Part shown: positions 1 to 34,319 of the stretch, piece by piece
How the letters are laid out: every line of letters begins with the position of its first letter
Position numbering within the stretch: the first letter of the stretch is position 1
Origin: a virus
Length of the DNA: 34,319 nt
Strand: one strand, 5' to 3'
IMG/VR virus record: IMGVR_UViG_3300010354_004459
Location: 1 to 34,319 of that record
Notes under the pieces: generated by a model
Database searches by the model: none
What the model was told of the DNA's origin: nothing
The model's input: only the letters and a program-made list of their open reading frames with translations
Translations under genes and position numbers: made by a program

Positions 1-1251
1 ATGGATTCATCAGATAAACAAAATTTCTTTATTAAAGAAAGCAAAACATTTTGCATGCTGCCATGGATTCATATCCATACTACACCATCTGGATTAGCTG
101 CTCCTTGCTGTATAGCAGAATCTACTAAAGAAGGCAAAGGAGTAGGAAATACTGCTACACATTCGTTAATGGAGATAGTTAACGGTCCAAAAATGAATGA
201 GTTACGTAAAAATATGTTAGATGGTATATTTCCTAATGATTGTAAAAGCTGTCATAGGTATGATGAAAAAAATATTGTAAGTCCTAGAAAAGCATACAAT
301 GATTATTTTAAAGATTACCTAAATGAAAGTCTAGAAAATACTAACTCAGACGGTTCTCTCAAAGAATTTAAGATGCGGTATTTTGATATTAGATTTAATA
401 ATATCTGTAATTTTAAGTGTAGAACATGTAATGCTTCTTATAGCAGCCAATGGGAGCAAGAGAATATGAAACATATTCCTGGGTTTATTCCTATTCCAAA
501 AAATAATAAACCATTATTTTTACAAGAAATTGTTGACCAAATACCTAATATGAAGGTAGCATATTTTGCCGGCGGCGAACCTCTAATAACTGAACAACAT
601 TATACGTTATTAGAAGAAATGATTAGAACTGGTGAGTCTGATAATATAATTTTAAGATACAATACAAATCTTAGTCATTTAAATTTTAAAGATAAAGATC
701 TTATTCAAATGTGGAGTAAATTTAAGCATAGTATTGAATTACATGTAAGTATTGATCATTGCGGCGAAAGAGCAGAATATATTAGACATGGTACTGATTG
801 GGGATTAATTGAATCTAATATAATGAAAGTAAAAAAGATGCCAAATGTATTTTATCATATTAATACTGTATTAAGTGTTTTTAATTTATTGACAATTGAT
901 AAATTTTATGAATACATGAACAAAAAAAATCTTTTTACAAGCACAGACAGAAGTGCTACATTGTATCCAATGTCATCTCCTGAACAATTTACTTGCCATG
1001 TGCTGCCAGAAAAATATAAACAGCAGGGCATAGAAACACTGAATAGAACAAATGAGTTTATGACAAAACATAATTACAGTCAAACTATTATAGACGAATT
1101 ACAGAAATCTGCTCTATGGGTTAAAGATAGAAATTTATGGGATGAATACGGTAAAAAATTTAAAAGAGAAGTTGTTCGAGTTGACGACATTCGGGGAGAA
1201 AGTTTTAGAAAAACTTTTCCAGAGTTAGAAGCATTACTAGACTTAAATTAA
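1..1251 (+). CDS. Radical SAM protein with N-terminal twitch-type cysteines (paralog 1 of 3)
   Basis: The protein has 416 residues. It carries the radical-SAM CX3CX2C cluster at C136, C140 and C143 (motif CNFKCRTC), followed by GGEP at 191-194, which usually contacts S-adenosylmethionine. Before this core lie C18, C36-C37, C81 and C84, in a layout like the twitch/SPASM auxiliary iron-sulfur region but placed at the N-terminus. This matches the family annotated as twitch domain-containing radical SAM protein. Such enzymes open SAM reductively to start radical chemistry; the substrate here is unknown. The ATG is the first base of the window, and the N-terminus aligns with that of the next gene (ESK.FCM.PW), so this start is plausible, though upstream sequence is not visible. 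It is the first of three tandem paralogs, with 10 nt before the next gene. Confidence 0.85.
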   Translation: MDSSDKQNFFIKESKTFCMLPWIHIHTTPSGLAAPCCIAESTKEGKGVGNTATHSLMEIVNGPKMNELRKNMLDGIFPNDCKSCHRYDEKNIVSPRKAYNDYFKDYLNESLENTNSDGSLKEFKMRYFDIRFNNICNFKCRTCNASYSSQWEQENMKHIPGFIPIPKNNKPLFLQEIVDQIPNMKVAYFAGGEPLITEQHYTLLEEMIRTGESDNIILRYNTNLSHLNFKDKDLIQMWSKFKHSIELHVSIDHCGERAEYIRHGTDWGLIESNIMKVKKMPNVFYHINTVLSVFNLLTIDKFYEYMNKKNLFTSTDRSATLYPMSSPEQFTCHVLPEKYKQQGIETLNRTNEFMTKHNYSQTIIDELQKSALWVKDRNLWDEYGKKFKREVVRVDDIRGESFRKTFPELEALLDLN

Positions 1252-1261
1252 AGATAAAAAA

Positions 1262-2497
1262 ATGAACTTAGATAAAAAATTTTTGTTAAATGAAAGCAAA
1301 GTATTTTGCATGTTTCCGTGGATGCACTTAAATATTACTCCTCGGGGGGACATTTATCCTTGCTGTAGTAATACCTATACATCACCGTTTGGTAGTATTA
1401 AAGATTCTACATTAAAAGAAGCGTTTAATAATGATAAGATGAAACAGTTACGCCTTAACATGTTAAACGAAAAAGAAAGTTCTATTTGCGATTTTTGCTA
1501 TAAACATGAACAAGCCAGTCCACATAGTTTTAGAAATTATAGTAAAGAATTTTGGAGTAAAGATTTTGATGAATTAGTGCCACAAACATTAGAAGATGGC
1601 ACCATGCCTGAGTTCAAAATGAAATACTACGATATTCGTTTTAGTAATATTTGTAATTTTAAATGTAGAACTTGCGGTTCTGAATTTAGCAGTCAATGGG
1701 CAGCTGAACAACGTGCCAATCATGATCCTAATCATCCTATTGTTATTCACGCAGATGATAACAAAGGAAAATTATTAGAAGAAGTTCTTACACATATTGA
1801 ACATATTGATCTTGCTTATTTTGCCGGTGGAGAACCGTTAATTACAGACGAGCACTATACAATTTTAGAAGAAATGATTCGTAAGGGAAGAACTGATGTT
1901 ACTCTAAGGTATAACACAAACGCTAGTAATATTAAATACAAAAATCATGATGTACTTGACTTGTGGAAACATTTTAAACGTGTAGAACTCAGTTGTTCGG
2001 TTGATCATTATGGTGAAAGAGCAGAATGGTTGCGTCACGGAACAGATTGGGGAAAAGTGGAATCTAATTTAGCAACTTTTCGTGAATTAGACTATATTAG
2101 TTTTCAAATGAATACGGTGTTTAGCATTTTTAATTATTTCACACTAACTGAGTTTTATGACTATCTTATTAGTAAAAATTTAATCAGACGTAATGATTGG
2201 CATCATAGTTTGTATAGGGCTGTACATCCCCCGTACTACTGTGCTAAAAGTTTGCCTAAAGAGTTAAAGATTACCGCAGAATCTAAAGCTAGAAAATGGG
2301 CTGAACAACACAAGGATAATGGCACTAGTTTATCAACGCTAGTAGTAGACGCTGTTAATTTTGCAGCTGAAAGAAATTCGTGGGAAGAAAACAAAAAAAC
2401 TTTTTTCATGCACACATTATCAGTCGATAAAATTAGAGAAGAAGATTTTTTTAAAGTTTTCCCTGAATTAAATAAACTGTCAATTTTGGTAGAATAA
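1262..2497 (+). CDS. Radical SAM protein with N-terminal twitch-type cysteines (paralog 2 of 3)
   Basis: The protein has 411 residues and the same layout as the preceding gene: N-terminal cysteines C16, C34-C35, C76 and C79, the radical-SAM cluster at C131, C135 and C138, and GGEP at 189-192. The stretches around DIRFSNICNFKCRTC, YFAGGEPLIT and RHGTDWG are nearly the same as in paralog 1, which points to tandem duplication followed by divergence. One base separates its stop from the ATG of paralog 3. The ribosome binding site is poor (an A-rich AAAGATAAAAAA), as for several genes in this block. The substrate is unknown. Peptide or small-molecule modification are both possible, because twitch/SPASM enzymes act on either. 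Confidence 0.85.
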   Translation: MNLDKKFLLNESKVFCMFPWMHLNITPRGDIYPCCSNTYTSPFGSIKDSTLKEAFNNDKMKQLRLNMLNEKESSICDFCYKHEQASPHSFRNYSKEFWSKDFDELVPQTLEDGTMPEFKMKYYDIRFSNICNFKCRTCGSEFSSQWAAEQRANHDPNHPIVIHADDNKGKLLEEVLTHIEHIDLAYFAGGEPLITDEHYTILEEMIRKGRTDVTLRYNTNASNIKYKNHDVLDLWKHFKRVELSCSVDHYGERAEWLRHGTDWGKVESNLATFRELDYISFQMNTVFSIFNYFTLTEFYDYLISKNLIRRNDWHHSLYRAVHPPYYCAKSLPKELKITAESKARKWAEQHKDNGTSLSTLVVDAVNFAAERNSWEENKKTFFMHTLSVDKIREEDFFKVFPELNKLSILVE

Positions 2498-2498
2498 A

Positions 2499-3770
2499 AT
2501 GAAAGATATAGCAGACTTAATCAAAACTGGAAAGCATTTTTGTATATTACCTTGGATGCACTTTCATGCTTGGCCAGACAAGCGTGTATTACCTTGTTGT
2601 ATAGCAAATAGCAATGATGTATATGCCACCGTTGACGAAAATTCATCTATTTTAGACATGATGAATAGTGAAAAATTTAAACAAATGAGATTGGCATTTT
2701 TAAATGATGAACCGGTAAGTAGTTGTCAAAGGTGCTATGATTTAGAAGCATTGGGAACTACTACTATGCGTAATAGTCACAATGCTAATTGTCCTAGCCG
2801 CAATGGTATAACTCCAGAATATGTAAAAGACGTAACTAACGAAGATGGTAGTTTAAAGTCATTTCAAATGAAATACATGGATATGCGATTTAGCAATTTG
2901 TGTAATATGAAATGTCGCAGTTGCGGACCTAGTTGCTCAAGTCAATGGGCACAAGAATTTATAGATCATAAAGGCGTCGAAGTTCTAAACAAACATTTTA
3001 ATATGACTAAAATGGTCGTGAGTAATAATGAAGATCAAGTTTTTATGACAAAATTAAAACCATATCTAAAGGATGTAGTTGAGGTATACTTTGCTGGCGG
3101 CGAAGTTATCATTACTCCTGAACATTACGAGTGTTTAGATTATTGGTTAGAAACAGGTGTAAATGAAAAAATTGAATTAACTTATACTACAAATTTTTCT
3201 AGTTTAAAATATAAAGATAAAGACCTAATCGAATACTGGAAAAAATTTCCTAAATTGATTATTTGGGCTAGCCTTGATGGTATGGGTAAACACGGTGAAT
3301 TAATTAGAAAAGGCACTGACTGGGATAGGATAGAAAAGAATTTACGTGAAATTAAAGAGCTAGTACCACACGCTAGATTTCAAATAACTCCAACAATAAG
3401 TATTTGGAATGTGTACCAATTTCCTAAATTTTTTGATTATCTAATTGATAATGACTTAATTGATAAAAATACGGCACCGAGGTTTAACTTAGCTACTAGT
3501 CCCTGGTATGCTAATATCATGATTCTTCCAGAATTTAGTAAAGAGAAGCTAACTCGACTGTACAGAGAGTATATTCACAAATATAGTTATAATAAGGCAA
3601 TTAGTGATGGTTTTAAAATGGTACAGCAGAATTTAAAAAGCGGTGAACCAAACAAAGGTGGCTTACAAGAATTTATTAAGTTCAATGATGAATTAGATAT
3701 TGTTAGAAATGAAAAAATTCTAGATGTAGCCCCTGAACTCAAAGAGGTGTATAGATGGGCAAAAAGTTAA
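2499..3770 (+). CDS. Radical SAM protein with N-terminal twitch-type cysteines (paralog 3 of 3)
   Basis: The protein has 423 residues. The radical-SAM cysteines are C135, C139 and C142 (CNMKCRSC). The N-terminal auxiliary-type cysteines are C15, C33-C34, C76 and C79, with extra cysteines at C98 and C146. The SAM-binding GGEP of its two paralogs reads GGEV here (200-203), a conservative change that need not abolish activity. The repeated FAGGE, HY and RKGTDW elements show common ancestry with the two upstream genes. Its 3' end overlaps the next radical-SAM gene by 16 nt, suggesting translational coupling of all four enzymes. It is the most divergent of the three tandem copies. Confidence 0.85.
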   Translation: MKDIADLIKTGKHFCILPWMHFHAWPDKRVLPCCIANSNDVYATVDENSSILDMMNSEKFKQMRLAFLNDEPVSSCQRCYDLEALGTTTMRNSHNANCPSRNGITPEYVKDVTNEDGSLKSFQMKYMDMRFSNLCNMKCRSCGPSCSSQWAQEFIDHKGVEVLNKHFNMTKMVVSNNEDQVFMTKLKPYLKDVVEVYFAGGEVIITPEHYECLDYWLETGVNEKIELTYTTNFSSLKYKDKDLIEYWKKFPKLIIWASLDGMGKHGELIRKGTDWDRIEKNLREIKELVPHARFQITPTISIWNVYQFPKFFDYLIDNDLIDKNTAPRFNLATSPWYANIMILPEFSKEKLTRLYREYIHKYSYNKAISDGFKMVQQNLKSGEPNKGGLQEFIKFNDELDIVRNEKILDVAPELKEVYRWAKS

Positions 3771-4720
3771 TTGCTATCCATGCGCCAGAACCATATCTAG
3801 CAGTTACATGGCAAGTTAATAATTTTTGTAATTTTAAATGTAGCTACTGTAATCCAGGTAACTGGGGAGGAAGTCATCGTAACGATGATAATCTAGATGT
3901 TTATTTAAAAAATTTAGATATTATTATTAAAAGATATAAAAGTGTAGGATATAAGCATTATAAATTTTTCTTCAGCGGCGGAGAACCGACAGCCTGGAAG
4001 AATTTTATTCCAATATGCGAATGGTTAAGAGAACAATTACCTGATTGTACATTAGCTGTTAATACAAATTTAAGTAGACCGTTAGCCTGGTGGGAAAAAC
4101 ATTACCATTTGTTTGACGATATTGTGGCTAGTTTTCATGTTGAATTTGCCGACAAAGACAAATATAGAGATAACAATATTTTTCTCTGTGACAAGGTAAA
4201 TTATCTATGTACTAAGATGTTAATGCACGAAGAAAGATTTTGGGAAATAGTTGATTTTGGAAATTATTTAAAAACGGTTATGCCTAACTATTTTATTGAA
4301 TGGACTCCGTTGTTTGATGAAATGAGTGTTAATGCCGGGCCGTGGCAGTATAAAGACCAAGATAAGGCCAAATTTATCAATGAACATAATGTAGAAATGA
4401 ATTTTACTATACCCAAACCATATAAAGAAAGTAAAGCAGTTAGTTTTAATAGGTATGATGATAATTCTAAATCGCCTACAAACAGTAATGAAATTATTGT
4501 AAACGGACAAAACTTTTTTAAAGGTTGGATTTGTAATGTGGGAGATTGTATTTTTATAAATCCGACAGGACAAGTAAGTCTTGCTAGTTGTGGACAAGGT
4601 GATAGTGTAGGGCATATATTAAATGATATTTCTAAAGTTGGCCCTAAACAAATAGTATGCGGAAAAGATCATTGTCATTGCGGCACTGATATTATTATTC
4701 CAAAGTTTGACAGAGTTTAA
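3755..4720 (+). CDS. Radical SAM protein with C-terminal SPASM-like cysteines
   Basis: The protein has 321 residues. The radical-SAM core starts almost at once, with C25, C29 and C32 (CNFKCSYC), and GGEP lies at 75-78. The auxiliary-type cysteines are at the C-terminus: C260, C265, C279, C302, C307 and C309, with spacing like a SPASM or twitch domain. This is the usual order, the reverse of the three upstream paralogs, so it is a separate subfamily rather than a fourth tandem copy. The start lies 16 nt inside the previous gene. Substrate unknown. Clustering with three other radical-SAM proteins suggests sequential or partnered reactions, which is inference. Confidence 0.8.
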   Translation: MGKKLIAIHAPEPYLAVTWQVNNFCNFKCSYCNPGNWGGSHRNDDNLDVYLKNLDIIIKRYKSVGYKHYKFFFSGGEPTAWKNFIPICEWLREQLPDCTLAVNTNLSRPLAWWEKHYHLFDDIVASFHVEFADKDKYRDNNIFLCDKVNYLCTKMLMHEERFWEIVDFGNYLKTVMPNYFIEWTPLFDEMSVNAGPWQYKDQDKAKFINEHNVEMNFTIPKPYKESKAVSFNRYDDNSKSPTNSNEIIVNGQNFFKGWICNVGDCIFINPTGQVSLASCGQGDSVGHILNDISKVGPKQIVCGKDHCHCGTDIIIPKFDRV

Positions 4721-4722
4721 AA

Positions 4723-5862
4723 ATGCCAATTGTTAATTCTACTATTCCTTTTATTAATTACGATGGACAAGTCTATTATCGTGATCAAAATGTTGTATAT
4801 GAAATCAGTGATTATCCTGGAATTAAATATCATTGGATTGAATATTCTATTCCAAACAACGTAAAACAAATTAAGAATATTTTGTCTGACGACATAATAG
4901 ATAAGATTCGAAATGAAGATTTATATCTAGTCTTATATCATTCTCATGAAGCATCTACAAAAATTGTAGCTGAAATAAATCTTTTATTAGCTCAATTAAA
5001 AATCCCAGAAAATAAATTTCATTTATACACAGAATCTCCTACTGTTAGAGATTTGATGATAGACTTTGCTAAAAAATTAGGTAAACAACCATTTAGGTGC
5101 TTTCAAACTACATTGTTTGAAAAATTTTCGCAAGATGGTATATCGCAACTAGAATATAACTACACTATAAAACCTACACTAGAATACAAAACTTATAATA
5201 AAAAATTTCTTAACTTTAATAGGCGATGGAGGTGGCATAGACCCATTTTAGTAGCGCATTTATATTTAGAAAAGTTGTTAGATCAGGGTTATGTAAGTCT
5301 AGCAGATTGCGACGATAATTTTGATTATAACAAACTGTGGAATATAATTTTAGAATTACATGACAAATATCCCGATATTCAGCACAAATTAATAGCTGAA
5401 AAAAATAATATATTAAATATTCCACCTTTAATTTTAGATCAATCAGATTTAAAAATTAATCATGCAAATCTAATGTCGTCAACATTTGATCTGTACGCAA
5501 ATACATATTTTAGTGTAGTAACAGAAACTAATTTTTATTACAAACAAGAACCAGCTTTATTTTTAACAGAAAAAATTTTTAAACCAATTGCTCATAAGCA
5601 TCCTTTTGTTGTACTAGGCCGTCCTGGTACTTTAAATTTTTTAAAAAAATTAGGATATAAAACATTTGATAAATTAATTGATGAGTCATATGATATGATA
5701 GATGATGATACTTTAAGACTTATAAGAGTAGTACAAGAAATTAAAAAATTATGTAATTTATCAGATGATAGATTAAGAGAATTTTTAAATGAAGCTCAAA
5801 AAATTTGCGATTATAATTATACCTTATTAAAAAATAAAACTAATTTTATTACAGAAATATGA
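4723..5862 (+). CDS. Glycosyltransferase-like protein, paralog A
   Basis: The protein has 379 residues, with no signal peptide or membrane segment. The C-terminal part holds a strong signature: E268, then LTEK at 281-284, HKHPF at 291-295, GYKTF at 311-315 and DESYD at 320-324. A second block, NRRWRWHR, lies at 166-173. The ET...TEK...P(F) arrangement recalls the donor-binding region of GT-B enzymes such as GT10 fucosyltransferases, but this is by eye only. Two other genes in the window (7990-8958 and 13267-14502) share the same blocks, so this is a local family of three. It sits 2 nt after the radical-SAM gene and 1 nt before an SGNH-like gene. A glycan-modifying role is inferred. An uncharacterised phage family is the alternative. 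Confidence 0.6.
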   Translation: MPIVNSTIPFINYDGQVYYRDQNVVYEISDYPGIKYHWIEYSIPNNVKQIKNILSDDIIDKIRNEDLYLVLYHSHEASTKIVAEINLLLAQLKIPENKFHLYTESPTVRDLMIDFAKKLGKQPFRCFQTTLFEKFSQDGISQLEYNYTIKPTLEYKTYNKKFLNFNRRWRWHRPILVAHLYLEKLLDQGYVSLADCDDNFDYNKLWNIILELHDKYPDIQHKLIAEKNNILNIPPLILDQSDLKINHANLMSSTFDLYANTYFSVVTETNFYYKQEPALFLTEKIFKPIAHKHPFVVLGRPGTLNFLKKLGYKTFDKLIDESYDMIDDDTLRLIRVVQEIKKLCNLSDDRLREFLNEAQKICDYNYTLLKNKTNFITEI

Positions 5863-5863
5863 T

Positions 5864-6646
5864 ATGATTGACAATATTGATTTATCAAAATACAAAAGAT
5901 TTTTTGCATTTGGCTGTAGCTTTACAGGATATTGGTGGCCAACTTGGGCAGATGTTTTAGCTAAAGATATGCCACAAGCAGAGTTTTACAATATGGGATA
6001 TTGTGGTGCAGGAAATTTAATGATTAGTAATAGAATATATGAAGCTAATTTAAAATTAAAATTTAACAAAGACGATTTAGTAATTGTTATGTGGTCTACA
6101 TTTTGTAGAGAAGATAGATATATTAACAATAGATGGGAATGTCCTGGTAATATTTTTACGCAACAAGTTTACTCTGAAAATTTTGTTAAAAAGTTTGCAG
6201 ATCCAAAAGGATACTTAATACGGGATCTGTCGTTGATAAGTTATACTAAGTGTTTTTTAGAAAGTTTAAAATGTGATTCAATTACTCTGCTATCAGTTCC
6301 GTTAAATTTTCAAAATGAAGACAACGAAGTAGATTCGATAATTAAAAGTTATTCTTCTACATTCGAAACAGTACCTAAACCCATGCTTGATTTAGAGTTT
6401 AACGGTACATGGGGAACTAGTGGAGTATCTTATATTTTTCAAGGAAAGCCTATGTGGGATTATCACCCTAGTCCTATACGATATAGAAATTATCTTGAAA
6501 AAATAGGTTTTAAATTATCTTTGACATCTAAAATTTTTGCCGAAAATTCTACTCAAAATATGAGTAAGGCTAAAAGTAAAGAAGAATTAGTATCATTATT
6601 TGGAAACAATGGACATGGAGATGCTCATTTTTCTCAATGGTGGTAA
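5864..6646 (+). CDS. SGNH/GDSL-hydrolase-like protein A
   Basis: The protein has 260 residues. Block I reads FGCSFTG with the presumed nucleophile S19, block III reads GAGN at 48-51, and a block-V-like DYHPS lies at 199-203, supplying a possible D199/H201 pair. This order is typical of SGNH hydrolases, which remove or transfer acyl groups on sugars, peptides or lipids. The family-wide GDS signature is replaced by GCS, as in several phage and bacterial surface-glycan SGNH proteins. It follows the glycosyltransferase-like gene with a 1-nt gap, so an O-acetyl or acyl editing role on a glycan is plausible. Two other GCS-type proteins occur in the window. Confidence 0.6.
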   Translation: MIDNIDLSKYKRFFAFGCSFTGYWWPTWADVLAKDMPQAEFYNMGYCGAGNLMISNRIYEANLKLKFNKDDLVIVMWSTFCREDRYINNRWECPGNIFTQQVYSENFVKKFADPKGYLIRDLSLISYTKCFLESLKCDSITLLSVPLNFQNEDNEVDSIIKSYSSTFETVPKPMLDLEFNGTWGTSGVSYIFQGKPMWDYHPSPIRYRNYLEKIGFKLSLTSKIFAENSTQNMSKAKSKEELVSLFGNNGHGDAHFSQWW

Positions 6647-6682
6647 ACGTAAATAAGTAAATAATTTTTTGTAAGGACAATT
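6647..6682 (+). promoter_or_regulatory. Short AT-rich spacer with two TAAATA boxes and a ribosome binding site
   Basis: This 36-nt spacer precedes the nucleotide-sugar dehydrogenase gene. It holds GTAAATAAGTAAATAA, two overlapping boxes loosely like the T4 late promoter core TATAAATA, then TAAGGA as a good ribosome binding site before the ATG at 6683. It is one of few non-coding breaks on the plus strand, so a transcription start here is possible. The match to TATAAATA is partial. Confidence 0.3.
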
Positions 6683-7876
6683 ATGAAAACAGTTGCGATG
6701 ATAGGAGTTGGGAAACTTGGGCAAGATTGTGCCGAGGTAATGGCCCAACATTATAATACAGTAGGATATGATGTAGCACCTAGGACACCTTCTAATTTCA
6801 GGATGTGCGACTCTATTAAAGAAGCCGTAGAGGGTAGAGATTTAATTTTTATAGCTGCTCCAACTGCTCATGATCCAATTTATGGTGGCGAAACTCCGAC
6901 TAGTCACCTTCCAAATAAAGACTTTGATTATACTGTTGTAAAACAGATTCTTGAAGAAGTTAACAAATATGTTAATAAATCGCAATTAGTTGTTCTAATT
7001 AGTACTACTTTACCGGGCACTGTAAGAAATTTACTAGCTCCTTGTATAACTAACGCTAGATTTATCTACAATCCATATCTTATAGCAATGGGCACAGTTA
7101 AATGGGATATGGTAAATCCAGAAATGGTAATTATTGGAACTGAAGATGGCAGTCTTACTGGAGACGCAAAAGAATTAATTGATTTTTATAAACCATTTAT
7201 GGAAAACAATCCTAGATACGAAGTTGGTACTTGGGACGAAGCAGAATCAATTAAGATATTTTATAATACTTTTATTAGTACAAAATTAGCTTTAGTAAAT
7301 ATGATACAAGATGTTGCTGAGACAAACGGTAACATTAATGTTGATGTAGTTACTAATGCTTTAAAGCATAGCACATACAGAATTATGGGTCCTGCATATA
7401 TGGGAGCCGGCCTAGGTGACGGTGGTGCATGTCATCCTAGAGATAACATTGCGTTAAGATACCTAGCAGAACGTTTAGATTTAGGATATGATCTATTTGA
7501 TGCTATTATGAAAGCTAGAGAAGTTCAAGCAAAACGAATGGCAAAACGATGTTTAGAATATGGTAAAAATGTAACAATTATTGGCAAAGCCTATAAGCCT
7601 GGTGTTCCTTATACAATAGGCAGTCCAAGTTTATTAGTAGGTCATTATGTTACAGAGCTAGGCGGGAATGTTCATTACTTTGACCCTAATACTGGCGATA
7701 TGGATATTAGAAAAGATTGGACAGACATATATTTAATAGGCTATTGGGAAGAGTGGATGAAAACAGCAGTGCCAGTGGGCGGAACTGTTTTAGATCCTTG
7801 GCGCAAATTAGATAGAGAATCTCATGTAGGATTTGAAGTTATTAGCTACGGAAATACTCGTAAAAAAAAAGTTTAA
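6683..7876 (+). CDS. Nucleotide-sugar 6-dehydrogenase (UDP-glucose/GDP-mannose dehydrogenase family)
   Basis: The protein has 397 residues, close to the family's usual length. It opens with a Rossmann motif GVGKLG (8-13). STTLPGT (107-113) matches the family's STVPPGT. The catalytic cysteine is C250 in GLGDGGACHPRD (matching GxGxGGxCxPKD). IIGKAYKPG and IGSPS resemble the C-terminal UDP-sugar-binding domain. The reaction would be NAD-dependent four-electron oxidation of a nucleotide sugar to its uronic acid, feeding the neighbouring glycosyltransferase-like proteins. The exact sugar cannot be told. The reading frame ends in CGT-AAA-AAA-AAA-GTT-TAA, an A9 run from which a -1 slip would run on into the next gene. 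Confidence 0.85.
   Translation: MKTVAMIGVGKLGQDCAEVMAQHYNTVGYDVAPRTPSNFRMCDSIKEAVEGRDLIFIAAPTAHDPIYGGETPTSHLPNKDFDYTVVKQILEEVNKYVNKSQLVVLISTTLPGTVRNLLAPCITNARFIYNPYLIAMGTVKWDMVNPEMVIIGTEDGSLTGDAKELIDFYKPFMENNPRYEVGTWDEAESIKIFYNTFISTKLALVNMIQDVAETNGNINVDVVTNALKHSTYRIMGPAYMGAGLGDGGACHPRDNIALRYLAERLDLGYDLFDAIMKAREVQAKRMAKRCLEYGKNVTIIGKAYKPGVPYTIGSPSLLVGHYVTELGGNVHYFDPNTGDMDIRKDWTDIYLIGYWEEWMKTAVPVGGTVLDPWRKLDRESHVGFEVISYGNTRKKKV
7862..7870 (+). promoter_or_regulatory. A9 run, possible -1 frameshift or transcript-slippage site
   Basis: Nine A residues end the dehydrogenase gene, two codons before its TAA. Positions 7864-7870 form A-AAA-AAA in the correct phase for an X-XXY-YYZ slippery heptamer. 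After a -1 shift the frame stays open through 7871-8958, joining the glycosyltransferase-like gene. A weak 8-bp inverted repeat follows at 7895-7902 and 7922-7929 with a 19-nt loop, farther away than a usual stimulator. A sequencing or assembly homopolymer error would give the same picture. Confidence 0.4.
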
Positions 7877-7989
7877 CTCCTAATCAAGATTTATTAAATG
7901 ATGCTAAAAATTTAATAAAAAATCATTTACCTAATTTAGAAGATTATTATCATGTATGGGCACACTGTCTAAGTGCTGCCCATTTTCAC

Positions 7990-8958
7990 ATGATTGACAC
8001 TAAAGAAATAGTAAATGACATAAGGATAGCCATTAAAAATGGTCATAAGAAAATTTTATTTGATAATATAGCCGAAGGCACTTATTTTGATATTATTAGA
8101 AAAATACATAGAATAATAAAATTAGTCGATGACAGTTCTGTAGAATATTATTATCTTTGTTCGTCTTATAATAGTGATCAAGCATATATGACATATTGTG
8201 AAAAACACAATATTAATCCTGTTCTTAAAATGATAAAAGTTAATTATTTTGAAATGGTAGAAAAAGCATATTTAGAACAATATCTAATTGAGAATCCTAA
8301 AAAAACTATTACCTACGAAATAAAAAATAAATCTAAAATTTTTAATTGTTTCAATAAAGCTCCTAGACAACACAGAGTTGAAATATTTTATAATATTCTA
8401 AGAGACGGTTATCTAGATAAGACATACTCGTCTTTTCAATTTGGTAAAGAAATTGCCGACCATTACATTGACAAAGAAATAAGAAAAATGTATGTGAAAC
8501 ATTCAAATATTTTTCCTTTGTTATTAGGAATGTCATCCGAAAGACCTAATCCAGTAGATGTAAGAGACGGTGATTTTTTATATCATAATGACTCGTATTT
8601 TAGTCTAGTAACTGAAACATTGTTTTATAAAAATTTTAGTAGTTCTGAAAACTGTGTATTTTTAACAGAAAAAACTTTTAGACCTATTATTCATAAACAT
8701 CCATTTATTATTGTAGGATCGACAGGATGTTTAGCATATTTAAAAAAATACGGATACAAAACTTTTGCTCCTTTTATTGATGAATCATACGATAGTATAA
8801 TTGATGATGAACAACGATTAAATGCTATATGGAAAGAAGTAGTAAGATTGTCTAATTTTTCTAATGAAGAATGGTTAGAATGGCAGCAAAATGTTGCTAG
8901 TATTGTCGAACATAACTATGATGTTATCATGAATAAAAATTATACCATTTTAGAATAA
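7990..8958 (+). CDS. Glycosyltransferase-like protein, paralog B
   Basis: From the first ATG the protein has 322 residues. It shares with its paralogs HR at 128-129, ET at 209-210, LTEK at 225-228, HKHPF at 235-239, GYKTF at 255-259 and DESYD at 264-268. The start is uncertain. There is no Shine-Dalgarno sequence before 7990, and the frame is open from 7864 with coding-like content (including YYHVWAHCLSAAHFH) but no ATG, GTG or TTG. The real protein may therefore begin earlier, through a -1 shift on the A9 run that ends the dehydrogenase gene, giving a fusion. The activity is inferred to be glycosyl transfer; the substrate is unknown. Confidence 0.6.
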   Translation: MIDTKEIVNDIRIAIKNGHKKILFDNIAEGTYFDIIRKIHRIIKLVDDSSVEYYYLCSSYNSDQAYMTYCEKHNINPVLKMIKVNYFEMVEKAYLEQYLIENPKKTITYEIKNKSKIFNCFNKAPRQHRVEIFYNILRDGYLDKTYSSFQFGKEIADHYIDKEIRKMYVKHSNIFPLLLGMSSERPNPVDVRDGDFLYHNDSYFSLVTETLFYKNFSSSENCVFLTEKTFRPIIHKHPFIIVGSTGCLAYLKKYGYKTFAPFIDESYDSIIDDEQRLNAIWKEVVRLSNFSNEEWLEWQQNVASIVEHNYDVIMNKNYTILE

Positions 8959-8987
8959 ACGTTAAATATCTTATAGGGAGAATTATT

Positions 8988-11243
8988 TTGGATTTTACTT
9001 TAAAAGGACTGGCAAAAAAAGAAATTACATTGCCAGAAAAACCACCTGAAGATATAGCAGACGCTCGTCATATGTCTATGATGAAAGCTATTGCTCCTTA
9101 TGCAAAACAATCTGTTCAAAAAAATCTCACACCAGTTTATGTAGATTATAAAACTAGGCGTACTAAATTAGTACTAGTCCTTTGTCCAGAATGGAGTCCG
9201 TACATGCCTCCGTTCAGCCTTGCTAGGTTAAGTGGAGTAGCTAAAAGCGCCGGATATGAAACCCATATTATGGATCTCAATGTACTGGCATATAAAGCTC
9301 ATAACGAAGATTGGATTCCAAACAAAAAAATTCCTTTTAGATTATGGGATCCGGCTGCTAGCTGGCATTGGCAAGGAGACACTTATTTAAAAGATATACA
9401 CCCTGTTCTTGAGCCACTACTAACTAAAGCTATAGATGATATTATCGAACTTAGTCCGCAAATTGTCGGATTTTCAATGTATTATATTAGCGAAGAACCA
9501 ACAAAATGGATGGCACAAGAATTAAAGCGCAGAGCTCCTCACATTAAGATAGCAGTCGGCGGCCCCAACGCTCATAAAAGCTGGTTTAAGGTTCATCCTT
9601 ATTATGATTATGTAGTAGTAGGTGAAGGAGAAATTAATTTACTTAAAGTTTTAGATGAGATTGAAGAAGGGGTTGAAAGGTCAGAGCCGTATATTCTTAA
9701 ACAAGAAGAAGACGAAAGAGTAAACATAAACGGTTTACCTATGCCCGATTATGAAAGTATAGACTTTAGTTTATATGATTTGCCTAACGGAGTTAACACG
9801 GAAATTAGTAGGGGATGTACTGCTAAATGTACATTCTGTGAAGAAACACATTTCTGGAAATATAGACAACGACAGGCAGTGGATTTAGTTACTGAATTAG
9901 AATGGTTATATTATAATAAGGGAACTGACGTTGTATGGTTTATTGACAGTCTAGTTAATGGAAATTTAAAAGAACTACGTGCCTTTTGTAAAGCAGTAGA
10001 AGCTAAAGGTTTGCCAATTAACTGGACAGGCTACGCTCGTTGTGATGGTCGCATGGATCTAGAATATTTCAAAGATCTAAAAGCTGGAGGTTGTATCATG
10101 TTAAATTACGGTATTGAAAGCGGTAGTCAACATGTACTAGACGATATGGCCAAAGGTGTAACTATCGCAGAAATGGAACAAAATTTTCGAGATGGCAAAG
10201 AAGTAGGTGTTTTTGCTGCTACAAATTGGATTGTTGGATTTCCTACAGAAACATTACAAGACTTTGCTGACAGCATGACATTCCTGTGGCGTATGCGTAA
10301 CATGAACATCAATAACGTGGGAGCTGGAGTAGGATATGGGTTAGGGCCAGAGACGATTGTGGGGCAAAATCCTGATAAATTTAATATAAGTTGGCACAAG
10401 TATCAAAATCATTGGATAACAAAAGATTTTACTAAAGGCGGTACTCATGTTATGACAAGAGTAAAAACATTTCATATGTTTTTAGATTTTATGACAGGTT
10501 GTACAGATGTTCCGTTTACATATCCTATAAGATTTAGTTTAGCTAAAGAACATTATAAAATAAAATTAGATAACCCTAATATAATTAAAGAAGTTGAATA
10601 TGAAAAATTTGATTACGAAATAATCAAAGCAAATATCAATCCTTTTGCTGATGCTCTTGTAAATGAAATGTGGCCGTTCTTTCGTATGTTATGGAAAACT
10701 AGAGGCGGATACGAAGCAGAAGTATTATTTAATCCTGATATAGACTTAAAAGAATTTGGTAGTCAATATGGTCCAGGTATGTACAATGCTGTATTTAAAT
10801 TTAAAATTACTGATGAAGGTGCATGGACTGCAGATTTTAAATTTAAATTTGATCAGATAGATAATCCATATGATAACAGAGAACCTCCTCCAACGGGTCG
10901 TAAAGGACCATTTTATGCTCAAGATTATAGTAGAATGATGAGTAATACTGCTAAACGTGCTAGAAAATTAGCCAAACCGACATGGGATATTGATACTGGT
11001 CGCGATGACACTCACTTTGGCGAGCTGTTAGATGAGGAACATTATCTCAACAATACTATAGATTTTACCTTCCAATTTAGATACAGGGGGTCCGGCCATT
11101 GGGGAAACTTTAAAGAATATGAAGTAGAAGTGGCTAATAGATCTTCTATGGAAGCTATTCCCGAAAAGCAAGACATGCATCTTTCTAACATCGTTATTCC
11201 TATCACTAGTATAAAAAGGAAGTCTGATGTCTTCAATAAGTGA
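8988..11243 (+). CDS. B12-binding-type radical SAM protein with unknown C-terminal region
   Basis: The protein has 751 residues. The start is TTG, supported by TAGGGAG at 8974-8980. Residues about 60-230 look like the Rossmann-type B12-binding domain common in this radical-SAM class (LVLVLCPEW, VGFSMYYI, AVGGPNAH, VVVGEGE). The radical-SAM cluster is C277, C281 and C284 in SRGCTAKCTFCEE, followed by a typical core (WFIDS, YGIESGS, GFPTET). Such enzymes often methylate unreactive carbon or phosphorus or rearrange ring systems using cobalamin. The last 250 residues or so are not recognised and look rich in beta strands (FKFKI, FKFKF, FQFRYRG). The 3' end overlaps the aminotransferase-like gene by 17 nt, placing it in the same pathway unit. 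Confidence 0.8.
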   Translation: MDFTLKGLAKKEITLPEKPPEDIADARHMSMMKAIAPYAKQSVQKNLTPVYVDYKTRRTKLVLVLCPEWSPYMPPFSLARLSGVAKSAGYETHIMDLNVLAYKAHNEDWIPNKKIPFRLWDPAASWHWQGDTYLKDIHPVLEPLLTKAIDDIIELSPQIVGFSMYYISEEPTKWMAQELKRRAPHIKIAVGGPNAHKSWFKVHPYYDYVVVGEGEINLLKVLDEIEEGVERSEPYILKQEEDERVNINGLPMPDYESIDFSLYDLPNGVNTEISRGCTAKCTFCEETHFWKYRQRQAVDLVTELEWLYYNKGTDVVWFIDSLVNGNLKELRAFCKAVEAKGLPINWTGYARCDGRMDLEYFKDLKAGGCIMLNYGIESGSQHVLDDMAKGVTIAEMEQNFRDGKEVGVFAATNWIVGFPTETLQDFADSMTFLWRMRNMNINNVGAGVGYGLGPETIVGQNPDKFNISWHKYQNHWITKDFTKGGTHVMTRVKTFHMFLDFMTGCTDVPFTYPIRFSLAKEHYKIKLDNPNIIKEVEYEKFDYEIIKANINPFADALVNEMWPFFRMLWKTRGGYEAEVLFNPDIDLKEFGSQYGPGMYNAVFKFKITDEGAWTADFKFKFDQIDNPYDNREPPPTGRKGPFYAQDYSRMMSNTAKRARKLAKPTWDIDTGRDDTHFGELLDEEHYLNNTIDFTFQFRYRGSGHWGNFKEYEVEVANRSSMEAIPEKQDMHLSNIVIPITSIKRKSDVFNK

Positions 11244-11817
11244 ATTTGAAAATTTAATAGCTGAATATTTTAATGCTCCGTATGCCGTAACTACAGATTG
11301 TTGTACACATGCAATAGAACTTTGTTTGAGATATACTAGACCTTCGTCGGCTATATGTCCTAGGCATACTTATTTGAGTATACCGATGACGTTAATAAAA
11401 CTTAGTATACCATTTGAATGGTATGATACTAATTGGCAAAATTATTATTATTTAGGTAAAACTAATATAATTGACGCTGCTGTATATTGGAAACAAGGCG
11501 GATACAAATCGGGAACATTCATGTGTTTAAGTTTTCAGTTTCGTAAACATTTAAATTTAGGTCGCGGTGGAATAATTTTAACAGACGACAGAGATGCTGC
11601 TATAAAATTAAAAAAAATGAGTTATGATGGTAGAGATCCTAACGTATTATGGAAGGAGCAAGATATTGATATGATTGGATATCATTATTATATGACTCCG
11701 GAAGTTGCTACTGAAGGAATTAGAAAATTTCATGAGATAAAAGATATTGAACCTAGGCTATGGTCTAGTAACGATTACCCTGATATAAGTAAGATGAAGG
11801 TGTTTAATGTTAAGTAA
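11227..11817 (+). CDS. Shortened DegT/DnrJ/StrS-type PLP-dependent aminotransferase-like protein
   Basis: The protein has 196 residues, against about 370 for the family. It keeps the recognisable family path: FE.LIAEYFNAPYAVTTDCCTHAIEL at the start, D83 in IIDAA (the usual pyridine-nitrogen aspartate), and K107 in SFQFRKHLNLGRGG (the usual PLP lysine followed by GGIILTDD). It ends soon after MTPEVATEGIRKF, so the C-terminal domain is missing. It could still form a dimeric PLP site or act in sugar binding only. Full-length relatives add an amino group to keto-sugars or cyclitols. The start is supported by AAAAGGAAG. It overlaps its upstream and downstream neighbours, so it is likely co-translated with the amidinotransferase. 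Confidence 0.7.
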   Translation: MSSISEFENLIAEYFNAPYAVTTDCCTHAIELCLRYTRPSSAICPRHTYLSIPMTLIKLSIPFEWYDTNWQNYYYLGKTNIIDAAVYWKQGGYKSGTFMCLSFQFRKHLNLGRGGIILTDDRDAAIKLKKMSYDGRDPNVLWKEQDIDMIGYHYYMTPEVATEGIRKFHEIKDIEPRLWSSNDYPDISKMKVFNVK

Positions 11818-12784
11818 AAACGAATGGGATCCTCTTAAAACTGTAATTGTTGGCACGGCTACTGATGCTAAAATACCCTATCTAGATGTAAGTTTAAGAA
11901 CAGTAAATTACGCAGATAAAAAAGATAACAATGATATTCCGTTTGGGTCTTATCCAAAAAAAGTTATTGAAGAAGCAAACGAAGATTTAGAAATATTTTG
12001 TAATTTTCTAAAAAAAGAAGGTGTAGAAGTTTTACGACCTGATCCTAATTTTATTCCTAATTATTATTACTATTGTCCTAGAGATATTGTGCTAGTACAT
12101 GATGAATTAATTCTTGCTACTCCTAACCCTTTAAGTGCTAGAAAATACGAGTATCATAGTATTTCTCATCATTTAAAAAAACATGGTGATATTAGAGTAT
12201 CTCATTGTAGTCATAACAATAGTTTGTATAACTTAAATTGTATAGGTAATCCAAATATTCTTGCGCTAAATGAAACTGAACCAGCGTTTGATGCTGCTAA
12301 CATTTTAAGAGACAATGATAATCTCTATTACCTTGTTAGTAACAGCGGAAATAAAAAAGGAGCAGAATATTTACAAGAATTGTTACCAAATAATAAAGTA
12401 TGGACTATAGAAGGCGTTTATAGTTATATGCATCTAGATAGCACAATTTGTCTTCTTAGGGAAGGGCTAATGTTGCTAAATCCTAGTAGAATAAAAAGTA
12501 TTGAGCAGTTACCAAGACCTTTACAAAATTGGGATGTTATTTGGTGCCCTGAACCGGTAGACATTGGCCATTATCCTGGATATTGTAATGCCAGTGTATG
12601 GATTAATATGAATCTTTTTAGTGTAAATCCTAATCTTGTAGCTCTTGAAAAAAATCAAGAATCATTACGTAAAGAATTAGAAAAGTATGGAATTGAATCA
12701 GCAATGTTGCCTATGCGTCAACAACGTACACTTGGTGGCGGGTTTCATTGCGTTACATTAGATATAATTAGAAATGAAATTTAA
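11807..12784 (+). CDS. Amidinotransferase (glycine / inosamine-phosphate amidinotransferase family)
   Basis: The protein has 325 residues. It opens with EWDPLKTVIVG, the standard start of this family. It carries EPAFDAAN at 158-165 (compare EPCFDAAD in arginine:glycine amidinotransferase), YMHLDST with H209 and D211, and the catalytic cysteine C315 in GGGFHCVTLDI. These enzymes move an amidino group from arginine to an amine, giving a guanidino product such as guanidinoacetate or the guanidino-cyclitol of streptomycin. The gene follows directly on a StrS-like aminotransferase relative, and that pairing is known from aminocyclitol antibiotic clusters. The acceptor here is unknown. The start has AAGGTG upstream and overlaps the previous gene by 11 nt. 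Confidence 0.85.
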   Translation: MLSKNEWDPLKTVIVGTATDAKIPYLDVSLRTVNYADKKDNNDIPFGSYPKKVIEEANEDLEIFCNFLKKEGVEVLRPDPNFIPNYYYYCPRDIVLVHDELILATPNPLSARKYEYHSISHHLKKHGDIRVSHCSHNNSLYNLNCIGNPNILALNETEPAFDAANILRDNDNLYYLVSNSGNKKGAEYLQELLPNNKVWTIEGVYSYMHLDSTICLLREGLMLLNPSRIKSIEQLPRPLQNWDVIWCPEPVDIGHYPGYCNASVWINMNLFSVNPNLVALEKNQESLRKELEKYGIESAMLPMRQQRTLGGGFHCVTLDIIRNEI

Positions 12785-13274
12785 ACAAGGTCATATAACT
12801 CCATTTTGGGATTCTAATTATAAGAATTTTCATTATGTAAAGCAACCTATTACTAATCATGAAATTAGTGATTGGGAGAAGCAAGGCTATGACTATGTTA
12901 AAAGTTTTACAGGATGGATGTATGATAATCGAAATCCTATGCCTGACTATTTAAATAATTTTACACACTTTGGATTAAAAAATCAAGTCTACTGTTTTTA
13001 TATGATGAAGACTTTAGAAATAATGCCTGTTCATACAGACAAATACCTTAGATATATAGAACTGTTTAATGCTAGGCCTGAAAATGTTTGTAGAGTCTTA
13101 GTTATGTTAGAAGATTGGAAACCAGGCCATTATTTAGAAATAGATAGTAAAGGTTATGTTAATTGGAAAGCCGGAGATTGGTTTTTATGGAATAATGATG
13201 TACCTCATGCAGCAAGTAACATTGGCACAGACAATCGATATACTTTACAAATAACTGGAGAAATGATTGTCTAG
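12774..13274 (+). CDS. Fe(II)/2-oxoglutarate oxygenase-like protein (Asp/Asn beta-hydroxylase type)
   Basis: The protein has 166 residues and looks like a compact double-stranded beta-helix oxygenase. The metal-binding set is H87-x-D89 in PVHTDKY and H145 in NNDVPHAASN, and R155 in DNRYTL is suited to bind 2-oxoglutarate. W131, G134 and D135 in NWKAGDWFLW, with the following PHAASN, are typical of aspartyl/asparaginyl-hydroxylase-like phage proteins. It probably hydroxylates a small molecule, sugar or protein side chain. It overlaps the amidinotransferase stop by 11 nt and the next gene by 8 nt, which ties it to this biosynthetic unit. The substrate is unknown. Confidence 0.75.
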   Translation: MKFKQGHITPFWDSNYKNFHYVKQPITNHEISDWEKQGYDYVKSFTGWMYDNRNPMPDYLNNFTHFGLKNQVYCFYMMKTLEIMPVHTDKYLRYIELFNARPENVCRVLVMLEDWKPGHYLEIDSKGYVNWKAGDWFLWNNDVPHAASNIGTDNRYTLQITGEMIV

Positions 13275-14502
13275 TATTCTACATAGCACACACTGGTTTA
13301 ATTTTCCAGAAACAAAATCTTTAGATGAAACTTTAAACAATTTGTTTATTGTCTCTACGCTGAAACAAACTTCAGTCAGTCATCTCCCAGTTATTATTAA
13401 TATGTGGAATGGTAAAATTAATATTTTAGATAGTTTTAATCATTCGGAAAATGAAAGGCAATATTTAAATAATACAGGTTTGTATATATTTTTGTACGAA
13501 CCATTATGTCAATATGTAGAAGGTTTTCCTCATAATAGAGGATTTCACAGTGAAGTAAAATTTGAACAAGACATAAATTTAATGAGAGCTGACGAGCTTG
13601 ACTCTATAAAGAAATATGTAATTAAAAATAATCTTACAAATGTTCATGTATATACATGCGACTACAATTCACATATATATTTTCCTTATTACAACAAGTA
13701 TTTTAAGATAGCGTGTGATGATTTGTTTATAAAAAATTATGTAGTATTTGAAGCTTCTAATAACAAAAAAATAGATAAAAATTTTATTTGTTTAAATTGG
13801 AGACATTCTAAACATAGACATTTACTTGCTGCTTTCTTAGCACAAGAAAATAGTTTTATAAGTTGGTATTTTAGATCAACTTTGGATATTTTGTTAGCAG
13901 ATATGTGGGCCGATATTTCTAAATGGCAATTTACTAACATAGAATTATATAATCAATTAGTAACCGGTCTTAATACACTAAACACAACATCTCCTAGATT
14001 ATTGGATATTGAGCAAGCTAATCTAGTAGACATAATAGATCCTAATATAGCATATTATCCAGAAAGTGTAAAGTATGCTAATCATCATAATCCTGCTATG
14101 GATAATAGCAGAAATAGTTTATTAGAGTCGTTTTATGATAGATCTTTCTGTGATGTTGTTAATGAAACTAGATTTGCCCAACATACAGGCAACTTTAGTG
14201 AAAAATTATTTCAGAGTGTGCGATATAAAACACCATTTATATTAGTTGCCCCTCCTAGGACTTTAGAATATGCTCAAAATTATGGATTTAAAACTTTTGA
14301 AAATTTCTGGGACGAAGGTTATGATCGATGTGATAATCATGAGCAAAGATTAATTAAAATATTTCAACTAATTAAATTTATTGGATCTTTGTCGTTAAAT
14401 GACTGTAAAAATCTATATAAAGACATGGAGCCTATTCTTGAGCATAATTATAATATATTAGTTGAAAAAACTTATTCTAAACAAACTCAAAAATACAAAT
14501 GA
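13267..14502 (+). CDS. Glycosyltransferase-like protein, paralog C
   Basis: The protein has 411 residues. It starts at TTG inside the end of the oxygenase gene, with GGAG six bases upstream. It is the most divergent member of the local three-gene family: NWRHSKHR at 177-184, NET at 299-301, FSEK at 310-313, TPF at 322-324, then GFKTF and DEGYD. The C-terminal IL.HNYN.L element is shared with paralog B. TEK has become SEK and HKHPF has become YKTPF, so specificity may differ. ATGA overlaps the next gene. A GT-B-like role is inferred from the motif pattern only. Confidence 0.55.
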   Translation: MSSILHSTHWFNFPETKSLDETLNNLFIVSTLKQTSVSHLPVIINMWNGKINILDSFNHSENERQYLNNTGLYIFLYEPLCQYVEGFPHNRGFHSEVKFEQDINLMRADELDSIKKYVIKNNLTNVHVYTCDYNSHIYFPYYNKYFKIACDDLFIKNYVVFEASNNKKIDKNFICLNWRHSKHRHLLAAFLAQENSFISWYFRSTLDILLADMWADISKWQFTNIELYNQLVTGLNTLNTTSPRLLDIEQANLVDIIDPNIAYYPESVKYANHHNPAMDNSRNSLLESFYDRSFCDVVNETRFAQHTGNFSEKLFQSVRYKTPFILVAPPRTLEYAQNYGFKTFENFWDEGYDRCDNHEQRLIKIFQLIKFIGSLSLNDCKNLYKDMEPILEHNYNILVEKTYSKQTQKYK

Positions 14503-15230
14503 AAAAAATAATGTTAATCGCAGGTTGTAGCCATGCTGCTGGTAGCGAAATAGATGGATCACAAGATAGTGTATTCAATAGGCAACACTCTTTTGGAAAT
14601 CTATTAGCTACAAGATTGGGTTACGAACCAGTTAATATTTGTAGCGTAGCTTCTGCAAATCCTTCTATAGCTAGACTAGTATTAGAATGGATAGAAACAA
14701 ATTATAATCCTGAGTCAATGGAGCTATTTGTTACAGTAGCATGGACTGAAAGTACTAGAATAGAACTGCCTAGTGTTACCGGAACTGACTATGCTGTTGC
14801 TAATAAAGCAGCAGATTGGTTTTCTAAATACGATAAAAATTATTATAGAATAAATCAGGGATGGGAAGGATCTACGGGTTATGAAAAACAAGTTTTGCCA
14901 GGTTATCAAAAATTTATAACTGATAACGTAACCTATCTAGAAATTTTAAGTGCTAATTTAGTTTTACAACTACAATGGTATTTTCAAAAATCTAAGATAA
15001 ATTATCTTATGTGTAATACTATGTATATGTTTACAAAAGATCCATATACTGAATTTTTTACGAACATGATAGATAAAGATAGATATATTGACTGTCTTAA
15101 TAATGATGAATCATTTTATTGGAAATATCGAAACGCTGGTTATAAAAATGAAAAAGCACAGTATTGGCATCACGGTGAAGAGCCGCACAAATTGTATGCT
15201 GATAAACTATATAAATTTATAACGGAATAA
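14499..15230 (+). CDS. SGNH/GDSL-hydrolase-like protein B
   Basis: The protein has 243 residues. Block I is IAGCSHAAGSE with presumed nucleophile S11, and SVASANPS at 49-56 resembles block III with its asparagine. The C-terminus has HHGEEPHKLYADKL, where H225 or H230 could serve as the block-V histidine. It is only distantly like the SGNH-like gene at 5864, so the two are not recent duplicates. The start overlaps the upstream glycosyltransferase-like gene as ATGA. Pairing of an SGNH-like gene with a glycosyltransferase-like gene happens twice on this strand, which supports a glycan acylation or deacylation role. Confidence 0.5.
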   Translation: MKKIMLIAGCSHAAGSEIDGSQDSVFNRQHSFGNLLATRLGYEPVNICSVASANPSIARLVLEWIETNYNPESMELFVTVAWTESTRIELPSVTGTDYAVANKAADWFSKYDKNYYRINQGWEGSTGYEKQVLPGYQKFITDNVTYLEILSANLVLQLQWYFQKSKINYLMCNTMYMFTKDPYTEFFTNMIDKDRYIDCLNNDESFYWKYRNAGYKNEKAQYWHHGEEPHKLYADKLYKFITE

Positions 15231-15235
15231 ATCTT

Positions 15236-18200
15236 ATGTATGATATTTTTGTTATTGGCGAAAATACCAATTGGAAAAAAATAAAGACAAAATATCCTTT
15301 TGCTAAAAAAGTAAAAGATTTTCATGAAGCAAGAAATAAATCTCTTACTCCGATGTTTTGGGCAGTGTGGCCTGATATAGATGTTAAAGAAGATTTTGAT
15401 TTTACATTGAATGTGCCTAAATGGGACGAAGAATATGTACATGTATGGAAAAATAAAGAGTATTATGATGGGTTATCTCTTGTTCCCAAACATAAACATA
15501 TTTCTGATAGAGAAATAAATTATAGATTTTTTACAGATAAAAAAGAAATAGATCAAGTTGCTAGTGAACCAAAGAAATACGATATATTTGAAATAGAAAC
15601 TTATGAGCAATATTTAGAGGCAATGGAAAAGACAACCACAGATATGTTCTGGATGACTAGTCCTAATTTAAAAATTGCTGAAGGATTTGATTTTAGTTTT
15701 CAAGGCACTAGATATGAAAACCATGCCTTTATACATCTAGTTAATAATGAAAAACTTTATAATGGTATTTTTCTTTTAAGTAAACACAGACCCGTAACAA
15801 AAAAAGAAATAGAGCATCGTCATATTATTGAACGTAAGGAATGGGACATTATAGCATCAGGTCCTTGCCAGTATGATATCTTTGAAATAGAAACCTACAA
15901 GCAATATCAAGAAGCATTAGAAAACTCTCGTACTGAAATGTTTTGGATGACATCACCTAATTTGAGTCCCGCTGATGACTTTAAGTTTGATATCTATTTT
16001 AGTCACGACAAAATTTATGATAGAAATGAAAATCACGCATTTGTTCATTCAGTGGGAGAAGAAAGATTATATAATGGAATATTCCTTCTTAGTAAGACCA
16101 AGAAAGTAAGTCGACGAGAAATTGAAAATAGATATATCATGGAACGCAAAGAATGGGACATTATTGCTTCGGGTCCATGCGAATATGAAAAATTTATTGT
16201 AGACACATATGATCAGTATATTGAAGCAAAAAATAAGTCACGTACAGAAATGTTTTGGGCTATTCCTAGTACTGTTGATCTATTAGATGATTTTAAATTT
16301 GATTTATATTTTGAGCACAATAACATTTATGACAGAGTGATGACTCACATTTTTAGAAACAGTGAGTTTTACGATGGTGTGATGTTAATTACTAAAAACA
16401 GAGAAATTAGTCAAAAAGAATTTGACTATGGATTTATTGTTGCTAGAAAAGAATACGATGTCTTAGCTAGTGTCCCTAAAAAGTTTGATAAATTTGATAT
16501 TAAAACATATCAAGATTATTTAGATGCATGCGAAAAATCAACTACAGGGATGTTTTGGGCTGTGTGGTCAGATGTCGAACTGGTAGAAAATTTTGATTTT
16601 GATTATTACGTACCAAGATATAATCAACATATAACACATATTTTTAGGAACGGTGATCATTTTGATGGCATTTGTTTGTTTAGCAAACATCAAAAAGTTT
16701 CAGAAAAAGAATTTAAATATAGATTCTTTAATGATAAAAAAGAAATAGATTATATCATTAGTTATCCAAAACAATACAATATTTTTACGATAGAAACATA
16801 CGAACAATACTTAGAGGCTTTAGAAAAGTCGACCACTGATTTATTCTGGATGACATCACCTAACTTAAAAGTTGCTGAAGATTTTAAATTTGATTTATAC
16901 ATAACCCATCATAATGCTTATGAAAGACAAGAGAATCATGGTTTTATACACAGAGTAGGGGATGAAGATTTTTATAATGGTATTTTTCTTTTAAGTAAAC
17001 ACAGACCTGTAACAAAAAAAGAAATCGAACATAGATATCTTATTGAAAAGAAAGAATGGGATATTGTTGCGTCAGGTCCTTGCAAATACGATATTTTTGA
17101 AATTGAGACTTACGAGCAATATTTAGACGCAATGACAAATTCTAAAACAGAATTGTTTTGGATGACGTCTCCTAATTTAAAAATTGCTGATGACTTTAAA
17201 TTTGATTTGTATTTTGATCATAGTAACACATTTGATAGAAACACAAATCACGTATTTGTACATTTAGTTAATGAAGAAAAGTTATACAACGGTGTATTTT
17301 TAATGAGTAAACACTGTCCGGTAACTAAAAAAGAAATTGAGCATAGATATATTGTAGAACGTAAAGAATGGGACATTATCGCATCAGGGCCATGCCAATA
17401 CGAAATATTCAAGGCAGATACTTATAACGAATATCTACATGCAAAAACATCTTCTAAAACAGAAATGTTTTATGTAGTACACTCAAATATTAAAGTACTT
17501 GATGATTTTAAATTCGATTTATACTTTGATCATTACAATATTTTTGATAGAAATATAACACACATTTATAGGAATAGTGAGTTCTTTGATGGTGTTATGC
17601 TAATGTCGAAGCACAAAGAAATTAGTCAACGAGAATTTGACTATGGATTTATTGTAGACAGAAAAGAACATGATGAAATGTCTAGTCTACCCAAGAAGTT
17701 TGATATATTTAGAATAGAAACATACGAACAATACTTAGAGGCCTGTAAGCAATCGACTACTGGAATGTTCTGGGCTATATGGCCTGATGTAGAAGTAGTT
17801 GAAGATTTTGATTATGATTATTATGTACCTAAATACAATCAGCATATCACACACGTATTTAGAAACGGAAATTCATTTGACGGCATTTGCTTGCTAAGTA
17901 AGTATGTTCCGATTACTGAAAAAGAATTTAAATATAGATTCTTTAATGATAAAAAAGAAATAGATTATATTGCGAGTTACCCTGTTCCTTATGATAAGTT
18001 TGAAATTGAAACTTACGAGCAATACTTAGAAGCCTTAGAAAATTCTACAACAGATCTTTTCTGGATGACATCACCCAACTTAAAAGTTGCTGATAATTTT
18101 AGTTTAGATGAATTTCATACATCGGAGAGATATTTTAATCATGCGTTTGCACATCTAGTTAACAACGAAAAGTTGTACAACGGCGTATTCTTGTTAAGTA

Positions 18201-20764
18201 AATTTCAACCAGTGACTAAGAAAGAAATTGAACATAGATATCTTATTGAAAAGAAAGAGTGGGACGAAGTTGTATCTGGACCTTGCGTGTATGATAAGTT
18301 TGTAGCAGATACATATGATCAATATTTAGAGGCTAGAAATAATTCTAGAACTGAAATGTTCTGGGTAACTCACTCTACAATGAAAATATTGGATGATTTT
18401 AAATTTGATTTATATTTTGATCATCATAACAATTATGATAGAAATATCACACACGTATTTAAAAATAGTGACTTCTATGACGGTGCAATGCTTATTCCGA
18501 AAAATAAAGATATTTCTAAAAAGGAATTTAATGCTGGCTTTATTATAGATAGAAAAGAATACGATATTCTGTCAAGCTTACCTGTTAAATTTGACATTTT
18601 TAATATAAAAACATACCAAGATTATTTGCAGGCCTGTAAACAATCGTCTACTGGAATGTTTTGGGCCATATGGCCTGATGTAGAAATGGTAGAAGATTTT
18701 GATTATGATTATTATGTTCCTAGATATAATCAGCATATAACTCATGTGTTTAAGAATGGAGATTATTTTGATGGTGTCTGTCTTTTTAGCAAATATGTTC
18801 CGATAACAGAAAAGGAATTTAAATATAGATTCTTTAATGAAAAGAAAGAGATAGATTACACTATCAGTTATCCTAAGAAATATGATATTTTTGAAATTGA
18901 AACATATGAACAGTATCAATTTGCCTTAGAAAATTCTACAACAGATCTTTTCTGGATGACATCACCTAACTTAAAAGTTGCTGATGAGTTTAAGTTTGAT
19001 TTATACATAACCCATCATAATCCTTATGAGCGAAATGAGAGTCATGCCTTTATACATCTAGTTAATGATGAAAAACTTTATAATGGTATTTTTTTATTAA
19101 GTAAAAATAAACCGGTAACTAAAAAGGAAATTGAACATAGATATATCATAGAGCGTAAAGAGTGGGACGTTGTTGCGTCAGGTCCGTGTGTGTATGATAA
19201 ATTTATTATTGATTCTTATGATCAATACATAGAAGCTAAGGCAAAATCTAGAACTGAAATGTTCTGGGCTATTCCCTCTGATGTAAAATTATTAGAAGAC
19301 TTTAAGTTTGATACGTATTACCATCATGAAAAGATATTTGAAAGAAAAACAAATCATGCTTTCTTAAACGGTGTACATTACGATGGAGTATATCTATTAA
19401 GTAAGCATATTGACATATCAAAGAAAGAATTTGACAATAAGTTTATCATTGATAGAAATGAAACTGAAATAGTAGCAAGTAATCCAGTTCAATTTGATAT
19501 TCACTATATTAATAATTATCAAGACTACATAGAAGCCTGTGAAACTTCTTCAACAAATATGTTCTGGTGTGTGTGGCCTGATGTAAATGTAATTAGCGAT
19601 CTAGATTATTATGTTCCTCGCTATAATCAACATATAACACATATTTTTAAGAATAATGAATATTTTGATGGTATTTGTTTGTTTAGTAAAACAAATAGAG
19701 TTTCTGAAAAAGAATTTAAGTATCGATTCTTTAGCGAGAAAAAAGAAATAGATATAATTTTAAGTGAACCTAAATCATATGACAAGTTTGTAATTAGCTC
19801 GTATGCTGATTACAAAGTTGCTTTAGAAACTAGTCAAACAGATATGTTTTGGATTATTCCATCTGAAGTAGAGCCACTTGATAATTTTAAATTTGATGTG
19901 TATTTTAGTCATCATAATGTATACGATAGAACAATAAATCACAGCTACAAACATATGTTTAGAGGTGAAGAAACGTTTAATGGTATTTGTTTAATGAGCA
20001 AATACATTCCAGTTAGTGAAAAAGAAATTAATTTTAGATATCTAGTAGAAAGAAAAGAATGGGATGTTGTAGCTAGTAAGATGAAACCATATGATATTAT
20101 TTTTATCAGTTATAATGAGATTAATGCCGAAGAAAATTTTAAAAATATTAAATTAAAATTTGATAGAGTTAAACGAGTACACGGCGTTAAAGGTATTCAT
20201 CAAGCACATATAAAAGCAGCAGAATTATCAGAAACTGAAAACTTTTGGGTAGTTGACGGCGATGCTGTAGTCGTTGATGATTTTTACTTTGACTATGAAA
20301 TTCCTGTATGGGAAAGAGACACAGTTCATGTATGGAGAAGTAAAAATCCTATTAATGATTTAGTATATGGTTATGGTGGTATTAAATTACTACCAAAACA
20401 ACTTACGTTAAATATGGATGTAACTCGTCCTGACATGACTACCAGTATCAGCGATAAATTTAAGCCAGTTCAGTCTATTAGTAATATTACTGCTTTTAAT
20501 ACTGACGAGTTTAGTACATGGAAGTCCGCTTTCCGTGAATGTGCTAAATTAGCAGGTAAAGCTATTGATAGACAAGTTGATGCCGAAACAGAAGAAAGAT
20601 TAAATGTATGGTGTACAGAGGGAGCAGATAAACTATACGGCGAATATGCTATTAGAGGTGCTCAAGCCGGCAGAAAGTTTGCTACAGAACAACCAGAAAA
20701 TTTATCTAAGATAAATGATTTTGATTGGTTATACGAACAATATGAAAAAGATAACAGTAAATGA
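15236..20764 (+). CDS. Giant protein of 16 tandem degenerate GT-A-like repeats plus a C-terminal GT-A-like domain
   Basis: The protein has 1842 residues, with no signal peptide or membrane segment. Residues 1-1618 form 16 tandem units of 95-114 residues, starting at 1, 115, 213, 317, 417, 514, 618, 722, 822, 919, 1019, 1119, 1216, 1320, 1420 and 1515. Each unit runs YDxFxIxTYxQYxEA, then FW, DDFKFD, H.F, YxGxxLLSK and KKEI or KEF. The units fall into three types, in order C-A-A-B-C-A-A-B-C-A-B-C-A-B-C plus a mixed last unit. The C-terminal domain (1619-1842) has YDIIFISYNE, VHGVKG and DGD at 1674-1676, and matches the next gene. The repeats align to it but have lost DGD. It may be an adhesin, scaffold or glycan-binding array. 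Function unknown. Confidence 0.85.
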   Translation: MYDIFVIGENTNWKKIKTKYPFAKKVKDFHEARNKSLTPMFWAVWPDIDVKEDFDFTLNVPKWDEEYVHVWKNKEYYDGLSLVPKHKHISDREINYRFFTDKKEIDQVASEPKKYDIFEIETYEQYLEAMEKTTTDMFWMTSPNLKIAEGFDFSFQGTRYENHAFIHLVNNEKLYNGIFLLSKHRPVTKKEIEHRHIIERKEWDIIASGPCQYDIFEIETYKQYQEALENSRTEMFWMTSPNLSPADDFKFDIYFSHDKIYDRNENHAFVHSVGEERLYNGIFLLSKTKKVSRREIENRYIMERKEWDIIASGPCEYEKFIVDTYDQYIEAKNKSRTEMFWAIPSTVDLLDDFKFDLYFEHNNIYDRVMTHIFRNSEFYDGVMLITKNREISQKEFDYGFIVARKEYDVLASVPKKFDKFDIKTYQDYLDACEKSTTGMFWAVWSDVELVENFDFDYYVPRYNQHITHIFRNGDHFDGICLFSKHQKVSEKEFKYRFFNDKKEIDYIISYPKQYNIFTIETYEQYLEALEKSTTDLFWMTSPNLKVAEDFKFDLYITHHNAYERQENHGFIHRVGDEDFYNGIFLLSKHRPVTKKEIEHRYLIEKKEWDIVASGPCKYDIFEIETYEQYLDAMTNSKTELFWMTSPNLKIADDFKFDLYFDHSNTFDRNTNHVFVHLVNEEKLYNGVFLMSKHCPVTKKEIEHRYIVERKEWDIIASGPCQYEIFKADTYNEYLHAKTSSKTEMFYVVHSNIKVLDDFKFDLYFDHYNIFDRNITHIYRNSEFFDGVMLMSKHKEISQREFDYGFIVDRKEHDEMSSLPKKFDIFRIETYEQYLEACKQSTTGMFWAIWPDVEVVEDFDYDYYVPKYNQHITHVFRNGNSFDGICLLSKYVPITEKEFKYRFFNDKKEIDYIASYPVPYDKFEIETYEQYLEALENSTTDLFWMTSPNLKVADNFSLDEFHTSERYFNHAFAHLVNNEKLYNGVFLLSKFQPVTKKEIEHRYLIEKKEWDEVVSGPCVYDKFVADTYDQYLEARNNSRTEMFWVTHSTMKILDDFKFDLYFDHHNNYDRNITHVFKNSDFYDGAMLIPKNKDISKKEFNAGFIIDRKEYDILSSLPVKFDIFNIKTYQDYLQACKQSSTGMFWAIWPDVEMVEDFDYDYYVPRYNQHITHVFKNGDYFDGVCLFSKYVPITEKEFKYRFFNEKKEIDYTISYPKKYDIFEIETYEQYQFALENSTTDLFWMTSPNLKVADEFKFDLYITHHNPYERNESHAFIHLVNDEKLYNGIFLLSKNKPVTKKEIEHRYIIERKEWDVVASGPCVYDKFIIDSYDQYIEAKAKSRTEMFWAIPSDVKLLEDFKFDTYYHHEKIFERKTNHAFLNGVHYDGVYLLSKHIDISKKEFDNKFIIDRNETEIVASNPVQFDIHYINNYQDYIEACETSSTNMFWCVWPDVNVISDLDYYVPRYNQHITHIFKNNEYFDGICLFSKTNRVSEKEFKYRFFSEKKEIDIILSEPKSYDKFVISSYADYKVALETSQTDMFWIIPSEVEPLDNFKFDVYFSHHNVYDRTINHSYKHMFRGEETFNGICLMSKYIPVSEKEINFRYLVERKEWDVVASKMKPYDIIFISYNEINAEENFKNIKLKFDRVKRVHGVKGIHQAHIKAAELSETENFWVVDGDAVVVDDFYFDYEIPVWERDTVHVWRSKNPINDLVYGYGGIKLLPKQLTLNMDVTRPDMTTSISDKFKPVQSISNITAFNTDEFSTWKSAFRECAKLAGKAIDRQVDAETEERLNVWCTEGADKLYGEYAIRGAQAGRKFATEQPENLSKINDFDWLYEQYEKDNSK
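15578..20089 (+). repeat. Fifteen tandem coding repeats of about 0.3 kb in three alternating types
   Basis: The DNA encodes residues 115-1618 of the giant protein. Type A units have FWMTSPN and end ASGPC. Type B units have FWAIPS, FYVVHS or FWVTHS and GFI..RKE. Type C units have FWA[VI]W, YNQHITH and YRFF[NS][DE]KKEID. Higher-order units are A-A-B-C (about 400 residues) twice, then A-B-C (about 297 residues) twice. Positions 18032-18075 and 18923-18966 are identical over 44 nt and lie 891 bp apart, exactly one A-B-C unit, showing recent duplication or gene conversion. Confidence 0.9.
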
Positions 20765-21671
20765 ATTTGATGTAATTTACATTAGCTATGATGAACCAAA
20801 CGCTGATCGTAATTATGCGGATCTTTGTTCTAAAATACCTTGGGCTAAAAGAGTACACGGTGTTAAAGGCAGCGATGCCGCACACAAGGCAGCAGCAAAC
20901 TTATCTGAAACAAACAGGTTTGTCACTGTTGACGGGGATAATGTTCTTACTGGCAATTTTTTAAATCAAGTTATAGAAGTAGAAGATAACTTTGACTTAG
21001 ACAATTGTGTTATTAGTTGGCCTAGTTATAATATTATTAATGGTCTTATGTACGGTAACGGTGGAATAAAATGTTGGCCAAAACACATTGTTTTAGATAT
21101 GAAAACACATGAGGCCGCACCCGCTGACAATGTTAAAAGTCAAATTGATTTTTGTTGGGATTTAGATTACTTGCCTTTAGATAGAGCATATAGCGAAATA
21201 CACAATAACGGTAGTCCATTACAAGCATGGCGAGCAGGATTTCGTGAAGGTGTTAAAATGAGCCTCGAGCAAGGCCAACGTGTAAAACATTTGAAAGATG
21301 TTTGGCCAGGTAACTATCAACGTTTAGGCATTTGGGCAATGGTAGGTGCTGATGTAGAACACGGTATGTGGAGTATACTTGGTGCTAGACAAGGATGCTA
21401 TTTGACCCACTTTACAGATTGGGATTTTGTCAATGTTAGAGATTTTGATTATTTAAATCAATTTTTTGAAGACAAAGTCAAGGGAACAAATCCGTTAGAA
21501 TTGGCCATAAAAATAGGGAATCTCATCAAAGATGAACTCCCTATAGATGAACCGTTATCGGTAATACAAAGTAAATGGTTTAAGACATTTAATTTTAATA
21601 TTACTAGAAAATCAGATTCAGTAAAACATTATAGTGATTTAGACAGCGGAAAAATCTCAGCAATGATTTGA
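20742..21671 (+). CDS. GT-A-like glycosyltransferase candidate, related to the giant protein's C-terminus
   Basis: The protein has 309 residues from the ATG at 20742. An in-frame ATG at 20715 would add nine residues, but homology begins after the inner start. Features are DVIYISYDEPNAD at 10-22, RVHGVKG at 37-43, AHKAAA and VDGDN at 63-67. This resembles the first strand and the DxD metal/nucleotide-sugar motif of GT-A enzymes. It shares YISY.E, RVHGVKG, VDGD, GGIK..PK and GAR or GAQ elements with residues 1619-1842 of the upstream protein, so one gave rise to the other. It overlaps that gene by 23 nt, and its tail overlaps the opposing thyX by 43 bp. Donor and acceptor are unknown. Confidence 0.6.
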   Translation: MKKITVNEFDVIYISYDEPNADRNYADLCSKIPWAKRVHGVKGSDAAHKAAANLSETNRFVTVDGDNVLTGNFLNQVIEVEDNFDLDNCVISWPSYNIINGLMYGNGGIKCWPKHIVLDMKTHEAAPADNVKSQIDFCWDLDYLPLDRAYSEIHNNGSPLQAWRAGFREGVKMSLEQGQRVKHLKDVWPGNYQRLGIWAMVGADVEHGMWSILGARQGCYLTHFTDWDFVNVRDFDYLNQFFEDKVKGTNPLELAIKIGNLIKDELPIDEPLSVIQSKWFKTFNFNITRKSDSVKHYSDLDSGKISAMI

Positions 21672-22309
21672 CCACATGCCCGAGCAATTTCCATATGCTC
21701 TTTTTGTGTGCCGTTATCACTACGAAGGTCAATGTAATGTATCCAAGAACGTAGCGTACCGTTCATGTACATACGACTAACAGTAAGACCTTCTGGCAGT
21801 AATGCTCGAGCTTGCTCTTTAGCAATTCCTTGTTCAATAGCCCACTTGTATTCCTTTTCAACAGCAAATAATACACGCTTTTGAGCACGTTCCCATTCGT
21901 AGGCCAATAATTTTTGTTGTTCATCTCCCATGTCAAACTCAACAGAGTTTTGACGATTTTTAGTATCTTGGAATCTTGCCTCTCTCAATGAAAAGGCCTC
22001 ACCAATTTCCTTAGTGGGATCGGCATAACGTTGACTAAACTCCTGGAAGCTAAAACTACGATGACGTAGGATTTGACGAGCAATGTCTCTTGTGGTTTCA
22101 ATTTCCATACAAGCTGAAACCATTTCTAAAGGAGACCAGTGTTGATGTTTAATTAGATATTTGATTAATTTTTCTGAAGTTTCAGTATTAAACTGATTGC
22201 TAGGATTACTTACTCTAGCACAATAAGCAACTAAATCTAGTGCGTCTTCGATATTAAGATTTTTAAAATCTTCTGTTGGTTGACTGTATGATACAAGTTT
22301 AATTTTCAT
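21629..22309 (-). CDS. thyX: FAD-dependent thymidylate synthase ThyX
   Basis: The protein has 226 residues, normal for the family. The ThyX signature RHRX7SxR is present as R82-H83-R84 with S92 and R94 (RHRSFSFQEFSQR). The C-terminal region has SRMYMNGTLRSWIHYIDLR, where the arginine and serine bind dUMP. The enzyme makes dTMP from dUMP with methylene-tetrahydrofolate and reduced FAD, supplying thymidine for replication of an AT-rich genome. It is the last gene of the minus-strand block. Its start overlaps the preceding gene as ATGA, and its 3' end overlaps the convergent plus-strand gene by 43 bp. Confidence 0.97.
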   Translation of the reverse strand: MKIKLVSYSQPTEDFKNLNIEDALDLVAYCARVSNPSNQFNTETSEKLIKYLIKHQHWSPLEMVSACMEIETTRDIARQILRHRSFSFQEFSQRYADPTKEIGEAFSLREARFQDTKNRQNSVEFDMGDEQQKLLAYEWERAQKRVLFAVEKEYKWAIEQGIAKEQARALLPEGLTVSRMYMNGTLRSWIHYIDLRSDNGTQKEHMEIARACGQIIAEIFPLSKSL

Positions 22310-22623
22310 TTTAACTTTTTATTTTTTAAGAATTTTTGAGTGTGTTTTGTGATGTCTTTTTTAATTTTGTGTGTGTCTAATTGAAAGTCTATGTTTTCAA
22401 TATCAGATTCATATTGGTGGACCATCTCTTTAAATTGGGATTCAAATGAATCCCAATCGTCTACCTTATTCTTACTAACTTTTATTTCCCAAACTTTACC
22501 GTTTTTAAATGTGATATTAATACTGTTTAGATAATGTAGTGGAACAACATTACAAGTTATTTCACCAAATACTTCTGGCCAGCGATCAATGATTTCTTTG
22601 GGAAGGCTTTTCCCATTAACCAC
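22306..22623 (-). CDS. Conserved-looking phage protein, unknown function
   Basis: The protein has 105 residues and is not recognised. It starts at GTG, 8 nt inside the end of the upstream gene. The N-terminal half (RWPEVFGEI, VVPLHYLNSINITFKNGKVWEI) looks like a compact alpha-beta domain. The last 30 residues are lysine-rich and helical (KIKKDITKHTQKFLKNKKLK), which could bind nucleic acid or a partner. ATGA coupling to thyX suggests co-translation, not a shared role. Confidence 0.65.
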   Translation of the reverse strand: MVNGKSLPKEIIDRWPEVFGEITCNVVPLHYLNSINITFKNGKVWEIKVSKNKVDDWDSFESQFKEMVHQYESDIENIDFQLDTHKIKKDITKHTQKFLKNKKLK

Positions 22624-23266
22624 TTTTCTTCTTCGTCGGTACTAGTTCTTCAGCTTTTCTTCTAAATTCAGCTGCTTGTTTAGCTAACTTGTCAGCTTGA
22701 CTTCTATAAAATTTAGCTGTATCTTCTGGTGAACCAGAGGGAATGTCCAATGGCTGTTCTGCTTCGTTTACACTGGCAGAACTCGTTTTAGCTACATCAT
22801 TAGTTTTTTTGTTATCAGTTAAATCTTTAACTTGAGCAACTTCTACAACTTCTAAATCTTTTTGCTTAACAGACAGATCTTCTCTAATAGCGAGGTCGTC
22901 AACTGCAACTCCTCGTTGTTCTGCGATAATTTGATTAAGTTCCGCTAATGAAATAGACACTTGAAAATTTGGTGTCATTTCTATTTGATCAGTGGGAACT
23001 TTAATTAGACGTCTAGTTGCGTGTAGATTAGGTAACATAGTACTACCATCAGGAAATTTTGCTCTTGAAAGTGCTTCAGCAAATTCATTTACTGTTTGTC
23101 CTGACGTTGACTCGACTAATTGGATTAACGCATCATGTTTTTCGTCTTCTAAGTTTTCAGTTGGAACAATAAGGCAGCTATAAGCATCGCCCGGCAATGT
23201 TCTAAATGCTACTAGACATTTTTTTCCTGTAGCTCTAATTCGACCTACGTGTTTGAGATCTGCCAT
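22616..23266 (-). CDS. Unknown phage protein with a disordered linker and charged C-terminal helix
   Basis: The protein has 216 residues. Residues 1-115 look folded (GRIRATGKKCLVAFRTLPGD, CLIVPTENL, HDALIQLVES). Residues 116-170 are polar and probably disordered. Residues 178-210 form a likely coiled-coil helix (FYRSQADKLAKQAAEFRRKA) ending in KKKSG. The start has AAGGAG six bases upstream, within the tail of the preceding gene. The function is not recognised. Linker plus helix suggests a protein-binding role, which is inference. Confidence 0.65.
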   Translation of the reverse strand: MADLKHVGRIRATGKKCLVAFRTLPGDAYSCLIVPTENLEDEKHDALIQLVESTSGQTVNEFAEALSRAKFPDGSTMLPNLHATRRLIKVPTDQIEMTPNFQVSISLAELNQIIAEQRGVAVDDLAIREDLSVKQKDLEVVEVAQVKDLTDNKKTNDVAKTSSASVNEAEQPLDIPSGSPEDTAKFYRSQADKLAKQAAEFRRKAEELVPTKKKSG

Positions 23267-23267
23267 G

Positions 23268-23489
23268 TTAAACTCCTTGTGTAGATTCTTCTACTTTGGG
23301 CTGAGGTTGTTGTGCTTGTGCTGCAGCTAAAAAGGAATTTAATTTATCAAATAAAGTTCCTACACTAGTTAATTCGTTGGCTTTAAAGGCGCCACGTTGT
23401 GTAACAACTTCTAGTATATTTCTCATTGCTGCCAAATCATTTAGATTTAGATCTACTGGCTTTTCTTGTGTAGCTTGTTCTTCACTCAT
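23268..23489 (-). CDS. Small unknown phage protein, tandem paralog 1
   Basis: The protein has 73 residues and is not recognised. The core LNDLAAMRNILEVVTQRGAF and NEL..VG..FDKLNSFL forms two predicted helices flanked by Q- and E-rich tails. The neighbouring upstream gene encodes the same core, so the two are tandem paralogs. The start overlaps the preceding stop as TAATG. Small helical pairs of this kind are frequent between replication genes of T4-like phages, without known roles. Confidence 0.65.
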   Translation of the reverse strand: MSEEQATQEKPVDLNLNDLAAMRNILEVVTQRGAFKANELTSVGTLFDKLNSFLAAAQAQQPQPKVEESTQGV

Positions 23490-23704
23490 TATTTTCCTCC
23501 TTGAGATTGTTTTGATGCTGTTTCTAGAAATGAAATTAGTTTATTGTAAGCTTGTCCAACTGCTACCATTTCATTAGGCTTAAATGCACCTCTAGCACTG
23601 GCAACATCAATAATGCTTTTGAAAGATGCCAAATCATTAAGTGTTAACGAAGCTGCTTGGTCTTGTTGAACCGGTGCTTCTTGTTGCTGGGTTTCTTCAG
23701 TCAT
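23489..23704 (-). CDS. Small unknown phage protein, tandem paralog 2
   Basis: The protein has 71 residues. LNDLASFKSIIDVASARGAF and NEM.AVG.AYNKLISFL match the neighbouring paralog, and the N-terminal tail is Q-rich (TQQQEAPVQQDQ). The ribosome binding site AAGGAG precedes the ATG. A short AT-rich spacer of 42 nt lies upstream, with a TATAAT sequence but no convincing -35 box. It may form a heterodimer with its paralog; this is inference. Confidence 0.65.
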   Translation of the reverse strand: MTEETQQQEAPVQQDQAASLTLNDLASFKSIIDVASARGAFKPNEMVAVGQAYNKLISFLETASKQSQGGK

Positions 23705-23746
23705 AAGTTCTCCTTATATTGATTATATATCCTTATAATTTATCTT

Positions 23747-24025
23747 CTAAGATAAAAGTGGACAAGCAAGTCTGAAAAAGCTTAATTCTTTTTCTTGCTC
23801 AAATCCAATTTTTGTAGTGTAGACAACGGTGTTATCAATAACATCAATGCTTTGTCCAATATAATAACGTCCGTTTAAATTTTGATAAATCCATTTATCT
23901 AAATTAGATAAAATAATTGATGTGTACTTAGGATGAGTAGTATAAAAGAAATGATAGGCCGGGAAGTTAACCTTCCTCAGGCCTAGAGCATTTAATGGAT
24001 TTACTTTACCGTTTTTTAGTGCCAT
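23747..24025 (-). CDS. Small unknown phage protein
   Basis: The protein has 92 residues and is not recognised. It is soluble, with many aromatic residues (FPAYHFFYTT, WIYQNLNGRYYIG). Segments such as VVYTTKIGF suggest a small beta-sheet fold. The start overlaps the stop of the VWA/metallopeptidase-like gene as TAATG, so it is probably translated from the same message and controlled by the promoter at 25221-25249. Confidence 0.6.
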   Translation of the reverse strand: MALKNGKVNPLNALGLRKVNFPAYHFFYTTHPKYTSIILSNLDKWIYQNLNGRYYIGQSIDVIDNTVVYTTKIGFEQEKELSFFRLACPLLS

Positions 24026-25194
24026 TAATTCTTAAACTCGTAATAGGCATGAGCACCAAACGGGGGAACAATAGTATTGTTACCGTGGATTACAAAGAAT
24101 GTATCGCAGTAGTTCTCGTCACCCCATGAACCAAAAGGATATCCATCTGTGAACATAATAAACTTTTTAGGGTTAATATCGTGTTCTTTCATGTAGTCCC
24201 AATTTACCATGAACTCGGTTCCGCCTCCGCCCATTACTTCGTATTCCATAATGTCATCGCCGTAGCCGTCGAAATCTTTTTCGTTATAAACAGCAGTATC
24301 AAAACACCACAGTTTAATCTTATACTCTTTGTACTCGTCCATAATACCTTTGACTTCACTAATAAAATCTTTGGCTTGTTCATCTCCGATGGAACCTGAC
24401 ATGTCGATAGCAATACAGATGTCAATAGTTTCGTCAAAGTTAGTACCAGGAAGGATAGCGTTCATGTGCCAAGCCTTACGGTTAGGGCGCATAAAAGTAT
24501 AGTCGTTCTTAATAGTGCTTTGAATTTGCTGACGCAGGATTTCACGCCAGTTCATTTTAGGCTCTGTGAGCTCTTTGATCATGCGCTGAATTTCTGCTGG
24601 GGTATTACCCGCACCCGCAGCCTGAGCAGCCTGCATCATCTGCTCTTTGATTTCATCACGGATTTTTTTGAGTTCGTCCTTGCTATATTGTGGACGATTG
24701 CCTTTACCTTCTTTTTCCCAATCAATGTGTTCATCTAACAATTGGCCTAGAGCAGCCAATTCTTGTTCATCCATGTCGTTAAAAATTTCGTCATAGATCT
24801 GTTCAGTACTCTTGCCATAGTGCTTGGCATCGTGAAAGATTTTAATTCCTTTAGGAGCCTCACCGATGCGGTCACGAACAAGAGTTCCGTTAACTGAATA
24901 GTCAGCAGCCGCATTCCAGATGCGAGGATTACGACCTTCTACTCGCATCATGTGTTCGTACACATTATGTAGAATTTCGTGAGCTACTACAAACTCAACT
25001 TCTTTAGTGCTCATCTTCTCAAAGAATTGACGATTAAAGTAAAGATGGCGCCCGTCAGTGGCCGCAGTCATACACCAATCGCTGGCTTCCTCAATTTTAA
25101 GACGAGTAGCCATGTTGCCAAAAAACGGATGACGCAATAGCAGTCCTACACGGGCTACTACAATTTTGTCAATAACTGGATCTAGTTGACTCAT
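24025..25194 (-). CDS. VWA-like metallopeptidase-type protein, partner of MoxR ATPase
   Basis: The protein has 389 residues. The N-terminal region has a zincin motif HEILH at 72-76, in VVAHEILHNVYEH. The C-terminal region is a von Willebrand A-like domain with a MIDAS DMSGS at 264-268 and FTDG later. This is the architecture of DUF2201-type proteins, usually encoded beside a MoxR AAA ATPase, as here. MoxR/VWA pairs act as chaperone-like machines that insert cofactors or remodel complexes. The phage target is unknown. It has its own perfect sigma70 promoter 27 nt upstream (-10 box) and GGAGCAAATT before the ATG. Confidence 0.85.
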   Translation of the reverse strand: MSQLDPVIDKIVVARVGLLLRHPFFGNMATRLKIEEASDWCMTAATDGRHLYFNRQFFEKMSTKEVEFVVAHEILHNVYEHMMRVEGRNPRIWNAAADYSVNGTLVRDRIGEAPKGIKIFHDAKHYGKSTEQIYDEIFNDMDEQELAALGQLLDEHIDWEKEGKGNRPQYSKDELKKIRDEIKEQMMQAAQAAGAGNTPAEIQRMIKELTEPKMNWREILRQQIQSTIKNDYTFMRPNRKAWHMNAILPGTNFDETIDICIAIDMSGSIGDEQAKDFISEVKGIMDEYKEYKIKLWCFDTAVYNEKDFDGYGDDIMEYEVMGGGGTEFMVNWDYMKEHDINPKKFIMFTDGYPFGSWGDENYCDTFFVIHGNNTIVPPFGAHAYYEFKN

Positions 25195-25220
25195 AATTTG
25201 CTCCTGTTTATACAGTATAT

Positions 25221-25249
25221 ATTATAACAGGGTCCGAAGACCCTGTCAA
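25221..25249 (-). promoter_or_regulatory. Perfect sigma70 promoter for the VWA/metallopeptidase-like gene
   Basis: On the minus strand TTGACA (25249-25244) is followed by a 17-bp spacer and TATAAT (25226-25221). Both boxes match the consensus fully. The start codon at 25194 gives a leader of about 20 nt containing ACAGGAG. This would be read by unmodified host RNA polymerase, as expected for early phage genes. Confidence 0.85.
25227..25246 (-). terminator. UUCG-tetraloop hairpin between moxR-type gene and VWA gene
   Basis: On the minus strand ACAGGGTC-TTCG-GACCCTGT is a perfect 8-bp stem with a UUCG loop closed by C-G, one of the most stable RNA hairpins. It lies 20 nt downstream of the MoxR stop codon and fills the spacer of the next promoter. 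There is no U-tract after it, so it may protect or end the upstream message rather than act as a classical terminator. T4 uses C(UUCG)G hairpins between genes. Confidence 0.7.
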
Positions 25250-25266
25250 ATGGTGCTATAACCAAA

Positions 25267-26358
25267 TTAACGCTTTTCAGTAGCGGCTGCAATAAAGCGT
25301 CCGTATTTGGCGTGGAAGTCGTCAAAACACTTGATCTCATCTGGATCCAACGGCAGTTGATATTGGGTAAGAGCAAGCTTAGTACCCATAACAACCAACT
25401 CAGTTTCGAAGTTATTCATCATAAATTCGAAGAAGCAGTTAACTTGATCGTTCCAATCTTTAACGTTCTTGTCAGCGGCATCCTTGAGCTCATAGCACAG
25501 GCTGACAGTCAAAGAATACATGGCACTGATTTCTTTAGTGTCCATCTTCTTAACCTTGCCCTTAAGGATGTCGGTAGGATCAGGCAGTTTAGAAGCAATC
25601 TTACGATGGGCCATAAACTTAACAGCCAACCCTTCGCCAACAGCACCACTAATCAAATCAGTGAGTGTGTTCTCGTCTTCGTCGTCATCAAACAACAGCT
25701 CAGACACAAAGGTCCAAGAACGAGGAGTAGCAAAGGCACGTGAAGCGCTCTTAGGATCAAAGTCGTAAAGATCTTTCTTAGAGAAAGTAAGGAAACCAAC
25801 AACATCGCGGTGAATGCGATTGTCAGTAGCCCAAGTAAAGTAATCTTCCCAGTCAACCTTCATTTCCAAGTGAACGAAACGGTTAGCCAGCGGAGCAGGC
25901 ATACGATAAGTTACACCCTTGTCAGTTTCGCGGTTACCAGCGGCAACGATGAGCACATTGTCGGGCAAACGGTAAGTACCAACACGGCGATTCAAAACTA
26001 GCTGATAGGCAGCTGCCTGAACGCTAGGAGCCGCAGAGTTCATTTCATCCATAAACAGAATGATCTTTTCATACTTAGCGGCCATTTCGGCATCAGGCAA
26101 TTCGATAGGAGGTGCCCAAACCATCTTGCTTTGGTTGCCATCAAAATAAGGGATACCTTTGATGTCAGTGGGTTCCCAAAGGCTCAAACGGATATCAATA
26201 ACATGAGCGTTGAGTTCCTCGCCCATTTGTTTGACAATGTCGGACTTACCAATACCCGGAGGACCCCAAAGGAACAACGGACGATTGGCTTTAAAGGCGC
26301 GACGCAGACTTTTCTTAGCAGCCTTCGGGCCAACGGTACGTGAACTAATCTCGCTCAT
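25267..26358 (-). CDS. MoxR-family AAA ATPase
   Basis: The protein has 363 residues. Walker A is GPPGIGKS at 32-39, Walker B is ILFMDE at 100-105, and sensor-type asparagine regions follow (VLIVAAGNRETD, FVHLEMKVDWEDY). The family couples ATP hydrolysis to remodelling of target proteins together with a VWA partner, which is the next gene. By eye the gene is clearly richer in G+C than its surroundings: 25921-25980 has 33 G+C of 60. It has a perfect sigma70 promoter about 50 nt upstream and the ribosome binding site TAGGAG before the ATG. Confidence 0.9.
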   Translation of the reverse strand: MSEISSRTVGPKAAKKSLRRAFKANRPLFLWGPPGIGKSDIVKQMGEELNAHVIDIRLSLWEPTDIKGIPYFDGNQSKMVWAPPIELPDAEMAAKYEKIILFMDEMNSAAPSVQAAAYQLVLNRRVGTYRLPDNVLIVAAGNRETDKGVTYRMPAPLANRFVHLEMKVDWEDYFTWATDNRIHRDVVGFLTFSKKDLYDFDPKSASRAFATPRSWTFVSELLFDDDEDENTLTDLISGAVGEGLAVKFMAHRKIASKLPDPTDILKGKVKKMDTKEISAMYSLTVSLCYELKDAADKNVKDWNDQVNCFFEFMMNNFETELVVMGTKLALTQYQLPLDPDEIKCFDDFHAKYGRFIAAATEKR

Positions 26359-26411
26359 AAAAACTCCTAGTTGGGTTAAAAAATTTAATAGAACTTGTTG
26401 TCTATGTGTCT

Positions 26412-26440
26412 ATTATAGTACCAACTGGACTTGATGTCAA
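26412..26440 (-). promoter_or_regulatory. Perfect sigma70 promoter for the MoxR ATPase gene
   Basis: On the minus strand TTGACA (26440-26435) is followed by a 17-bp spacer and TATAAT (26417-26412), a full consensus match. The expected start of transcription is near 26405, giving a leader of about 47 nt. It occupies most of the 98-nt gap between 26359 and 26456, one of the two longest gene-free stretches of the window. Confidence 0.88.
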
Positions 26441-26456
26441 CAACTTTTTTAATTTT

Positions 26457-26855
26457 TTAGTCGTTTTGGTTAAGTTTCTTTTGGTTATTTATGGCTTTGA
26501 TTAGCCCATATTTTCGGATATCATCCGAAAACATATACAGCTCAAAAGCTTTCTTTTCATTAAATACGGTCAAACTTTGGTTGGTAAGAAAATATGGACA
26601 ATCTAAAAATTGATCAAAAAAGATTATAGTTTGCGGACTTAGTTCAATTTTTTCATTGAACGGTATTTCATATTCTTTGAGTTCTAGTTCGGTTACTAAA
26701 AATTCGTAACCATTTAAACTAAGACGTAGTCCGCCCTCGTCCTTAGTTCTTTTGCTTTGCCACCATTGATTTAGATGTAGTTTTACATTGGCCTCGTCTG
26801 TGCTTCGGCCCATTTCTTTCAAGAAAATTTTTGTATAGATTTCCCTTGAGATCAT
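26457..26855 (-). CDS. Unknown phage protein
   Basis: The protein has 132 residues from the ATG at 26855. A TTG at 26879 would add eight residues, but the inner ATG has AAAGGA at a good distance and overlaps the preceding stop as ATGA. The protein is acidic and soluble (MISREIYTKIFLKEMGR, LSLNGYEFLVTELELKEYEI, FDQFLDCPYFLT). It ends KKLNQND. No known family was recognised. Confidence 0.65.
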   Translation of the reverse strand: MISREIYTKIFLKEMGRSTDEANVKLHLNQWWQSKRTKDEGGLRLSLNGYEFLVTELELKEYEIPFNEKIELSPQTIIFFDQFLDCPYFLTNQSLTVFNEKKAFELYMFSDDIRKYGLIKAINNQKKLNQND

Positions 26856-27619
26856 AATAGATCCTTTATAGGAGACCAAATTTCATTAGCAAAACTTGTA
26901 TGACTAATTGTACCGCAATGTTTTTTGTCTCTAGCCACATCTATTTTTACTAAATTACAATCAATCATTATAAAATTCTTAAGAACTTTAATTTCTTTTT
27001 TAAAATCTTCGTTAACCCAGCTTGTGTATACAACTTTTGTATTGTGTTTTTCGCAAAGTGCATCTATCATCATAAGAGATTTTAGTGATTCAAATCTCGA
27101 ATATCCTTCGTCAATAAACAAAGCCTTTGCTTTTTCCAAAGTGTATTTTTCGTTAGTTGTTAAATGAACGCTTCCCAAAAACTGATCTAAGTGTGGAATG
27201 TATGTTGTATGTTTATTTTCAACTTTGAGTGTGCGCCTATATATAGGAGGCATAAGCATAAAGATTAATTTTGGTTTTAGTAAGTCTATAAAATGATATA
27301 AAAAAATACTTTGGAGTTCTATGCTACTACCGCCAACTGCTAATGACCAATATGGTATATCAATTTTTTTATAATTCTTAATTTTGTTGTATAAAAGATG
27401 GGACCAAGTTTCTTCTAGTGGAAGTCCAGTTCCAAAGGTTTGACTACATCCAGAAAATAATATAGGAAATTCTGAAGTTTGATTAAACGAGTCACATCTA
27501 AATCCTGATTCGTTATGCTTATAGAAAAAAAATCTGCTACTAGTATCAGTGTCGGGCCCGATTGTTTCTACTGTTTTATGGCCGAACATGTTTTTTCTTT
27601 CTTCTATAAAAAACATCAT
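26852..27619 (-). CDS. SGNH/GDSL-hydrolase-like protein C
   Basis: The protein has 255 residues. Block I is LFSGCSQTFGTGLP with presumed nucleophile S59, AVGGSSIE at 94-101 resembles the oxyanion-loop region with glycine, and ARDKKHCGTISH near the C-terminus supplies a possible D/H pair. It is unlike the two plus-strand SGNH-like proteins outside these blocks. It is flanked by ATGA overlaps on both sides, within a run of small unknown genes. It might edit acyl groups on a surface glycan. An inactive SGNH fold is also possible. Confidence 0.5.
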   Translation of the reverse strand: MMFFIEERKNMFGHKTVETIGPDTDTSSRFFFYKHNESGFRCDSFNQTSEFPILFSGCSQTFGTGLPLEETWSHLLYNKIKNYKKIDIPYWSLAVGGSSIELQSIFLYHFIDLLKPKLIFMLMPPIYRRTLKVENKHTTYIPHLDQFLGSVHLTTNEKYTLEKAKALFIDEGYSRFESLKSLMMIDALCEKHNTKVVYTSWVNEDFKKEIKVLKNFIMIDCNLVKIDVARDKKHCGTISHTSFANEIWSPIKDLL

Positions 27620-27900
27620 TTAAGTGTTTCGCCCGCTGTGAGTTTAACAACTGTGAACTCTGTACAGTTGAAAACTTTGTTTAATTTTTTAGCTAAATTT
27701 ATAGCATGACCTGGATTTGAAAAACTTACTTTTTTATATTTCGGGCCAGGATAGCTAGTAAGACTATTAAAGGTCTTTAAATTAAACGGCTGATTCTTAT
27801 AAAAGACAGCCCAAATGGCTTCACTTTCTAAGATTTGATCAGTCTTATATGTTTTTTTGTTAGTTTGTTCTAACAAAACTTTTGGCTTGGGTCTGCTCAT
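27616..27900 (-). CDS. Conserved-looking small phage protein with RBS hairpin
   Basis: The protein has 94 residues from the ATG at 27900. An in-frame ATG at 27936, overlapping the previous stop as TAATG, would add 12 residues. The inner start is preferred because AAAGGA lies nine bases before it and MSRPKPKVLLE looks like a natural N-terminus. The body (SEAIWAVFYKNQPFNLK, YKKVSFSNPGHAINLAKKLN) is like small proteins of unknown function common in T4-like marine phages. The ribosome binding site lies in the loop of an 11-bp hairpin. Confidence 0.65.
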   Translation of the reverse strand: MSRPKPKVLLEQTNKKTYKTDQILESEAIWAVFYKNQPFNLKTFNSLTSYPGPKYKKVSFSNPGHAINLAKKLNKVFNCTEFTVVKLTAGETLK

Positions 27901-27929
27901 ATATGCGTATCCTTTAAGTACGCATATAT
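27899..27929 (-). promoter_or_regulatory. Hairpin with the Shine-Dalgarno in its loop
   Basis: An 11-bp perfect inverted repeat (27899-27909 and 27919-27929) encloses a 9-nt loop, CTTAAAGGA on the minus strand. The loop carries the AAAGGA ribosome binding site and the 3' arm runs into the AT of the start codon. Overlapping it at 27927-27934 is GATAAATA, a 7 of 8 match to the T4 late promoter core. Transcripts starting there would lack most of the 5' arm, while read-through transcripts would carry the full hairpin. Confidence 0.6.
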
Positions 27930-27935
27930 TTATCA

Positions 27936-28178
27936 TTATTTCTCGTTGAAATTTCCACCATCCATTCGGATAGTGATATCTCCGTTATTAGCTTGTTGTA
28001 GGCGTAACATAAGTTCGTCCATGTCTTCAATCAACTTAGCACTAACTTCAGCTATTGCTAATGCTAATAATTTGGCAGATTTAATGTCTAATCGCAGTTC
28101 TTTTTGATTTGCTAATTCGGCAGCTTTAACCTGCTGAATGAATTGTTGTAAAGGTACAGTATTAATCGGCTTTTGCAT
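27936..28178 (-). CDS. Small helical phage protein, unknown function
   Basis: The protein has 80 residues, almost entirely helical by composition (QQFIQQVKAAELANQKEL, SAKLLALAIAEVSAKL, EDMDELMLRLQQAN). It ends ITIRMDGGNFNEK, a possible short strand. It overlaps the upstream gene by 17 nt. Not recognised as a known family. Confidence 0.65.
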   Translation of the reverse strand: MQKPINTVPLQQFIQQVKAAELANQKELRLDIKSAKLLALAIAEVSAKLIEDMDELMLRLQQANNGDITIRMDGGNFNEK

Positions 28179-28641
28179 TTGACAACACCTGTTTCATTTC
28201 AATTTCAGTTTTAAAAGGGCCCTTGCTTTCGTATCTTTCAATAGTAATTAGTTTTGGACAAAAGCTTTTAACCCATCCTTTATCGAATCTAATAATATAG
28301 TATCCGGCACAATACAAACTTTTACTATCTAGACTCTTTGTAAACAGAGGCAGTTTTTTCTGTACATTATACATAGGATTGTACGGATGACAGCTAGTTG
28401 GAAATCCATACACATCTCTAATTTCTTGAGTACTAATACTAGTAGTAATTTTAGTTTCGAAGAAATTTTTTCCAAATGCTTTTAGGAGTTCTTCTTTCTT
28501 TCCAAAGAAACTAGAACCATCTTTACCACTTAGCATAAATTTATTGTTTTCTTTTTTCTGTAAAGTGCCAATTTTTTCACCGTTTTGTTCTACGATCCAA
28601 AACTTACCATCTACTATTGGTTTAGCATAAAAGTCTGTCAT
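28162..28641 (-). CDS. Unknown phage protein
   Basis: The protein has 159 residues from the ATG at 28641, chosen because AAAGGA lies just upstream. A start at 28683 would run inside the exonuclease gene. The N-terminal 40 residues (FWIVEQNGEKIGTLQKKENN) look like a small beta domain. Later segments carry cysteines C84, C110 and C127 and HPYNPMYN. Between a replication exonuclease and a small helical protein, it may be a replication accessory; no function can be assigned. Confidence 0.65.
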   Translation of the reverse strand: MTDFYAKPIVDGKFWIVEQNGEKIGTLQKKENNKFMLSGKDGSSFFGKKEELLKAFGKNFFETKITTSISTQEIRDVYGFPTSCHPYNPMYNVQKKLPLFTKSLDSKSLYCAGYYIIRFDKGWVKSFCPKLITIERYESKGPFKTEIEMKQVLSNAKAD

Positions 28642-28651
28642 TGTCTGTCCT

Positions 28652-29614
28652 TTATTGGTACTTAGCTTGTAACGGCTCGGCATATTGTTGAATATTATCT
28701 ATCATTCGTTTCATGTCGTAGAGTTGGCAAAACTTTAATAGTCTAATGCCAACTTGATCAACATTTTTAGTTTTTGAGTTACTATTGATAGTATCATTGA
28801 TAACCGACTTAATATTGTCGGGTTGATGTTTTAAATCAATGAGTCTACGATTACGTTCATAGTCATCTAACACTCTATGCTCAACACCTTCGTGATCAAT
28901 CCATCGTTGTAGCATCATGTTATTCCACGCGAATCCTTTTTTGTTTCGATCTTCAAATGCTTCTTGAAGTTTGTTTTTACGAACCTTAGGGAAAGCTGAA
29001 AACACATTGTCACTGCTATCTCCGCGCATACATTTTTCAAATAAGATCCATTCTGGATTAGGAATGTCTTTAGGCTCTTTAGTTTTATTATCAATTACTA
29101 ATTTGCCTTTTTTGTCAAAGATTCCTTGGTGCGTAGTAGTAGTTTCTAACACTCCATTGTATTGTTTAACATTGGGGGCAATTAGCTGATGAAAATCGCT
29201 GTCTGTTGAAATAATTACATGATCGTCGTTAGGATGATTAGCGATCCAGCCAGCAATAAGATCATCTGCCTCCAGCACTGGATTATGAAGTACTGTAGCA
29301 TTGGTTTTGTTAATAACAAAATCTTTGAATACATCAAACGTTTCCCAAAACAATTTGTCTTCTTCGGCCTCTTTAACAGTCATAGCCGCACGAGTTTCGG
29401 CACGATTAGCCTTGTAAGGCTTGTAATAGTCCTTACGCCAAGATCGACCTTCGAGGCAGAATACAACATGAGTACCACTAAAGTCTTGCCATGCCTTTTT
29501 AATGCTATTAAAAGTAATATGTAACGCCATGCCAAGTTTAAGATCGGCATCGCCACGAACAACATGCCTAGCACGAAAAAATGTGTTGGCTGTGTCAACA
29601 AGGATATAAGTCAT
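28652..29614 (-). CDS. 5'-3' exonuclease / flap endonuclease, T4 RNase H type
   Basis: The protein has 320 residues, close to T4 RNase H. The metal-binding acidic set of the FEN/PIN superfamily is visible: D7 in LVDTANTFFRA, R57 and K61 to R71 around GRSWRKDYYKPYKANR, E115-D117-D118 in LEADDLIAG, D138 and D140 in STDSDFHQL, and D199 and D202 in GDSSDN. It removes RNA primers and 5' flaps during phage DNA replication. The helix-hairpin-helix region follows GDSSDN. It overlaps the upstream gene as ATGA. Confidence 0.93.
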   Translation of the reverse strand: MTYILVDTANTFFRARHVVRGDADLKLGMALHITFNSIKKAWQDFSGTHVVFCLEGRSWRKDYYKPYKANRAETRAAMTVKEAEEDKLFWETFDVFKDFVINKTNATVLHNPVLEADDLIAGWIANHPNDDHVIISTDSDFHQLIAPNVKQYNGVLETTTTHQGIFDKKGKLVIDNKTKEPKDIPNPEWILFEKCMRGDSSDNVFSAFPKVRKNKLQEAFEDRNKKGFAWNNMMLQRWIDHEGVEHRVLDDYERNRRLIDLKHQPDNIKSVINDTINSNSKTKNVDQVGIRLLKFCQLYDMKRMIDNIQQYAEPLQAKYQ

Positions 29615-30060
29615 GAGACCTCTGATTTACCTTTTGAAATTGGAACAACATTGATATACCCAGCACCTCTACTAGTATCAACACCTGATTCAGCAAACAT
29701 GTTATAGACAATATCTCTAAACCAACGATCTACAATATCTTCGTCTCGATCACCGTCAGCACCATAGCCTGCTTGCTTCAATTGTACTATAAAATATTCA
29801 TTCCAGTCAAGTTCAAAAAATCCATTTCGAATATTATCTTTATTGACATGTGTATCTAGAACACTTACCCAGGGTTCTTTATTTCGAGTAGCACGTTCTT
29901 TTGGTGTAAGTTTTGATTGCTCTTCGGCTTCTAGTGCTTTTTGAGCTGCTTCTTCGGCTTGTTTTTTAATTTGTTCTAATTCGTCTAGTTTAGCTTGAGT
30001 CGCTTGGAGAGTCTTCTCCATCTCTTCTAACCCAAACATTTTCTTTAAAAAGTTTTTCAT
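29611..30060 (-). CDS. Unknown phage protein with N-terminal coiled coil
   Basis: The protein has 149 residues. Residues 11-50 form a charged coiled coil (LEEMEKTLQATQAKLDELEQ, then AEEAAQKALEAEEQ). Residues 62-149 are a folded domain with EPWVSVLDTHV, DWNEYFIVQLKQAGY and DRWFRDIVYNMF. The type is seen in T4-like marine phages without a known role. The coiled coil suggests self-assembly. It is coupled by ATGA overlaps to both neighbours, QueE-like and exonuclease. Confidence 0.65.
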   Translation of the reverse strand: MKNFLKKMFGLEEMEKTLQATQAKLDELEQIKKQAEEAAQKALEAEEQSKLTPKERATRNKEPWVSVLDTHVNKDNIRNGFFELDWNEYFIVQLKQAGYGADGDRDEDIVDRWFRDIVYNMFAESGVDTSRGAGYINVVPISKGKSEVS

Positions 30061-30914
30061 TTACCCCACCCGTTCCCCCAAAGATCTACGTGTAATCTTG
30101 GACTGTAATAATAACCACGCTTTAATGCTTCGTCGGCAATATGTATTCTATTGTTGTCGTAGACACTTACTACACCGCCAACCGGCATAACATAAACGGG
30201 TCCGTCAACGCCTGCTGATCTGTATGCCTTTACTGCTCGATCAATTTCGTCAAAGTGTTCTAATTTGTCTACAACAAATTTAAAATAAACATAACCATAC
30301 TGTTGATAGTCTGCTACAATTTCTGGTTTAATAGCATCATCCCAACGTTCTCCACTGGCACTTAACTTAGCACTCACACTAAATGTAATTTCCCTGTGAG
30401 CAAAATACCATTCGTCTAAAAAGTCTTTGAATCCGGAATATAAAGCTTGAGTTCCATTTGTCTCAAATGTAATATTACTTAGATCACTCATACGAGGATG
30501 ATTTAGTAATTCTGGATAAAGTCTTTGCCATCCTAACAAAGGTTCTCCACCTGTGATAATTAAATGAACGTCGTTACCGTTATCTTGTTGCCAGTGTCCG
30601 TTAGGTGTTAGTGCTAACAACTTTTCAACTGTTTCATCAATTGTGTAATAAGGACTTAATTCTTTAAATGCTGGATGCCAGCTGGCATAGCTATCGCAAC
30701 CTGTTGTTACAAGCGGTAGTTCTTCAAATGTTTTATACAAATGAACATTGGCAGCAATAGGTTCAATTTCTTTGGTACTTTCACCTTGCGGCAAACCAAA
30801 TCCAGCACACTTGAAGTTACAGCCGAATGTACGTAAGAAAACAGAAGGCACGCCTACAAATCGTCCTTCTCCTTGTGCTGAATAAAATATTTCACTGACT
30901 TTGATTTTTTCCAT
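30057..30914 (-). CDS. queE: QueE-like 7-carboxy-7-deazaguanine synthase (radical SAM)
   Basis: The protein has 285 residues. FYSAQGEGRFVGVPSVFLR is the standard QueE start, TGGEP lies at 121-125 and FETNGTQAL follows. The enzyme converts carboxy-tetrahydropterin to 7-carboxy-7-deazaguanine in preQ0/queuosine synthesis. The cluster motif is unusual: C32-x3-C36 is followed by AGFG instead of a third cysteine two residues on. The likely third ligand is C73 in TTGCDSYASW, 37 residues later. FolE, the pathway's first enzyme, is in the same block; QueD and QueC are not seen in the window. Phages use this pathway for host tRNA or their own DNA modification. Confidence 0.85.
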   Translation of the reverse strand: MEKIKVSEIFYSAQGEGRFVGVPSVFLRTFGCNFKCAGFGLPQGESTKEIEPIAANVHLYKTFEELPLVTTGCDSYASWHPAFKELSPYYTIDETVEKLLALTPNGHWQQDNGNDVHLIITGGEPLLGWQRLYPELLNHPRMSDLSNITFETNGTQALYSGFKDFLDEWYFAHREITFSVSAKLSASGERWDDAIKPEIVADYQQYGYVYFKFVVDKLEHFDEIDRAVKAYRSAGVDGPVYVMPVGGVVSVYDNNRIHIADEALKRGYYYSPRLHVDLWGNGWGK

Positions 30915-31242
30915 TGTTTTTCCTAAACTCTTCTACATCCTTTACTGCTGATTTTAACACATCTGCGTAGTTAAAAGCAACCTGTTTGTTCATAATTATA
31001 CTAGTTTCAAAGTCTGTGTAGCCTTTGGTTAACAGTTGCCAAATATGATGCCAGCGAGTTTTACTCCAAAAGTTTGTTCTAGTTTTAGTATAAATGGTTA
31101 CAGTAATGCCAATATCTTCTGCTTCAACGTCAATAGTATGAGTACAATCGTCGTTGCTACATTCGCATACAGCTTTATACATTTTACTATGACCCCAGTC
31201 ATTAACTTGGAGGACACCTTGTGCTGGCTTTTGCGATCTCAT
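30892..31242 (-). CDS. Unknown phage protein with a small cysteine cluster
   Basis: The protein has 116 residues. C26, C28 and C33 in VCECSNDDCTH could bind a metal together with H35. Later, FWSKTRWHHIWQLLTKGY and a helix VLKSAVKDVEEFRK form the body. An inner ATG at 31182 just before KAVCECSN is an alternative start; the outer start is kept because it overlaps the previous stop as ATGA. Not recognised. Confidence 0.6.
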   Translation of the reverse strand: MRSQKPAQGVLQVNDWGHSKMYKAVCECSNDDCTHTIDVEAEDIGITVTIYTKTRTNFWSKTRWHHIWQLLTKGYTDFETSIIMNKQVAFNYADVLKSAVKDVEEFRKNNGKNQSQ

Positions 31243-31532
31243 GACTTCATTACTTCCAATGTGGCAATTTTACTAATTCGTTCGCCAAAGTCTTGATCAT
31301 TAGTAATAATATACGTTTGGTGGAAGTTACGATCCTTGTGACGATCGTAATGACGGAATTCTACAATGCGACCACCTACAGCATTGTAAACCTTAAAGTT
31401 GAGTATAGCATCGTCACCGGGGCTAGGAACGTCCTCGGAAGCAATTAATTGCCTGCCAATTTTAGCACTACGTTCTTCAATTTCTTGACCTTGAGATGCC
31501 CAATGCCATAAAAGTTTTTTAAACCATTTCAT
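31239..31532 (-). CDS. Small unknown phage protein
   Basis: The protein has 97 residues. It begins with a hydrophobic and basic helix (KWFKKLLWHWASQ) that could touch membrane or nucleic acid. The rest is likely a beta-rich domain (ILNFKVYNAVGGRIVEFR, FHQTYIITN). ATGA overlaps link it to genes on both sides. No family was recognised. Confidence 0.6.
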   Translation of the reverse strand: MKWFKKLLWHWASQGQEIEERSAKIGRQLIASEDVPSPGDDAILNFKVYNAVGGRIVEFRHYDRHKDRNFHQTYIITNDQDFGERISKIATLEVMKS

Positions 31533-31768
31533 GATAATCTTTCACTTAATAAAATTCTACACAGTTTTTCATCTTTTTCATTTTTAAAATGAAATTCCAT
31601 CCAATCTAATTGTGGTTTGTAAAGAAATCTATGTCCTGGTAGGCCAAAAACTTCTAATACCAACGCACAAGTCTCATTCCACCATATTGTGCCCTGATCG
31701 CTATGCCAGTATACTTTGACACAGTAATCAAACTTGTCTACAGTAGTTTCCTTTATCTGGTATGACAT
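31529..31768 (-). CDS. Small unknown phage protein
   Basis: The protein has 79 residues from the ATG at 31768, which has GGTGGAG six bases upstream. An ATG at 31804 would add 12 residues but lies deeper in the HIT gene. Even with the inner start it overlaps that gene by 41 nt. The sequence (VDKFDYCVKVYWHSDQGTIW, WMEFHFKNEKDEKL) suggests a small beta-sheet domain. Function unknown. Confidence 0.55.
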   Translation of the reverse strand: MSYQIKETTVDKFDYCVKVYWHSDQGTIWWNETCALVLEVFGLPGHRFLYKPQLDWMEFHFKNEKDEKLCRILLSERLS

Positions 31769-32111
31769 GTCTAACTCCACCTCTAGGATCCTCCATATCA
31801 CCATTGCGTCTAGGAATCATGTGAATGTGCGGCCACATAACAGTTTGACCCGCCGGCTGTCCGTAATTAATTCCTACATTAAAGCCATCCCAATCACCTA
31901 ATTCAACACCTCTGCGTCCCTCACGTAAAGCATCTTCCATAGCCTGCATTACAATTTGCATTGTGTTATATTTAGGCACAAACAACAGATGTCCTTGTGT
32001 TACAGGATACTTGTCTTGATACACAGCAACATGAAAATCATCTCGAACTAACTCAGTCCAAGGAGCTTCGCTTTCTTCTATAGAGTCAGGACCTTCAAAA
32101 AATTTATCCAT
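31728..32111 (-). CDS. HIT-family nucleotide hydrolase-like protein
   Basis: The protein has 127 residues, normal for a HIT protein. GHLLFVPKYN at 40-49 and GQTVMWPHIHMIPRR at 88-102 match the family. The active-site region reads WPHIHMIP with H95 and H97, so one histidine of the usual HxHxH triad is absent while the catalytic HxH remains. The C-terminus has GDMEDPRGGVRHVIP, typical of phage and bacterial members. Such enzymes hydrolyse nucleoside phosphoramidates or dinucleotides. The substrate in the phage is unknown. Confidence 0.85.
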   Translation of the reverse strand: MDKFFEGPDSIEESEAPWTELVRDDFHVAVYQDKYPVTQGHLLFVPKYNTMQIVMQAMEDALREGRRGVELGDWDGFNVGINYGQPAGQTVMWPHIHMIPRRNGDMEDPRGGVRHVIPDKGNYCRQV

Positions 32112-32328
32112 TTTTCTTCTTTCTAGTTTTAGGTTTTTCTTCTGTTTTGCCTTCTACACTGGCAATGGCTTCTCTGACATCTCGTTGTAATGCTTCCCAG
32201 TCTGTGACAAATTCTACTCGACCATCTTCATATTCTGTTCTAGTACTGTGACTACCGACTGTAACTTTAGGCCAGTTATCTGTGATTTTATCTTCAGCTG
32301 CTTTCTTTTTAGATTTATATCCTGCCAT
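32104..32328 (-). CDS. Small basic phage protein, unknown function
   Basis: The protein has 74 residues with lysine-rich ends (AGYKSKKKAAEDK and EKPKTRKKKNG) around a core with TRTEYEDGRVEFVTDWEALQ. The charged tails suggest nucleic-acid contact. The ribosome binding site AAGGA lies just before its ATG, 9 nt after FolE. It overlaps the HIT gene by 8 nt. Not recognised. Confidence 0.6.
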   Translation of the reverse strand: MAGYKSKKKAAEDKITDNWPKVTVGSHSTRTEYEDGRVEFVTDWEALQRDVREAIASVEGKTEEKPKTRKKKNG

Positions 32329-32337
32329 AATATTTCC

Positions 32338-33081
32338 TTAACGTGGAGCAAACTCTTGCTGTAATTTAATATTGTCAAAAAACTCTTTCTTTGTACCGGC
32401 ATCTTCTTTAAATGCTCCACGCAAAACAGTAGTTTGCGTCAAAGAACTATGTGCCATAATGCCACGATTCTCACAGCAACCATGTACTGCCTGAATGTAA
32501 ACACCTAGGTCTTTGGCTCCTGTGGCTTTTTGGATTTGCCTAGCAATTTCATTAGCAAGCTCCTCCTGGAGAGTGCCTCGTCGGGCACACCACTGGGCGA
32601 TCCGTGTATACTTCGAAAGGCCGATGAGGTGCTGAGCGGCAATAATGCCAATATAAGCAACACCAACCACAGGTTGGTGATGATGACTACACATACTGCG
32701 AAGCTCACTGCGAACAACAAGCATGCCTTCGTAACGGTCCTCTGAGTCATTAGGAAACGATGTTGAGTCTGGTTCTGGGTCATATCTACCTGCCATTATT
32801 TCATTAAAGTACATTTTAGCAAGACGTCTAGCTGTACCTTTGCTGTTAGGATCTGTTTCTCGATCAATAAGCAAGCGATCGAGTACTAGTTCAAATGCCT
32901 CTGTCGCTTCGTCAATTAGCCTTTCTTTATCGCCTTCGTTTAAGAAGTCGCTGATATTATCTCCGGCCCAAAAGCGTTTTCCTTCACGCTTCATCTTAAA
33001 GCGAAGATGATCGCCGAGGTATGCTTCTTCGTATCCGAAGTCACCTGCCATAGCGTCTAATGCTGTTTCTTTTTGTGTCAT
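32338..33081 (-). CDS. folE: GTP cyclohydrolase I
   Basis: The protein has 247 residues. The zinc ligands are C131 and H134 in RSMCSHHHQPVVG, and C202 in AVHGCCENRG. The GLSKYTRIAQWCARRGTLQE stretch and SLTQTTVLRGAF complete the family signature. The enzyme turns GTP into dihydroneopterin triphosphate, feeding folate and, through QueD and QueE, 7-deazaguanine synthesis. About 55 residues precede the usual core, longer than most bacterial FolE. The ribosome binding site AAGGAG is strong and follows a small hairpin at 33093-33110. Confidence 0.95.
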   Translation of the reverse strand: MTQKETALDAMAGDFGYEEAYLGDHLRFKMKREGKRFWAGDNISDFLNEGDKERLIDEATEAFELVLDRLLIDRETDPNSKGTARRLAKMYFNEIMAGRYDPEPDSTSFPNDSEDRYEGMLVVRSELRSMCSHHHQPVVGVAYIGIIAAQHLIGLSKYTRIAQWCARRGTLQEELANEIARQIQKATGAKDLGVYIQAVHGCCENRGIMAHSSLTQTTVLRGAFKEDAGTKKEFFDNIKLQQEFAPR

Positions 33082-33092
33082 GGTTTCTCCTT

Positions 33093-33110
33093 ACCTATAA
33101 GTATATAGGT
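33093..33110 (-). other. Short hairpin in the folE leader
   Basis: On the minus strand ACCTATA-TACT-TATAGGT forms a perfect 7-bp stem with a 4-nt loop, directly after the stop of the dehydrogenase-like gene and 2 nt before the AAGGAG ribosome binding site of folE. It is AT-rich and modest in strength. It may protect the message or tune translation of folE. Confidence 0.45.
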
Positions 33111-33926
33111 TTATTTAGGTTTTCGCAACCTCAAAAGATCATTTTTCTTTATTGCTGTCTTCAATATATTTAGGTTTACGCTAAGTTTATTGGCAAATTT
33201 AACAAGAGCTTCTGTGTCTTTTGGAAAACATGCCCCGCCAAATCCAAATTGACCGTCATAACCTGGAACAGACATATGACTGCCTCCTAGTCTAGAATCG
33301 CTCATTAATAGTATTTGTATTTTACGCCAGTCGTAACCCATTTGAGTTGCTATGTCGTACATTTCGTTCATAAAAACTACCTTAGTAGCAAGAAACGAAT
33401 TGATGATGTATTTGACTAACGCAGCTTCTCCGATTGTAGTATAACCTGCTGCTCTAATAGGTTGTACGCCTTTTAAGATACGCTCGGCTTCGCGTTGATA
33501 AGCTAGTACAGATCCGCCAATAATAATATATTCTTGTTTTAAGAAATCGTCAAAAGCATTAGCAGCAGTTAAAAACTCTGGTACATGAACTAGATTAGGA
33601 TATACTGTTTGTATTTTTTCATAGAAATCCGGTGGCGCTGTAGTTTTGCTAATAATTACATTTTTATAATCTTTTAACATGTACAACACAGAGTTTAAAA
33701 TACTAGTATCACATTCTCCATTAGGTTTACTAGGACTTGGTACACAGACAAATACTGCTTCACAATCTAAAAGATCGTTCCATGTACCAGTAGATTTAGT
33801 AGGATCGGCATCAACACATACTACATTAGGAGTAATATCTTGATATGCTCTAGCAATTGCACCGCCTACAAAGCCGGCACCGACAATTCCTATTTTTGGT
33901 CTTTCAAATATACCTAATTGAGTCAT
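33111..33926 (-). CDS. Nucleotide-sugar dehydrogenase-like protein lacking the C-terminal domain
   Basis: The protein has 271 residues from the ATG at 33926, which overlaps the previous stop as ATGA; a TTG at 33932 is the alternative start. It has the Rossmann motif GAGFVGG, SKTTAPP (STVPPGT position) and the catalytic cysteine C233 in GFGGACFPKD. It stops about 35 residues later, so the C-terminal UDP-sugar domain of the UDP-glucose dehydrogenase family is missing. It is very different from the full-length member at 6683. It may act with another subunit or on a different substrate. Shorter versions are known in marine phages. Confidence 0.8.
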   Translation of the reverse strand: MTQLGIFERPKIGIVGAGFVGGAIARAYQDITPNVVCVDADPTKSTGTWNDLLDCEAVFVCVPSPSKPNGECDTSILNSVLYMLKDYKNVIISKTTAPPDFYEKIQTVYPNLVHVPEFLTAANAFDDFLKQEYIIIGGSVLAYQREAERILKGVQPIRAAGYTTIGEAALVKYIINSFLATKVVFMNEMYDIATQMGYDWRKIQILLMSDSRLGGSHMSVPGYDGQFGFGGACFPKDTEALVKFANKLSVNLNILKTAIKKNDLLRLRKPK

Positions 33927-34192
33927 AGCCAACGTTTATTTTCATAATCCCAGTGGCGGTTATCGTAAATTGTAAAATGTATTTCATAACCTAGTAACCC
34001 CAATTCTAAATTTATACCAGCGTGATCTTGTCTAATGTTAAATTCAAATTCGCACCTGATTAAATTATAACACTTAATGATCTGTATTTCCCAATACTTG
34101 TTTTTAATAGGAGTGGATCCGTTCCAGCATTTAATATTGGCAAATTGATCAGCACCCCAAGGATTTCGAATGTTGAAATTAAAATATATCAT
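33923..34192 (-). CDS. Small unknown phage protein
   Basis: The protein has 89 residues and is rich in aromatic and asparagine residues (MIYFNFNIRNPWGADQFANI, IIKCYNLIRCEFEFNIRQDH). It looks like a single all-beta domain, with GLLGYEIHFTIYD near the end. It overlaps both neighbours as ATGA. Not recognised. Such proteins are frequent in T4-like phages, with unknown roles. Confidence 0.6.
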   Translation of the reverse strand: MIYFNFNIRNPWGADQFANIKCWNGSTPIKNKYWEIQIIKCYNLIRCEFEFNIRQDHAGINLELGLLGYEIHFTIYDNRHWDYENKRWL

Positions 34193-34319
34193 GTCAATGG
34201 ACCTGGTGGAGGTTTTCTAAATCTCTGCCTACATGCTTCTTTAACATCTGCTGGTATATCAGGATGCCATTCTGCCATGCCACAATCATAAATTTTTACA
34301 CGCTCTTCTGGCATAGGTA
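34189..34319 (-). CDS. Partial unknown gene cut by the window end
   Basis: About 43 codons of an open frame enter from the window edge and end in TGA, overlapping the next start as ATGA. The visible part reads PEERVKIYDCGMAEWHPDIP and ends RFRKPPPGPLT. An ATG at 34314-34312 could be the true start or an internal methionine, because the upstream sequence is missing. No function can be given. Confidence 0.5.
   Translation of the reverse strand, partial: PMPEERVKIYDCGMAEWHPDIPADVKEACRQRFRKPPPGPLT

Follow-up and report, generated by a model that had tools for sequence, protein, structure and literature searches.

What do phages make with an amidinotransferase encoded next to a StrS-like protein, and what does the product decorate? 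This question is raised by a 34,319-bp IMG/VR virus fragment (IMGVR_UViG_3300010354_004459), the whole of which is called the window here. A preliminary description had read the genes at 6683-14502 as one tightly coupled run and a possible pathway to a guanidino- or amino-sugar-like product, perhaps a guanidino-cyclitol resembling the streptidine unit of streptomycin, which could decorate the virion, a host surface glycan or DNA. All of the genes it named are present, and they and their neighbours are arranged as follows.

1..4720, + strand: four radical-SAM genes of the upstream island (three with the NF033640 twitch domain, one shorter; NCBIfam)
4723..5862, + strand: GT-B-family gene in the upstream part of the run, relative of the 13267-14502 product
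5864..6646, + strand: SGNH-like gene in the upstream part of the run, upstream of the dehydrogenase
6683..7876, + strand: UDP-glucose/GDP-mannose dehydrogenase family member (UGDH), accessory (PF00984/PF03721, phrog_9148)
7990..8958, + strand: GT-B-like glycosyltransferase of the same family as the 13267-14502 protein (shared cluster, aligned with it)
8988..11243, + strand: B12-binding radical-SAM enzyme, accessory (PF04055 and PF02310)
11227..11817, + strand: miniature StrS/DegT-type PLP protein (mStrS, 196 aa), module core (PF01041, 51.6 bits)
11807..12784, + strand: StrB-like putative L-arginine:X amidinotransferase (AT), module core (PDB: StrB, 1bwd)
12774..13274, + strand: small 2OG-Fe(II)-type putative oxygenase (OXY), frequent third member (weak PhyH/Asp_Arg_Hydrox matches)
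13267..14502, + strand: GT-B-fold glycosyltransferase (AF2 model, Foldseek)
14499..15230, + strand: SGNH-like protein, ATGA overlap with the preceding gene (sequence and overlap)

Gene organization of the window

These genes belong to a single long run on the + strand (1-21671), which is composed of radical-SAM, glycosyltransferase-like, SGNH-like and nucleotide-sugar dehydrogenase genes together with the others of the preliminary description. Adjacent genes overlap by 8-17 nt across 8988-14502 and by 4-17 nt across 8988-15230, which suggests translational coupling. The tight coupling claimed earlier therefore applies from 8988 on, but not to 6683-8988, where intergenic gaps of 113 and 29 nt leave the dehydrogenase less tightly coupled. 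The window also encodes GTP cyclohydrolase I, and one of its radical-SAM genes is QueE-like as judged from its sequence. No tail fibre genes were identified in the window fragment, and the DNA at 15236-20764 contains no tandem repeats at the nucleotide level.

AT and mStrS form the conserved unit

A scan of viral contigs for AT gave 143 relatives, of which the best 80 were kept, and a scan for mStrS gave at least 479. The AT loci were dereplicated at 90% identity (n = 39). Among these loci, which start from the best 80 of the 143 relatives, mStrS is in the fetched flank of 37; the two genes are separated by at most 2.5 kb in 35 of the 39 and by at most 100 nt in 23, and OXY lies within 2.5 kb of AT in 19. 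When all loci were pooled and dereplicated at 70%, mStrS was found in 20 of 22 AT groups, OXY in 15, UGDH in 11 and the B12 radical-SAM enzyme in 10. Since the pooled loci were partly fetched through mStrS, the AT-first value of 37/39 is the fairer figure; the sampling is biased to close relatives of the query, the window and cyanophage S-SCSM2R being the source of the search pattern.

Because UGDH and the B12 radical-SAM enzyme each occur in only about half of the AT loci, they were rejected as core members, and the seven-gene run is not supported as one pathway. Conserved co-occurrence is a property of the AT/mStrS pair, which occurs in numerous uncultured phages from aquatic environments. 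The real unit is AT and mStrS, often with OXY, inside variable glycan islands. OXY accompanies AT in 78 of 110 loci and is seen in 4 of the 71 that have no AT. Gene order is highly variable among AT loci: in some, OXY is on the opposite strand, and in some AT precedes mStrS. The distances among AT and among mStrS sequences are correlated (Mantel rho 0.36, 0/999 permutations). AT-linked mStrS cluster together on the mStrS tree, with 7 changes of the AT label vs 34 expected for shuffled labels; near-copies inflate this clustering, and contig ends and gene calling influence part of the labels.

AT is a StrB-like amidinotransferase

In phmmer searches the best PDB match to AT is StrB (1bwd; E = 2.9e-62, 214 bits), in an alignment that covers residues 4-322 of 325, and the next is human AGAT (glycine amidinotransferase; E = 6e-34, 121 bits). 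In pairwise alignment AT is 42% identical to StrB and 32% identical to AGAT. Pfam and NCBIfam gave only a weak arginine-deiminase match to AT, below the Pfam threshold; the Pfam ADI model had zero matches in the window because the model is too distant, not because the enzyme is absent. From the alignment with StrB and AGAT and from established knowledge of the family, we take D93, D162, H209, D211 and C315 to be the catalytic set. D93, H209, D211 and C315 are kept in 84 of 84 relatives and D162 in 79 of the 84, so that the predicted active site is intact. The StrB match and the invariant C315 thus bear out the earlier recognition of an amidinotransferase with its catalytic cysteine. Whole-domain homology and the catalytic residues support well the assignment of the putative enzyme to the L-arginine:X amidinotransferase (StrB/AGAT) type, and its predicted reaction, transfer of the amidino group from arginine, is well supported by the family.

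A small tree places the phage ATs on a branch of their own and StrB nearer to two cyanobacterial proteins. Membership of AT in the StrB subgroup proper (inosamine-phosphate amidinotransferase) was rejected since the phage ATs branch apart from StrB. A cellular origin of AT was also rejected: matches with E <= 1e-30 were absent from all 199 Marinimicrobia genomes and present in 3 of the 386 cyanobacterial ones, of which the two closest differ in context.

mStrS is a miniature of the DegT/StrS family

The StrS-like PLP protein of the preliminary description is present, with a PF01041 score of 51.6 against a cut-off of 19.8 bits, but it is a 196-aa miniature rather than a full-length enzyme. Nearly all of the collected copies have 193-221 aa, a consistent length that marks mStrS as a stable family rather than a degraded gene. 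Profile and structural alignments indicate that it is without the C-terminal domain and the central segment of StrS enzymes. The idea of a complete two-domain chain of ~360-390 aa was rejected on the basis of this length and the absent C-terminal domain. As a sugar aminotransferase, mStrS would to our knowledge be smaller than any other of the fold-type I PLP class.

The AlphaFold2 model of mStrS, folded from an alignment of window and locus sequences only, has a pLDDT of 96. Its top Foldseek match is GDP-perosamine synthase (E = 1.6e-10), and VIA-align with sugar transaminases gave Z 19.6 and an rmsd of 2.2-2.5 Å for 187 residues over ~290 target residues. Sugar aminotransferases, led by perosamine synthase, are its closest counterparts in both sequence and fold. 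By profile and predicted PLP fold, mStrS is a putative member of the DegT/DnrJ/EryC1/StrS family. The PLP lysine and aspartate are invariant in the ~160 copies collected, and K107, D83 and S102 are kept in 121 of 121 sequences. K107 is aligned to the PLP lysine of GDP-perosamine synthase, the residue mutated in the K186A structure. The residue 3 past the PLP aspartate (V86) is V in 114 of the 121 sequences and E, H or D in aligned full-length relatives. It is likely that mStrS has a PLP pocket, and we infer that it is a transaminase. Though a divergent miniature, mStrS may work like the rest of the DegT/StrS family; given the missing segments, it could be inactive or perform other chemistry.

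mStrS in loci without AT and the source of the sugar

AT is missing from 39 of 61 dereplicated mStrS loci. mStrS is also found on cellular contigs, namely those of Marinimicrobia, Prochlorococcus single cells and alphaproteobacteria. Among the loci without AT (~57), a Gmd-type SDR (GDP-mannose 4,6-dehydratase) lies directly after mStrS in 40, viral as well as cellular; 46 have a WbuC-type cupin gene upstream and 29 a methyltransferase gene nearby. The names of Gmd and the cupin were verified on representatives. Of 71 loci where AT is absent, 56 contain the cupin, which is present in 3 of 110 AT loci. We read mStrS as one amino-sugar enzyme with two uses: in the company of Gmd its product would stay a plain amino sugar, and next to AT it would be amidinated.

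Gmd is found on none of the 15 long AT contigs vs 3 of the 4 long mStrS contigs without AT, and was therefore rejected as a fixed partner of AT. It is linked to AT only in L065, L084 and L075; in L065, AT is coupled to the cupin and Gmd, and mStrS is not in the fetched flank. The absence of Gmd from the 15 long AT contigs points to the host or another route as the source of the keto sugar. A UDP-glucose/GDP-mannose dehydrogenase family member is found in 13 of these 15 contigs, so that in AT phages the host or a UDP-hexuronate route may supply this sugar.

OXY, glycosyltransferases and the target of the product

OXY has weak similarity to PhyH and Asp_Arg_Hydrox, below the Pfam cut-offs. Its H87xD89...H145 motif is invariant in 57 of 57 relatives, in line with the 2OG-type oxygenase described earlier, and R155 is kept in 55 of the 57. 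By this metal triad and basic 2OG-binding residue, OXY is a predicted 2OG-Fe(II) oxygenase. The 13267-14502 protein has zero Pfam matches; its AF2 model (pLDDT 87.6) has a GT-B fold, and Foldseek matched it to SenB (E = 9e-5) and other GT-B enzymes. Compared with T4 BGT and the phage HY126 GT, the model gave Z ~10 and an rmsd of 5-6 Å over 250-270 residues. The products of 7990-8958 and 4723-5862 are relatives of this protein. As for the accessory genes, the catalytic Cys of UGDH is kept in 37 of 37 sequences and the CxxxCxxC motif of the B12 radical-SAM enzyme in 29 of 30, and the SGNH-like family of 14499-15230 occurs in 21 loci with AT and in 2 that have no AT. Further genes of AT loci encode glycosyltransferases, both GT25-like and GT-B, and a carbamoyltransferase.

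Two cyanophage-like loci (L063 and L071) contain two tail-fibre-like genes, two small genes and a gene for a large 2OG oxygenase, followed by three or four GT25-like genes, mStrS, OXY, AT, a GT25-like gene and a carbamoyltransferase gene. S-SCSM1 has a homologue of their tail-fibre-like protein, which bears the annotation 'tail fiber protein'. GT25-like is our own reading, from sequence, of the putative glycosyltransferases in these loci, for which the PHROGs name is glucosyltransferase. This layout, with tail-fibre-like genes just upstream, favours virion glycosylation in those loci. Islands of pelagimyophages have been published as modifying host O-chains (PMC7029224). Both a virion glycan and a host-surface glycan would be plausible targets, and we keep both.

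Proposed route and alternatives

We propose that mStrS and AT constitute a viral sugar-tailoring module in a glycan-synthesis island, in which an amino sugar from mStrS would be converted by AT to a guanidino sugar destined for a glycan; belief and doubt are about equally balanced here. mStrS would aminate a nucleotide-linked keto sugar. AT would transfer the amidino group of arginine to the amine made by mStrS to yield the guanidino sugar and ornithine, the amino sugar being its presumed substrate. OXY may further decorate the sugar, as may a NodU-type carbamoyltransferase in other loci; GT-B or GT25-like glycosyltransferases may attach it to a tail fibre or to the surface glycan of the infected host. 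Several points speak against this proposal: none of the enzymes that form keto sugars is a constant feature of AT phages, mStrS is truncated relative to StrS enzymes, and in L065 AT goes with the cupin and Gmd while mStrS was not found in the fetched flank. Only tentatively, since here doubt prevails, we extend this to an undescribed and widespread viral route to a cationic guanidino sugar on tail fibres or host glycans, made by a half-size PLP aminotransferase together with AT, with mStrS giving a plain amino sugar in bacteria and other phages, where Gmd is its partner.

The small size of mStrS and its V86 would also suit a PLP dehydratase, a partner subunit or a binding protein, with AT amidinating another amine, such as a lysine or modified residue of a tail protein or a radical-SAM peptide product. 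The five radical-SAM genes in the window island are consistent with such a substrate, and Campylobacter phages pair AT with radical-SAM genes, mStrS not being found there. However, all mStrS copies compared keep the PLP lysine, aspartate and serine, mStrS adjoins Gmd in loci without AT, and the closest relatives of AT, StrB and AGAT, act on small molecules; we regard this explanation as unlikely. It is quite improbable that AT is a glycine amidinotransferase which supplies guanidinoacetate or creatine as a metabolic aid. Such viral genes bear that name in public annotation, related enzymes have been filed under creatine or glycine metabolism in aquatic surveys (PMC11360552, PMC8226683), and one ocean survey interpreted a viral GAMT as creatine synthesis. 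Against this, AT is closer in identity to StrB than to AGAT and is almost constantly linked to mStrS and glycan genes, and none of the recurrent neighbour families is GAMT-like in appearance.

A streptidine-like guanidino-cyclitol from inositol or 2-deoxy-scyllo-inosose would agree with a StrB-like AT adjoining a StrS-like protein. However, PF01761 (DHQ-synthase-type) and PF07994 (inositol-phosphate-synthase) are absent from the window and the 15 long AT contigs, all of them fragments. Since no cyclitol-forming enzyme was found in them, streptidine-like chemistry is unlikely, and the matches of mStrS to sugar aminotransferases argue against it as well; we consider it very improbable. The better fit is a nucleotide-linked amino sugar converted to its guanidino derivative, since mStrS adjoins Gmd in loci without AT and GDP-perosamine synthase is its best structural match. 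From the StrS/amidinotransferase pairing proposed earlier for guanidino-cyclitols, the conserved pair and its glycan neighbours are retained and the cyclitol is not. Modification of phage DNA by the module product is the least probable reading and in our view hardly credible, although the window has GTP cyclohydrolase I and the QueE-like gene and the GT-B model resembles T4 beta-glucosyltransferase. That resemblance, at the Z and rmsd given above, is common to many GT-B enzymes, and the recurrent neighbours of the module are surface-glycan and tail-fibre-like genes without DNA-modification genes. DNA as the object of decoration found no support.

If the guanidino-sugar reading is true, phages make a guanidino sugar that probably alters the recognition of virions or infected cells. 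Guanidino sugars are otherwise known mainly from aminoglycoside-type natural products. mStrS would then be an unusually small PLP enzyme, which tests how much of the fold catalysis needs, and the placing of viral 'glycine amidinotransferase' in creatine metabolism would be an annotation to correct.

Comparison with known systems

Marine T4-like phages are known to carry glycan islands, and some amidinotransferases have been recorded in phages; the AT-mStrS module is seemingly new: we found no description of it in the open-access literature, and nothing relevant there on guanidino glycans in phages or O-antigens or on truncated phage DegT. The islands of pelagimyophages (PMC7029224) and cyanophage S-SCSM1 (PMC9602691) carry tail fibres, glycosyltransferases, radical-SAM cassettes and UGDH or GDP-mannose genes. 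AT-type loci share the glycosyltransferases, radical-SAM and UGDH or GDP-mannose genes with these host-recognition/glycan islands, whereas an amidinotransferase and an aminotransferase are not named in the main texts of the two papers. In Campylobacter phages CP220 and CPt10, an exchangeable module combines an AT with several adjacent radical-SAM genes (PMC2853527). However, this AT is only ~25% identical, and mStrS was not found in the F379 locus. The gene adjoining AT in F379 was considered as a 2OG oxygenase and rejected because the motif is absent.

AT resembles StrB in family, length class, the catalytic Cys/His/Asp set, the VDIG...SVWI...MN block and its identity, but differs in its own phage branch, its miniature StrS partner, its glycosyltransferase context and cyclitol supply genes that were not found. 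mStrS resembles GDP-perosamine synthase (RfbE/Per) and other DegT/StrS aminotransferases in the PLP fold, the Lys/Asp/Ser residues and the adjacent Gmd in loci without AT, but differs from RfbE/Per in its length (196 vs ~360-390 aa), the missing C-terminal domain and central segment and the pocket residue V86. Among 50,697 phage records, cyanophage S-SCSM2R (PQ898602) is the sole isolate with mStrS, OXY and AT, which lie within 4 kb. Unlike the window, S-SCSM2R is without the B12 radical-SAM gene, has GT25-like in place of GT-B glycosyltransferases, and has been annotated gene by gene only. Its host is Synechococcus WH7803, and the presence of the trio in this isolate makes a direct test of the idea possible.

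Genes accompanying the amidinotransferase

A NodU/Nol-like carbamoyltransferase is recurrent near the StrB-like amidinotransferase (AT), being found in about 48 AT loci versus 2 loci without AT; L066, L063 and L071, collected from other contigs or genomes, are among the former. This carbamoyltransferase may be a further member of the decoration pathway. In the collected loci L065 (8626-10966) and L084 (1878-4218), a WbuC-type cupin, Gmd and AT are directly coupled, and an adjacent miniature StrS/DegT-type PLP protein was not visible at either stretch. It is possible that this arrangement is a hybrid between the AT context and the Gmd/cupin context.

Other genes of the window
1-4720, +: four radical-SAM genes in succession, three of them of the twitch-domain family NF033640
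15236-20764, +: repeat protein of 1842 aa, built from some 16 degenerate units, each roughly 100 aa long
24025-26358, -: MoxR-like AAA ATPase adjoining a DUF2201 metallopeptidase/VWA protein
30057-33081, -: radical-SAM gene, QueE-like by sequence, and GTP cyclohydrolase I, near each other
33111-33932, -: second, shorter nucleotide-sugar dehydrogenase (273 aa), stopping short of the C-terminal domain

Radical-SAM genes of the 1-4720 kind turn up repeatedly in AT loci. Many relatives carry the 1842-aa protein as well, encoded 3' of their AT module. Its repeat units contain FW at a spacing of 97-104, and its C-terminal end carries a domain resembling the product of the next gene (20715-21671). 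Within 15236-20764, the protein repeats were not seen in the DNA sequence itself.

Comparison with known systems

Cyanobacterial StrB-like amidinotransferases (L181 and L182; about 54% to StrB) share a three-gene neighbourhood, which differs from that of the phage AT. The putative QueE-like gene and GTP cyclohydrolase I form the same pairing as in 7-deazaguanine pathways.

Follow-up and report, generated by a model that had tools for sequence, protein, structure and literature searches.

K4 chondroitin polymerase of E. coli (K4CP) is a GT-A enzyme with two domains. Together with WrtF and the ppGalNAc transferases (GT-A enzymes of the GT2/GT27 type), it resembles the C-terminal domain of the phage protein described here, domain G, in predicted fold, in the Rossmann-like front half and in the DxD motif. 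It differs in sequence: identity in the structural alignment is about 10%, and G has no Pfam, NCBIfam or PDB sequence match. We know of no array of half-domain copies in K4CP, WrtF or any ppGalNAc transferase.

The genomic setting of G also has described counterparts. In pelagimyophages and cyanomyophages, tail fibres stand together with glycosyltransferases and radical SAM cassettes in a "host recognition cluster" (PMC7029224), which resembles the cassettes containing G. The sections of that paper dealing with the cluster differ from our case in that the transferases are mainly of the GT8 type, modification of the host O-chain is the favoured role and no repeat-bearing transferase is mentioned. 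The cultured Synechococcus phage S-SCSM2R (PQ898602.1, 229.6-236.3 kb) shares a DegT-type "AHBA synthase", an amidinotransferase, a 2OG-Fe(II) oxygenase and a radical SAM protein with the locus, and this set stands among annotated glycosyltransferases; unlike the locus, S-SCSM2R has neither G nor any repeat unit according to tblastn.

The stretch of DNA analysed in this work (the window, 34,319 nucleotides of the uncultured virus record IMGVR_UViG_3300010354_004459) contains an 1842-aa open reading frame with an ATG start at 15236..20764 of the plus strand. Unit alignment divides its product into 16 pseudo-glycosyltransferase units of 95-113 aa, followed by the 224-aa non-repeat domain G (residues 1619-1842, 20090..20761). 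The units begin at residues 2, 115, 213, 317, 417, 514, 618, 722, 822, 919, 1019, 1119, 1216, 1320, 1420 and 1515. Unit 1 (15239..15577, 113 aa) is a C-like N-terminal cap. Type A is represented by units 2 (15578..15871), 3 (15872..16183), 6 (16775..17086), 7 (17087..17398), 10 (17990..18289) and 13 (18881..19192), type B by units 4 (16184..16483), 8 (17399..17698), 11 (18290..18589) and 14 (19193..19492), and type C by units 5 (16484..16774), 9 (17699..17989), 12 (18590..18880) and 15 (19493..19777). Unit 16 (19778..20089) is of a separate, "mixed" last-unit type which is conserved beside G in relatives. The resulting order, cap-A-A-B-C-A-A-B-C-A-B-C-A-B-C-last unit, agrees with the nested arrangement of 16 repeats proposed from the sequence alone, and a unit profile recognises each of the 16 with E-values from 1e-28 to 1e-47, far past chance. 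However, the sequence-only reading took the protein to be made of repeats throughout and overlooked the different, DxD-bearing domain at residues 1619-1842.

Identity within a type is 61-80% for A, 46-67% for B and 62-81% for C when unit 1 is left aside, compared to approximately 32-51% across types. In a 17-row unit tree, one branch sets type A alone on one side (support 96/98), and B and C cluster without strong support. Addition of three relatives with long arrays gave a 59-unit tree in which A and the C side (support 99 each) are separate from one another and from B (91), so the three proposed types do form distinct clades once relatives are included. The same tree joins the first units of the four proteins into one clade (100) and the last units into another (97). 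The proposed order of unit names holds, but the initial "C" is better described as a conserved N-terminal cap and the "mixed" unit as a conserved last unit.

The periods of about 400 and 297 aa, from which growth by copying of multi-unit blocks had been proposed, were confirmed. Exact DNA repeats within the gene reach at most 53 bp, and the copies of this longest one lie 1215 nt apart, which equals 405 aa and exactly one A-A-B-C period. These observations speak for block copying, but a clean ladder of copies is not seen, as no block pair is closest throughout the compared length. Comparison with the independent contig L001, which also encodes 16 units, points to rearrangement: window units 2 and 3 are orthologous to L001 units 5 and 6, and window units 14 and 15 to L001 units 7 and 8. 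L001 thus has a contiguous A-A-B-C block (units 5-8) whose two halves are separated by ten other units in the window. The array history is one of block duplication combined with rearrangement, with any simple ladder overwritten.

An assembly artefact, either repeat collapse or false expansion, is unlikely because no exact repeat in the gene exceeds 53 bp and most units are only 50-79% identical to one another at the DNA level. Similar arrays are moreover present on independent contigs. Besides L001, three metagenomes supplied contigs with a common unit series (L002, L003 and L024), of which 13 units are complete in L024; L002 begins within the first unit and L003 is broken by a frameshift.

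Domain G carries a VVDGD motif, with the DGD (a DxD) at residues 1674-1676 (20255..20263). At the equivalent place, where G reads FWVVDGDAVV, the units have FWMTSPN, FWAIPSD or FWAVWPD. The units are nevertheless related to G: the unit profile matches the window G with a domain E-value of 1.5e-8 (about 1e-10 for relatives), and hhalign comparison of the units with G gives 97.5% probability and E 7.9e-12 over 62 columns. Only the front half of G is covered by this similarity, and its second, acceptor-side half is missing from the units. The closest to G is unit 1 (33% identity), which retains an additional G-like N-terminal stretch absent from the internal units. In an aligned tally covering the window and its relatives, a DxD (DGD or DAD) is present in 92 of 92 G domains and in none of 224 units, of which a single one retains the first Asp. 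One live domain following dead ones is therefore the rule of the family and not an oddity of the window. In the simplest history, G would have been duplicated, the copy would have lost its back half and the truncated copy would then have multiplied.

Structure prediction agrees with this relationship. The AlphaFold2 model of units 15-16 with G (pLDDT 89.3, pTM 0.78) finds in the PDB (Foldseek) K4 chondroitin polymerase (E 3.5e-5), the fucosyltransferase WrtF, ppGalNAc transferases and SunS. At E<1e-3 the matches are mostly GT-A transferases, and the GT-A matches have probabilities of 0.99-1.00. The weight of these matches is limited by low TM-scores (TMq 0.16-0.29, TMt mostly below 0.4), which result from the two extra units that the model includes besides G and over which the alignments are spread. 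The model of an A-B-C block (units 10-12, pLDDT 92.8, pTM 0.83) gave only weak matches (best E 0.046), the best of which again belong to the GT-A fold class: WrtF (probability 0.98) and the nucleotide-sugar pyrophosphorylase VTC1. In BFVD, the model of units 15-16 with G first matches two proteins of uncultured Caudovirales phages, A0A6J5LK21 (804 aa, E 2.9e-27) and A0A6J5L5L5 (1076 aa, E 2.5e-26); most of the matches ranked after them are viral GT-A proteins. These two phage proteins are shorter than the window protein and are named only "uncharacterized"; judging by the predicted structures, they probably belong to the same family.

G has no match among Pfam, NCBIfam or PHROG models, and its profile retrieved nothing genuine from the PDB sequences. 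Among the curated glycosyltransferase families of Pfam and NCBIfam none passed the cut-off, Glyco_transf_8C (E 0.0034) included. The assignment to an enzyme class thus rests on fold, motif and context. Two other matches, Pfam Glutaredoxin (E 2.2e-7 for the whole protein, with no single stretch passing) and PHROG 16394, were judged to be spurious sums over the repeats. The PHROG search, which includes the fibre families, gave hits to models of unknown function only. Searches of the open-access literature yielded no account of dead GT-A half-domains in tandem and none of a SPASM-glycosyltransferase phage cassette. The earlier statement that no protein with this plan had been described is borne out for Pfam, PHROGs, NCBIfam, INPHARED and the open-access literature, the two close BFVD matches being uncharacterised. 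The enzyme kind is already known, and the architecture, a live domain with dead half-copies, appears to be new as far as these sources reach.

G is common in uncultured phages, with at least 591 confirmed stretches of IMG/VR encoding it. By contrast, tblastn searches of 50,697 INPHARED phage records with the whole protein, with bare G and with the G paralogue described below returned no match at E thresholds from 1e-5 to 0.1. The MoxR-like ATPase of the window, used as a positive control, matched 813 of these records, so the search works. Genes for a T4-type major capsid protein, portal and prohead protease are present on several G-bearing contigs, and one of the major capsid proteins is 66-72% identical to those of the jumbo T4-like phages Phosso, Vibrio 2.275.O and PA5oct. 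By these marker genes, some G-bearing phages appear to be jumbo T4-like. The phage of the window is placed there by extension only, as its nearest long contigs (L001, L024 and L037) are without T4-type markers.

G relatives are also encoded in 86 stretches from 84,980 bacterial and archaeal species genomes. The bacterial homologues (Streptomyces, Dyadobacter, Bdellovibrio-like MAGs, roseobacters) are 27-61% identical to G over nearly full length, and none of the bacterial and archaeal relatives fetched has repeat units. At the two bacterial loci that we annotated, by Pfam searches with hand-picked operon genes, G occurs in glycosyltransferase operons. In Streptomyces noursei, two GT-B type transferases and a GT2 surround it in a GT4-G-GT1-GT2 operon. 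The Dyadobacter locus encodes a fusion of G with a GT2 domain, and its gene order is radical SAM, GT1-type (GT-B) transferase, G::GT2 fusion, GT2.

In the window, the array gene is preceded on the same strand by a series of sugar and radical SAM genes. Four radical SAM proteins, three of them of the SPASM/radical SAM kind, are encoded consecutively (1..4720). They are followed by a UDP-glucose/GDP-mannose dehydrogenase (6683..7876, E 5e-17), a B12-binding radical SAM enzyme (8988..11243), a DegT/DnrJ/EryC1 sugar aminotransferase-like protein (11227..11817, E 1.1e-13), an amidinotransferase 62% identical to the "inosamine amidinotransferase" of S-SCSM2R (11807..12784) and a 2-oxoglutarate/Fe(II) oxygenase-like protein (12774..13274, sub-threshold matches to PhyH and Asp_Arg_Hydrox). 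The next, 411-aa ORF (13267..14502) has no Pfam match and belongs to a neighbour cluster present at 33 of 93 loci (cluster 4); it is probably another transferase. Directly upstream of the array gene lies a 243-aa ORF (14499..15230) with a sub-cut-off match to DUF6071 (E 2.6e-4) and an N-terminus that looks SGNH/GDSL-like by eye. The array gene is immediately followed by G' (20715..21671), a 318-aa paralogue of G with 37% identity to it. G' adjoins G in many relatives, and units are absent from all 49 G' proteins.

Similar surroundings recur among relatives. Radical SAM/SPASM proteins are present at 73 of 93 loci, a second, DAD-bearing family of probable transferases at 42, virion/fibre-like clusters 5 and 9 at 32 and 18, respectively, and UDP-sugar dehydrogenase-like proteins at 23. 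The neighbour cluster containing G also holds other proteins through fusions, so its size was left out of these counts. The usual order is fibre-like proteins (clusters 9 and 5), a small protein (3), a pair of transferases (2, 2), another small protein (8 or 11), G', G (either arrayed or bare) and radical SAM. In relatives, G is thus located with tail-fibre and glycan genes of T4-like phages, whereas the window, a 34-kb fragment, has the glycan genes but no tail-fibre gene.

Judged by predicted fold, motif and context together, G is very likely a glycosyltransferase of the GT-A type that works in a phage glycan cassette. We consider it probable that the whole protein is such an enzyme with an arm of dead copies which binds or positions the acceptor. 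G would bind a nucleotide sugar via its DxD and transfer the sugar. The 16 modules would represent duplicated and truncated copies of its front, Rossmann-like and nucleotide-binding half, unable to catalyse since both the DxD and the acceptor-side half are lost. They may pack as a rigid string. There is about an even chance that this string binds the acceptor, be it a glycan or a protein, or positions it, or determines how far along it the enzyme can reach. Glycan binding by the array, one of the roles suggested earlier, may be retained for the arm as an attachment of the enzyme, but not for a stand-alone array; the repeats derive from the front half of G itself and are catalytically dead. The partners would be the UDP-sugar dehydrogenase, sugar aminotransferase, amidinotransferase, oxygenase, radical SAM enzymes and other transferases of the cassette, and the product most likely decorates either the tail fibres of the phage itself or the surface of its host. 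A virion fibre as the target is plausible at slightly below even chances, and a host surface glycan, as favoured for pelagimyophages in the relevant part of PMC7029224, is a somewhat weaker candidate.

Alternatively, the array could be a multi-enzyme scaffold whose unit types A, B and C dock cassette partners such as radical SAM enzymes, G' and transferases into a glycan assembly line. Three unit types in a regular order, polar positions conserved across all units (H51, K71, E79, E90 and S96) and the recurrence of radical SAM and transferase neighbours are in line with this. So is the distribution of cluster 8, a small 211-aa neighbour found at 17 of 47 array loci and at one of 44 loci with bare G (raw counts, shared ancestry included). 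However, radical SAM proteins (cluster 1) are no commoner at arrays (34 of 47) than at bare G (39 of 44). In addition, the A/B/C types are clear only in the lineage of the window, with different unit types in other lineages. On balance, we regard docking of partners as unlikely, though deserving consideration.

Another possibility is that unequal recombination enlarges an array which is simply tolerated, the units being mere linkers. The number of units per G protein ranges from none (45 distinct proteins) to 16, in a series of architectures from bare G through one unit with G up to the full array, always with the units N-terminal to G. Even proteins sharing 91-96% identity in G differ in unit number (13 vs 14; 3 vs 4; 5, 6 and 7 units). 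Exact repeats of 50-61 bp indicate fairly recent exchange between units. The array must also be dispensable for the basic reaction, as 44 of 91 loci have G without it. But pairwise dN/dS of the units is 0.03-0.14 (pairs with estimable dS) compared to 0.04-0.08 for G. Purifying selection as strong as that on the catalytic domain means that the units are maintained rather than decaying, and this weakens the case for functionless drift. The polar positions kept across unit types and the specialised, conserved first and last units also argue against it. Drift without function is consequently a rather improbable explanation of the array.

A more elaborate version of acceptor binding would make the arm a ruler. 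The dead units would keep a sugar or glycan site, A, B and C would read different acceptor residues, and the number and order of units would set the glycan or its length. Block recombination would shift both number and order, allowing phages to retune the glycan by reshuffling units. We offer this as a speculation with a small chance of being right.

The sequence-only reading had listed an adhesin, a variable surface factor and an assembly scaffold among the possible functions. A long repeat protein with a variable number of units and, in many relatives, tail-fibre-like genes nearby could indeed be an adhesin, a receptor-binding protein or another variable surface or virion protein, with the repeats presenting glycan-binding or antigenic surfaces. 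However, the protein has no secretion signal or membrane segment (the maximal 19-residue Kyte-Doolittle mean is 0.64, and there is no N-terminal hydrophobic stretch). It ends in a GT-A-like domain whose DxD is invariant, its neighbours in phages are radical SAM, nucleotide-sugar and transferase genes, and its bacterial homologues belong to glycosyltransferase operons. G occurs about equally often bare (44 loci) and with an array (47 loci). The repeats are under strong purifying selection, where diversification would be expected of a variable antigen. The lack of a signal or membrane segment, the conserved catalytic motif and the enzymatic context in both phages and bacteria make an adhesin or variable surface factor very improbable. 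The GT-A-like domain with its invariant DxD and the homologues in glycosyltransferase operons speak against an assembly scaffold as well.

T4 glucosyltransferases modify hydroxymethylcytosine in phage DNA, and the minus strand of the window carries the nucleotide-metabolism genes FolE, QueE-like and Thy1, so DNA may be considered as the substrate of G. These genes, however, form a separate and oppositely oriented block, and no hydroxymethylase was found. The cassette itself consists of sugar and radical SAM enzymes located beside fibre-like genes in relatives, and the bacterial homologues lie in GT4/GT2 glycan operons. Phage DNA is accordingly a very improbable target in comparison to the virion or cell surface. 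Finally, K4CP as the best PDB fold match might suggest a multi-active-site polymerase of the K4CP or hyaluronan synthase kind with every unit active, but this is already contradicted by the DxD count of zero in 224 units, by the size of the units (about 100 aa, lacking the whole second half of G) and by the single DxD domain of the window protein, where a K4CP-like synthase should have two or more active glycosyltransferase domains.

The preferred reading, a glycosyltransferase with an acceptor-handling arm, identifies a widespread unnamed glycosyltransferase family in uncultured phages and gives a name to many "hypothetical" proteins. The build of these enzymes is unusual: one live domain is combined with up to 16 dead copies of its front half, which are under selection and whose number shifts between close relatives. 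If the arm does read or measure the acceptor, it would constitute a natural modular system for glycan specificity or length, as well as a lead on fibre or host glycosylation by large environmental phages.

The paralogue of G (G being the C-terminal glycosyltransferase-like domain of the 1842-residue protein), here called G', is a putative second transferase encoded at 20715-21671 on the plus strand and belongs to a family of proteins of about 305 aa. None of the 49 family members carries units, the truncated copies of the front half of G, and the G' DxD motif was aligned in 34 out of 46, the remaining 12 being in part alignment failures. G' and G are fused into a single protein of 830-1117 aa in L073, L079, L093, L112, and L114, with an additional C-terminal region of about 300-550 aa. 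This region had no Pfam match in L093, the fusion tested, and judging its sequence by eye, it may be methyltransferase-like.

Some G-bearing contigs were binned as bacterial: L126 (Neisseriaceae MAG), L125 (Neomarinimicrobiota MAG), and L127 (Rickettsiales MAG). Their G proteins are 57-61% identical to phage G proteins, and the contigs may be phage contigs or prophages put into MAGs rather than carriers of cellular genes.

A protein of about 211 aa (cluster 8; L063:3148-3780 and relatives) adjoins the cassette, i.e., the glycan genes around G. It was found at 17 out of 47 loci with units in front of G versus 1 out of 44 without them (counts ignore shared ancestry) and is a candidate acceptor or partner.

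Three successive radical SAM proteins are encoded at 1-3770 (plus strand), with homologues at 73 out of 93 G loci. A SPASM-type cysteine region usually follows the radical SAM core, but in these proteins its match is N-terminal to the core (e.g., SPASM 18-85, core 132-280).

A block at 21629-33081, oriented oppositely to the cassette (minus strand), codes for Thy1, a T4 RNase H-like exonuclease, a QueE-like radical SAM protein, FolE, a HIT protein, and a pair comprising a MoxR-type ATPase (53% identical to ATPases of PA5oct-like jumbo phages) and a DUF2201 metallopeptidase/VWA protein.

Two mutually different UDP-glucose/GDP-mannose dehydrogenase-like genes lie within 34 kb: 6683-7876 (plus) and 33111-33932 (minus), the latter lacking a match to the C-terminal domain of this dehydrogenase.

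Consecutive DegT aminotransferase, amidinotransferase and 2OG-oxygenase-like genes (11227-13274, plus strand) are shared with the cultured Synechococcus phage S-SCSM2R, where they lie amid glycosyltransferases; the amidinotransferases are 62% identical. This row suggests a phage glycan with a guanidinylated amino-sugar or cyclitol.
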